A stretch of DNA of 64,000 nt from positions 62,001 to 126,000 of the forward strand of contig KV918782.1 in NCBI GenBank assembly GCA_002049455.2, read 5' to 3'. The stretch comes from Porphyra umbilicalis (taxonomy: Eukaryota; Rhodophyta; Bangiophyceae; Bangiales; Bangiaceae). The notes below the pieces were generated by a model. That model searched no databases. It had not been told where the DNA came from and was given only the letters and a program-made list of their open reading frames with translations. The position numbers were made by a program, and so were the translations under genes. Position 1 is the first letter of the stretch; each line of letters starts with the position of its first letter. Positions 1-64,000 of this stretch are shown here, piece after piece.

Positions 1-3000
1 CGTGAGCTTGGCGTGAGACATATCGTTGGGGGTACACAAGGGGAATGGAAGGCACTCGTTGCAAGGGCTGCGAGACACAAGGCACACAGATTTGTTCTAA
101 GCCGCAAAAATGCCCATTTTGGATGAAAGCACCTGTCAAATAATCATTGTTGTACTTGCAATTAGGTAACGTCGAGGCTTACGCCTGAGGCTCAAGTATG
201 AAGGCCCATACGTCTCTCCACGAACACGGCGAGAACCATGGCGGTCAGCCCGCGAGGACAATGGCGGTCAGCCCTCAAACAACCGCTCATGCCGAAGGCT
301 CAATGGTCGGAGCTCAGGCGTGCCGCCCTGTAAGCTCCGTCAAAGTCAGCAGAGAACTCTCGTCGCGTAACCCGAGTGGCCGAAACTCCCCGCTCGGGAT
401 TCTCGCTGGTGATTATCAGTCGTTGTTCTGGCGACACAGCGATCAAGCATGACACTGGTGCTGTCACGTAGGAATCAACCGGCCATCGAGCAGTATCGTG
501 TGTCATCAAGGCGGCTTGTTGTCACGGACAGCATCAGACGTGCTTGGCTGCTCACTCTGTCCGACGTGACGACGATTGACCGACACAGATGTCAGGCTGT
601 GTTTTCATATGTGGAACACAACTTGAAGTACTGCACTATTTAGAACCGAATTGTATTTCCACGAACATAGAAAGGCTCAGTGCTGCCAAATTCAAAAGGT
701 TCAGAAGCTCTTGGGACGCTGCTTCGACGCGTCATGTTGAGAGAGAGGATGCAGGAGCTGCTGCCCATATCTCACCTCCGCCTTGCAGCCAATATGACAC
801 TGCTATGAGGGCTCTGACAGCGGCTGCCACCGCAAGCCATTTCTGGTCTGTCGTCGCTGGATTTGCAGTTTTCCATGCGGAGAGCCTTCGGCGCTGCGAG
901 TTCTGACGATTGCGGCGCCGGAGGCGAACCGTGCAGTTGACGCGGTACGCTTCGATGCCGTATGCGACGAGACTGCGCCGCCTGTCAGTCGTGCGAGCCG
1001 CGACGCGTTATTGAGAGCTGAGCCCGCCTCGTGGCTCTCGGAGGTCGACTGTACACACGCATGGCCGACAGGTAGGTTCCGCCTACAATCACACCTGCTC
1101 TGCTATTCTTCAAGTCTTGCCCTGCACTTACCTGTAGAACAAGGTCTAAGTCGCTCAAAATGATCGTTCCAAGGAGGCACCACGGGCAATGCGTACTCTG
1201 GTGTTCCAATCGGTGCTCAGGTCCGGTCTCTCTGGCTGGATTCCTAGGGTAGCACGTTCGGAAATCAACGCATCCAACTACTTGGTCCTTTCAAAAATAC
1301 GGGGGGCTGTTGCAGTGGTGGCACTTGCTCGCGGTCTTTCAGGGGCAGAAAACGCAAGAAGGAACCGTCGGCGGGCAAAACGGCACACGTGGTCGTAAAA
1401 TGGAGGCGGTGAAGCACCCAGTAGCAAACTGTCGAGACGAATGGTGGTGCAATCGTACTCCACCCAGAAGGGCCACGCATGCTCTGTCGTGCATGCGAAA
1501 TAAGATGGAAAGGGGCCGGGAGAGTGTCGCCACCAGACAGCTTCGACTTCTTTCTACACCATGAAAGAAGGACATAGCGTCCTCTGCGAGACCGGCACCG
1601 GTGTTTTTTCCAGTAAGTAGCCGTGGAAACCGCTTTTACAGAGCTCTGAAACGAAAGCGCACAACCCACTGGATTGAGCAGTGTCCGGCTCGAACGAGGC
1701 AGCAAACACGCAATACTCTGCATTGGACAGTGCTGGGTTGGCACGAGGTACCATGTGATCCACTGGAATGCTCAGTGTCAGTCACGATCTCCAGTGCACA
1801 CGGCATCCTACGCGACGTCTTGGGGGTTTCATCTGTCCGTTGTTGGTTGATGGGCACGCTGCCATCATGCATCCCTCGTTAGGAGGACATATTCCAGACG
1901 CCTGAGATTTGCTGCCACCCCCACCTCTGTGCCCTCCGCTCTGCGTCACGCGCGAACGCCCTCCTGTCCCAATTCCGCCTTGCGCTTAACCCCTCGACTT
2001 TGCCGCCCCTCCGCTCCAACCCGACCCTCTTCTGGCCGAGTACCTCGTCCACAGGTGCTTTAAAGTCAGCGAAATAGACAACAGAAGCCGGAGAACGCAA
2101 TACCTGGTTCTAAGTGGCGGCCGGGGGGTCACGCAGACAGCCCACTAGTACCGGTCGGCAGCCAGTCGTAGTTGGCCTTCGCAGTTACCGGAGTGGGGCA
2201 GCGACTTCTTCTGCAGAGGCACCCGCAAATCGCAGCGGTGGTCAAATGATACAGCGCGCGTTGTGCGTGGCGGCTGCCGGCTGGGGCGGCGCTTCAGTAT
2301 GAGCGGCTCACAGCAGCGACATTGTACCAAACAGCTGCATAACTCTTCCTATTCCTATCACTAGTATTAAGGGAGCGGTGGCAGCCGGTGGCCTCGGAAA
2401 CAGATAGCAGGTTGGGATGCCAAGGATTGAAAAGTGCATGGGAGTAACCAGCATCGTGGGCGCGGCAGGACTGTAGAGAGCGGCACCCGAGAAAACAAAG
2501 AGCCACGCCATGCTTCAGCTGCATAGCTCTGTTGCATGTGCCTGGTGGTGGTCGCTCCTGCATGGGTAGCAGCCGCCATGTTGTGGTAGATGCTGCCACA
2601 GAAACCCGCGGCCATCCGCGGGAACGGCCGTGCCCCCACTGCGCCTATTTGAAAGGCGTCGGCCGGTGCCGCGAGAGGCCCCTCCACGCGCTTTCTGGCG
2701 ACAGGGCACTTGAAGATGGGGGGCGTGGTGGGTGGGTGACGAGGTGGGGGTGTGAGGCGACACGAGCCGAGCAGGCCAGTTGCTATACAAGAGCAATTCT
2801 ACAGTTCCTCCGACTGCGGCGGCCAAATGGGGGAGGACTGGAGAGAGCCGCACACCGTGCCAGCAGTACGCTAGGGCGGCGTCCCCAGAGGCAGGGGGCG
2901 ACATCAAGACGCCAAACGAGGACAGCTTCGCTGTAGATGCGCGCTCTCGCCGTCAAGCCATACACAGACGAATGATACATCCCAGGTAAGTCTGAGTTAC

Positions 3001-3057
3001 ATACAAGTACGTTGTATTGCTTCAAATGCATGGACGATTGGGCCCATCCACGCAGAG
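1..3057. other. No supportable gene
   Basis: About 3 kb of moderate-GC sequence in which all open frames are short, overlap on both strands and show no recognisable domain. One possible exon end is visible: a plus frame running through about 2780-2986 is followed at once by a strong splice-donor consensus (CAG then GTAAGT near 2987). A donor-like CAG/GTAAGT also lies on the minus strand near 1130. Neither is enough to call a gene. No transposase, LTR or RNA motif was recognised. Confidence 0.5.
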
Positions 3058-3952
3058 GTGGCAGGTGATTTTTTTTCGATTACAATCATGACGATTATGA
3101 TGATTATAATCATTTTACATTACGGGGCTGATGATTATAACCACATGGCCATGCAGGAGGCTTTACAGACGTACTTACATGAAGGGGGTTACCAGGCAAT
3201 AAAGACAGCTGATTGGCCTGCCAACTGACAGATTCAAGCGTTTCATGGGCTGCTTGGCAATTCCACTACTGTCGTTAGCGTCACCATTGCTAAGGGCATG
3301 CCATGCTGCACTCGCACGGTACGCTTCCACAGATGACAGAACTGGCAGCGAGCATAGCAGTCTGATGCATTTGCGCGCAGGGAAGAGTGAAGACGGTGTC
3401 CGAGCCAAGCGACCGAGTGTCGAAGAGCACCACATGCACACGAAGACAGGCATCTGCGAAAAACGCCCAGGTCACCATGGCATCAGTACACAATTGCCAC
3501 ATAAAATTATACACAATACATGTCAGCGAGGTTGCCAGGTGTGGTCGATTCACGCTGGCCTCTCATGCGCGTGTTTCATGGCCCGTGAAGCGACTGGAGC
3601 GCAGGAAGACGCTTGGTCAAAGCCGCGGCGTCGTCACGAGCAACCGCTCAGGCCAGACCTGAGTCTTACTATCCAGAATAACATGTCGCTTCAGCTCCAC
3701 GATCGTTTCTCACCATCAGATACTGCTCAGCGGCGGCGGTGTCGGCAATGTCTTCTTTAGGCTGGAACACAGCCTGCAACCCTGCCGAAGTCACACTCGT
3801 AGCTTTGCAAACAATGCTTAGTAAGTTAGCTTCTCACGTCTAATGTCGACTTGATTGGGCTTTTGTCATACTTATGCGTACTTCTGCTCTGTCGTAAAGG
3901 CGCCGAATGATTAAGCTTATGGCCAATGATTATAATCAATAAAAATCGCCAC
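3058..3952. repeat. AT-rich inverted-repeat unit, possibly MITE-like
   Basis: The left edge (3058-3089) and right edge (3926-3952) are imperfect inverted copies of each other, both reading roughly GTGGC..GATTTTT..GATTA.AATCAT in the inward direction. A perfect 12-nt palindrome, TGATTATAATCA, occurs at 3101-3112 and again at 3927-3938. The middle (3170-3900) is ordinary sequence without a supported ORF. No target-site duplication could be fixed, so family and exact ends are unknown. Confidence 0.35.
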
Positions 3953-5012
3953 ATACGATTTAAAATCAAGGGGTTGATTATATTCAATTAATCCGAGCCC
4001 AGGAATCATCAAAATCACATCTCTGCATCCAAGAGGGGGCCCACCCCCTTTCACGAGCTGTAACCAGGAGGAGGCCTGCGGCAAGACGATGCGCCAGTAA
4101 CGTGACATTTAATCCCAAGTATGCTAGACTAGCACCCCCATAGCTGCTAGTTAAACGTCACCGGTTGTCGCCGGTGCGTCCCTACGGCAAAAAGCAAAGG
4201 TAAAGATACAGTCCACAAGTGGATGCGGCCTTGACGGGCAGCCCGCGCCTCGCCTGCAACGACACGCCGGGCGCACCGAGCAACAACTGCGTTGGCTGCC
4301 GTTGTAGCCCGAGCGACCGACCGTGCAGAAGGGCGAGTGGCGGTTGAGCGCGCGCGGCAGGCGCCTCGCCGCGGGCAAGATTCGTCAACGCCCACTCGTG
4401 AAGAAGATGCAATGGGCGCTTGACCCCCCCGGGATGCTGAGGAAGCGTCGTGCCGTCGGGTGGAAGGGAACGGAGCTCGAGAAGAAACGGACGCTGCCGA
4501 CTCAGGTGGTCGGCGGCCGACGTCCTCTCCTCCGCGGGATATCAACCGCGGCGGCACGCGCGCGCGCCGCAGCCCCGCCACCCCCCACAGGAGCCGGCGA
4601 GTGCAGGCACGGCACAGGCTGCCACAGTCGTGTGCCACTACGGCCTTCATTCGCCGCGTGACGGCGGGGGCGGGGGAAGAACATTCCGCCGCCGAGTGGC
4701 AGCCGCCACCGCGCCGACCACGGCAGCGGCCGCGGCAAGCCGCCACGCACGGCAAAAGCAGCGGACGCAGCTGGAGGCGCGAACACTACCTGCTGCGGCC
4801 GGCGGCAAACGCACGGGCGGGCGCCGCGGGTGTGGCGCCACGAGCGCTTACCGACAGAGGACGCGCGGTAGAGACCGAAAGGGGAGGCGCGGCAACGGCC
4901 GCGACCCTCGGATGACCGCCCGACACGGCAGACGCGCGCGCGCTGCGCACGCGCCGCCGTCACAATTTAAAGACGGAGCCGGTTACAGGAAGAATCATAA
5001 ATCAGTGCAGAA
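3953..5012. other. Transition into GC-rich block; no gene
   Basis: AT-rich sequence to about 4140 is followed by a sharp rise in GC. From 4147 on, open frames exist on both strands only because stop codons are rare in this composition; their products are Arg/Ala/Gly/Pro-rich and carry no domain. This stretch lies downstream of the gag-like ORF on the minus strand and may be the end region of the DIRS-type fossil. Confidence 0.4.
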
Positions 5013-6389
5013 TCAAGCGTGGGACCGCGTGCGATTGAGGTGTAATCCACCCCAATTCCACTCCCTACCCCCGATCTTGACGACGGTCCCCACCAGCCAA
5101 CCCAGCAGTCCTAACACGCTTCCCTCCCACTGGCGATGGGGGGGAGACCGGCTCTTCCGCCGCCCCGTCGAAAGTGAGGCGCGTGCGCCGCCGCGGCCGC
5201 GGCCGCCGCCGCCGCCGCGGCCACCGCCCCCACCGCCGACGCGCCCGCCGCGGCTGGGGCCCGCACCGGGGCCACCCCCAACACCGCGCCCGGCGTTGCG
5301 CGGGGCGTCCGGGTCGCCGCGGGCGTGGCGGGCCGCCCCAGGTGGGGCGCCACGGCCGGGGTAGGAGTAGCCACGCTCGGCGGCACCGATCTTTGCGGAC
5401 GCGGACGTCTCGGCGCGGACGACGCGGGAGATGAAGCGTCGGGCGCCGTCGCCGCGGAGGGAGTTCCGGGGGACGGCGTCGGCGTGGGCAAAGGCGTCTG
5501 CCAGGTTGGGCTCGGACTGGCGGAGCGAGAGGAAGTCGTAGCGCGACACCCCGAGCGCGTAGATGCGGCGGGTGGACGCGGCGAGGTAGGTGACCAGCTC
5601 CTCCAGCGACGCGAAGGTGTTGACGGGACGCGTGTGCGCCGCGAGGAGCTCGTTGAACGTCTGCTCGGTCCAGGCGAGGTTGCAGTACCAGCGACGCGCC
5701 TCGCTCTCGTCCCGGCTGCCGGCCGCGAAAGTTGCCGTGTGAACGGGGTCGGCCGGCGTGAATGGGACCGGGAGGCCGTCCTGGCGGAGAACCGAACGTG
5801 GGATGTCAAAGAACTGCAGCCAGTCGTCGGGGCCGAGGTGGGTGGCAAAGTCAAACCCGGCGGTGTAGGCGCCCGCCTCGTCGAGGGCATTGGCGCGGGT
5901 GGGGAAGCGGACGTCACGGCGCGGGCGCCACTGGCGCCGGCCCGTGTCCGCGCCCCAGACCTCATCATCGTCCGACCCGACCTGCTCGTTGTCGGCGTAG
6001 GAGCCGGCAACATTGGCGACGCCGTCGAGGGCGCCGTACGCGGGCGGGGAGTGTCCCCCCGCAACGGCCGGGGCGAGGTCGCCCGGTCCGTTGGCCCCGA
6101 TGCGCTCGGCGGGGGCACCGAGGGAGACGGGCGCGTCGTCAAGCGCGCCGCCGTCTCCACCGCCAGCTGCAGCCGGCGCGCCTGGCGCGTCGCCCTCGAC
6201 TCCTGCGGGAGGGGTAACAGCGGCGGCGGCATCGTGGTCGGCAATCGTTTGCCGAGCCACCGACAGAGCGTCTTGCGTCTGCAACAGGCCGAGCTCAGCC
6301 GAGGCCAAGCGGGCGCGCAGGGCAGTCAGTTCCGCCGTGACGGTCTCGCCCGCGCCGTGAGGAAGCGGGGAGGAGGGCCCACCGGCCAT
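5013..6389 (-). mobile_element. Gag-like ORF of a DIRS-type retroelement (fossil)
   Basis: Open frame of about 458 codons starting at an ATG at 6389 (N-terminus MAGGPSSPLP). It begins with a coiled-coil-like stretch (TAELTALRARLASAELGLLQ), continues through an acidic Gly/Ala linker, then a globular region with FDFATHLGPDDWLQFFDIP and WYCNLAWTEQTFNELL, and ends in a Gly/Arg-rich tail. This plan (coiled coil, central domain, basic Gly/Arg tail) fits a nucleic-acid-binding structural protein, and the adjacent recombinase and RNase H of DIRS type make a DIRS gag the best guess. No zinc knuckle is visible. It lies downstream of the recombinase, not upstream as in known DIRS elements. Confidence 0.5.
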
Positions 6390-7007
6390 GATGTGCGTCC
6401 GGCTGGCCGGACGGAGCGAGTCACGTAACCACAGGCAAGCCGCCTGGGAGGGGAGTGTATTTCCTCGAGTCGGCGTGCCCCCACAACGACGAGAAGAAAT
6501 GAACGCTGCCGGCCAAGGTGGCCGGCGAGGAAGGCGCTCGTCGCAGCGTCTTGTACCCGGTTTGGCTCCCCCGGAGCCGCTCGTCACCCGCACGCGGCAA
6601 GCAGCGCGCGGCGACGACGGCGCCCGCAGCAGGGCGACGGCGGCACCGCCTGCCGCGCCGTGGGTCGGAGACGGGCGGTGGAGGGGGGGGGGGGCGAGCG
6701 GCACCCCACCCCCGGGGTCCCCGCATGCGCCACGGCAGCGAAAGCCCCGCATCCGCGCCCGTGCGGAGGACGGCGCCCGTTAGTGGCGGGCGGCGCCGGC
6801 GGACAGCAGGCCGCGGGTGGGGGTAGAGCAGGTGGCTGCGCGCGCGGGGAGGGGGACATCCGCCCGTAGTCAATCGTCCGGCGGTCAGCGGCCACGCCGG
6901 CCACGCCCGACACGAGCGCAGCAGCGGCAGAGATTGATGATACCCTGTTACAGGACCAATGGCCATTACAGCCATAACCAGAGGATGACCGACGGGGGAG
7001 GGTGCCA
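6390..7007. other. GC-rich spacer between gag-like and recombinase regions
   Basis: Very GC-rich sequence with a G run near 6685 and no domain in any frame. A stretch at about 6489-6525 resembles 4470-4506 in the same orientation. AT content rises at 6930-7015 just before the end of the recombinase frame. It may be a terminal or internal repeat region of the DIRS-type element, but this is inference. Confidence 0.3.
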
Positions 7008-7943
7008 TTATAGTCGGAGATGAGCTGGGGCGTACCGCCCCAGCACCTCCCAGGCGGCCGGGGACGGGCGCCACCGCGTACGGACGTAGGAGCGGAGCGG
7101 CGTCTCGGGCGACGCGTGCCCCGTCATCTCAGCGATCGTCGGCAGCGGGAGGCCGATGGCGGACGCCTCCGAGCCGGCGCCGCTGCGGAGGAAGTGCGCT
7201 TGGTACTTTCCACCGAGCGGCGTCGGCGTCGGGATGAGGGTGAGCAAGCGCTTGAGCCAGACATTGGCGGTCCGCGCGGGCAGCCAGAAGCGGCTCTGCG
7301 CCGGCGGGGCGGAGGGGTTGGCGAAGAGCATCGCGTCCGGGTGTCGCCCGGCCGCGTCGTACTGATCGACGACCAGGCGGACGAGGGCGGCCACCTTGTC
7401 CGGGGTGTCGGGCGTCGTGTTGATGGGCACCATGAAGGCGAGGCGCTCGCGCCCCGTCCGTAGAGCCATCTTAAAGTCCACCACCTGGAGCTCGAGGCCG
7501 TGCGCGGTGAAAGAGACGTCGCAGCGGCGCATACATGCCACCGCCCCCGGCAGGTTAAACAGCACGAAATCCAGCGGGAGGCCGGCGCACTGGAGGCGGA
7601 GGAGCGTGTCGGGGGTGGACAGGCCGAGGTCACACACCTTGAGGATGAACGCCGCCGGCAGTGGCACGCGCTGCAGGCCGAGCTCCCCACCGTCCGCGTC
7701 CAGGGCGTGCGCGCGGAATCCATAGACCGCCAGTTGCAGAAGCCGGTCCTTGACCGGGTCGCCGTGGCCGGCCAGGACGTGCAGGGACGATACGGCAGAC
7801 AGGTACTTCAAGAGGGATGGGGGCGCCAAGGCGCCGCGTTGGAGCTCGTGCAGGACATATCCTACCATCGTGGCCGGCGACGCCGGCAGCGGGTCTCGGT
7901 CGGCGGACGCGCAGTAGGAAAAGAAGGCGCGGCACTTGCTCAT
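7008..7943 (-). mobile_element. Tyrosine recombinase of a DIRS-type retroelement (fossil)
   Basis: Minus-strand frame of about 311 codons. The N-terminal half looks like the helical core-binding region (PATMVGYVLHELQRGALAPPSLLKYLSAVSSLH). The catalytic part shows the arm around the first Arg (AVACMRRCDVSF), the HxxR-type box in AHFLRSGAGSEASAIG, a following GH (EMTGHASPETPL) and the nucleophile Tyr in RSYVR. These are hallmarks of tyrosine recombinases, used by DIRS elements in place of a DDE integrase. The RNase H/methyltransferase-like region just upstream supports DIRS rather than Crypton or phage origin. The element as a whole looks broken and old. Confidence 0.8.
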
Positions 7944-8074
7944 GTACGACAGCTTGGTGTTGGGGCGGTAGCCGCGGGCGAGGAGGACGAGAGCCGCCGC
8001 GGGGTCGTCGAGGTCCTGGACGAGCGGGCCAGCAACGCGGGAGAAGAGAAGCTCCTACCGTTGGGCGTCGTTCC

Positions 8075-8926
8075 TCAGCGCCGGTCGGGCGCGAAGCGCA
8101 AGGCCGCAGTCGGCCAAAAAGGTTGTGGCGCCGCGGCGGACCTCAAACCGTGGGTGAACACGCCCTCCGCGTCCGACAGTGGATCCGACTCGCAGCAGTT
8201 CTCCACCGCCACAGCCCACCACGGCTGTGCCCGCCAAATCGGGGTGATGAGCGTCGCCGTCGCCCCCGACGAGACGATCTTGTTGACGACCGCGCCCAAC
8301 ATGTGAAAGGGGGGGTTGGCCCAGGCGTTCTCGGCCGTCCAGGACTGCTTCAAGGCGTTGGTGGCCAGCGCGCCGGGGCAGTGGCGGCGGGAGTAGAACC
8401 GGTCGCAGCGCGTGTTCAACTCGGTTGCGAACAGGTCCACCGAGTGGGGGCAGTAGCGCCCGTCGAGCCGGTGGAACGCCGCTGTGCTCAAAGTCCAGTC
8501 CGTCGAGTCGTTCTCGCGCGACAGGCGGTCGGCCCAGTCGTTGAGGACGGAGGGGATGTGCTCCACGCGCAGCTCCACCCGCATCGTGTGGCACAGCTCG
8601 TGGAGCTCCCTGTACTGGGACATGAGCACCGGCGAGCGCGAGGACCCGGCGGTGATGACCCCCAAGGCCACCATCGAGTCGGTGCGCAGCCGGAGGATCG
8701 TGCCAGGTGGGATGAGGGTGTAGAAGAAGCGGAGCACGAGGGTGATGGCCCCCAACTCGAGGCAGTTGATATGGAGCCCATTGCGGTCGACCGCGTGGAA
8801 CCCCCGCGCCTCCGCCGCCTGGTTGAGCACCCCTCCCCACCCGAGGGAGCTTGTGGGCGTGGTGCCGGCGGCATCACGGTTGTGATCTTCGACGTTGGCG
8901 CGCAGGGCGTTCACCAAGTCGAAACA
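8075..8926 (-). mobile_element. RNase H and methyltransferase-like region of a DIRS-type retroelement (fossil)
   Basis: The sequence reads as the RNase H of the DIRS group: SLGWGGVL, then INCLELGAITLVLRFF, LRTDSMVALGVITAGSS and HIPSVLNDWADRLSR, which carry the conserved acidic positions. It is followed by the segment found after RNase H in DIRS/PAT elements: VDLFATELNTRCDRFYSRR and ANPPFHML, where NPPF matches the NPP(F/Y/W) core of the DIRS methyltransferase-like domain. The reverse transcriptase expected upstream is not present; at about 8.93 kb the sequence changes to a plus-strand gypsy-type gag. So only the 3' part of a polyprotein is retained. Confidence 0.8.
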
Positions 8927-8943
8927 CTCTTTTCTGCTCCCAT

Positions 8944-10000
8944 TATGTCTACTAGTGGTACCGGCGGCACTCGGCGAGCCACAGACGGCAAGTTGGAAGC
9001 TGGCTACCGGTCGCCGGGCGGGGGACGAGGCACTCCTGCCACCTCCGACGCCCCAACTGACGGTGCTCCTGCTACTCCCATCCCTGCGGAGCAAGCGGCC
9101 TCCGGGCAGATGCAGGTGGTGGAGAGCCGGTGGAGAGCCTAAAGGCGGCTGTTGAAGCACGAGTCTCTGGCGTGAGCCAACGACAAGTTGGTCGACGACG
9201 TTGAGGCCCTGCGCAAGGTCGACTTCCACGAGGAGGAATGTCGGGTGGCTAAGTCCTGCCGTCAGTCGGGCGACAAGACCAAGAAAGTCAAGAAAAGAAG
9301 CAAGGTGACGAGAGGCAAACCTGTCCGCAAGGACGATCCGGCTAATGCCGTGCCTTCCTTATCTTCCGATGATTCTGCCTCTGGGTCAAAGCCGACGTCG
9401 TCGGACGATGAAAACCCCACGGCGACGGACTCGTCTTCTTCTGACAATGGCCACGGGCCGCCACGCCCGCCGTCGCCCCCAAGTGGGTCCTCGCCGAGCG
9501 ACAGCTCAAGAGAGTCGCATGCGACCGCGCGCAAGCGCCCCGCGACCCCCACCAAACAGAAGAAGCGACTTGAAAAAGCCGATAGAATGAAGGTGATCCG
9601 CCCGGCTAATAGCCGCTGCAAGACCCTCCTGGACTACAGGACGTACTTCCTGATCCGCCGTCCACTGACGTACATGCCTCAGGAGGCACAAAGGTCGCAT
9701 CGTCTCAACAAACGTATAAACGGAGCGTTCCATGGGCAACAGCCATTCACAGGAGTCCTGCCCTTGGGCATCTTCACGTTCTTAACGACCTTTCGCCGTG
9801 CAAGCGACGCGGCTGGGCTGACGCACGGTCAAGCCCTTTCGCTCATGGTCTTTCGACTGACCGGAAACGCCAAGATGGCATTCTCCGGCGCGCTTAACAG
9901 CACACTTCGACGTAAGCAGTACCCACTTGGGCTCAGGGGATCGGCAGGTGCTCCAGATGGCCCAAAATCGCACTCTTCTCAGTCCCCTGGATCCGATTAG
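8944..10000 (+). mobile_element. Gypsy-type gag fragment (fossil)
   Basis: Plus-strand coding stretch. An acidic Ser/Asp-rich region with basic patches (KKVKKRSKV, ARKRPATPTKQKKR) precedes a helical capsid-like region containing RRPLTYMPQEAQRSHRLNKR and GVLPLGIFTFLTTFRRASDAAGLTHGQALSLMVFRLTGNA. A small domain with F.TTF..A.D..G...GQAL....RLTG.A is typical of Ty3/gypsy gag. No protease or reverse transcriptase follows; coding character fades by about 10.2 kb. It is a truncated, broken copy abutting the DIRS fossil in the opposite orientation. Confidence 0.55.
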
Positions 10001-11091
10001 CTAAGAGTGAGGAGACCGGCCAATATTTGCCGATTGACTCGGCTGGTTGACCGTACATCGGTACAAAGCCCTCCAACCTAATTTGCTCGAGATCAAGTTG
10101 GCACTTGAGTACCGAGCACGACAGCTACGGTGAGTTGACAGGCATCGGCCACGTCCGCCGCATGACCGCTTCTTGGGTGCACTGTACATCCCACCCACTG
10201 TCCCACCCGCTGCCCCACTCAGCCCCGCTCCAAGGCTGCCGCCGGTGGTTGCGCCCACCTCCGACGGTATGGAAAATGCGCTGACGACCTTCTCTCCCCC
10301 GGTAGCCCCGCGCATCAATCGATGCTTCTTTTTTCAGCGGCGCGTTCTCCCCCGCCCTGCCGCTCTGCAGCTTCCTCTTTGGCCTCCGTCGACGCGCCCA
10401 CTTACCCTACACGTTGCCATGCGCTTTGGGTCTTTTCTCACCACTCTCATTGTCACCCCCACCCCCGCGCTTCTATTGTAGATCTCGCGGCAGCCCTGGT
10501 CGCCGCCAGCGCGCTCGCCTCCCGTGAAGACGCGGCTAGGACCCGTACGGGCTCGTGTGGGCGACCCATCGGCGGTCGCGGTGACGGGCTCAGCGAGCGC
10601 ACGGCGCGGAGCGTTTGTCGGGGGCGGCTCCATGCTGCGAGGCAGGCGCAGCTGCCTCTTGGCGGCGGGGGTGGGGGTGATGGCGGCGGCGACGGCGGCG
10701 GCGGCGGCGGTGCCCCCCCCCGCAGGTCATCCAAACGGTCTTGATGGCGTTCCGCCACCATCACCAGCCATGGAGAGGCCGCCCTTGCAGGTGTTTAACA
10801 TAGGTGAGACTGGTGGAGATGGACGAAGAACCAGTCAACGTGGAGGAGATGTTCGGACCGGGTGTCATACAGGTGAGGTGGGAGATGTGCGAATGTGCGG
10901 AGCGGGTCGCACAGTGGGGTGGGGAGTCGCATGCTTCGCTCAGCATCGAGTCCAGGGTGGTCATCCAGCTGATGACGCACCCTCCACCACAAAGCCAGCG
11001 ACCTCTAACTATGTCGGCCGCCTCACTGATACTTCTGTAATCCCCCACCTAAACACTCTGACAGTGCACTGCATCCGGTGTGGTAGCCGCC
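10001..11091. other. GC-rich stretch with GGC microsatellite; no gene
   Basis: Unrecognised sequence. A GGC-rich simple repeat occupies 10661-10711 and is followed by a C run. The stretch 10804-11040 has an open plus frame of 78 codons (containing EMDEEPVNVEEMFGPGVIQV) with a rather natural amino-acid mix, but no family could be assigned and no start context or partner supports it. Confidence 0.4.
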
Positions 11092-11549
11092 GAGCGCAAG
11101 CAGTGCACATCACCGCCGGGCCGTTTCGAACATGGCATTGCGCAAAGAGATGCGCCCACTGAAAAACAAAGTATGCAGTACCAGCAGAAAACTACGCTCA
11201 GCCACTTTTTGTTAGCCGTTTTCTGCATGCCGCACCGCTGCGGCGAGGAACCTCGTTTGTCTCTCCATCGAGACGAACATGCGCTGTTCTCTTTCTCTCT
11301 CACAGCGGCCCAATCAAATTGGCCCAATCAAATTGCAACGTGCAATCGCCGGCCAGGCTGACAGTAAGGGGTTTAATCAGGCGATGGTCGCCCCGCCCAG
11401 CTTCGCCCGCCATGCCCCGCCGGCCCCGCCCGCTCACCTACCTCGGACGTCGGGGCACCCTCTCACCCCGGCGATGCGCGCCCACCCGCGCCGAGGGTCC
11501 ACCCCCCCCCGTTCGCCCACCCGCCATCGGGCGCTGACCGGGTGCTGGA
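11092..11549 (+). repeat. Dispersed repeat R1, plus copy
   Basis: A 458-bp sequence that recurs inverted at 28716-29172 with very high identity (a handful of mismatches by eye), so the pair is recent. Inside, two tandem copies of GGCCCAATCAAATT lie at 11307-11320 and 11321-11334, giving two CCAAT boxes 14 bp apart, which looks like a promoter module. Beyond 11549 both copies run into different Pro/Ala-coding arrays. It could be the 5' end of an unnamed non-autonomous element or of a duplicated gene; no TIR, LTR signature or target duplication was found. Confidence 0.75.
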
Positions 11550-12060
11550 CACCCCCCCCAGCCGGCCGGCCACCTGACGCCGGGCGGTGAGCCGCCGCCT
11601 TCCACCTGCCGCCGCCTCGCGCCCGCAGCCGCCGCCCGCCTGCGGCTCTCGGCTACCTGCCACCTTTGCCTACAGGCAGCCGCCTCCGCCTACGTGCCAC
11701 TGCCTCCGTCCACCTGTCGCCGGCGATCGCCGCTGCCGCCCATCTCCTGCCGTCGCCGACCAGCCGCCGGCTGCGCTGAGTCGCCCCCGCCCACCTGCCG
11801 CCTCATACGAACTTCCGCTCCCGCCCTGCCGCTGCGGGTCGCGCATGCGCCGCCGCCGGCGACGTTCCGTGGATAGCGGCCGCGTCCCGACTGTCGCCCG
11901 CCGACCGCCGCCGCCATATGCCCACCTGCCGCCCCAGCCCTCCCGCGGTCACCCCTCTCCTGCCTCCGGCCGCGTCCCGCCGGCCAAACGTCTATCGCCG
12001 CCGTTCTGTCAGCCTTTGACGCCGCCCCGTATAGGGGGGTGGATGGGTGGGATCAGCATG
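11550..12060. repeat. Degenerate CCGCC/CTGCC array downstream of R1
   Basis: Sequence dominated by short imperfect units such as GCCGCC, CACCTGCC and CCGCCTCC. Translation gives Pro/Ala/Arg-rich strings in several frames. A similar but not identical array follows the other R1 copy (about 28715 down to 28100). This looks like a variable simple-sequence extension of the R1 family, not a conserved protein. Confidence 0.5.
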
Positions 12061-12120
12061 ACACTGGGCCGGGTGATGATGCAGCGGCTGCTGGCCCGAG
12101 CGCCGGTGCGCATCAATCGC

Positions 12121-12700
12121 CTGTGCCCCCCGAGCGCCCCGCGTGCCGACGTGCCCGGGGGCCCGCGTGCGCCGGTGCGCCCCGTGCACCCCGCGAGCGT
12201 GCGCGCCCGGGGGCCCGAGTGCACCGGTGCGCCGGTGCATCCCGAGCACCCCGGGTGCCCACGCTCCCGGGGGCCCGTGTGCGCCGGTGCGCCACAACCA
12301 TCCCTCGCGTCCGCGCGCGCAGAGGCCCGCGTGTGCCGGGGCGCCGGTGCGCCCCGAGCGCCGCGCGTGCCCGCTCGCCCGGGGGCTAGTGTGCGCCTGT
12401 GCGTTTGTGCGCCAGTGCGCAGTGCGCCGCGAGCTCCCATGCACATCCCCACTCGCGCCGGCGCACCCCGTGCACTGCTGCGCCCCCGCGCCCCGAGTCG
12501 GGTTGGGCCCTCGCGCTCCGTGTGCGGGTGCGGCCGAGCTCTCACGCGTGCTCCCCCGCACCCTCCGGCGCCCGCCCTCGCACGCTGGTGCGCCCGTGCG
12601 CCCCGTGCAACCGCGCACTCCGTGCGCCAGTGTGTCCGAGCGCCCGGTGCACCGGTGCGCCCGTGCGCGTTGTGCATCGGTGCGCCCGTGCGCTCCGTGT
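12121..12700. repeat. GC-rich minisatellite, unit about 52-60 bp
   Basis: Repeated blocks contain CCCGGGGGCCCG followed by a stretch close to TGTGCGCCGGTGCGCC. The CCCGGGGG core recurs at 12154, 12206, 12266 and 12378, giving spacings of 52, 60 and 112 bp. After about 12480 the array degenerates into shorter GTGCGCCCGTGCGC units. Long open frames here on both strands are a by-product of the repeat. Confidence 0.8.
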
Positions 12701-14983
12701 GCGAGGAGGGGGGGGGGAATACGGCTCTCACTCCAACCGTTTTCGCAGTGTGCGCCACCTCTCCCCCTTTGCTGTGGCATTTCCGCGGTGGGCATTTTGC
12801 TTCCTGGTCACCCCCTCCCCCCCTCCCATTCATCCAACCTATGCTGTCCCTCTGACCCCCCCGTGGTGACTGGGTGTCGACGCCGTGTCGGCCGTGGCGC
12901 CCACTTCCCCCCGCCGCTCCGCACCCAGGCGCTGCCCCAGCCGGGAGCGCCTCTCCATCCACCCCACTACCCCGACCGGCGGTGGCGTCACGGACAACCC
13001 ACCGGATGCAAGGGGCGCCGGAGACGTGCCACCCCCCCCTCTTCCTTGGTGCCTCGACCGCCGTGACGGCCACCGCTGGGGGCCCCTTCTTCCTTCACAC
13101 CGTGCGTGCCGCCCGCATATCTGTCGCGGGCGGGTGGGACGACGACTCCCATCGCCGCCAGGTGCGCCCCCGCCGCACAGTGCTTGCCATCGGGACAGTG
13201 CGGGGGATCCCGGCGGATCGAAACGGTACACTGCTTTTGTCCACGGAAGGTGGGCGACGACGCGGGGGGAGGTGGGGAGGCGTGATTGTCGAAGCTGCGG
13301 ACTTTCGCACGCACGTGCAGATCATCGCCCAACGCGGCGGTGGCAGTACCAGCGGCTGGACGGCGGTTGCAACGGCGGCTTCTCACTCGGCGTCACCGCC
13401 ACATCCTCATCTTCACTGCCGGCGACGGCGGTAGCGATGGCGGGACAAGGCGGGGGGGGGCGAGCGGGCGGTGAGGTCGGCGGGGGGCGGGGTGCATGTG
13501 CCGCAACCGGTCGGGCGTCCAGGAAGCGTCTTGCTGACGGGGGTTGAGGCGTCAGGTCTCCACCTCTCGGCACCGATCTTCGGCGCCGCTCTCGTTGCCG
13601 GCCCGTCGGGCGGTCGGCCAGCGAGGCTCCAGATAAACGCGGTGAGCGACGTGGCGGCGGTCGTGCGATGGCGTTTTCTTATGCTGACGGTGGAGATGAC
13701 GCCGGTGGCGGAGTTGTCACGGTGGCCGTGCCACCGCCGCCGCCCTGTCCGCCGCCGGTGGGTCCCACTTTCATTGTTCTCCCCGCTCCCCCGTCTTCCT
13801 CTCTGCCCCCACCCCCCAGCCCTGCATCTGCACACAGTCACGCTCTCCACCCCGCCCTATTCAGCCTTCTCGCATACTCGTGGTGCGGCTGCAGCCCCCC
13901 GGCCGCGGCTGCATAACACCTGTGCGGCGTCCTCATTGGGCAGTATACTCGACCTCGGGTCCCAGGCGGCCATAAGTGCCATTGCCAGCGCCCACCACCA
14001 TGCCGCCGCCAGCAGCCGCGAGCGAGACCTCCCACACGGTCTTGGGAGCGCGTATGACTATGGTCACAGCGCGGCGCCGCCGCGCGACGCCGCCTCCGCC
14101 GCATGCGGGGGTGGTGGTGGACGCGGGCGGGGGGAACGGGAGCTCCCCCCGCTCCCCGCATCGGTGGAGCGCCTCCTCGCCGGCGCCGGGAGCGGCGCGT
14201 ATCAGTGCAAATATCAGCGGCAAGGTGACCCGACAAGCGCTCCGGTACGCGAGTGTTCGCGGCGGTGGCTGCAGTGGCAACGCAGCCACCGCGGCCACTG
14301 TCGTCAGCGCACCGGCCTTCCACGACGCTTCTTGCACCCCTGCTGTCCATATGCAGGTCGCAGGCGTGTAGGGGGCGGAGGGCAGTGGCGGCGGCGGCTG
14401 CGTCGTAGCCGTCAGCGCTGCTTAGCGGTTGGCCGCGGCCGCGGCGGTAGCCGTTTGTGGAACAGTTGAGCCCGTCATTCAGCCCCACAGGGAGGTGACA
14501 GTGGATACTGTCATGCTGAAGCGGCGCGGCCGCTGTCCCGTAAGGCGGAGGGGCAGGTATATCGACTGGGTACCCTCCCCCAATGGCGCGTGTGCAGTGC
14601 CACTAAGGTCTCCCCCCCCCCCACCCACATCCGCGCTGCCATCTCTTTGCCGCTGATGTGATGGCTTTGTATTGGATCCCAGAGGCTTCTACTGCATTTG
14701 CTCTCCCCAAGCCTCACTCGCATATGTGCGTTTTTCCTGGAGGCTCCGACGGCGGCTCGGTCATTTTTTGTTTGCTTTCCGGTCGCGCGGGGCGTCATCG
14801 CAGCCGTCTATCAGCGGCATGGGGAGTCTTTGTTTTTTGTGGAGGTGAACGGCGGGGGCTGATGGGACTCTGTCGCGGCGGTGGTACCGTAATGAGGAAA
14901 AGCTTGGAAAAAATGATTGCGAGAACCATACAAAGATACAACCGAGCACACAAAAGAAAGCAAGGACAAGCACACTCATAGAA
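12701..14983. other. GC-rich block without recognised gene
   Basis: All six frames are open for long distances because of composition, and none carries a recognised domain. Translations are Ala/Gly/Arg/Pro-rich. GC falls again from about 14650 toward the 3' end of the recombinase gene on the minus strand. Nothing further could be supported. Confidence 0.4.
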
Positions 14984-17294
14984 TCACACATTCGACCATG
15001 CTTGCGGCTTGCAAAAAGGATGGCGAATCTCCAACCGGTTGCACAGTGCCTTGTAGTTGATGAACGCGGACGTGCTGTCCCAACCGCCCTTGTTCATCAC
15101 CCACGCATCAGTCATCCCAAGGGCGTCGTACAGCTGCACGCCCGTCCGCTTGCCTGAGTGAGTGGCTACCTTGTTGACGTCCAGCATGCCGCAGTCGGCC
15201 AGCGCCTCCCGAGCGAGTGTCGTGAGCGCCTCGCACCCGAATTTCTGGTTCGTGTCCCAGACCGTTGTTTCCTTACCTTTCGCCTTTCGCACCAGTGGTC
15301 TGCAGAAGATGGGCTCGGGCCTCCCCCCGCGCACCTTCAACCACAGCAGGAGAACGCGTCCAGTATCTAGCCTGCGCAGGTGAACGAAGAGAGCGAAACA
15401 GTGAGTTTTTGCTCCCATCCCCGCATGCTTCACCCGCACCCGCCACCGCGGCTCCCGCCACGAGGCCTGGTCGGCATACACCCTGCGAGTTCATGGTGTG
15501 GTATGGCACCGCAGACCGGCCGTTCTCTGTCGGTTGTCTCGAAGCCAATGGCAATGACCAAAGTGTCTGCTGGTGACCAAGCTCAATTGTAGCACAAACC
15601 CAAGACACAAGAAAAAAGAGAACGATAACCTGAAACGATCAACGTACCTTGGGTCGGACCTAAGGGGGCCTGGCCACGGCTGGCAGACGTAGACACGGCG
15701 CTTAAGTGAGTTCTTCGTCGCGTTATTGATACTCATCTTTATGCCATTCGTGCTCATACCCATGTGCTCCATACTGGTAGAGAAGGGAACCAAGTCAAGC
15801 ATCAACAAAGTACGAAGAAAATCAAGTCAATGGCGCTGCTCACCGAGACCAAGGCGTCCCGACAGTGTACTGCCGGGTGGAGACCAGGGGTTGTCATGGA
15901 AACATCCCCGAGGATTTTATCCGTGCATTATATCCGTATCCACTTCGGATACGAGCCGGGGACGCATGTCCCAAATGCATTATGAGAAAAGGAGGTGAGG
16001 AAAAATCTATTTTTCCCGACAGAAATTGCAAGATTTTATCGGATCCGTATCCCAGATATGAGAAACAGGATACAGGGATATACACGGTAATAAGGCTTCC
16101 CGCGCCTGGCGAATTCTGGTTGAGCACAGTCGACCTCTCTTTTCGCGTGCCGACAATCGCGGAATGAATGTCCGAACATTTGGGAGCGACAAGCGGCGAT
16201 CCAGCCCGACCCAGGTGGAACCGTTCAATCACGAGACTCGACCCGATTGCGTTGCTGCCAGAGTGTAACACGAGATTCCAAACGGTCATTCTGACGTCCG
16301 TTTACACAAAGGGCGGGAAGCCACCCCGACGCTTGGGGCGTTGAAATCAAGTGTGCATTTCAAGTCGTACTGACGTCCGTTTGGCGCTCGAATAAGGCTG
16401 GATGGCTTTCTTCTTGGTCTCTAATTGGGCTGTCCGTCGGACTTGGGGGATTATATCCGGATCTAATAATCGTACACGGATATGATTATATTCTAATCAA
16501 ATATCCGGTTCCGGAGGCAAATATCCTGATCCGGATCTCAGCTGAGGGAGTTATCCGTAATCAGACACGAAGGATCGGCGTGTATCCGTAATCTTCTACG
16601 GCCGAAAAACCATATCCTGACATCCCCTGGTGGAGACACCTTCCAAATGCGATTGCAGAACAGCGATGAACGACAGTAAACAAACGTACCGTAGCATCAC
16701 GAGCTCATCATAGCGGAGCAGGAGGTTGGCACACAGCAGAGTTGAGGAGTACGCCATCAGCATGCGAGGGTCAATGTCATCAGCGGTGCGCCCGGCAAAG
16801 TGCTTCGACCAGCAGTGCAACAGGTGACACGGTTCAATATGGTCGACGCGACGCACCTCCAGCTCTCCCCGCCTCGCCCTGGTGATGGCATGCCCCTTAT
16901 ACATGGCGGTCATGTCGTCGGAGAGGGCAGGGTTACCAGAAAAAGTCGGAGGAATCGTCTCGAAGTTTGAAGTGATCACAGACCAGCTGGACAGGCCACG
17001 CGTCGGAGCAGAGTGAGCCCGCATCGCCGCACGGAGCTGCTCCCCCATCGACTTGCCCTTCAACAGGGAGTCGGTTCTCCAATAGAAGAACCGGGCCACG
17101 TCCTTCCCCGTCTCCGCGGTCACGGCAAGCGGGTCTAAGTCGCGCGCTTTGCAAAACTTCACCCACCCTCGCTTCCCAGTGATAGAGGAATCATTCTGAG
17201 TGTTGGTCGCGATAGAAAGGAGCCCGCGAGAGATTACGCTGAGATCAATGTCAGCGTCTGCGCGCAGGCGGCCCTCGGGGAGCGGCGGCGCCAT
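14984..17294 (-). CDS. Crypton-like tyrosine recombinase, probably spliced
   Basis: The N-terminal exon (17294 down to about 16690, start MAPPLPEGR) holds a SAM-like DNA-binding region (GWVKFCKARDLDPL, VARFFYWRTDSLLKGK) and the first catalytic Arg box, LLRYDELVMLRY. It stops at a GTACGT donor at 16689. The C-terminal exon (15482-14984) holds THSGKRTGVQLYDALG and GGWDSTSAFINY, the His/Arg box and nucleophile Tyr. A second candidate intron runs 15647-15483 (donor AAG/GTACGT, acceptor CTCGCAG) and leaves a middle exon around 15730-15648. The TH..R..G......G.....GW.....Y spacing resembles Crypton recombinases more than phage or DIRS ones. An earlier in-frame ATG at 17423 is possible. It sits head to head with the ORF at 17804. 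The long first intron is mostly filled by the ATCCG-rich stretch. Exon joins are inferred and the gene may be intact or decayed. Confidence 0.6.
15905..16610. repeat. ATCCG/CGGAT-rich insertion inside the recombinase intron
   Basis: About 700 bp with a dense set of ATCCG and CGGAT motifs, clustered at both ends (15918-15955, 16038-16050 and 16450-16600) and sparse in the middle. The palindromic forms ATCCGGAT and GGATCC-type motifs recur. Two copies of CTGACGTCCGTTT lie near 16292 and 16370. End-clustered short motifs are typical of transposase binding zones in non-autonomous DNA elements, but no clear terminal inverted repeat or target duplication was found. Confidence 0.4.
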
Positions 17295-17423
17295 GATGAG
17301 AGGGGGACGGGGGGGCGGCAGCTCAATGAGAGCAGACAAAAAGTGGCACGGAGAGGGAATAGTCGGTTGTGGCCAGATCTTTTGTGAAGTGGCATCAGCC
17401 GAGCAATGAAAATCCCTGTCCAT

Positions 17424-17803
17424 GTTGACGGCAGGGGGCGGGACTGCGGGACAGGGGCGCAGCCGTTGGTTAGACAGGCCCTCTGGGCATGCAATCGTCA
17501 GAGCTTGTGATCCGTCCTCGCAGTCAGCTGACAGGGGATCTCCCGTTCAGCAGGAGCTGGGGGGGACTACGGCTACCGAGGGGCCGCGGCGCGCGGATGA
17601 TGTGCCATTTCTGATCCATTTGACAACCAAAAGGGGGGCTACGTGCAAAACTTTCAACGGGGCGTTTCTGAAATGACTGGCCCGCCTTTTCCGTCCACCT
17701 GCCAGCTCATGTGCCCAAGTATAGCCGGAGCTAGCTCTGCTCGCCCCAGCAGCGGTACTCTCCGTCCGCGCCGGCCTCTTTCACCTCGAGCACCTGTCCC
17801 ATC
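17424..17803. promoter_or_regulatory. Shared upstream region of a divergent gene pair
   Basis: About 380 bp separate the farthest start of the minus-strand recombinase from the first ATG of the plus-strand ORF at 17804. No gene fits here. Head-to-head placement makes this the only possible upstream region for both genes. No TATA box was recognised; a CAACCAAAAGGGGGG stretch lies near 17625. Confidence 0.3.
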
Positions 17804-18595
17804 ATGTCGCTGTTTGACGACTGCGTCGAGCAGCACGTCGGCATTCACCCTGCCGCACAACTTTAAGCTGCCTTTTTTGTGCCCACCCCACCTACCGACA
17901 ACGACCTGCTTCTCTTTTCATCCGCTTCCAACATCTCCCCAGCAGATGCCGTGCCGCTCGAGCCGTGGCTTAACGAACTGGCGGCGCTGGTGCTCGGCAA
18001 CGCCGTCTCGACCGGAGAGAAGCTGCGGCGCGCGGTTTCGCAATCCGCTCTCGCCCGCGACGGACATCCCCCGCGCTGGTCCCCCCCTCCCACCTCCGAT
18101 GACCAGGCTACTGGCCAGTCGCAGGTGACGTCGGGCACTCCGGTGCTCCTGAACGACCAAACCGCCATGGATCGCAGCGGTCACGCGCCGACACGGGCGA
18201 CGGGCAGGGCCTCGGTTAAGGGCGCCGACCTCGGCGAGGCCTTGCGTGGTGCTCCCCGGCAGCCCAACCAGGTCGTCGCCCGTAGGCTCAAGTCGGTTGA
18301 CGACCTCATTCTGGCGTGGGGAGATGGGTGGAAGGGGTACGCGCCCATGAAGGGCTTCCTGCGGGTGGCGGGCGGCAAGCCGGACAAGGCGCAGGTGAAC
18401 GTGCTCTCCAAGGGCAACACTGTCATGAAGAAGATACGGAAAATGGGACGGGAGGAGCTTAGGAGGGCCTTTGAGGTTGCCGATGACGGGAAGGCTCCCA
18501 CCCTGTTTAGCATCAGAACTGGAATTGAGCGGGAGAATGGGCGGGAGAGTGTGCCAGGTACTAAGAGAAGGCACGGACAAATGACAACGACCTAG
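17804..18595 (+). CDS. ORF with GCR1_C-like DNA-binding region, partner of the recombinase
   Basis: The main open frame covers 17879-18595. The first upstream ATG is at 17804 (MSLFDDCVEQHVG) in the same frame, but a TAA at 17864-17866 lies between, so an intron with an acceptor such as CCCCAG near 17941 may bridge it. The C-terminal half contains LKSVDDLILAWGDGWKGYAP, then KGNTVMKKIRKM. This matches the look of GCR1_C (the DNA-binding domain of yeast GCR1, also found at the C-terminus of many Crypton recombinases): a V..L...W..G......I motif followed by a basic helix. In known Cryptons this domain is fused to the recombinase; here it is a separate, divergent ORF. Domain assignment is by eye only. 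Confidence 0.45.
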
Positions 18596-21442
18596 TAGTA
18601 TCTTTGTGCGTCACCAATGCAACGGTTCCTTGCCAACACTCTTTTCTTCACCCCTGGTCACGCCCGGTTGATACCACCCCTTCTGCCCTACAGCGCACCT
18701 GCGTCCCCGGTGCCGACGCTGACAGATGCGGCCGCCCCTTTCTTTGGAAGTTGGTCCGGACGGTGGCGGCGGGCCCCGTGATGTTTAATAGCGAGGGAGT
18801 TGATGGTGTCGACCGCCCCAAGATGCAAAGCCGGCGACGAAACGTGCAGCCCTGTCGTGGCGGTTGGCGGGGGGGTCGCCTCCAGTGAAGGGATGACGGC
18901 GGGCTCGTCAGGGAGAGCGACGCTGACGCCGGAAACGGAAGTGACAGTTATTACGGTCGTGTCGGCTACTGTGGCCAGCGTGGCGGCAAACGCCACTTCC
19001 GACACCCGGTCGCACCGTTGAGCGGCCGGGATGGCGCGGGCCGGAGCACGGGGCGGAGACGGGGTCAACTGCCCAATTGCGCGCGAGTTTATTGTCGGAG
19101 GGCCGCCTGGAGTGTTGCATGTTCCCCGCCCCGCGATAGTGGCGGCCGTTTCCAGCGGCGGGGACACCACGGCCGGCCACCGCAATCGCGACATCAGTCA
19201 GCGCCCGCGGGGCGGCCAGGAGGACGAGGGACCGGCGAGTCTGCGGCGGCACGGTACGACCGCATGCTTTGGGGAGGGTGGGGGTACGATGGCCGTCCCC
19301 AAAAGCAAGGTGGAAGTCCAAGACCGCCCCGACAGCTCAAGGCAACGGCGGTCGGGACAGCCGGCGCCTGCGCCGGCGCCAAAACGGTCGTTTCGGAGCC
19401 ACTCAACGAAGCCGAATCCCCCGCGTCACCCATCACCGTGTGGTTATTACGGGAGGGCGGGAGAGGTGGCGTAGACGGGCCCTGCCCGAGGATGTCAGCC
19501 CTCTCGCCCGCCGTATACGGGGCTGCTTGGTGCCGCGAGGCCACCCCCGCTGCGCGCCGCTTTCGCTTGAGGCCGCAAGCGGCACCCCCCGCTGCCGTGC
19601 GGCGGCCGTAGTGACGGGTCGAGGTGGGAAGCGGACCTGGGCCGCATCTGCTGCCACGAGCCGCTTGGACGACGGCGCAAACGACGTGCGGGATGTGGGG
19701 GCTCGCCGCGGAGCAAGCGGCGGCACGGTGTACGTCGGTAATGGGGGGAGAGGGACGGCCGCAGGGTTCCACCACTTGGCCGCAGGCGGCGGCAGTGCCC
19801 CACCAGGAACCTGCTTTATGGAAGCGGCCGAGCGCCGTCGGAGAGAGCGTGCCCTCCGGCGTGGCGGTTGGCGCGCGGTCCCCGCCCCCTTTCCGGCCTG
19901 CCCCGCGCGATGGCCCGACGGCCGATCCCCGCCCTTTTCAGCATGTGGTTCCCGCGCCACCCCGGCGACGACCTACGACGGCATCTCGGTGGCAGGGGGG
20001 GGCGGCCTGGGTAGCACCATACCGCCGGCGGGGGTCGTGGCGTCCGCGGCCGCATCTGCCGCCAACATCGACGCTGGAGCCGGCGACGGCGCGACCAGTG
20101 ACCAGGGCGGCGGCCGCGTGAGCTACGGCACGAGGGGCGACGTTTTCGTGTCTGCGGGCGGGGTGGTTCTGTGCGGCAGCGGCCGCGCTGGTGGCGTGCC
20201 GGAGCTGCGCGCCCCCGCCGACGCCCACAGAGGCGGGCGTTGACGCCGCCCGCGTCAACGATGGGGGCGGCGGTAACGAAGACAAGAAGTCCATCGTTTG
20301 CGGGGGCCGCAGTATGGGGGGAAAGCCGGCAGGGATGGGGTGGAGATGGGGAGCAGCGCCAACAGGAGCCTTCTGTACTGCCGGCTGAAAGGCGTCCCCG
20401 CTGGCCCCGGCCGCCGAGGGCAAAGTGCGTGTGCCCCCCCCCGACGGCGACGCCAACACCGGCAGCCGGCCGGCACCTACTCCCTCCTTCGCGAGCAGCA
20501 GGGAGCTCCGCGCCCCACCCCTCATCTCAGAACCACGTGGCGGGGGCGCTAACGCGGCGGCAAGCGGCCCGTGCAGTGGCATGGCGGCGCGAAAGCGCAG
20601 TGTCCACGCGGCCAGCGGCGGCGCGACGAGCGTGGCGCACATCGTCGGACGCCCGGTTGAATGCGCCTAAGACGACGAAAGCGACAAGGCGTCTGGAGAT
20701 GGTGCGGCCGACGTCGTCGGCGGCGAGCCACGGGGGTGCTTCGCCGACAACGACCCATAACACCTGTGGGAGACCGATGTTACCCCCCTCCTCGGAAGCC
20801 AACGGCGCTTTGTGTTCCACACCCTACTTTGGAGACGCGGGCGGCGCGGGTCGTCGCACGGCGGCGGCCGGGCGGCTGGCGGCCAATGCCGCAGCGCCGG
20901 CCGTCGGCGGCGAGGTCGTCGACGCGGGGAGCACGTCCACCTGCGACGACAACCACGCGGGCGATTCCGACCCGTTGAGCTACGGGAGCGGCTTCGACGT
21001 CGCGGTCGCCGCATCGACGTGCGGCGGCGACCAGGAGGCAGACGCCTCCGTCCACGTCGCTGTGGGCGTGGTCGGCGACGACTCGGTGCTGGCGTGGAGG
21101 CAGTCTTTGGATGCGCAGGGGGGCCAACGCGTCCCAGATGGCGTGCCTGTCACGGGCAACGCCGGCTCGGCCAATTTCCGGCCGGGGCGTCGCAATGGTG
21201 CGCTGCGGGCGCCGGGGGAACGGTAGGCGGTGCCGCAGTAGCGGGGGAGACGCCTGCCGGCGTCAGCACGTCAGCGGCCAAGCCTGCCCCTCCAAGGCCC
21301 GACGGCGGACAGTGCGCGGTGGTGGCCCTACCCGACGGGGAGGAGGATGGCAACGGCGTCTCGGCGGCGGCGGTGACAGCTGGCGCACACGGCGCCACTA
21401 GCAGCGGCATTGAAGACGCGGAGACGGCGGTCGGCGGCTGCG
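18596..21442. other. GC-rich Ala/Gly-coding island, left part; no recognised gene
   Basis: From about 18690 the sequence is very GC-rich with overlapping open frames on both strands. Plus-frame translations are Ala/Gly/Val/Asp-rich (for example SYGSGFDVAVAASTCGGDQ near 21000), minus-frame ones Arg/Pro-rich. Copia-1 is inserted at 21443, and the island resumes at 26945 with the same plus frame staying open across the empty site. Whether it ever coded for a protein is unclear. Confidence 0.35.
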
Positions 21443-21447
21443 ATGCC

Positions 21448-21869
21448 TGTTGAGCTCTGCTCAGGAATTCCATTGGAGCTATACTTACACGGGGGCACTT
21501 GGTGACTCAAGCTCGTGTACTTGTTGGCATTCCATTGTGTATGACTTATACTTGTTTGTACTTGATTTGTGTATCTCTTGGTGAGCTCCCCCCTTTTCGT
21601 GGTGAGCTCGGGGGGGGATTGTGCGTGGCGTGGTGACTGGATTGTGCGGCGGTGGGCGGCTTACCACCGGGGAGGCGCATGCTCCGCTTTGGGAGGTGCG
21701 CCGCAGGCCCTGCACACGCGGAGAGTGGAAGTGCCTGGGGGAGCACTGAGAGAGGGTCGTCTCTGGGACTGGCAGAGGGGTCGCCTGGGGTATATCAGGC
21801 GGTCCTAGTGGGCCCAAAGCCGCCATCCAAGTAAACCAACGCATCCGCCTATCTACCTCCCGCTTCACA
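21448..21869 (+). repeat. Copia-1 5' LTR
   Basis: 422 bp starting TGTTGAGCTC and ending CTTCACA. A TATA-like GGGGTATATCAGG lies near 21787, about 80 bp before the LTR end, a plausible core promoter for the element. It is near identical to the 3' LTR and is followed directly by the primer-binding site. Confidence 0.95.
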
Positions 21870-21884
21870 GGTTATGGGCCCAGC
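21870..21884 (+). other. Copia-1 primer-binding site, initiator-tRNA half type
   Basis: GGTTATGGGCCCAGC immediately follows the 5' LTR. It is complementary to the anticodon stem-loop region of eukaryotic initiator tRNA-Met (GCTGGGCCCATAACC), not to the tRNA 3' end. Priming by such an internal half-tRNA is known for Drosophila copia. Confidence 0.8.
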
Positions 21885-24800
21885 TGTCGCTGGTGGTCAT
21901 CGTCGTCTTCCCTGCGGTCGCTGGTCGGACGACGTTGCTCGGGTTGCGGTGTGTTCCGGCGTCGCGCGGGCCGATACCGCCGTCGACGTCGTCAGTGCGG
22001 TGCTTGGTTGCGCCGCTGTCGTCAACATGTCGGACTACGGCCGCCTTAGCGGCCCACGGTTCGCGCAGCTGGACGACGATTACAAGGTGTGGGCGGCGTA
22101 CCAGCGTGCGCAGCTCAAGAAAGAGAAGCCGTGGACGGCCGTCGTGACGGACCGCCCTGCTTCTGGTTCGGACGACAAGAAGTCCGACCCGGTGGTCGAA
22201 GCGTGGTACGCCATGAACGAGGCGGCGCTGGCGACCATCCAGATGTCGGTCAAGCCCGTGCATCTCAACACGGTCACGTCGGTTGACACGGCCAAGGAGG
22301 CGTGGGACGCGCTCAAGGTCATGTTCGAGGCACGTGACAATGCGCAGCTGCTGCGGCTCATGGACGAGCTGAGCAGCCTGAAGAAGGGCGACGACGAAAA
22401 CATCATCAAGTTTGCGTCGCGCGCCAAGATGATCCGGGACGAGCTTGCCATGCTCGGAAACCCGGTGGACGACAACGCGCTCGCACTGCGTGTCTTGTCG
22501 GGGCTTCCGTCAGAGTACGGGATGCTCAGGACGGTCTTGGAGAACGAGGACACCAAGCTCGTCAAGTCGGACGTGACGGCTAAGCAGCTGCAAGTGGAGC
22601 AGCGGAGCATTAGCGTCGCCGCGTCGAAGCCTTCTGGCAGTGTCAAGTCACAAGCCTTTGCTGCAGCGGCGCACAAGAAGTCGTTTGACAAGAAGTCGAT
22701 CGTGTGCTTCTACTGCAACAAGAAAGGGCACATGCAGCGCGACTGCTACAAGAAGAAGGCGGATGAGGCCAAGGGCAAGGGCAAGCCCGGCGGTGGTGGT
22801 CGTGAAGGCGGCCAAGGCGGCGGGCCCCACGCGGGTGCCGCTCTGGCCTACACTGCTTCCACCGGCAATGCCGGGAGCAGCAAGGCTCACGGGAGCACAC
22901 GCGGGTTGTCAACCTGGGTGCTCGACTCTGGCGCAACCAACCACATGGCCGCCGGGGATAAGGGCTTCACCGTCCGGACAACGGGAAGCGGGGCCTACGT
23001 CACATTGGCCAACGGCGAAAAGGTGCCCATCAAGGGGCACGGCCACGTCTCCATGGACGTTGGCAAAGGAAACACCAAGACGCGCATGGTGCTCGGGGAG
23101 GCCATGCTCGTGCCGGACCTGACTAGCAACCTGCTGTCGGTTAGAGCAGTCGACCGCAATCGAGGTGCGGTGGTGTTTGTCGACAATGCCTGCTACATTA
23201 TTAGCGACGGGGATGCTGTACGCTTGAGCGGGGTGCTCGACAAGGCGTCGGTGGTCGGCAAGGTGAACGACCTGGAGTAGTATGTGCTTAAGGTGACGCC
23301 GGTCCAGGCGTCGGCTAACGCGGCATCCACGCGCATAGCCGGGGAGGCGGAGCTGTGGCACCGTCGGTTCAACCACTTGGGGTTAGAGAACCTCAAGCGG
23401 GCGGCCACAATGGTCGACGGCATGCCGTCGTCAGTGGCAGACGCCAAGCGCGTCATTGGCACGGTGTGTGTGCCGTGTGTGGACGGCAAGATGGTTCAGG
23501 CGCCGAGCCCCCGCTCATCTACAGCGACGACCAAGTGCGAGCTGGTGCACACCGACATTGGTGGCCCACTCACGGAGTCGCTGGGTGGTTCCATCTACTT
23601 TAAGACGGCGCTGGAGGACTCCACGGGGTTCATCACGGCAACGCCTATCAAGACGAAAGGGATGGCACCGCAGGTTCTCAAGACGCGTATCAAGCAGCTT
23701 GAGACGCTAACGGGAGTCAAGGTCAAGCGCGTCCGTCATGACGGTGCCAAGGAGTACGTCACCAACGACCTCAAGGCATGGTACGAGGACAAGGGCATCA
23801 CGTCGGAGATGACAGCGCCGTACAAGTCACAGCAGAACGGCAACTCGGAGCGGGATAACCGCACGCTGATGGAGCGCGTGCGTGCTGCTCTGCTCGATGC
23901 CGGAGCGGAGGAAGGCCTGTGGGCTGAGGAGTTGGCCTCTGTCGTCCATCTGCTCAACAGGTCCCCCAAGACGGGGCTGGACGTAGCACCGCTGGAGGCC
24001 CTAACGGGTCGACGCCCCAACGTCGCGGGATTCCGCGTTTGGGGAAGTCGGGCGTGGGCGCTCAAGCCCAAGAAGCAGCGACGCAAGCTGGAGCCAAGGA
24101 CCGACGTCGGCCGCTTTGTCGGCTACACGGTCGGTGGAAAGGCCTACCGCATCCTCGAGGACGAGACGAACCAAGTCTTTGAGCGTCGAGACATGCTGAT
24201 GGAGGAGAACCCGGCTAAGGTCGAGGCGTCGGCAGTCGGGTCAAGCGCTGGTCCCCGGCTGACTGCGGACTATGACGGCGACAAGGAGGACGCCACGGAA
24301 GGGGCAATGGACATGCTCGACGCTGAACGCGGGCGAGAGGACGAGTATGCCCCCGACGACACCTCCGACAGTGATGACGAAGGCAGTGCTCCCTCCCTTT
24401 CTGAAGATAGCGAGGAGGAAGACGAAGACGGCCCCGACGGCTCGATACCGGCGGTCGGTCAAGGACCTGCTACCTGTGACAGCGCCGCACCTGGGCCTCG
24501 TCGCTCGAAACGAAAGCCAGCTCCCAAGGTAAAATGGTGGGAGAAGGAACCCGAGGCGTACCTGGCAAGCGGTACCAAGTCCTCGGCTGAAGCGGGTTGC
24601 GACCTGCACAAGCCCCCTGTGAACGAGAAGGAGGCGCGTGCTCGTCCTGATTGGCCGCGGTGGAAGCAGGCCATCAAGGAAGAAGTGGCAGCACACAAGA
24701 AGCTTGGCACCTGGTCCAAGATTAAGGTGAACAACAAGAAGTAAAAGGCCATCAAGACGCGATTCGTGTTCGACAGCAAGCACGACGCGGAGGGCAAGAT

Positions 24801-26410
24801 GACGCGCTACAAGGCCCGACTCGTGGCCCAAGGCTTCAACCAAGTGCCGGGGCGAGACTTTGACGAGACGTGGGCGCCGGTGCCCAACGCGGCTACCACA
24901 CGGGCCCTCTTTGCTGTGGCTGCAGCCACGGGCTGGGAGGTTCACCATGTCGACGTCAAGACAGCTTTCCTCAACGCCAAAATGGACAAGGAGATGTACA
25001 TTAAACTCCCTGACGGTATCGAGCCGGAGGGCGTGGAGGAGATGTGTCGGCTTAACCTTGCGCTCTAGGAGACGAAGCAGGCTGGGCGGCTGCGGGGCAT
25101 CAAGCTCGACAAGGAGCTCAAGGAGATCGGTGCAGTGCGGTCCAAGGTGGACCCGTGCCTCTACGAGTGGTGCCACCCTGTGCACGGGCGCGTCTTCATT
25201 CTAGTGTACGTCGACGACCTTATCGTGGCGGGCGAGAAGCTGGCTGGGGTTGCTGCCGTCAAGCGCTTCGTGTCGGCGAAGTTTGAAGTACGCGACATGG
25301 GGGAGGTCAACGACTTTATTGGCATGAAGGTCATGCGTGACCGTGCGGCGAAGACGCTCACTCTGAGCAACCCGGGGCACACGGCGCCGCTGCTGGAGGC
25401 GTTTGGGATGGAGACCTCCACCCCGAACAAGGAGCCAATGGCGTCAGGGGTCAAGCTGACTAAGACGGGCGAGGACTTGCTGCCGGAGGGTAACCGGTAC
25501 GCCGAGTTGGTCGGCTCCCTCCTCTACCTGTCCACCACGACAAGGCCGGACATCGCCTTTGCCGTGGGGGTGCTGTCGCGGTTCATGTCTTGCCCTGAGC
25601 AGGACCACATGCGCGCGGCAAAGGGGGTATTGCGCTACCTGCGCGGGACAACCCGGCTTGGGGTGGTTTACGGCGGCAGCGAGCCGCTGCAGGGGTTTGT
25701 CGACGCCGACTGGGTGGGCAACGTTGACGGCCGGCGGTCCACGACAGGCTTCGTCTTCACCCTCAATGGCGGGCCCATCGCGTGGGCAAGCAAGCGCCAG
25801 TCGACGGTGGCAAACTCGACGGCCGAAGCGGAGTACGTGGCCGCCGCGATGGCAACCAAGGAGGCGCTGTGGCTACGCAAGCTGCTGTCAGCGCTGGGGG
25901 TCGATGGCGGGGCCGTGCCGATGGGGGAAGACAACCAGGCTTGCCTCGCCTTGGTCAACAACGCCGAAGCCACCGGGCGTACCCAGCACGTGGACGTCGC
26001 GTACCACAAGGTGCGTGACTACGTGGCGCGCGGGGAGGTGACGTTCTACTTCCTCCCTAGCGTGGACATGCCGGCAGATGGGCTGACGAAGCCGCTGCCG
26101 GCCCCGGCGTTCATCCTGTTTCGCCGCGTCATCGGCGTTGGCTCGGATCTGGGCAGCTTGGGGCTTGGCGCTACGCCGGCCCCACGTCCTGTTTCCACGT
26201 GCTGAGCCCCTCCGTGGTCGGCGGAGGTCTGTGCCGGAGTGACCAAGGCGACACGCCGCGTACCCTTTGCGTTTGGCATCGGCTTCGCGGCGGTTTGGGC
26301 CGGTTGTGGTGGCCGGACGGTCGGCTGGGGTATGTCATGTTGCTGTCCGAGTCGGCGGGGGTCGACTGAGCCCCTTTTGTTTTTTGCACTAACGGCGATT
26401 TTTTTTAGTG

Positions 26411-26475
26411 AACGGTACCGTTACCGTCCACAAGAAAAATCGCGCAGAGTGCTTGGGACGGTATCGATACCGTCC
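26411..26475. other. Two perfect palindromes upstream of the Copia-1 3' LTR
   Basis: AACGGTACCGTT occupies 26411-26422 and the perfect 20-nt palindrome GGACGGTATCGATACCGTCC occupies 26456-26475, sharing the ACGGTA core. They lie between the end of the coding region and the 3' LTR. Their role is unknown; they could form hairpins in element RNA. Confidence 0.7.
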
Positions 26476-26516
26476 GATCCGGTGGACTTACATTAACTCC
26501 AATGTAATTGGGAGAG

Positions 26517-26939
26517 TGTTGAGCTCTGCGCAGGAATTCCATTGGAACTATACTTACACGGGGGCTCTTGGTGACTCAAGCTCGTGTACTTGTTGGCATT
26601 CCATTGTGTATGACTTGTACTTGTTTGTACTTGATTTGTGTATCTCTTGGTGAGCTCCCCCCTTGTCGTGGTGAGCTCGGGGGGGGGATTGTGCGTGGCG
26701 TGGTGACTGGATTGTGCGGCGGTGGGCGGCTTACCACCGGGGAGGCGCATGCTCCGCTTTGGGAGGTGCGCCGCAGGCCCTGCACACGCGGAGAGTGGAA
26801 GTGCCTGGGGGAGCACTGAGAGAGGGTCGTCTCTGGGACTGGCAGAGGGGTCGCCTGGGGTATATCAGGCGGTCCTAGTGGGCCCAAAGCCGCCATCCAA
26901 GTAAACCAACGCATCCACCTATCTACCTCCCGCTTCACA
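26517..26939 (+). repeat. Copia-1 3' LTR
   Basis: 423-bp copy of the 5' LTR starting TGTTGAGC and ending CTTCACA, preceded by a short purine tract (GGGAGAG) that could be the polypurine tract. It is followed by the target duplication ATGCC. Confidence 0.95.
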
Positions 26940-26944
26940 ATGCC

Positions 26945-28715
26945 GCGGGCGCCGAGCAGACGCTCCCGCCGCTGCAGGCCCCGGTAGCGACAGGGCGCCC
27001 TCGGGGGCCGGGCACGAGGTCAATGGCGACACCCACCCCCGACGGGCAATGACCATCCCCCCGCCCCCCCCTCCCGACGACAAGGCCGAGACACGCTCGC
27101 CCCCAGCAGGGGTTGGCGCCATGATGGGGGATACAGCGACGCTGCTGCCCATCAAAGGCGACAAGTCCACGCGGCGCCTTTTTCCTCACGTCAACGACGT
27201 GAGATGCTGGAACGGCGGCCCGACGGCGACCGTCCTGACAAAGCAACCGCCAGCTCCGCGGCCTGCGGCGACCGACGTCGTGTCGGGCTGGGCCTGGGCC
27301 GCGGTGCACGTGGCGGCGCAGATGGGGGCGGTCGACACCGGCGCGCCCGCCGCTGCAGGCGCCTCGCAGGCGACGACCGGGTGGTCGACGCTGCCGTACG
27401 CGTGGCTGTAGATGGGTAGTCGGTTTGGGTGCTCGTCGACACCCAGCGCCCCAGCCTTCCTGGCGGCGGCGGTGACGACACGGTGGTGGGCGACGATGGA
27501 ACGGCATTACCGGCGGCCAGCAGGCAGGGGGGCGGGGGTGTATGCCCGTTATCCGATCATATAATTAATTGGACCAGTGAGAGAGAATAAAGGCTCAGAG
27601 TTTTTCTATCGTAAAAGAGAAGAAGGAAAAAACAGATGTCGCTACGATGCGATGAACAATCTCGACGCCATGGAGAGGGAGGCACTTTGGCTGAATGCCT
27701 TGCACCTGGCCGTTTTCTGAAAGATTACTCCGAAGCCGGATGCCTTTTAGATGCGACCTGTAAGGCATGTTCACTGTGTGCAGCTTGCGGCTACCACACC
27801 TACACCTTGGTGTGGTAGGTCGTGGTGAGGAGCTTGCAGCGCCCCTCTGAAGGCGACGACAGACGGTGTGGTGTGTGAAAGACGACGGGGGGCTCCGAGG
27901 ACCGGCCCCCCAATAGCAACGTCCGTCGCCGTGGTGTGGTGGGCGAACGCAAAAGTCCCCGCGGACCCCCCAAAACAAACAATGACCGACGGCGTGGTTG
28001 TGCGGCCGACGGTGAGTGACGTCGAGCCCCCGAAACAGCAATGTCTCCGCTAGGGACAAATCCCACCGGCACGCGTCCCCAGCGCTCTTGACTGTCTCGG
28101 ACGCGCCTCCCCCCCCCCGCGCAGACCGTAGGCGCCGGCGGCAGCGATGGTTCTTGCCGCCAGCACGGTTGCCATGCCGCGGCTGTGCGCCAGCGAGACA
28201 CACAAGTGTGGACGAGCGCCCGGGGCAGGTCGGTAGTGCGTGCGGGTGCTTGCAGAAGGCAAGACGAGCCGCGGCAACAGGTGCGAGGGCAGCGGCTCGT
28301 GGTGGCTGGCGGAAGACAGGCGGAGGCAGGTGGGAGGCAGGGACAGACGAGCGGCTGCGGCAGAGGCCCGACCGCGGCAGGTGGGTGGTGGCTGCAGGCG
28401 AACAGCGGTGCCAGTTCCGCGCCAGAAGCTTGTGGGCCGACGGCGCCTGGTGGGTGGCAGCAGCAAGTGAGCGCCAGCGGCAGGCAGGCGGGCGGGCAGG
28501 GGCGGGTCCAAGGCAGCGGCAATAGGGCGGCGGTGGCGATTGGGCGGCAACGGCAGACGGGAGGCTGAGGCAGATGGGCAGAGGCAGCAGGAGGAAGGCC
28601 GACGGAAGGCAGGCGGCGCCCGGGGGTGGGCGACCGCAGCAGATGGGCAGCATGGGCAGGTTTCTAGCGGCGGCTCGTCGCCGGCTGTCACGCGGACTGC
28701 CGGCTGGGCAGGGCA
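26945..28715. other. GC-rich island, right part, and unrecognised sequence
   Basis: The GC-rich island continues from Copia-1 to about 27530. An AATAAA is present near 27588 on plus. A hairpin with 10-bp arms (CTACCACACC / GGTGTGGTAG, 8-nt loop) lies at 27791-27818. About 27900-28060 contains two to three loose ~60-bp repeats around CCCCC(A/G)AAACA.CAATG. From 28100 to 28715 lies the Pro/Ala-coding CCGCC/CTGCC-type array that follows R1 on the minus strand. No gene was recognised. Confidence 0.4.
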
Positions 28716-29172
28716 TCCAGCACCCGGTCAGCGCCCGTTGGCGGGTGGGCGGACGGGGGGGGTGGACCCTTGGCGCGGGTGGGCGCGCATCGCCGGGGTG
28801 AGAGGGTGCCCCGACGTCCGAGGTAGGTGAGCGGGCGGGGCCGGCGGGGCAGGGCGGGCGAAGCGGGGCGGGGCGACCATCGCCTGATTAAACCCCTTAC
28901 TGTCAGCCTGGCCGGCGATTGCACGTTGCAATTTGATTGGGCCAATTTGATTGGGCTGCTGTGAGAGAGAAAGAGAACAGCGTATGTTCGTCTCCATGGA
29001 GAGACAAACGAGGTTCCTCGCCGCAGCGGTGCGGCATGCAGAAAACGGCTAACAAAAAGTGGCTGAGCGTAGTTTTCTGCTGGTACTGCATACTTTGTTT
29101 TTCTGTGGGCGCATCTCATTGCGCAATGCCATGTTCGAAGCGGCCCGGCGGTGATGTGCACTGCTTGCGCTC
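28716..29172 (-). repeat. Dispersed repeat R1, inverted copy
   Basis: Inverted copy of 11092-11549, about 97% identical by eye over 457 bp, including the doubled GGCCCAATCAAATT box. Both copies end sharply at the same bases (GAGCGCAAGCAG at one side, GTGCTGGA at the other), which supports a defined repeat unit. The pair lies 17 kb apart in opposite orientation. Confidence 0.75.
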
Positions 29173-30299
29173 GAAGACAACCCCGCTCCTTGTAATTCAT
29201 AGCTGAAAAGCAGAAAAGGGTGTCTCAGTGGCAGTGTTGGTCCTGTTAACGGAGAGGGCGCTGAGGTGGGGCCGCCTCGGAGACCGACGCTGGGCGGGGC
29301 AGCCGATGCGCCAGACGTCCACAGATGCAGTGTGCAGCATGAGGTCGCGCAGGCCACTCAGTGCTTCCAGAACGCGTCAGGTACCGCTTTTTGAACACAG
29401 CTCCTCCTGTCGGCAGGGTGCGCCCGCAGTGGCCTACGTCCTTGCCAGCGTGATAGTGTGTCCCTTGCGATGACCTGGTGGTTGTCAGCACGAGTTCCTC
29501 CGGACCGCTCGGCGCGCATGCCGGCAAGGGGCTGGCCCCGCGGCCGTGGCAGCGGCGGCGGTGGCGGCGGCGGCGGCGGCGGCGGCGGCAGCTGGGGAGC
29601 CATGGGCTCTTGGAAAAGCCGCCGGCGCCCGGTACCACTTCTGACTGAGAGCCAGCGGTGAGTTGTAGTCGAGGTAGAGGCTGCCGCCACCGCGGTCGCC
29701 GCAGCGTCACATACGGTTGGAGGGAGGCAGCACGCAGATGCGCTTGTCACCTGGGACGCGACTACATGCGACAGCGCAGTGTTGGACGACACGAGCGAGG
29801 GTGGCGGCGGCGGCAGTGTGCGCGTGTGCGGCAGATACCCACTCGTCGCCGGTCGCCGCCGGCAGACGCGACGGGCGCGACAGGGGGAGGCCGACCGACC
29901 ACCGCGTGGGGCCGGCCACCGTGCCGAGTAGCGCCACGACGAAAGCATTGATTGGCCTTGCCGCTGCGGTCCACACGACAATGCCAGCGGCGGGGCTTTG
30001 GCGAAAAGCTCCAATGCCGACGACACCGCCGGGCATGGGCGGGCGACGCGAGTGACGGTCGACAGAGGGGTCGAGGTCGATCGATGCGGTGGAAGAGGAG
30101 AGAGGCGCTATACACACTGAAGGCGCCCAGAACGTATTCTGGCATGGATGCGATGCGGTCCCCTGCCTGCAGAGTACGCTTGGACTACTCCTTACCTTCT
30201 GACAGGGGATCACACGTGGCAGCGAGAGGACCGCCAGGGGACCGACGTGTCCCAAGCACCCCACCACAGTGACCTGAGAGAGAGGCTCTTTAAACGGCT
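29173..30299. other. No supported gene; GGC microsatellite
   Basis: Moderate to high GC sequence between R1 and gypsy fossil A. A GGC repeat of about 40 bp lies at 29550-29590. Several CAG and GT splice-like signals exist, but no frame carries a recognised domain. Confidence 0.4.
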
Positions 30300-32330
30300 T
30301 AAGTCCCCTCCCGAAAGTACGACGATGGAGGCCTCACGGAATTACTCTATTAGCCAGATCATCCCTGACCCAATGTACCGTCCTACCGTCCCACTAAGCG
30401 TTGGTCCCCTGGTTGCGGTATGCGTTATGCCATCCGTACATACGGAGATGCCGTCAACTGGCTTCTCTCGAAGTATGCGACACACGCAACTATGGCTTAC
30501 GCCTACCAAGACATCATAACGATGAAGCAACAAGAGAACGAGGCGCCCACGGCCTTTGGTCACCGCGTGGAAACGCAATGCGACCTCCTGAACGGTTTGT
30601 TCGACATCCAAGACTTTAAGGACGTCTTCATCACTGGTCTTTCGGACCTTGTGCAAGCGCACGTGCGGGTCTTGAATGACCAATTCCCGGATCGGACTTT
30701 TTCCGAGACTGTTGCTACCGCCCGGATGTACTGAAACAGCACCTACAAGCTGCGCTTGCAGCTCAAGATGACCGGCCCAACGGCAATCAAAGTCGCTCAC
30801 GCGACATAGGACCAGCGAACGACGACGGAACCACCGTTCACACCGGTTCGCACCACGCCGCCCCCGCGAGCCACCGTCCCTCGACCCAATCGGGATGACA
30901 TCTGTGACATTTGTATGGAGCCGGGGCCTTTCGCTACACAGTGTGCCGAGCCATATCGCCCTCGCGAACTTCGCCAACCGCTTATCGGCGTTCATTCCAT
31001 TGCCGTCGGCAACGTCCAGAAAGACGAGGTCGACCATTCGGCCGACGCTGTCGACGACTCGAAAGACGCCTAGGCCGGGTGTTCGACTTGGGCTTGCCCG
31101 GCGGAACGCGAAAGCATCCGGTTACAAGATTTCTGCGCCGTGCCTCACGGCACTACGAGATCGCCGCCACGCTTGGCCCGTGCATGCGTGTGCTGCGGGG
31201 CTGCCGCCCTGTACTTGACACGGGCGCCAGGGTGAACATAGTGCGAACTGGTGTTCTCCCTGCGAACTGGATGGCTGACGCCGAGGAGTTGACCACACTT
31301 CCGCGCATCCGAGATGCAAACATCAACCGACTTGTGACGAAGTATGCCATACATCTGTATGAAGACACTGGTGGTGTACGTCTGTTTCACCGATTCCTCG
31401 TTTCCGACAACTTGTCAGTCCCGTGAAACCTTGGCACCGAGTTTATTGAACAAAACATTGAGGAAATATGTCCGCGTTTGCATAAGATCGTCTGGCAGCA
31501 GCACGTGCGCTGCACGGAGGAACTGCCTCGGCCAACGCCAATCTTGGCTTGTCTTAATGACAGCGCCTGGGACCGCCATTGGCAAGACAAACCCGCAAGG
31601 GTGCGAGCCTGTAAAACGGTACGCGTCGACGGACAAGAGGAGTGGTTCATGGCTACATGAGATACTCCCGGTATGGTTACCATCACCTCGAACGCTCGGT
31701 TATGCCGACATAAGTCAATGGCGGTCGCCCGCGGCCTCGACATCGTCAAGCCCGACGAACCCTTCTTAGTCAAGTTATGAAACTTTGGCAACGACCAAGT
31801 CATTGTTCGCAAGAACGCAACCTTGGGGCTTGCAAAACCCAATCAAGGGCCGATGTTGTCGGCCGTCTTGGATGAAAACAATCAAAAAGATGGAACCGAC
31901 ACTTCATCGGACGACGCGAGTCGTGACCCACTCGAGGATCTCCACCTCAGTGAGGCTCCCGAGTATCTGCATGAGCAGATTCGAGACATGCTTAAGACAC
32001 ATTCGTCGATGTGGGATGGAAGCCTGGAAGTCATCCTTGCTACACAGCACGCCATCGTCGCTCCTCCAGACGCTCTGCCCATACGGGCTCAACCCCAACT
32101 CACCGGGCCGTTCAAACGGCAGATCATCTCTGATCGGATCAACAAGATGTCGAGCCTCAACGTCATTTCCCCCAGCCATGGTGCTTGGGAAAGCCCCGTG
32201 GTAAGTGTAACAAAGAAGAACGGCAAAGCCCGATTCTGTGTCGACTATCGTCGGTCAAACAACATCACGAAGAAGGATGCTTATACCTTGCCTCGGATGG
32301 AGGACTGTTGTGCTACAATTGGCGCTCCGG
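30300..32330 (+). mobile_element. Gypsy fossil A, 5' part (gag, protease, reverse transcriptase start)
   Basis: Ty3/gypsy-type sequence. A gag helical domain at 30420-30734 contains YGDAVNWLLSKYATHATMAY and FKDVFITGLSDLVQAHVRVLND. A cysteine motif CDICMEPGPFATQC is near 30905. The aspartic protease motif VLDTGARVNIV is near 31213. The start of reverse transcriptase is near 32100-32330 (INKMSSLNVISPSHGAWESPVVSV, ARFCVDYRR). It is closely related to gypsy fossil B/C. Heavily broken, with more than about five breaks, and interrupted by a 4.3-kb GC-rich block. No LTR could be recognised. Confidence 0.8.
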
Positions 32331-33804
32331 GTTAGACCCGCTTGTGGCAGTAGCTGCTCGCGGGACGAATCGTCCTAGCACTTTGGTTGAAGTTGTCTTG
32401 GTTGGGTTGTTTTGGGTGCGATGCCACTTGGGGACATTGTGATCGACCGTGTTCCTGTCGCCGTTTCGAATCACGGCTCTTGCTCAACTTCCCTGCAGAA
32501 CGATGACTGCGCTTCGCTCAAGGCTCGTGATGGGCAAGGGGCGCTGCAATGCCGTCGGCAGAAGACGACGAGGCGCCGGCCGGGCGTCTTCGGGGCCCGG
32601 GGTGGGATTGAGCTGGAGCGCTGAGCGGTGGCGGCAGGTCGTTTGCCGTGGAGAACGGACCCACAGTCCATAGACCCCGGCTACACGCACCCGTCAGTGA
32701 CTTGCGTCCCAGCCGCTTCGGAACGAGACGCTCGGTCCGCGGCGCGTCGCACTGGGTTTCGGGGGCCTATGTCACCTGTAACCAGGCCCTGTCATAAGTA
32801 TCGTTTTCAGCTTCGGGTACGGTATATACAACTCGTTGAATTCGAGTATGAGAACTGGCCACGTATAACTTGACGTGTATCAATACGAAATATACCTTGA
32901 AAACACGAGTACGAATCAATTCCAAAATTGATTGATTTGGAACAGCTGCCGATCTTTAGCAGCGCCAAGCGCCTATTTTTCCCGAGCATGTCGGATCCGT
33001 TCCGTCACGTGAGTCATTCTGTTTGCAGCGCTGCCAACGGCTCGCGTGAGAATTCTGACGGGCGCCCTTTGGCGAGCACACCACGGTTCGGAAAATCCAC
33101 CCCAACTAGAACCTTTTTGTATTCAAATCAAGTCCAAATATCAACTGGTACTTCGCGAAGGTGAAATGACATTATTGCATTCGATTGGCGCGCTCTTCTG
33201 GGTTTAACTCCGCTGTCGGTCGGAATTGATAGATACCCACGGCTACCTACTCAATTGTTGATATGGGTGTGGGTGCCAGCCGCCTTGCTGCCTACGGGTA
33301 CGGGAGTTCAGACACTAACACCAGTAAAAACACCTTCTCACAATATACGTATGGCAGGCCCTGCCTGTAACCCGTCGGCGGATCGGGCCTCGCTGGTGGT
33401 GCGGCACCCACCATAGAACCTGTGCCGATGAAGGTGGCGGAAGGCTGCACGGAGCGCAGCGCCCTGAGGTCCGGTAGGGCAAGCAACATCTTTGTCTTCC
33501 GCTTGCGGTGTCGGCGACAAGGGCCGTTGCACGAGACAGTCCCAAGGTGTTGACTCAACTACCACATTCAAGGTCAGCTACGAGGTGTCGCGCACCAAAA
33601 TGTCGCGTGGCTATGACCGCGACAAGCTGGGCGCATGCTAGAAGCGCATCCACCAAGAAGGACGAGATAAGACGCGAAGGCCGATCCGGACGTGACTTTC
33701 GGGAGGATCACTGACCGCAGCGACAGCAGATTGAGTTGGAACTCTAGAGGAAAGGGAGGCGCGCCGTGTGCCGCTGGGGCCGCGGTGTCAACGGTAGTGC
33801 AGCG

Positions 33805-34390
33805 ATCGAGCCGTGGGCCGTCTCCACCGAGGACGTCTCCTTCCGCCTCAGATCGACTCGGCCGTCGTGGTCACGGCGACGATGCAGCTGCTGGCGTACC
33901 GCACGCGGAGGACGCTTATTGGTGCTCAGCGCCTTCCGCCGTGGGAGTGGCGGGATGACCAGCACCGTCAGCGTCGCGTCGGGGGCGTGGCCCTGGCGTA
34001 CGACAAGGTTGGGACGAGACGGGGTGGCGACGCCACAACGGCGCATTGGCGCGGTGGAACGCGGCCAGCCGCCTCGCCGACGCGTCGTTATAGACGCCAA
34101 TGCCTAGATCAAGACGTGGGCGGTCTCCGCCGAGGACGTCTTCCTCTGCCTCGGATCGACTCGGCCGTCGCGGTCACGGCGGCGATGCCGGTGCTCGCGC
34201 ACCCCACGTGGGGCATGCTGATTGGTGCTCAGCGCCTCCCGCAGTGGAGGTGGCGGGGCGACCAGCACTGGCAGCGTCGCGTCGGGCGCGTGGCCCCGCT
34301 GGACGACAAGGTCTTGACACGACGTGGTGGCGACGCCGTAACGGCGCATCGGCCATGGAAACTGCGGCAAAGCGGCGCTGACGCGCCGTC
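33805..34390. repeat. Tandem duplication, unit about 303 bp
   Basis: The stretch from GTCTCCACCGAGGACGTC (33820) recurs from GTCTCCGCCGAGGACGTC (34123), and the similarity continues for most of 300 bp (GATCGACTCGGCCGTCG, ATTGGTGCTCAGCGCC and others align at the same offset). The copies have diverged by roughly 15-20% by eye. Confidence 0.75.
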
Positions 34391-35342
34391 ATGCGGCCCT
34401 GAATCCACTGGTGTGCGTTGCCGGCCGGCCGGCACCCCGGAGCCGATAGTCAACGTGGACGAGTCACCGGCGGGGCAGCGTCCCCACGTCGACGAGGTGC
34501 CAGCCCGAACGTTGGGCGTGTCTTTTATAGCGCGGTGCCCCTTTTCGGCGCGGTGGCTGTCGGCAGCGATGGCGCGTCGCCATTGCCGGCGGCACCACAG
34601 TGGGCAAGAGATGTGTGAGGCGGCTTCCTTTGGCCCAGGCGGTGCCAGTTGCCGCTGTTGCTGCTCGCGGACGCCGCGGTCGGAGCTGCGCCAGTGGGGC
34701 GCGGCCTTTGTTGCCAGCGGGCGGCTCGTGAAGGGGTGTTGACACAATAGGGCGCTGCCATTGGTGGCGACAGGCGACGAGCTTGCCGCAGCGCCGGTGG
34801 GGTGCTGCCTTTGGTGCTGGTTGTCGCCCTGTTGGGCGGTGCGCCTGTGGGGCGCTGCTTCTACCGCTAACAGTCCCCGGGTTGGGCTTCGGCCGGCCGG
34901 GCGCTGCCGCTTTGGCTGGTGGTCGCCAGGTTCAGCGGATCACCAGTGAGGCGCTGCACCTGTGGCCGACGGGCACAGCGGTGGGCGATGCGCCTTTGGA
35001 ACGTCGCATTGGTTGCCGGCGGGTGCCGCGGTTGGCGCCGAAAGAGTGCGGCGCTGCGCTTCGTGCCGGCTGTCGCTGGGTTGGGCAGTGCGCCGGTGCG
35101 GCGCAGCCGTTGGCACCGATGGATGCCGGGCTGGGCGGATTGCAGAAAAAACGCGATGACCTTGGCGGCAGGTGGCGCCGGGCTGGCTGGATCACCCGTC
35201 GGGCGAGGCCCTTGAAGCGCGCAGGGCGTCGGCTTGAAAGAGACGCCGGTGGGGCGACACTTGGTACACCGCTGGACGCGCCACAGGATGAGAGAACTGG
35301 GCGCCGACGGGGAATGCCATCGCGAGTCCACCAACCTCTGGT

Positions 35343-35800
35343 CGTCTTGACGGTGGCACGGACGCGCGGCATCTTCTTCTGCCGCAATGGCCGGGCGCAG
35401 GCCGCATTCTCTGCCCCCGCCGGCGGGCTTCTCGTGGTCGGTTTCGCGCCCGCCGAGCTTGGGCGGGTTCCCCGCGGCACGCACTTCCTCCCTGTCGCAG
35501 GGTGAAGTTGGCGGCCGCACTGCCCGTGGCTGTGGGGTGCCACGCCCGCCGGCGCCGGCGTGGTCGCGCCGCGATTCCGCATGGCGCTGCACGCCGGATC
35601 AAGGGGGAGCCAGCTGCGGGCCGTCTTGCCGGTGGCACAGACGCGCGGCTTCTTCGCCGGCCACGGTGGCCGGGGGCGGGCGGCATTCTCTGCCCCCGCC
35701 GGCAGGCTTCCCGCGGTCATTTTCGCGCCACCCGGGTATGGGCGGGTTCCCCACGGGACGCGCTTCCTCTCTGTCGAAGAAAGGAGTTGGGGGCCGCGCC
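35343..35800. repeat. Tandem duplication, unit about 279 bp
   Basis: CGTCTTGACGGTGGCAC at 35343 recurs as CGTCTTGCCGGTGGCAC at 35622. The following blocks GCATTCTCTGCCCCCGCCGG and GGGCGGGTTCCCC also repeat with the same offset of about 279 bp. Divergence is similar to the neighbouring 303-bp duplication. Confidence 0.7.
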
Positions 35801-36451
35801 GCTCACGCCAGTGTGGCCCCCTGCTCGTCGGGTCCGTAAGGCCGAGAGCCGGCGCAAACCGGGATGGTAGCGGCCATCGCCGTGTCCGCCTCCGCGCACG
35901 CTGCCGTTGTCTTTGCTGCCACCCACACCATTGCGCTACCGCAGGCGCCCCTTGGAGTTGCTGGGGCTGGCCCCGGATACCTTGATGGTCGCTCCCTCGG
36001 ACGCCGCGGACGGCAGTCGCTGAGAAAAGGGTGATGTAGCACTACCCGGTCAGGGGAGGTGCTGGGGCACGGCGCGCGGGTAGCCGGGGTCGGGCGGACA
36101 CGATATCCACCGACACACGGGCCTGGTGTCCCCTCGGGGAACGGGCATTGCACGCACACTGGAGCTGGGGCCGTGCGGTGCGTGCAAGTCCGCCTGGCGG
36201 CGCGTAGCCGCGGCCGGCGGGCCCGCGCGGGGCGGCGGATATGTCGAACGGCGAGCGCTCCCGTGTGGTCGCGCCACCGGCTGCCACGTCAAGTAGGAGC
36301 GCCCCGTCCCGCTTCACTGTCGTATCTACTTACCGCATTGGGGGACTTGTCTTGCATTGTAGTTAAATGTATTGGATGATCGGCGGCGCGGGCCAATGTC
36401 CATTAGGGGAATTGGGCCCATGCAACGGTTTCCGCCGTTTTAGGACGAAGG

Positions 36452-36480
36452 GCGACGACGGTGGGAGGCACCGTCGTCGC
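36452..36480. other. Perfect hairpin, 12-bp stem
   Basis: GCGACGACGGTG (36452-36463), loop GGAGG, then CACCGTCGTCGC (36469-36480). The arms are perfectly complementary. No poly-T follows, so terminator function is not indicated. Confidence 0.6.
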
Positions 36481-36664
36481 GGGCAAGTAAACCGGGCCTT
36501 GTGTCATCACCTTTTGCGGCCTGACTTCCCGGGTTTGATGGCCCTTTAGCAGGGCACGTTCGGAGGGGGCACGTGCGGGATGCCTTCCTCCCCGCCATGA
36601 CCTGATCCCCGCCGGGAGCACGTTCGGGATGCGTCCCTCCCCCCTGTGACTTGATACAAATTCG

Positions 36665-37347
36665 GTTGTGCTACACCGGGCAACCGCCAACGAGTACGTG
36701 ATTGACAAACTCCTAGGCTTACTCCCGACAAGTGACAGCCACAGCGCTAAGATGCACTGGCTCGACTACGGGTCGAAAGGCGACACCTGGGACCCCTGGA
36801 AAACCTTCCACGCAATCTGGTGGTGCACTTCTTGCGACAGAAGAAAACGCATGTACCGGGGTACGAGTGGCAAACACCAACACGGCGAAGTAGCCGACAA
36901 GGCGGGCTCAGAACCGTGGCCAACATCGTCATGGAATCCACGTGGATACCCACTATGTAACATGTCCATGTTTCCGGTGAAGGAGCCATCCATGCCAATG
37001 TCTGGTGGACAGATTCAAGTACCGCCGCCGCATTTAAGGAAGGAATTCCTGTCGCGTGGCTCAAGTCGACCTTGCTGTCCATGATGCTCAACTTTACGTA
37101 TGACCTTCAGCTTGCCTTCAGGCGTTTTCCACGGCTGAACCGTGAGTACGGTCCGTGCACATATTTGTGGCCGGAAACTGCGCAAGCGAAATGATCGGAA
37201 ACGATCGCTCTGTGCCAGAGCGCCTTAACGGGTTTTTGGTACCCCCGGTACAGCACTTGGGCTCGATCCTTCGACGCCTGGTGACAACTCATGAGGAAGC
37301 AACCGTGGGCATACAACAATGGACCAACACCACTTGGTACGCTACCG
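36665..37347 (+). mobile_element. Gypsy fossil A, 3' part (chromodomain end)
   Basis: Corresponds to the 3' end of the pol polyprotein as seen at 43530-44216. It has a chromodomain-like segment (YVIDKLLGLL, then MHWLDYGSKGDTWDPW), where W.DYG...D.W.P mirrors the aromatic cage/fold of integrase-linked chromodomains, followed by the same tail sequence. Several breaks. The similarity to fossil B/C ends at about 37347, where element X begins on the other strand. Confidence 0.75.
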
Positions 37348-37613
37348 CCATACGAGCATGTTTCGAGTACCAAGTACTGTCATCAACCGATGCGAGGGAT
37401 GTAAATCACACACCATGGGCCATGCTGGCCTGCCTCTTCCTTCATCGCTATGATGACTGACAGAAACTTGCGAAGTAGATAAGCCGAGTGTGCGTGCGAA
37501 CGCGGTTGCGGACGCAAATGTCGTACAGACTCTGGTCAGCAATGACCAGAATCTCATCGACCACCTCGATCAGGCCAACGTGCGCGTAGAAAGAGCCGCG
37601 AGACTAAGGCTGA
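37348..37613 (-). mobile_element. Element X, 3' end piece
   Basis: Minus-strand piece matching the 3' end of the X copy at 57930-59672. Shared landmarks are CCATACG.GCATGTTTCGAGTACC at the edge and CACCATGGGCCATGCTG inside. It ends exactly where the Copia-2 5' LTR starts. The last bases GCTGA (37609-37613) are the target duplication, whose partner is now found inverted at 45846-45850. Confidence 0.75.
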
Positions 37614-38045
37614 TGTTGGAACGTCATGCTCAACGCCGCTGTAAGCCCTCCTGCTGTAAAAAGCAAAATTCAAGAAATGGGGTATTGACAGGGTTCGCAC
37701 CCCGGCTCCCGGACGCGACCCGAAGGTCACGCCAAATGAGAGTGGGTGCCTACTTTCCACTAGGCTACCCATGCGACTTCCTCGCGGTTTGGTGACCGCT
37801 GGTGCATTCGACATTTGTACCCGTGCGATTTTGAGTGAACTTTTTGCGATTTCACATTTTTTGTTCTTGCGCTTCTGATGCTTTGATTTGCGTGGGCTTT
37901 GCTTTGATCCCTGATGTTTTGATTTGGTGAGCGTTTTGATTTAGAGTGTGGGCGGGCGCGTGCGCGGGCGAGCTGCGTGGGCTGCGTGGTGGGCTTGAGT
38001 GCTCCGACTTGGACTACTTGAGGAGTGCCCTTGATGGGAAGAGGG
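37614..38045 (+). repeat. Copia-2 5' LTR, partial
   Basis: Starts TGTTGGAACGTCATGC and matches the 3' LTR closely over about 430 bp. Its end region carries one arm of a perfect 15-nt inverted repeat (38017-38031 with 38042-38056, 10-nt loop). Confidence 0.85.
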
Positions 38046-38398
38046 CACTCCTCAAGATGTACGAGAAGATTGCTGCGTGAGGCACGCGTAAGAACGGGCT
38101 CTACCACCTGGACATGGCCCCTATGTCGGATGTTGCTGCGGTGACCTCTCTGCAGCTATGGCATGAGCGTCTTGGCCACGTGAACGTGGCCGGCGTCAAG
38201 AGGATGATCAAGAACAAGGACGTAGACGGACTCAAGTTCACTTCCATGGTGGTCAAGGACATCTGCGAGCCGTGCGTGTACGGCAAGGCGGCAATGCCGC
38301 ATATGCCCAGCGCAAGAGGCGTTCGTGTGACCAAGCGGCTCCAGCTCGTGCACTCGGACCTCGGTGGACCTACGTCAGAACCCTCTCGTGGCGGAGCG

Positions 38399-39300
38399 TG
38401 TTGAGAGGTCAAAAAACAACTACGCCACATGACCGGTGTGACTGGCCCGGGGAGCTGAACATCACCAGTTCAACACTCCCCGCAGCTCCCCAGGGCCAGG
38501 CTCGTCTGACCCACGACTCGGAATTGTCTCTCCTGCAAATTCCTCCGTCCCCCTCCTGGGGCGCAGCCGTGGCGAATCTCGAACTCGCGACCTCTCAGGA
38601 CTCAATCCAGCGCGAGCTGGGCCCATAACCTGTTGAGATTCGAAAATTGTACCACTCAGCTACAGCCACAGTACCGGTGTGAATGGAACTGGGGAGTTCA
38701 AAGTTATAGTCCAACACTCCCCCTACCTTCACAGGACTCCAAGTCGCCAGGTCTCACGTAAGAAGCCAATGCCAAGGCTCCTGCGACTGATTTCCTTCCA
38801 AGTCGCCAACGTGTGAGATTTGAACCTGCGACCTCCTGCAAAGTCAACCAGCTCTAACTGGAATTTTCTGGGCCCGTAACCTGTTGAAACGCAGTGGGGA
38901 TAGGGGTTGGGGGACCACGGTGAAGTGGTTGAGTGGCTTGAGCTTGTGTGTGTGCGTGCGAACGTGCTTTGTTGGTTGTCCTCAGGTTCGCCCGCCTCTC
39001 CCAACCGAGAGCACCTCTCAAATAGTCCTCACCGGCCCAAGTGCTCCCCCCTCTCGCGCCCACACCGACGCTCACGCCCTCGCACCAAATCGAATCACTC
39101 ACCAAATCAAAAGCCACTACAGCAAAGCGAAGGTTCAAATCCAAAACATGCCAAAAGTAACGCCCCAAGATCACCCAACACGAATGTGTGCAACTTGACC
39201 ACGTCTTGCAAATGTACCATGTGGGGTACCATAAGGGTCACCGACCATCATTCATCCGCGAACCGCCAGTGGAGTCGGCGACGAGCACCACAGTCCAGCA
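38399..39300 (-). mobile_element. Composite miniature LTR element (TRIM/SMART type) with three terminal repeats
   Basis: A 902-bp insertion flanked by the 5-bp target duplication GAGCG (38394-38398 and 39301-39305), lying within Copia-2 integrase sequence. Read on the minus strand it is an LTR of 419 bp (39300-38882), a primer site GGTTACGGGCCCAG, ~165 bp of tRNA-like sequence and a purine tract. Then come an 86-bp terminal repeat (38716-38631), a primer site GGTTATGGGCCCAGC (38630-38616), ~155 bp, another purine tract and a 77-bp terminal repeat (38475-38399). All three repeats start TG and end CA. The two short ones are homologous (shared CACACCGGT, end TCTCAACA). It encodes no protein, so it must be mobilised in trans. 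Confidence 0.75.
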
Positions 39301-41925
39301 GAGCGCACTACTTCGGCACGTTCACCGACGACATCTCCCGCTGGACGGACGTGGTCTTCCTGCACAAGAAGAGCGATCTTCTCGCGGAGTACAAGAAGTG
39401 GCTGACCAAAGCACAGCTGCACACCGGCAACAAGATCAAGGTGCTCCGGTCCGACAACGGCGGCGAGTACGTGTCGTCCGCATTCAAGGCACTTCACGAT
39501 GAGAACGGCACGACGCACCAGACGACGGTGCCCGACACGCCGCAGCAGAATGGGGTTGCTGAGCGACACAACCGAGTTCTCGTGGAGATGGCACGCACCA
39601 TGATGCGACACAAGGACGTCGACCAGGATCTTTGGGCGGATGCCATCAAGACGGCGGTCTACATCAAGAACCGCGTCACCAGCCGTGCGCTTGCCGTAGG
39701 CAAGACGCGTCATGAGCTATGGACCGGGAACAAGCCCGGCGTAAGCCACATGCAGGTGTTTGGGTCAACATGCTGGGTGGTACTTCTCAAGAGCCACGTC
39801 GATGGCAAGTTCGGAGACAAGGCGGCAAAGGGCATTTTCGTGGGCTATCCCGACGGCAGCAAGGCGTACGAGGTCATCCTCGACGACGGCAAGGTCGGCA
39901 AGGCGCGAAGCGTCGTTTTCTCCGAGAACAACTCAAGCAAGGTTGCGAATGTTCCGGAGGACTCACCCGTGGACGAAGTCCTGGAAGGCGAGACGGGCTT
40001 GGATGCCAGCAGCGACGACCAAGACGTCGACGCTGAAGACGACCAAGACGTCGACGCTGAAGATGACGGCGGAGACGACCAGCAAGATGATGGCTCGGAC
40101 AAATCGGCAGACGACAATCAAGGTTCTGCCGGATCTCAAGACACGCTGCGTCGGAGCGGCAGATCGCTGAGGCCGCCGGTTGAGTACTGGCGTCCAGTGA
40201 GCCTCGTTGCTCACGAGGCTCCCATGACGTATGGGCAAGCAGTTCAAGGACAAGAGTCGACCAAGTGGCGGGCCGCAATAGATCAGGAGATGGACTCTAT
40301 CCGCAAGAACTAGAAATGGCGTTTGACGGATCGCCCGGTCGGCCGACGCGTGCTCAAGGGCAAGTGGGTTTACAAGGTCAAGAACGAGCTGGACAAGGTC
40401 GGGAACTACACGACGCGGCACAAGGCGCGCCGGTGCTTTATGAGCAATCGGCAGATCAAGGGGCTTGACTTTAACGAGACGTTCGCGCCGGTGGCCAAGT
40501 TCACTACCATCCGATGCATCCTGGCGATGACGGCAGCGAACGGGTAGGAGCTGCATCAAATGGACGTCAAGACGGCCTTCCTGAACGGCGACCTTGACGA
40601 GGAGGTCTTCATGGAGCAGCCGGAGGGATACGTCGATCCCACGTATCCGGACAAGGTTTGCCGTCTTCTCCGAGCGCTGTATGGGCTTAAGCAAGCCCCC
40701 AAGATGTTGTACGCCAAGCTCAACGCCTTTCTCAAGTCGTAAGGGTTTGACAACATCGACCCGGATGCCTGCCTCTACCTCCAGATGGATGACGGTGAGA
40801 TCATCATCGTCCTGGTGTACGTCGACGATCTTCTTCTGGTCGGGTCGAGCATGGAGGCGATTAACAAAATCAAGAAGGCGCTTCGCAAGCGCTTTGAGAT
40901 GAAGGACCTGGGCGAGGCCAAGGTCATCCTCGGGCTAGAGATCAGCCGTGACAAGACGTTGGGCACCCTCAAGCTGTCGCAGGGCAAGTACGCGGGACAA
41001 GTGCTCGAGAAGTTCGGTATGGCGCAGTGCAACCCGATCGCGACACCGTTGGAGGTCGGGCTGCAGCTGGCTAAGCCGGAGAAGAGCGACGAGTCTCTTC
41101 CTTATCGCGAGGCCGTCGGAAGCCTGATGTACCTGATGATCGGGATGCGTCCTGATCTCGCCTTTGCGGTCGGCAAGCTAAGCCGTTCCGTGTCGGGCTA
41201 CGGGAAGGAGCACTGGGCGGCTGTGAAGCGCGTCCTCCAATATGTCAAGGGGTCTGTCGACAAGGGCCTGGTCTACAACAAGTCCGCGTCGGGCATCCTC
41301 CAAGGTTTCAGCGATACCGACTGAACAGGTGACTACGAGACGCGGCGGTGTACGACGGTCTTCATGTTCATCTTTGGCGGGGCGGCCGTCAGCTTGGCTT
41401 CGAAGTTGCAGAAGACGGTGGCGCTATCTACCATGGAGGCGGAGTACTGGGCTCTTTGCGAGGCCAGCAAGGAAGCTGTTTGGCTCGACAAGCTCATCCA
41501 ACGCGTCACCATGCTCGTGACGCAGTCGGACACCTTGGTTGCGCCGGTTAACATCAAGGTCGACAACAGCGGCTGCATCGACTTCGCCAAGAATCCCGTC
41601 GAGCATAAGCGCACCAAGCACATCGACATTCGCTACCACTTTGTGCGGGATGCGATCACGACGGACAAGGTCATCCTCGAGCACTGCCCAACGGACGAGA
41701 TGGCGGCAGACCCGATGACGAAGGAGCTCGCCAAGGTCAAGCACGACAAGCATGTCAAGACGATGGGGATGTGTTGACTTCAAGTGCCGCCGTAAGTACA
41801 TTGCTCCTCCAAGGCGGCCATGACGGGCGGCATCGGATTTGGGACGTCAAGATTCTAGGCGGATTTACTTCTCGACAAGTACTTCAAGGGCGGTCAGCTG
41901 TCAGGCGGCGTCAAGCAAGGGGGCG

Positions 41926-42468
41926 TGTTGGAACGTCATGCTCAACGACGCTGTAAGCCCTCCTGCTGTAAAAAGCAAAATTCAAGAAACCAGGTATTGA
42001 CAGGGTTCGAACCCCGACTCCCGGACGCGACCCGAAGGTCACGCCAAATGAGAGTGGGTGCCTACTTTCCACTAGGCTACCCATGCGACTTCCTCGCGGT
42101 TTGTTGACCGCTGGTGCATTCGACATTTGTACCCGTGCGATTTTGAGTGAACTTTTTGCGATTTCACATTTTTTGTTCTTGCGCTTCTGATGCTTTGATT
42201 TGCGTGGGCTTTGCTTTGATCCCTGATGTTTTGATTTGGTGAGCGTTTTGATTTAGAGTGTGGGCGGGCGCGTGCGCGGGCGAGCTGCTTGGGCTGCGTG
42301 GTGGGCTTGAGTGCTCCGACTTGGACTACTTGAGGAGTGCCCTTGATGGGAAGAGGGGCGCTTTGGATAGAGAACCAAAAAAGCACGTTCGCACACATAC
42401 ACACAAGCTCAAGCCACGCAACCACTTCACCGTGGTCCCCCATCTTCTATTCCCACTGCGTCTCAACA
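41926..42468 (+). repeat. Copia-2 3' LTR
   Basis: 543 bp starting TGTTGGAACG and ending GCGTCTCAACA. It now abuts gypsy sequence at TGAAC (42469-42473), which is the target duplication of a different LTR insertion, evidence of recombination with the LTR at 45851-46394. It contains a B-box-like GGTTCGAACC and a 6-bp hairpin with a TTCG-type loop on the antisense strand. Confidence 0.9.
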
Positions 42469-44216
42469 TGAACCGGATGTATGACACCATGCGAAATGCA
42501 TACTACTGGCCTTCGATGGTATCGGATGGCCACACCACCATCACCAAGTGCACAACTTGTGCCCAACATCGGCTTGCCTTGCGGCGACAAACCACGCCCT
42601 TGACGCTGTTGCCGGCTACTGAGCCTCTCACGGAGCTGTCCGTCGACATCTTTGGGCCCATTTCGGCCTCCAACAAGGACAATCGCTTCATCTTGGTTAT
42701 CACCGACCGCTTCGCCAAGCTCACCAAGTGCGTCGCCTTCCGGCGAATTACGGCCATGTCCGTGGCGTGAGCTATCATTGATGCGTGGGTGTCCGCCTTC
42801 GGGCGACCGGACCGGATCCTATCGGACCAAGGGCCCCAGTTCATGTCGAACTTCTTCATCGCTGTGATGAAACTGCTTGGCATTGAAACGGTTCGCACCA
42901 CGGCGTATGATCCCCAAACCAATGGGCAAGTTGAACTGTACAACCGTACCATGGCTACTCAGCTCCGACACTACGTCGCTGATGACCCATAACGATCGGA
43001 CGAGCTACTCTCGGTAATCAACATGGCATATAATAGCCAACCGCATCGGTCTACGGGTATCGCTTTATTTGAGCTTGTTATCCTCCGACGGACCCCCAAC
43101 GTCACGGTTCGTAACTTGCCCCCGGGCACCCCGCTGGCCAAAAAGTGAACGCTTAATAATGGGTCTGCCCTAGCTCGCAAACGCGAGTTTAATGCCCACC
43201 CTCTCAGGCATATGTCTGCCGTATTCGAGGCCTTGCGTAAGACGCAACAACATTACCAACGTAGCTACGACCATCGGGTCGCAACACGCAATACGGACAA
43301 CACGATCGGCGACTACGTCTATACGACCAACCACGATCGGCAAAACAAGCTGCAATGCAAGGCAATTGGACCATTTGTAGTCTTCGAAGTGGATGCTGAT
43401 GCCTCCACGTTCCTCATTGACATTGACGGCAAGTAAAAGCGCGTCAGCAGTGATTGTGTCACCCCAGCTCCTCGTCCAACGACGACGGACACGGTGCCGC
43501 ACCCTCTGCTATATGATCTAGACCAACGCAAGCCACCCCCGGCAACCACCGACGATTCCATGATCGACAAACTCCTCGGCTTACACCAGGCAGGTGACAC
43601 CTACAGCGCGAAGGTGCGCTGGTTCGACTACGGATCGAAAGACGATATCTGGGAACCCCTAGAGACCATCCCCCGCAATATGGTAGTGCGGTTTCTGGGA
43701 CAGAAGAAGCAACATGTACCGGGGTACGATTGGAAGACGCCGACACGACAAAGTCGCCGACAAGCCGGGCTCACAGCCGTGGCCAGCATCTTCATGGACC
43801 ACACGTGGATGCCCGCTATCCCACGTGTGCATGTCACCGGTGACGGCGCTACCAATGCCAATGTCTCGCAGACAGATTTAAGTACCGCCGCCGCAATTAA
43901 GGAAGGAATTCCTGTCGCGTGGCTCAAGTCGATCTTGCCGTCCATGACGCGCAACTTTACGTATGACCTCCAATTCGCCTTGTGGCATTTCCTTCGGCAC
44001 AGCCATGAATACGGCCAGTACAAGACTGTGTGGCGAAGCTCCGCGCAAGCGACACTTTTCGGAAACGATCGCTCTGTGCCAGAACTCCCCAAAGGGTTTT
44101 TGGTACCCTCGGTACAGCACTTAGACTCGATCCTTCGGCGCCTCGTGACAACCACAGAGGAAGCAACCGTCGTCATCCCACAAAGGACCAACACCAGTTG
44201 GTATGCGTGGTATTAA
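42469..44216 (+). mobile_element. Gypsy fossil B, 3' part (integrase to chromodomain)
   Basis: Ty3/gypsy integrase with zinc-binding H2C2 remnants (YDTMRNAYYWPSMVSD, CTTCAQHR) and catalytic-core motifs (LSVDIFGPI, FGRPDRILSDQGPQF, TTAYDPQTNGQVELYNR). A chromodomain-like region follows (YSAKVRWFDYGSKDDIWEP) with a C-terminal tail to the end of the frame at 44216. Only a few breaks. It begins precisely at an LTR edge; the matching 5' portion of the same insertion site lies at 46395-49207 on the other strand. Confidence 0.85.
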
Positions 44217-44295
44217 TAATGTTGGTGCAATCACCAGTGTACTGCGACCGACCGTAGACATGCAATACAGCGAGTTCTATCGCCGTTGCGGCGAG
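44217..44295. other. Short unassigned join between gypsy end and element X
   Basis: About 80 bp not shared with other copies of either neighbour. It may be the true end of the gypsy fossil or of X. Confidence 0.3.
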
Positions 44296-45850
44296 GTGAC
44301 ACCCGATTGGGCGATCGCGGACTCTTATGGGCCCGCGCGGGCGTAACCGCCCGGGCGGCGAGAGGTGTGAAGGGGCGCCGATCCGTTTCGATCGGGAAGT
44401 GGTGGCGGTTCGCCGGCGTCGGCCGCGACCGTCCGAGCACGCACGCGCGTTTGTGCGTGGCGGGACGCTTTCGCTGCGGGTCAGATTGACGCTTACGCGT
44501 AGGCGTGCCCGCGCAGGCGGTTATACGCGTGTGGGTACGTGGGTGCGGGGGCAAGTGCGGGGGCCCGGGTTAAGACCCGTGTGCGCGGCGCTTCGTCGTG
44601 CGGCACGTGCTGGGGTGACCATCGTCGGTGCCGTGTGGCGCCGGCTTCGTCAGGATTTGACTATTCCGGCGACAAGGAAAAAGCCGGGACGCGGGTTCGT
44701 GTGACCGAGGAAGGGAGGGGGGGTGCGTACCCTGCGGCCGGCTACCACCGTGTCTTGTGCGGATGTGCGTTTACCGGCACGGGGCCATCCCGTGTCATTT
44801 TGCTCGCGCACAGGTTGAGGCCTAACGGCAATGCTTGAGTAGGGGCGCTCTACCGCGAGGTGGCCAACCGCGAGGTTAAGGACCCGGTGAGTGTGGGGGG
44901 GAGGGGGTGGGAGGAAGGGGGAGCGGGGCGGCCGGGGGCGACGTGCCCGGCGGCAGCGGCGGCGCAAGGGCGGCAAGGGCGGCAAGACGCAAGGGCGACA
45001 AGGGCAACAAAGCGCAAGGGCGGCAAGGCGCAAGAGCGGTAAGGGCGGCGAGGGCGGAAAGGCCGGCGGCGCGGGCGGCGAGGGCGGCAAGGGCGACAAG
45101 GCCGGCGGTGCGGGCGGCGCGCCTGGCGGCGACGCGCGGCGGCGGGAACGGTGGCAAAGGCGGCAGAAAGGACGGCAAGGCCGGTGGCGCAGGTGATTTG
45201 CCTTACGGCGCGGGCGGTTTTTGCCTTGCGGCGCGGCGACAACGGCCGGCGGCGAAGGCGATTTGCCTTTCGGGGCGGCGACAACGGCCGGCGGCGTGGG
45301 CGATTTTCCTTGCGGCGCGGGCGTGGACGGCCGGTGGCGCGGGAAAGGGCGGCAACGGCCGGCGGCTGGGGCGGTTCGCCTGGCGGCGCGGGAGATTCGC
45401 CTTGCGGCCCGGGCAAGCGCGGCAACGGCCTGCGACGGGGGCGATTCGCCTTGCGGCGCGGCCGTCAAGGGCCGGCGACGCGGGCAATTTGCCTGGCGGC
45501 GCGGGAGATTTGCCTTGCGGCGCAGGTAAGGATGGCAACGGCCGGCGACGCGGGCGATTCGCCTTGCTGCGCGGGTGTCGAGGGCCGGCAACGCGGGCAA
45601 GGGTTACAACGGCCTGCGAAGCGGGAGATTCGCCTTGCGGCGCGGGCGTCGAGGGCCGGCGACGCGAACAGTTTGTCTCGCGGCTACGTACGGATGCGGT
45701 TAGGGTGTATACAAAGGTACCAGCATGGTTGATCCCGCAGCGACGGCGGTGGACGGCGACAATGCCAACGGCGAGGCGCACTTGGCTCACGCCGTTGCGT
45801 GTGTCGGACCCGGTGTCGATCTGTCCACCGACCCGGAGATGTATGTCAGC
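44296..45850 (+). mobile_element. Element X, 5' part
   Basis: Undescribed repeat, also present at 57930-59672. It starts GTGACACCCGATTGGG. A GC-rich leader of about 550 bp is well conserved between copies (including AGGATTTGACTATTCCGGCG near 44652). It is followed by a long G-rich array of GGCAAGG/GGCGCGGG units (about 44890-45680). Then an ORF start near 45725 reads MVDPAATAVDGDNANGEAH, which aligns with IDPAAMAVDGGNANAEAH in the other copy. The conserved protein start after a long leader suggests X once coded for something, but no domain was recognised. It ends at TCAGC (45846-45850), the inverted partner of the Copia-2 target duplication. Confidence 0.65.
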
Positions 45851-46394
45851 TGTTGAAACGCAGTGGGGAAAGGGGATGGGGGACCACGGTGAAGTGGTTG
45901 CGTGGCTTGAGCTTGTGTGTATGTGTGCGAACGTGCTTTGTTGGTTCTCTATCCAAAGCGCCCCTCTTCCCATCAAGGGCACTCCTCAAGTAGTCCAAGT
46001 CGGAGCACTCAAGCCCACCACGCAGCCCAAGCAGCTCGCCCGCGCACGCGCCCGCCCACACTCTAAATCAAAACGCTCACCAAATCAAAACATCAGGGAT
46101 CAAAGCAAAGCCCACGCAAATCAAAGCATCAGAAGCGCAAGAACAAAAAATGTGAAATCGCAAAAGTTTCACTCAAAATCGCACGGGTACAAATGTCGAA
46201 TGCACCAGCGGTCAACAAACCGCGAGGAAGTCGCATGGGTAGCCTTGTGGAAAGTAGGCACCCACTCTCATTTGGCGTGACCTTCGGGTCGCGTCCGGGA
46301 GTCGGGGGTTCGAACCCTGTCAATACCTGGTTTCTTGAATTTTGCTTTTTACAGCAGAGGGGCTTACAGCGGCGTTGAGCATGACGTTCCAACA
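45851..46394 (-). repeat. LTR of the Copia-2 family, minus orientation
   Basis: 544 bp, about 97% identical by eye to 41926-42468 but inverted. On the plus strand it starts TGTTGAAACGCAG and ends ACGTTCCAACA. Gypsy sequence abuts its 5' side on the minus strand, with GTTCA (46395-46399) as the inverted partner of TGAAC at 42469. Its other side abuts element X. The flank mismatch is explained by inversion of 42469-45850. Confidence 0.9.
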
Positions 46395-49207
46395 GTTCAT
46401 ACCAGGATGGACTACTCCGGTTGCGTGGTGCCCAAGTGTCAAGACGCGTTCGCCAAACGACTTTGGTAAGACCAATTGGTTGCCACATGGCGTCCGGCCA
46501 AATACAGCGTGATGCTCGTTGTGGAAGAAGGCCTCGGCCGTTCCACGTTTCACGCGAGTGGGCATCTCGACACAGTTGTCGTCCGTCTGTTGTGCTTCGA
46601 CAGCTACGTCGAGCTCCACCGTTTCCGGTGTGTCGGTACCCGTGTACCTCCCCGTTCTTCAGCCGTTGGCCGTCTCGGCCAATGCTAGGCAAGTGATGTC
46701 ACCATGGACATCTTCTGGCGGCGCCACCGCAGAGGCGCGCGACCGGAAGTCGGGCCAGTGGTGCGATGCACCTGGTTTGTAAACCATATCAAATGTGTTT
46801 TCGGAGAGGCGAAGTCGCTATCGCATCAAGCGTCCGCTTGCGTCCGTCGTGCTGTTGATCCAGCTTAGGGCTTGGTGATACGTTCGGATGAGGAACGGTT
46901 TCCCATCGAGGAAATGCCTCAACTTGAGGACAACCCACACGACGCCAAGGCATTCGCGCTCCGTTGTGGAGTGACTTTACTCTGCAGCAGCGAGTCCTCG
47001 GCTCCAATATCCGACAGGATGGAGCAGCTCGCCCGGTTCCTCCTGGAGGAGTGTACAGCCGACTCGGTCGGCGCATGCGTCAACGTCGACGACAAGCTTC
47101 CGATTGGCCTTTGGCAAGGCAAGTACCGGTGGGCACAAGAGTGAGTAACGCAGGTCTTCGAATGCGGCGACGGCCGCGTCCGTAGGCGTTGGTAGATCCG
47201 GTGGGATCTCGGCCCTAGTCAGGGCGTTCAGGGGCTTTTTTCGGTTGGCAAAGTCCTTGAAAAGCTTCGGTAGACGTTGCATATGCCCAACAAGCTTTTC
47301 AGCTGGGTCTTTGTCGTTGGGAACTTGGCGTCTTTCAGAGCATCAGCGTTCTCGTTATGCACGTGCAGTTGTCCGGGGCGGACAATGTGTCCGAGGTACT
47401 CAACTTCGTCGGACAACCATGTGCACTATTGCAAGTTCAGAGTTACCACGGCTTCGCGGAGACGGTGCAGAACCGTGTCAACGTCTTTGACGTGTTGTTC
47501 CGAGTTTGCGGAGAAGATGATGACATCGTCTAAGTAAACAATACATATCTGCCACTTCAAACCCGATAACACGTTATCCAAGGCACGCTGTAAGGTTGCA
47601 GGTGCGTGTGTCAACCCGAATGGCGTGCACTACCAATGGTATATACCACCGTGCGATGTGAACGCTGTCTTCTCTTGGTCTTTCTTGCGCAAGGGCACCT
47701 GGCAGTCCCCCGCCGTGCAGTAAAGAGACGTGAACTTTTTGGCAGCTTCCATTAAGTCAAAGAAGTCCTGCATTCTTGGCAAAGGACAAGCAGCCTTCTC
47801 GATGATGTTGTTCAGCCGATGATAGTCGACACAGAATCGGGCTTTGCCGTCCTTCATCGGCACGATGACAACAGGGCTGGCCCAAGTACTGTGGCTGGGT
47901 GCAATGACGTCCAGCTTTAACATTTTGTTGATCTGGTCCGAGATGATCTTCCGTTTGAACGGCCCGGTACGATTGGGCTGTGTCCGTATGGGCAGAGCGT
48001 CTGGGAGGGTAACGATGCCGTGATCTGTACCACGGATGACGCCCAGGGTTTCATCCCCTATAGACGAATGTGTCTTGAGAATTTTGCGAATCTGCTGGTG
48101 CAGGTACTCGGGGGCCTCAGTGAGGTTGAGGTCCTCGAGTCGGTCACGACTAGTGTCGGCCGATGAATTATCGGCTCCATCATTTGGAATCTTTTCATCC
48201 CAGACGGCGGACGACATCGGCCCTTGGTAGGGTTTCGCGCACCCCAGGGTTGATTTCTTACGAACGATGACTTGCTCCTTGTCAAAATTACATAACTTGA
48301 GCAAGAAGGGTTCGTCGGGTTTGACGATGGCAAGGCCGCGGGCGACTGCCATTGAGTTGTATTGGCATAACCGAGCGTTAGGCGTGATGATTACCGTACC
48401 GGGGGTGTCACATGTTGCCATGATCCACTCTTTTTTGTGTCCGCTGACAAGAACCTGTTCGCAGGCTCACACCTTTGCGGGTTTATCTTGCCAGTGGCGG
48501 CCCCAGGCACTGTCGTTAAGACGAGGCAAGATCGGCAATGGTCGAGGCAGGTACTCCATGCAACGCACGTGTTCCTGCCAGATGATCTAATACAAACGCG
48601 GTAAGATCGCTTTGATGCTCGGTTCAATGAACTGGGTGCCAAGGATGCACGAATCCGACAAGTGGTCGGATACGAGGAAGCGCTCAAAGAGGCGTACACC
48701 TCCGGTGTCTACTTACAAATGTATGGCATACTTGGTGACTTGACGGTTGTTCTTTGCGTCTTGCGTTCGCGAAAGCGTGGTCAACCTCTTGGCAAAAGCC
48801 ATCCAGTTGGTTTGGGGCACACTAGTTCGCACTATGCTCACCCCAGAACCGGTGTCAAGTACAGGGCGGCAACTACGCATTACACGCATGCATGGTAAAA
48901 GCGTAGCAGCGATCTCGTAGTGCCGCCAGGCACGGTGCAACAACCTTGTCACTGTAGGCATTCTCGTCCCGCCGGACCCCCCAAGTTAGGCACCCGGTTT
49001 AAGCGTTTTTCGAGTCATCAATGTCTTCGGCCAGATGTTTAAACGCGTCATCCTCGGCGTCGCCGTCGGCAAGGGCGTGAACGCCGACAGGTAGTTGGCG
49101 AAGTTTGCAAGGGCGTCACGGTTCCGCACATTGTGCAGCGAAGTGCCGCGGCTTGGTACGATTGTAACAGATGTCAGCCCGATTGGCTTTCAGGACGGCG
49201 GCCTGAG
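46395..49207 (-). mobile_element. Gypsy fossil C, 5' part (protease, RT, RNase H, start of integrase)
   Basis: Minus-strand Ty3/gypsy pol. The aspartic protease motif VLDTGSGVSIV is near 48845. Reverse transcriptase covers about 48100-47430 (INKMLKLDVIAPSHSTWASP, ARFCVDYHRLNNI, CIVYLDDVIIFS, VEYLGHIVRPGQLHVH). An RNase H-like stretch is near 47100 (LVVDVDACADRVGCTLLQEE) and the integrase start near 46400 (ATGVVHPGMN). It is the counterpart of 42469-44216, both being parts of one original element. Heavily broken, roughly ten breaks. Its upstream limit near 49207 is set by the start of Copia-3. Confidence 0.85.
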
Positions 49208-51655
49208 GTGATGGCGGCGTGCGACGCGCTCAAGGTCATGTTCGAGGCGCGAGACAACGCGCAGCTGCTGCGGCTCATGGACGAGCTGAGTAGCCTCAAG
49301 AAGGGCGGCGACGAGAACTTCATCAAGTTTGCGTCGCGCGCCAAGATGCTCCGGGACAAGCTCGCCATGCTCGGAAACCCGGTGGACGGCAACACGCTTG
49401 CGCTGCGTGTCCTGGCAGGGCTCCCGGCAGAGTACGGGATGCTCAGGACGGTGTTGGAGAACAAGGACACTAAGCTCATCATGTCGGACGTGACGGCTAA
49501 GCTGCTTGAAGACGAGCAGCGGGGCATTTCTGTCGGCACTTCCAAGCCTTCTGGCAGTGTCAAGTCACAAGCCTTTGCGGCAACGGCGACTAAGAAGCCG
49601 TCTGACAAGAAGTCGGTCGTATGCTTCTACTGCAACAAGAAGGGTCTCATGCAGCGCAACTGCCACAAGAAGGAGGCGGACGAGGCCAAGGGCAAGGGCA
49701 AGCATGGCGGTGGCGGCCGTGAAGGTGGTCACGGCGGCGGGCCCCACGCGGGTGCCGCTCTGGCCTACACTGCTTCTACTGGCAATACCGGGAGCAGAAA
49801 GGCTCGCCAGAGCTCCCTGTGTTCTTCAACTTGGGTGCTCGACTCTGGCGCAACCAACCACATGGCCGCCGGGGATAAGGGCTTCACCGTCCGGACAACG
49901 GGAAGCGGGGCCTACGTCACATTGGCCAACGGCGAAAAGGTACCCATCAAGGGGCACGGCCACGTCTCCATGGACGTTGGCAAGGGCAAATTCAACACGC
50001 GCATGGTGCTCGGGGAGGCCATGCTCGTGCCGGACCTGACCAGCAACCTGCTCTCGGTTCGAGCAGATGAACGTAATCGTGGTGCGGTAGTGTTCGTCGG
50101 AAACGCCTGTTACATCCTCAGCGACGGGAATGCTGTCCTTTTGAGCGGAGTGCTTGACAATGCGTCCGTTGTCGGAAAGGTCAACGACCTGGAGCAGTAC
50201 ATGCTCAAGGTCACGCCGGTCAAGGCTTCGGCGTTCGCGGCATCGACGCGCATCGCTGGGGAAGCGAAGCTGTGGCATCGTCGGTTCAACAACTTGGGGT
50301 TGGAGAACCTCAAGCGGGCGGCCACAATGGTCGACGGCATGCCGTCGTCAGTGGCAGACGCCAAGCGCGTCATTGGCACGGTGTGTGTGCCGTGTGTGGA
50401 GGGCAAGATGGTTCAGTCGCCCAGCCCCCGCGCGTCGACAGCGACAACCAAGTGCGAACTGGTGAACACCGACATTGGTGGCCCACTCACTGAGTCGCTG
50501 GGTGGCTCCCTCTCATTTATGACGGCTCTGGAGGACTCCACGGGTTTCATCACGGCTACCCCTATCAAGACATAGGGGATGGCGCTGGAGGTGCTCAAGA
50601 CGCGCATCAAGCAGCTTGAGACGCTGACGGGCGTGAACGTGAAGCGCGTCCGTCACGACGGTGCAAAGGAGTACGTCACGAACGATCTTAAGGCGTCGTA
50701 CGAGGATAAGGGCATGTCTGAGATGACGGCGCCGTACCAGTCGCAGCAGAACGGCAAGCCTGAGCGGATGAACCGCACGCTGATGGAGCGCGTGCGTGCT
50801 GTCCTTCTCGACGCCGGCGCGGAGGAAGAGCTGTGGGCCAAGGCGTGAGCCTCCTCCGTCCATGTGCTCAACCGACTTCCCAAGGCGGGGCTCGATGTGA
50901 CGCCGCTCGAGGCGCTGTCGGGTCGACGCCCCAACGTCGCAGGAGTCCGCGTTTGGGGGGGTCGGGCGTGGGCGCTCAAGCCGAAGACGCAGCAGCGCAA
51001 GATGGAGCCCATGACCGACGTCGGCCGCTTTGTCGGCTACACTGTTGGTGACAAGGCCTACCGCATCCTCGAGGACGAGACAAACCAAGTCTTCGAGCGT
51101 CGGGACGTGCTGATGGAGGAGAATCCGGTGAAGGTCGAGACGTCAGCAGTCGGGTCAAGCGCTGGTCCCCGGCTGACTGCGGAATATGACAGCGTCAAGG
51201 ATGGCGCCACGGAAGGGGCAATGGATATTCTCAGCGCAGAAGGCGGGCGAGAGAACGAGTACTCCCCCGACGACACCTCTGACATCGACAACGAAGTCGG
51301 TCCTCCTTCCCTTGCTGGCGATAGCCAGGAGGAGGACGAGGACGGCGTCGGTGCCTCGACACCCGCAGCTGGTCAAGCACCTGCGGCCAGTGACATCGTC
51401 GCACCGGGGCCTCGTCGCTCGAAGCGAAAGCCAGCTCCCAAGGTAACATGGTGGGAGAAGGAACCCAAGGCGTACCTGGCAAGCGGTAACGCGTCCGCGG
51501 CTGAGGCGGGCTGGGACTTGCACAAGCCGCCTACAAACGAGAAGGAATCGCGCGCTCGTCCTGACTGGCCGCTGTGGAAGCAGGCCATTAAGGAGGAGGT
51601 GGCGGCACACAAGCACCTCGGCGCCTGGTCCAAGACCAAAGGGAACAACAATGAT
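49208..51655 (+). mobile_element. Copia-3, internal fragment related to Copia-1 (fossil)
   Basis: Close relative of Copia-1 (about 85-90% by eye), lacking LTRs and both ends. Present are the gag helical region (MFEARDNAQLLRLMDELSSLKK), a zinc knuckle near 49625, protease WVLDSGATNHM near 49835, GAG_pre-integrase near 50265 and integrase about 50450-50960 (TDIGGPL, HDGAKEY, SQQNGKPER). An acidic linker runs to the beginning of the RT region near 51640 (KQAIKEEVAAHKHLGAWSK). Few breaks inside the retained part. It abuts gypsy fossil C on the left. Confidence 0.9.
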
Positions 51656-51823
51656 CACATCGTCTAGTTCCTCCCGCTCAAAGACGCAGCGTCATCGTCA
51701 CCCCGGGATGTTACCGCCTGCTGCGTGTCAAGTCCCCACTTTGACACCCAACCTGCCCCTCAGTCCCTTGCTCTTCCTCCACCCCATCCTATTCTCTCCA
51801 TTCAATCCGTGTGCGGACGCAAC

Positions 51824-53780
51824 ATGCCTTCTGACACTGGTCGTCTTGGTCACTGCAATGACTGTACGGCGGACGGCGAAGCACCTCCCTGTGTGGTGTC
51901 AAGGCCAACCTAGTTTTTGCATCAGCAATCCAACGGACGTCGGTTGTCAACAGGTAGTGACCTCAGCGGTGGCCTTGATGGTGGCCTCTCCGGAGATAGC
52001 ACCGGAACGGACAGGCAAGGTATCGGGCCGCTCCGCCTGGGAACCTTGACGTGGGGGGGGGGGTGCGCGAGAGGATTGGCCATCAGAACTTGACCACACG
52101 GTTGAGTAGGGGACCTCTGCCTGCAGCGAAGATATCCCCCTCCGTGCCAACGAGGATATGGAACGGGCTGATGATGACGATAGAAGCAGCATGGAGAGCA
52201 TCAATGTGGAGTCTGACCACTCCATAACTGTGCCGCCAGCAGCTTTCGTCGTGGAGGACCCCGCTGAGCCTGTTGCTGAATCCGTGGATCCCATTGGGCC
52301 ATTGGAACCTGTCATGCAGGACGCTGTCAGCTCCAACGAGGTGCAGCTTCCATTGGCTTAATTGAGTGAGTTTGTCAACGACCTCGCGCTATTCACTTAC
52401 GCTGTGAACCGTGGGCTTACTGTGGACACATTTGCGGATCTGCTTGAGCTGGGCGGATGCCAAGCAAGGTAAGAGACACCTTTTCTCATGCGAAAGTTCA
52501 TCGAGGCGAGCGTGAACGTCGAGAACCGCCAAGTGGACTGCTGTCTGAATGGGTGCATGGCATTTACACACAAGCGGTCGCACATGACGTTTTGCGATGC
52601 CTGTGGCACTGCTCGGAACCCGGAAGGCGGGCGTCCTGCGCGCCAAATGACGTACTGGCCCCTGACTGCATGGCTCGTCAACGTGCTCAGTGACCCAGGT
52701 CTTCGTCCTGACATGAGAGCCGGCATGAAGGAAGCACGGGGCGTGGCCGCCACAAACTCAGACGGCACGCAGAGGGAGGGTCTATACGACTGGTACGGCG
52801 ACCCGACTTTACTCGATGCCTTGCGCGCGCGACGTTTCGATGTGGATACCAACATAGCCCCGAGTATGTCTACGGGCGGCTTTGAGGCGTGGCGCCAACG
52901 AGGACTTCAGGGCTGGCAGATTATCGTGACCGTACTTAACCTGTCCCCAGGTGTACGGGCGCGTCACATCTGCCATTGTCGTGGCCATGACACCTAATCC
53001 GCGACAACCTGTGTACCTGAAGTCGTTCTTCCACCCATTGGCGGATGACCTGAGCAGATTCGCATGAGGAACTCCGGCCGTTCGAGTTGCTGGGTGCTCC
53101 AAGCCGTGGAATTTGCGGGCGCAAGTCCTTCAATTTACGGCCGACCTGTCCGCGTTCGATATTCTGTTGAATGCCACGGGGTATAACGGGTATTCGCCAA
53201 GTCGGGCGCGTGAATTCCATGGCGTGTCTCACGCGGCCAGCAACCACCACTACTGTCCGCCAGTGGACCCCACAAATGGCGATGTACTAATCGCCATTAG
53301 CGCGTGCGCTGTGCCGCAGCGGTCTGCAGAGAGTTTCCAGCTGGATGCGGATGCAATTGAGGAGTCCCGAGCGGCTGGACGCTGCGTGGCGTACCAGACT
53401 GGGCTCTCGAAGAAGTCGGGAATCAATGGGCACTGCTTGTTTTCTGCCCCGTCTGACAAGATCTGGGCGGCATATCCTCATTTGACGCACCTTTGAAGCA
53501 TGAGGCCACCGGCCGCTCCGCACGACGTCATGCATCTGCTGATGCAAATTGTTGCCCGGCTGTTGTGGAGGCTGTTCGTCGGAAAGGTACGCGTGGGTGG
53601 GACGCCTGACAGGAACTACGTCATCCCTGCCGCGTCAGTAGCTCTCGTTGGTCTGGAGATGGCCGTGGCGCGGTACACAGTGCCCATGGCGCAGGCGCGA
53701 TCGCTGCGATACATTGACCCCGAGTGCCTGTCATTTAAGGCCGTAAACTGGATGTACTGCCTCGTAGTCGGCGGTCGTGC
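51824..53780 (+). pseudogene. EnSpm/CACTA-type (Plavaka-like) transposase, decayed
   Basis: A possible first exon starts at 51824 (MPSDTGRLGHCNDCTADGEAPPC). A second, after an acceptor near 52130, gives an acidic linker, then FVNDLALFTYAVNRGLTVDT and KFIEASVNVENRQVDCC. The diagnostic part is VDCCLNGCMAFTH...FCDACGTARN, followed by MTYWPLTAWLVNVLSDPGLRP, a D..DG.....W..DP block, STGGFEAWRQRG, VYLKSFFHPLADDL and PMAQARSLRYIDPECLSFKAVNWM. This series matches the Transposase_21/Plavaka-like transposases of the CACTA group. Stops lie in frame at 52359-52361 and 52470-52472 (the latter overlaps a GTAAGA donor-like site), with another TGA near 53067 and a one-base frame change around 52960-52975. 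The 3' end after 53780 is lost. No CACT(A/G) ends were found. Confidence 0.65.
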
Positions 53781-54650
53781 CCCAGGTGAATCTTTGGTTT
53801 CTCATGGGCGACACAATAGCGACACAATACGACAAAGTGTCGTGCCAGTTTCTAGCATAATGTGCGCAAATTATGTATCACAGACTTTGGGCATATGTTT
53901 CAGTACTATTTGGCGGAAGCAGATTTGAAAATCCAATTTTGTGCCAATCAATGACTGCCACGCGACCAACTATATTAGGGAGACGTGTGGGGGCGGCTTC
54001 CCCGCCGACGCCGTGCCGCCGGTGCAACCCGCCACCTTGCCGCCGGCTACCGCCGCCGTCACCTCGCCGTTGCCCGACGGCGGCCGGCCGCGCCGAGGCA
54101 CCGTTGCGGGGTCGCCGCCGACGAGTCGCCGCCCCCGTCAGCCGCAACACCGCTTCGTGCGGGGCGTCCGTCGCCTGCGCGCCTGAAAACCGCTGCAGCC
54201 GCCGCGGCGTCACCCCTTGCGGCCTGTAGCGGCCGACCGGCGCCCGGGGTCGACGCAGCGCAGGCGCCGCCGCCCCCTCTTGAGCCGCGCGGTCCTTCTT
54301 GGCCGTCGCGCGACCGACGCGGGGCGAGGGCGCGCCGCTCGCCCTGACCGCCGCCTCGCCCGTCGCCGACGGGGCACCACCCGGCGAGCCTGCCGGCGAA
54401 GGCATTGCCATCATGCCCGGCAGCGGCGGCCTTCAACAGCACCACGCGGCGACGGCGACGCCACCCCTCCCCTTTTAGTATGGGCTATAGAGCGAACTAT
54501 ACCTTCTAGGGATATGTAATAGAATGCGCTATAAATCGAGTCTATATCATGGAACAAACCATAAAACCGTCATGTACCTCAAGGAATGGAGACGCGTGGC
54601 ACACATCACATGTACTTCCCAAGCACTGCCGTCCATGCATCCACGCAAGG
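53781..54650. other. Downstream of transposase; GC-rich island
   Basis: Ordinary sequence to 53985, then an abrupt GC-rich island (53986-54475) giving Pro/Arg/Ala-rich open frames on both strands, then AT-richer sequence. The sharp edges suggest an inserted GC-rich unit like the others in the window. No conserved protein recognised. Confidence 0.4.
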
Positions 54651-55208
54651 CTACTGTTCAGCGCCAGGTATCCACTGGTGCTTGTCCACAACCTGTCGCA
54701 TTAGCACCTTGTCGTGAAGCGCCTTAAAAATGCGTCCGAGTACCCAGAACCGCGCTTCTTCTTTGGTGGTGCATCCAACACGCGACCTTGCTATCTCGGT
54801 GACGCGATCGTACACTCGTGGGCCGTTCTGCCTGCTCTCAATCCGCCGCCACTCCTTGAGTATCGAGGCCGCCATCTGCAGCCGAACGGGCTTCAGCGTA
54901 CTTGTAGTGACATCGTACGCGACCGCCTCGCTTGTTGGCCAGGTATGCGACGCAGGGCGGTAGGAGACCACGGCATGGAACGCCACCCACATACGCCGGC
55001 TCCAGGTGGGGTCTTTCATCCACTTGGCGCGCGGCTTGGCCACCATTGTCTCCGAAGAGTTCGCAGGACCTGCCTGCCGCCCAGCATCCCGCAATGAAGA
55101 AGGACCAGCTTCAGTGGGACGGCGGCTCGGCATAATGAAGGGGTGGTCGAAGCGTGGGTGAGCGATGGGACAGCCCGATACAATGGCGGAGACAGATGCA
55201 TTCTGCAA
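54651..55208 (-). CDS. Hypothetical protein, 185 aa
   Basis: Uninterrupted minus-strand frame from an ATG at 55208. The N-terminal third is Ser/Pro/Arg-rich (MPSRRPTEAGPSSLRDAGRQ). The rest looks globular and partly helical: KDPTWSRRMWVAFHAVVSYR, LQMAASILKEWRRIESRQNGP and TTKEEARFWVLGRIFKALHDKVLMRQVV. The amino-acid mix is natural, unlike the compositional frames elsewhere. No family recognised. Lying next to the CACTA-type transposase on the opposite strand, it may be the second protein of that transposon or a host gene exon. A hAT element sits about 260 bp upstream of its start. Confidence 0.45.
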   Translation of the reverse strand: MQNASVSAIVSGCPIAHPRFDHPFIMPSRRPTEAGPSSLRDAGRQAGPANSSETMVAKPRAKWMKDPTWSRRMWVAFHAVVSYRPASHTWPTSEAVAYDVTTSTLKPVRLQMAASILKEWRRIESRQNGPRVYDRVTEIARSRVGCTTKEEARFWVLGRIFKALHDKVLMRQVVDKHQWIPGAEQ

Positions 55209-55465
55209 GGCTTGAAAGAGAGGCTGTCAAACTTGAACGGCAGTTATGAACCGTCATCTACGTATCGGGGCCTGCTGGATGCTGGCACTTGATTGGCTCT
55301 TGAATGACTGTTTCTGTTTGAAAGCTCAACGTATCCTGCGCCGCGCTTCCGGCGCCAGCATCACTAAAATTGACTGATGAGAATCGTACAGCTCGAAAGA
55401 CAGCTAAATAGGACAAAGGCTGACAGTGGCGCTGCACCTACGATTCTGCGCTGCGAGTCCTCCAC

Positions 55466-56600
55466 TAGGGTTTCCCAATTGGTTCGCGCGGCCGAACCAG
55501 TTCATCCGATGTGTTCGGTATCCAATAACCAGTTTTTAAACTAGTTAGTTGGACAAGGGCGAGCACCAGCCACAAATGAGACTGGGTGTCTGTAGCTCCG
55601 CAGCGAGTGGGTCGCAGCCACCCAAGAGGTGACAGGTGCACGGACAGCCCGCACGGCCATTTCAGCCGTGTTGGCCCATCCCGGGCATGGGCAATCCACT
55701 CTCCCAGGCCACGCCGACCCAAGCGCCACACTCGTCCCACCCCCCACCCTATCCTGTTCCGTTGTCTCTGTTGCTCTCGGTGCCACGCCTAACGAGCCCG
55801 TTGCAAGTCTACCTCCCTCCTCGCGCCCCCGCCCAACGCTCTGTCGTCGGTTGGTCATTGGTGCCATGTGCTGTACCCACGCTGGTCTTTGACTTGTTGT
55901 AGGCATCCGTCTACTGCACCGCATAGGGTTGTGGCATCATCCCTCATCATCACGTCCAGCCGCATGGTATGATACATGGAATTGTGCTCGCGTGTGTTTG
56001 TGGGTGATACGTTTGTAGGTGATATGTGGACGTCGCTCGAGCTGCCAGTACATGTGATGCTGTCTGTGTGCAGCGCGTCTGACACGAGCATCTGTCTCCT
56101 CTGCGCGGCGCTCCCTTCTCTTTTGCTTCTGTGTGCATGATGTGTTCTTGGAATGCGCATTGGTCCTCCTTGTTTCTTTTCTTTCCCAGATCTACGCGAG
56201 GCTGCTAGGTACATGCACCTTCACTCTTCCCGCACGGCGGCGTGATGCGTGCGTGGCGGTCCTTTTCCTGTGCGGGCGTGTGGGGTGTGGTTGCCCGACT
56301 TGTGTGCGGGAGCCATGGTGGGCTCGCAGCACGGAAAGCGCCGGCGACGGGGCCGGTGTGAGAGACAAAGACACGAGTCGTCGGATCTGGTCGTGCAAGC
56401 GTCATCAAGTTGGGACTCGTCACGCACTTAACGCCAAAGAACTGGGACAATTCCGGTCACGTGACCGCAACTGTTCCGTATTAAAAAAAAACCAGTTTAA
56501 CCAATATGTTGCATCCCAAACTAGTTTGCAAGCGATGTCCGATTTTTACCCAATGTAAACCAGTTTTAACCAATTACGATAAACCAGTTGGGCAACCCTA
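55466..56600. mobile_element. Non-autonomous hAT transposon
   Basis: 1135 bp bounded by inverted ends TAGGGTTTCCCAATTGGTT (55466-55484) and, reversed, TAGGGTTGCCCAACTGGTT (56600-56582): 17 of 19 match. Both sides carry the 8-bp target duplication TCCTCCAC (55458-55465 and 56601-56608), diagnostic for hAT. Subterminal AACCAGTT / AACTAGTT motifs recur several times near both ends (for example 55494, 55528, 56490, 56556, 56582), as expected for transposase binding. The interior has no transposase; open frames are short. The ends being nearly perfect and the target duplication perfect suggests a fairly recent insertion. Confidence 0.9.
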
Positions 56601-56608
56601 TCCTCCAC

Positions 56609-57688
56609 ACAGCACAGTGCTCATTCTTGCAAGGCCGGGGCGTCACTGTCGGGGCCCGAGGAGCAACGTGACTGCTGCCTGTCAACCTCATACGTTCTGG
56701 ATCGCCGGCGCAGTGCTCATGGCAGTACACCACGAGTGGCTATCGCCGAGATACGTTACGGCTTCCCGCACCGGCCGCGTCTGTCTCCGTGGAGGCGGGA
56801 AGCTTCCATCCTTCGGTCGCGTGTCTTTGCCTGTGCTGTGAATTGGGCAACGATCGTGTCGCGGTCGTTGTCTTGCCAGGTGGGTCGTCATCGGACACGT
56901 ATAATATAAACACGGTTTCGCCTTCAGCCAATAAGATGGCCTGTAGAATACTCCAAGGGCCCTGAATAGGTTGCTCGTGCCGTATTTCGGCTCTGAAAAG
57001 GACATGCGCGCTCTATTCTGACACCAGGACTATCGAATCTAGCTGGAATTACCTAAATAAACGGATGTGGGTTGACATTCCTTAGGGAACGGTAACATTG
57101 ACACGCACACACTTATGGCCTATTAAGCGAATTTATACACACTTCATCAGTAATGCAGACACGTTTTGACAGCCCGACATTCGTGTCCTTGCTCTGAGTG
57201 TCGTAGTTTTATTTAGGACAATCTCTCATGCTTTGGTGCTTTGCTGAGAGATGGAGCATGCACGTTTGCGAGTGCAAACGTTTGCCGAGATGAACCGATG
57301 TGAGGATGTCCATCAGATCGTCTTTCACCGGGCTTCAGCACGTCTAGTCAGCAGTGGGTGCATCGGCTGCTCTGGGTTTTCAACAGCATTGCGGCTCCCG
57401 ATTGGGCTGCTCGTTGAAAACAATAGCTCGTTGGTCGCTTGGGCTTCTGTCAGCCTGAGCCGTCATCTTTGAGAGTGGGCGCCCATGATTCAAGGGGTCT
57501 TGAAACGTGGGGAGCGACATTACCTCTCACTGACCTTCAATGGTAGGTGCAGCAATTAAATTCGAATGACTCCTAGAAAAGACAGCGAGGAACGAAGTCG
57601 CATCCCGATAATCCTAGCTGGGGTAGGCAGGGCATCCGATGAGGAGCCGGGTGGTGCCCACGACGGCGACCCCGGACCCATTGTGATT
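56609..57688. other. No supported gene
   Basis: Moderate-GC sequence. No ORF with a recognised domain, no terminal repeats or RNA gene motif seen. A small stem (CTCTC...GAGAG) lies near 57225-57250. Confidence 0.45.
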
Positions 57689-57929
57689 TAGCACAAAAGA
57701 GGGCACTGGTCGATCGACCGTCCGATCACAAGCGATCGTAATGAGTATCGGCAGACAGATAAGACAGACAAGCAAACAAACAATATAAAAAAGTGAACAA
57801 TGCGGACGTAACCCCCCAAAGGGCATGTCACAGGCCAATTCCCACAGTACGTGGGCTTTGGCCAGTGAAGGGGGCTACCTGTGCCAAATTGCCAATTTCG
57901 GGCGAAGATATGCTACAGTATGCTTAAGC

Positions 57930-59672
57930 CATACGCGCATGTTTCGAGTACCAAGTAATTTTGTCAATAGATAAGAGGGATACGAATCCCACACCATGGG
58001 CCATGCTGCCCTGCCACTTCCTTCATCTCTATGATGATTAACAGGAAGCCTAGATGTGGACAACATAAGAACACGACAAACACCAGCCAAACGGCACCGA
58101 GAGGCCCGTCGTCAAAGAGCGCCCGAGGAAGACTGCCATCGGCCAGTTGCTCAACAAGCGGCAAAACGAGTTGGCCGCCGTCTCGGAGGTCTCGTTCTCG
58201 CGCATTGGGAGCAACAGTGCGTTCGTGTACAACAAGCGGTGGAACGGGTCCAAAGGCACTTAGTAGCGAACGACTTCGTTGCAAAACGACATGACCTCGT
58301 AGACACGGCGCTGAGGCCCTGGGTTCCCGAAGAATGGGGCCCCATCGACCTCAGACACGCGGTCATTAACATGGTTGGGTGTGCCAGGCTCGGCCAACAT
58401 GTCAACCAAGCCCGGCAGGGCCTCGTACCGCGCCTGAATACGCCGGGTATGCGCGCGACCGCGGTTGCTGACGCAAGCGTCGTAAGGACTCTAGTCGACG
58501 ATGGCCGGGATCCCATCGACCACCTCGACAGGGCCCACGTGTGCGTCGTAAGAGCCGCAAGGCTGAAACTGGCGTCACATCTCTGAGGCCATGGAGCGAT
58601 CCGTTTCGGGCCCCTCGCTCGCAACGGCGTTAGCCACATGCGCCTCGGCGTTCGCGTTGCCGCCGTCCACCGCCATGGCGGCTGGGTCAATAATGACGGA
58701 GTGTACCCCGCGTGTCAACCTGTGCCAACGGCCTTCCGACCTTTGCGTCTCGCCGCCGGGCGCGCCGCCCGCGTGGCGGGCCTTGCCGCCCTTGCGCCTT
58801 GCGCTGGGCGCGACGCCCTTGCGTGGTCGGCCTTGCCGTTCTTGTGCCTTGCGCCGGGCGCGCCGCCCTTGCGTCGCCGGTCTTTTCACCATTGCACCTT
58901 GCCACCAGGTGTGCCTCCCGCGTCGCCAGCCTTTCCTCCTTTGCTCCTTGCCACCGTGGCGCGCCGCCGCCGCCGCCGGGCGCGCCGCCCGCGTCGCCGG
59001 CCTTGCCCCCCTTGCGTCGCCGCGCCGCCACCGGGCACGTCGCCCCCGGCCGCCCCGCTCTCCCTTCTTCCCCCCCGTCCGCACTGCGGCACAACCTCAC
59101 CTTGCCGTTGCCCACCTCGCGGTAGTGCGCCCCTGCTCAAGCAATGCCGTGAGGCCTCAAACTGTGCGCGAGCACGATGAGACGGGCACGCCCCGTGCAG
59201 TCAACCGCCGTCCCCCCGCGCAACACACGGTGTGAACCGGCCGCGGGGTGCGCACCCCCTCGTCACCAAGGGATCGCGTCACGGCTTTCGCCTTGTCGCC
59301 GGGGTAGTCAAACCCCGACGAAGCTGGCGCCACACGGCACTGAAGCCAGTAACCCCAGCATGTGCTGCTTGAGGCGCCGCCGCGAACACGGGTCTCAACC
59401 CCGCCCCTCGCACCCGCACCCGCACCCACGTACACACACGCGTCGAGCCGCCTGCGCGGGCATACCTACGCGTAAGCGTCGATCTGACCAGCAGCGCCAG
59501 CTGCCCGCCATGCACACACCCGCGTGCGTGATCGGACGGTCGCGGCCGACGCCGGCGAAGCGCCATCTCCCCCCAATCGGGACGGATCGGCGCCCCTTCG
59601 AGACTCCCGCCGCCCGAGTGGTTACGCCCGAGCGGGCCCGTAAGAGGCCGCGAACGCCCAATCGGGTGTCAC
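57930..59672 (-). mobile_element. Element X, second copy
   Basis: Minus-strand copy of the repeat at 44296-45850 plus 37348-37613, with the same start (GTGACACCCGATTGGG) and end (GTACTCGAAACATGC.CGTATGG). After the conserved leader (59672-59100) and a GGCAAGG-type array (about 59050-58740) comes a coding-like stretch. It reads IDPAAMAVDGGNANAEAHVANAVA near 58695 and later RRVYEVMSFCNEVVRY and PLDPFHRLLYTNALLLPMRENETSETAANSF near 58250, all in one frame but interrupted by stops. The plus-strand 176-codon ORF at 58056-58586 is its antisense shadow. The protein is unknown. Confidence 0.6.
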
Positions 59673-59900
59673 GATCCCCAGATCTCACCGGGCTGGTTCG
59701 AATCTTGCGTTCGAGCTATGTGGCATATCTTCACCCACAATTGGCAACTTGCCGCCAGTAGCCCACTTGACTGTCCAAAGCCCACGTACTGTGTGAATTG
59801 GCCTGTGGCATGTCCTTTGGGAGGTTACTTCCGCATTGTTCATTGTTTATTGTTTGCTTGCTTGCCTGGCTTATCTGTCTGGCGGCACTAATTACAATCG

Positions 59901-60080
59901 CATATTGCTGTCTTCCCAATATTGGCCGATGCCATCGATGTCAAGAGGGATGATCAATTGTGCGGAACAGTTTCTCAGCCATCCATTCAGCCGGTTAAAG
60001 TCGCTCGACCAATGGGCAGTTGACAGAAAGCCTGTCTTGACTTCGACCACATCGGCCAACATTGGGAAGACAGCAACATG
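59901..60080. mobile_element. 180-bp MITE nested in the right arm
   Basis: The ends are long inverted repeats. The left reads CATATTGCTGTCTTCCCAAT.TTGGCCGATG and the right is its reverse complement with very few mismatches (at least 26 of 27 over the core), extending about 45 bp with weaker similarity. The left arm at 57689-57914 provides an empty-site comparison, since it lacks this sequence. ATCG flanks both sides (59897-59900 and 60081-60084), a possible 4-bp target duplication. Superfamily unknown. Confidence 0.8.
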
Positions 60081-60189
60081 ATCGGACGGTCGATCGACCA
60101 GTGCCCTTGTTTGTACTACGTGAAGTGTACTTCCGCAGTCCCCCAGGGACAATTGGCCCTTGCGTAAGTCGTAAGTCTTCGTAGTTGTG

Positions 60190-60690
60190 TGGTGACACTG
60201 CATGTACTTGTTTGTATATCTTTCAGCAGGGAACCCATTAGGGGTTGAGCTCCGGGGCAGATTTGTGTGGGGAGCGGCGCCTGGAGTGTGAGGCTGTGGG
60301 CGCCCTCCGGAGGTGCGAGAGCTGCCCTGGAAGGCGCCGTGCGGGCCTTGTCAGCCGCGCCATTGGGGGTGCCTGCGAAGGCCCTGCGGCTGAGGTGGCC
60401 TGGGGGATATAAGGCACGCCTTCGCAGGCCTGGGAGCGCCGTGTATAGTAAAACAACGCACCCACTCACTATCATCGACTTCACAGGTTATGGGCCCAGT
60501 GGCGCCGGTGGTCATCGTTCTTTTCCACTCCGTCGTTTGCGGGACGGCGCTGGTTGGGCTGCTGTGTGTTCCTGCGTCGGGCGGGCGGGCTTAGCCTCCC
60601 ACGTCGTCAGTGTCGCGCCACGCTTGGCGGCCTGTGTCCAGTCGTGGGGGGCCCGCGCCCTGCTATCCAGGGCCATCGACAACAAGGCCG
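60190..60690 (+). mobile_element. Copia LTR and leader fragment (fossil)
   Basis: LTR end region with a TATA-like GGGGGATATAAGGC near 60393, ending CGACTTCACA at 60485. It is followed by the primer site GGTTATGGGCCCAG (60486-60499) and a leader that aligns with Copia-1's first 150 internal bases (GGTGGTCATCGT, GTGTTCC.GCGTCG, CGTCGTCAGTG). No coding part follows. An old relative of Copia-1, broken and truncated. Confidence 0.8.
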
Positions 60691-62095
60691 CCTGGGAGCG
60701 GTGCAGCGGCAAGGCGCCTCCAAGTGCGGCCGACGGCGGTCATGGTACCAGCGCAGGCGTCGGAGCGACCGGCTCTGAGTAGTCGACCCGAGCAGCCCCA
60801 CAAATCGACAACGCCGATGCTGGCTGCGGCGCCGAGGTTGTTGATGTCGCCGCCGTCTCGACAGCGCGCAGGGCACCCGGTATTGCGGGCGTTGGCTCGG
60901 ATAGTGGCAGCGGGGCGGGTGGTGTTGCGGCCGTGCCAAGGTGCGGCGGTGGGGGTGCAGCCGCGGACGCTGGCGCGACAGGTGCGAGCGCGGCCACGCC
61001 TGGCGCCCGTACAGCCGAGGAATTTTTCGGTCTCATCAGATGAACTGTAAACGGTTGGGCGATTCCATGTGACCATTTGTGCTGGGGACGTGCATTGCAA
61101 TTGAGAATCAAAGGCTGGCGATGCACGGGTGCACATTCAGACGCTTGCTGAGCCAATCAATGAAATACGTGGTTGCTTGTCAGCGAATCAAAGTGCAATG
61201 GATCGCGGATTGGAATCGTGGGTTACCCCGCGATCGTGGTCGGCTCTGACCCTCGATATCGCGGGATAGGCGCGCCTCGCAGTGCGGTACAGAGGCGACG
61301 AGTGGAGGTTCACACCCTCGCTCAGGACAAGTGAGCGGGGTGCCCTACGCGCGATTTCCAGCCCCACACATGCCCCCGATATCGCGTGTTATTTCCTTGT
61401 AGGGCTGGGATGAGGGGACAGGGGCGGCAGGGGGGGCAGGGGGGGCAGGGGGGGGGCTTGAGCAATTTCGAGCGCCACCCGCAGGGCAGCGTCTGAGGCG
61501 TCCATGGTGGCAGCGGGCGGCCACGCGGCACCGCCACGGTGCTTAGACAAAACGCCCTTTAGTCGGGTGGAGGGTGAGACAGACCAAAATGCGGGGAAAA
61601 GAACAACCAAGAGGGCCACTGGTACGTAGTGGGAGTGAACGTGGCGGAGAGGAAGGCAACGGTGTGGGTGGGAACGGCGGTGGACGGAGGTTGGGCAGGG
61701 CAGAGTCAACGAGAGTGCATGCGGCCGCAGCGGCGGCAAAAGCGGCAGCCCTTCTCGCGCATGAGAAAGCCACCCGGCGTGCAGCGAAGGACGACGTCGG
61801 TGTCTGGCGGAAGGTATACTGGCAAGCCGAGACCTACAGCACAGTCGCGGCCGTATAAATTTTAATATAATATAAATACATGACATGCCATGTCACATTC
61901 TACAAGAATCATCTAGCGTTCTTGTGAATCGAGTAGAGTTCGGTTCAGGTTTAGTCAACCAAAACAAAGGCTGACAACTGCCTCTGGGTGATCCCCAAGT
62001 CTCCGTGAACGGTCAGTCTTGACGAACTGGTTTAGAACACAGACTGTGTCCTTTTTCTCCAAACCATCATCACCAGAACGATTGCGCAACCTGCG
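60691..62095. other. No supported gene; G-rich tract
   Basis: GC-rich Ala/Gly-coding sequence to about 61050 that resembles in style the island at 18.7-21.4 kb, then moderate-GC sequence. A G-rich simple repeat of GGGGGGCA units lies at 61414-61457 and could form G-quadruplexes. An AT-rich patch lies near 61855-61880. No domain recognised. Confidence 0.45.
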
Positions 62096-62097
62096 TA

Positions 62098-62228
62098 CAG
62101 TGCGTTCTCGTCATAAGAGACAGCTGATTCGGCTCAATATGAAGAAAACGTGGCCCACACGGACTGGAATGGAAGACTCGCGACCCATTTTCTTCTGTAA
62201 ACGGTTCTCTTATAACGAGAACGCACTG
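62098..62228. mobile_element. 131-bp MITE, Tc1/mariner-like
   Basis: 23-bp terminal inverted repeats with 22 matches, beginning CAGTGCGTTCTCGT and running to ATAAGAGA (62098-62120 and 62206-62228). It is flanked on both sides by TA (62096-62097 and 62229-62230), the target duplication of the Tc1/mariner superfamily; CAGTG ends suit its pogo/mariner branches. Too short to code for a protein. Confidence 0.85.
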
Positions 62229-64000
62229 TATTGCTAACCTCCAAAAATTGGCGGGCGCAGAGAGAAGGGAGGCGAAGCCGACGACACAGCATAGAAATGA
62301 AGACGGATTGGCTGTTCGACAAGCCACGATCAACTGTTGGCTGAGAGTTGCAGCCATTAATCTTGTCAGCCAATCAGCGCGTCTTGCAGGAGTCACGCAG
62401 AGCCATTGCAACCCACCATGAGGCTTCCTGAGATTTTTAGGCCGCTTGCTTCGGCCTGCAGAGGGCAAGGAGAGGGTTTTGGGGCAGACCTGTGATTTCT
62501 CATGAGATCAATAAATATCTTCAGATTTCTTGAGATCCTGATGTGCGCTTCCAGTGCGCAGAGCTGCATGAGGAGAATGTGTAAGGAAGTCACATGATTC
62601 CTAGCATTTCCATTGGTCCACGTACGCTGTTAAATTATTGCAACCACTCTGTAACCGCCAATATTTGGAGGTCAGCAATAGTAAAGACGTTGATGGAAAA
62701 ATGTCGCTGGACCATTGATATTACTACAGCTGCTCTCCCAAAAACTCTCACACTGCAACCGTTGTAAGAGCAGGCCCAGCGGTTCGGATTATGGAGGAGA
62801 ATTTCCGCTAACGCCAAATTATGGCGGAGAAGGGTGCCCAGCGGTCAGATTTATGGTGCGGCATCAACGCCAACCGTGGGGATGGCGGAGATCCGACGAT
62901 ATAATCCGGTGGTATGGCGTGAGATCGACGCCATCCCAACATTTGGCGGAGCCATATGGTGGAAACATGCCGCTGCGAATCGAAATGTCTTCTCGAATGT
63001 AAGGACCGGTGACACTTCGAAGTGGCCATGTGGTTTCTTTCAATCGCCTGACCAATGACGACAAGACACGTCCAGCTGCAACGTCGCTTTCGAAGCCAGC
63101 GACCATACATTCCCTCATCCTGGAAGCATGTGCAACAGGGAGGATTCAAATGCTGTCGTCTTTTTGCCAGTCACCGCCACTGTGCTCTACATAAACAGAG
63201 AAGCGATCTAATACGTCTGTTTCTTCGTCGACATCTTCAGTTTGTTTCAGCTGGCCGAGGGTCCGGGGGGGGGGTGGCGCTGAGACCATGCATTCTTTCT
63301 GGTGAGCGTGATGGCCGAGTCCCCCAAAATACGCCCTTCAACTCATGTCGGGGGGGTGCAGGGCGGGGGGGCAATATGCGAATAGTGAGGGGAGGGAGTG
63401 TATATCTTTCCACTTCCGCAACGGGCGCTCCGCCAGCAGAAAACGCATGGTTTGCAGCTGGGATAGTGCAGGCGGGGCTCCTCCTCCACTTCCTGGCGCG
63501 GACCCGAAGAATTCGGGTTTTCCGCTGTACTCTGGCGCCCGAACCGCTGGAAGACACCGACCGTCGGCCGCTCCATAATTTGGAGGGGCCACTCACAATG
63601 CGCCACAAATCGAGTCGAAAACGCTATATTATGGTGCGTGTCCCAAAAATGAGACATGCGCGTTTTCTGGAAGACTGACACATCACTGCACGGGGGCAGG
63701 CGGGGTAGGGTACAAGAAAATTCTCAACTGGCCTCCATGGAAAGAGCCTCTCCCGAGACGTTCTTGCCTGACATCTCCTTAGTACCTGCCTGTGGGCCCT
63801 GTTCTGTGGACCTCTCAGCTAACTCCGATCTTGGAGCCAGTCTTTTTCAGGTTCTTGGGGTTACAGGTTTGCAACGCTAAAGCTCATGTGCTAACTGGAG
63901 CTTCGATGAGGGGTGTCCCAAATTGTATTTTCCTCACAGGAGGCTACATGGCGGTCTTTTTCACGTTTTTATTGGTAAGGTGGTGCCCTGTTCATCGTGC
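62229..64000. other. No supported gene; short repeats
   Basis: Moderate-GC sequence without a recognised gene. Around 62775-62960 the motif (A/T)TATGGCGGAG and GCCCAGCGGT.C..ATT.ATGG recur in direct and inverted orientation. CCAGCGGTTCGG at 62776-62787 is found inverted at 63539-63550. These may be remnants of small DNA elements, but no ends could be defined. Confidence 0.4.

Follow-up and report, generated by a model that had tools for sequence, protein, structure and literature searches.

Does the locus considered here, within a window of 64,000 nucleotides (the whole stretch of DNA analysed), hold a Crypton whose two functions, a tyrosine recombinase (YR) and a GCR1_C DNA-binding domain, have been divided between two genes? 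According to PMC3212892, CryptonF proteins carry the YR and GCR1_C together in one protein, and most of these elements have 6-bp direct-repeat ends. The initial annotation placed the two functions on head-to-head genes, with introns in the recombinase. The minus-strand gene runs from 17294 to 14984 in three exons of 605, 126 and 388 bases, which would encode 372 amino acids plus a stop, and is laid out as follows:

16690–17294, minus strand: YR exon 1, with the core-binding region and box I LLLRYDELVML, placed by codon score by frame and by the alignment of box I to integrase profiles
15774–16689, minus strand: intron 1, GTACGT...CTCTACCAG, 916 bp, placed by frame continuity and splice signals
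15885–16629, no strand assigned: 745-bp insert in intron 1, with an 8-bp repeat GTGGAGAC at 15877–15884 and 16630–16637 and short inverted ends CAGGGG
15648–15773, minus strand: YR exon 2, placed by frame, codon score +0.16
15372–15647, minus strand: intron 2, GTACGT...ACCTGCGCAG, 276 bp (annotated initially as 15483–15647)
14984–15371, minus strand: YR exon 3, with THSGKRTG, GGW, FINY and the stop

Judged by its sequence, this gene almost certainly encodes a tyrosine recombinase. It was compared with 18 plasmid integrases: three (L001–L003) selected for their likeness to the YR, ten (L004–L013) from the best 30 of 1736 records with L001 as the query, and five (L014–L018) from the best 10 of 277 records with a DIRS-like YR of the same window as the query, this last set being independent of the focal YR. 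The profile of all 18, which is biased by the selection of L001–L003, gave the YR 28.1 bits against 7.9 for the best of 5000 shuffles. Without L001–L003 the scores were 22.5 against 9.6; with L004–L013, the poorest separation of the subsets, 14.4 against 12.7; and with the independent L014–L018, 22.7 against 9.5 for the best of 5000 shuffles. Since none of 5000 shuffles reached the YR score in any of the four profiles, including the one chosen independently, we consider homology to tyrosine recombinases established.

A tblastn search of plasmids with the YR returned 12 records at E≤10, eight of which are annotated as site-specific integrases (E 0.1–2, residues 170–289), and a search of phages returned 34 records at E 7–10, with no integrase among the 20 matches listed. 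The profile check suggested for the recombinase found no Pfam family at E≤10, NDC10_II included, nor any PHROG at the same threshold, and the one row from the PDB, a hydrolase at E 0.43, is a chance match. No relatives were found in the viral and genome contigs scanned. Single-sequence AlphaFold models of YR exon 3 and of the C-terminal part of the plus-strand protein were poor (mean pLDDT 46 and 48), and Rfam and tRNA scans gave nothing of use.

The minus-strand exons proposed initially, with an Arg box LLRYDELVML, THSGKRTG and FINY, are borne out on the sequence, and so are the introns, both of which start with GTACGT and finish with AG while keeping the frame. Of the exon joins, the GT donors at 16689 and 15647 are present and stand, whereas the acceptor at 15483 probably does not. 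Two candidates leave the frame intact, AG 15484–15483 and AG 15373–15372 (after CTGTTTCGCTCTCTTCGTTCACCTGCG), the second lying 111 bases further on. We prefer 15372 because of its better pyrimidine tract, a gain of +8.3, +5.8, +4.9 and +5.0 bits for the shorter product across the four integrase profiles (part of which is due to the fact that deleting any insertion lifts a profile score somewhat), and the lack of coding signal in the 108 bases that it excludes, which score -0.10 per codon versus +0.18 for the remaining exon 3. Acceptor 15372 thus fits better, and 15483 is probably wrong. As for the start, ATG 17294 is preferred over ATG 17423: the codon score from 17294 is +0.11 per codon, and the upstream candidate was dropped because the 129 intervening bases, in which it lies, have an in-frame score of -0.53 per codon.

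The insert in intron 1 is presumably a MITE of the hAT type, judging by the criteria for such elements. Without it and one GTGGAGAC repeat, intron 1 would measure 163 bp; the octamer itself occurs five times in the window, against 2.4 expected.

We aligned the active site with 19 comparators: the plasmid integrases (18) plus the window's DIRS-like YR. The box I arginine is present in the YR and in 18 of the 19, and the box II histidine and the catalytic tyrosine in the YR and in all 19. Box III has a tryptophan (13 H, 4 Q, 1 W and 1 D in the comparators). The THSGKRTG box is thus where the initial annotation saw it, but it reads H-x-x-K instead of the usual H-x-x-R: the fourth position is a lysine, directly followed by an arginine, versus an arginine in 19/19. 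Of the full active site R, H-x-x-R, H/W, Y, the YR therefore keeps R, H, W and Y, with lysine in place of the second arginine. Because this catalytic residue is replaced, normal recombinase activity appears doubtful from the sequence.

To which group does this recombinase belong? Its alignment with bacterial and plasmid tyrosine integrases holds in the catalytic columns R, H and Y; unlike them, it has introns, the box III tryptophan (W in 1/19 comparators) and lysine for arginine. A CryptonF-type consensus that itself reaches 194.6 bits on PF16787 (NDC10_II) gave 6.4 bits against the YR, with 5.9 for the best of 5000 shuffles, and aligned THAGRGSG on THSGKRTG and GRW on GGW. With the same consensus, the window's DIRS-like YR yielded no reported match. 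Among eight single bacterial integrases, L001 alone scored above all shuffles, and its 16.7 bits exceed the CryptonF consensus, L001 having been picked for its likeness to the YR; L018 reached 5.6 bits with one shuffle higher, and the remaining six were exceeded by 52 to 318 shuffles. The lean towards CryptonF is weak, and with no Pfam family matched and lysine at the second catalytic arginine we infer a kinship of the YR with Cryptons only tentatively.

The locus resembles fungal and oomycete CryptonF in its TH.G..[ST]G and G.W-like boxes, a weak likeness, and in the GCR1_C-like stretch close by. It departs from them in having two divergent ORFs where PMC3212892 describes one protein, in the lack of Pfam matches to NDC10_II and GCR1_C, and in its lysine. 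GCR1_C has no Pfam match in the YR protein itself, which stops 22 residues past the tyrosine and so lacks a DNA-binding domain at its C-terminus. A YR protein that does not include GCR1_C is also what CryptonS, CryptonA and CryptonI have. A second protein is in itself known: PMC3212892 describes one, a C48 peptidase, in some oomycete Cryptons, and in some CryptonS and CryptonF elements, whereas the second ORF here is small, basic and matches no Pfam family.

This second ORF and its surroundings comprise the following features:

17295–17803, no strand assigned: upstream region of about 510 bp that the two genes presumably share, between the YR start chosen on codon score and a tentative plus-strand start
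17867–18595, plus strand: divergent ORF, likely coding from about 17945, after a 3'-splice-like CTTCTCTTTTCATCCGCTTCCAACATCTCCCCAG
18287–18454, plus strand: GCR1_C-like stretch, from KSVDDLILAWGDGWKGYAPMKGFLRVAGGK... to about ...GREE, of which the first half alone is supported
18598–18607, plus strand: GTATCTTTGT, directly past the plus-strand stop
14930–14939, minus strand: GTATCTTTGT, downstream of the YR stop

The open plus-strand frame with its V..L...W..G motif was correctly described at the outset, and its openness proves little because the antisense frame is also open. Codon usage is more telling: the frame 17945–18592 scores +0.12 per codon and the other five frames -0.13 to -0.50. Among 209 stop-to-stop ORFs of at least 120 amino acids, the plus ORF ranks 9th and YR exon 3 follows it in 10th place; the ORF that holds exon 1, counted whole and so including non-coding ends, comes 31st. 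The codon frequencies were trained on the copia-type ORFs of the window, and five of the eight higher-ranked ORFs were among those used for the training. All eight belong to copia-type elements and seven carry copia-type domains, the eighth (41325–41774) having no Pfam match at E≤0.01 and lying on the same strand just behind a copia-type ORF. On this signal the plus ORF is very probably coding. It matched no family in Pfam, PHROG or the PDB at E≤10, chance PDB rows aside, and Foldseek with its model returned nine rows, none at E≤0.001. Its start is less plain. ATG 17804 lies outside the open plus frame, and an intron joining the two was tried and rejected, there being no GT donor in the right phase before the in-frame stop, a GC donor only. 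Measured between ATG 17294 and the plus-strand ATG 17804, the presumed shared region would come to about 510 bp, in place of the 380 bp first given, which counts from ATG 17423.

Is this ORF related to GCR1_C? The HMM check called for at the outset gave no Pfam match to GCR1_C at E≤10. Two GCR1_C consensus sequences, with scores on PF12550 of 91.1 and 85.1 bits, served for a further comparison. Against the first, the plus ORF scores 46. Of 5000 shuffles, 10 attain this value (9 when the domain is taken by itself), and the ORF comes top of 667 in the window, the runner-up scoring 43. Against the second nothing stands out, since 1514 and 1763 of 5000 shuffles do as well. Chimeras between the first consensus and segments of the window separated the two halves of the stretch: the first, with V..L...W..G..G, scored 51.5 bits on PF12550 versus 36.4–41.2 for five shuffles, and the second 43.0 versus 39.4–49.6, one of the five shuffles (49.6) beating it. 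Taken additively, the chimeras give an estimate of about 3–5 bits (3.4 to 4.6) on PF12550, for which the cut-off is 23. The plus ORF lacks two motifs of the consensus, KWR and SRRK. The likeness therefore amounts to a nominal p of about 0.002–0.003 for half a domain and one of two consensuses, the value of about 0.003 being an E-value extrapolation for a single family. Of the resemblance to GCR1_C claimed initially, the V..L...W..G..G half remains suggestive, and the second half, like the domain as a whole in Pfam, finds no support. A true kinship with GCR1_C is thus conceivable from the sequence, and we would sooner bet against it.

Whether the two genes form one unit is a separate matter. 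Neither the YR gene nor the plus ORF has a second copy in the 64-kb window. GC content is 57% over 14700–18700 and 68% and 71% in the flanks, a drop to which the AT-rich insert of intron 1 contributes. The ten longest flanking ORFs (12.0–14.6 and 18.7–21.2 kb) contain no Pfam domain, one sub-threshold row aside. The decamer GTATCTTTGT has no exact copies in the window beyond those after the two stops, and could be a 10-bp inverted end or a common 3'-end signal, a possibility that is not significant: as inverted ends the pair was rejected, since allowing up to one mismatch gives four matches in the window, a number that 7 of 100 shuffles reach. In the titles and abstracts of the literature searched, which cover neither most subscription journals nor Repbase Reports, we found no split or divergent Crypton, which is weak evidence of novelty.

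The explanation that we favour, at a little under an even chance, is a diverged, eukaryotic, Crypton-type YR gene whose head-to-head neighbour, a coding ORF, is possibly its separated DNA-binding partner. The YR, if active, would use its tyrosine to nick DNA where short sequences are identical, cutting out a circle that it then inserts again; the plus-strand protein would hold the ends of the element, serving as GCR1_C does in fungal Cryptons, there within one protein; and both would be made from a single divergent promoter region. The partnership of the two genes and their mobility are what we infer in addition. The full proposal, that YR and GCR1_C functions sit on two genes of one mobile unit, is improbable, and the same holds for a split Crypton in the strict sense, whose YR and GCR1_C-type domain would be encoded by two genes, transcribed away from a common control region, and would act in trans. 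Lysine in place of the second catalytic arginine, an intron with a MITE in it and a window free of further copies suggest a copy that is weakened, decaying or co-opted. Were the pair one unit, it would show that a Crypton transposase can receive its DNA-binding domain in trans, a point of relevance to how GCR1_C became a regulator domain that stands alone in yeasts. The active-site lysine offers a direct test point between a living enzyme and a co-opted one.

The strongest competitor, which we hold to be quite plausible if short of probable, is a remnant of a Crypton-type or other YR element beside an unrelated host gene, its likeness to GCR1_C being due to chance. The silence of Pfam on GCR1_C speaks for it, as does a likeness limited to half a domain and one of two consensuses, and the linkage has been observed once only. 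Against it, the ORF that tops all 667 for GCR1_C, by one consensus, is the very one that adjoins a YR without a GCR1_C-type domain of its own.

We consider it rather unlikely that the locus is a co-opted, Crypton-derived pair of host genes, in which the YR fold would serve for DNA binding with an altered active site and the neighbour would act as a regulator. The comparison is with yeast Gcr1 and Cbf2, which, according to PMC3212892, retain YR-like parts and have lost the catalytic site. The focal locus likewise has an altered active site in a region derived from a YR, and a GCR1_C-like DNA binder would fit; unlike Gcr1 and Cbf2, which are one gene each, it has two, and its YR keeps most catalytic residues. 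Co-option would account for a frame that is intact but for lysine at the second arginine, for the introns and for a window without a second copy. However, none of R, H, W and Y has been lost, whereas DUF3504 domains are described as missing most of the catalytic tetrad (PMC3212892), and no orthologue was seen in the collections scanned.

It is very unlikely that the locus is what remains of a DIRS/Ngaro retroelement with a YR, the plus ORF being its displaced gag: a DIRS-like YR with a Dam-type methylase does lie 6–8 kb away, likewise with a head-to-head plus-strand ORF, but the ten longest flanking ORFs show no reverse transcriptase or RNase H domain, the hallmark of such elements, the CryptonF consensus matches the focal YR with no match reported for the DIRS-like one, and the two plus ORFs match each other only over a Ser/Pro-rich stretch (E 0.029).

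The DIRS-like fragment itself lies at 7011–8935 on the minus strand. Its YR, which matches a PHROG integrase (E 1.2e-8) and Phage_int_SAM_1 (E 4e-4), comes after a methylase of the Dam type (PF05869, E 1.5e-10) and what looks by eye like an RNase H, and it stands head to head with an ORF at 9176–9997 (plus strand) that is gag-like by eye and blank in Pfam. An ORF at 43437–44213 (plus strand) has a weak chromodomain match (E 0.0056, below the cut-off). A 0.5-kb repeat forms an inverted pair at 11091–11598 and 28667–29173, 95% identical. Of the copia-type elements, one at 21448–26939 (plus strand) has end repeats of about 423 bp that are 98.3% identical (21448–21869 and 26517–26939) and enclose gag, integrase and RVT_2 ORFs, and a second copy at 49133–51664 (plus strand) is 87% identical to 22296–24737 across 2.4 kb. 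Finally, a repeat family at 37614–38045, 41926–42468 and 45851–46394, the last inverted, is 97–98% identical, and two of its copies flank the copia-type ORFs at 38907–41774.
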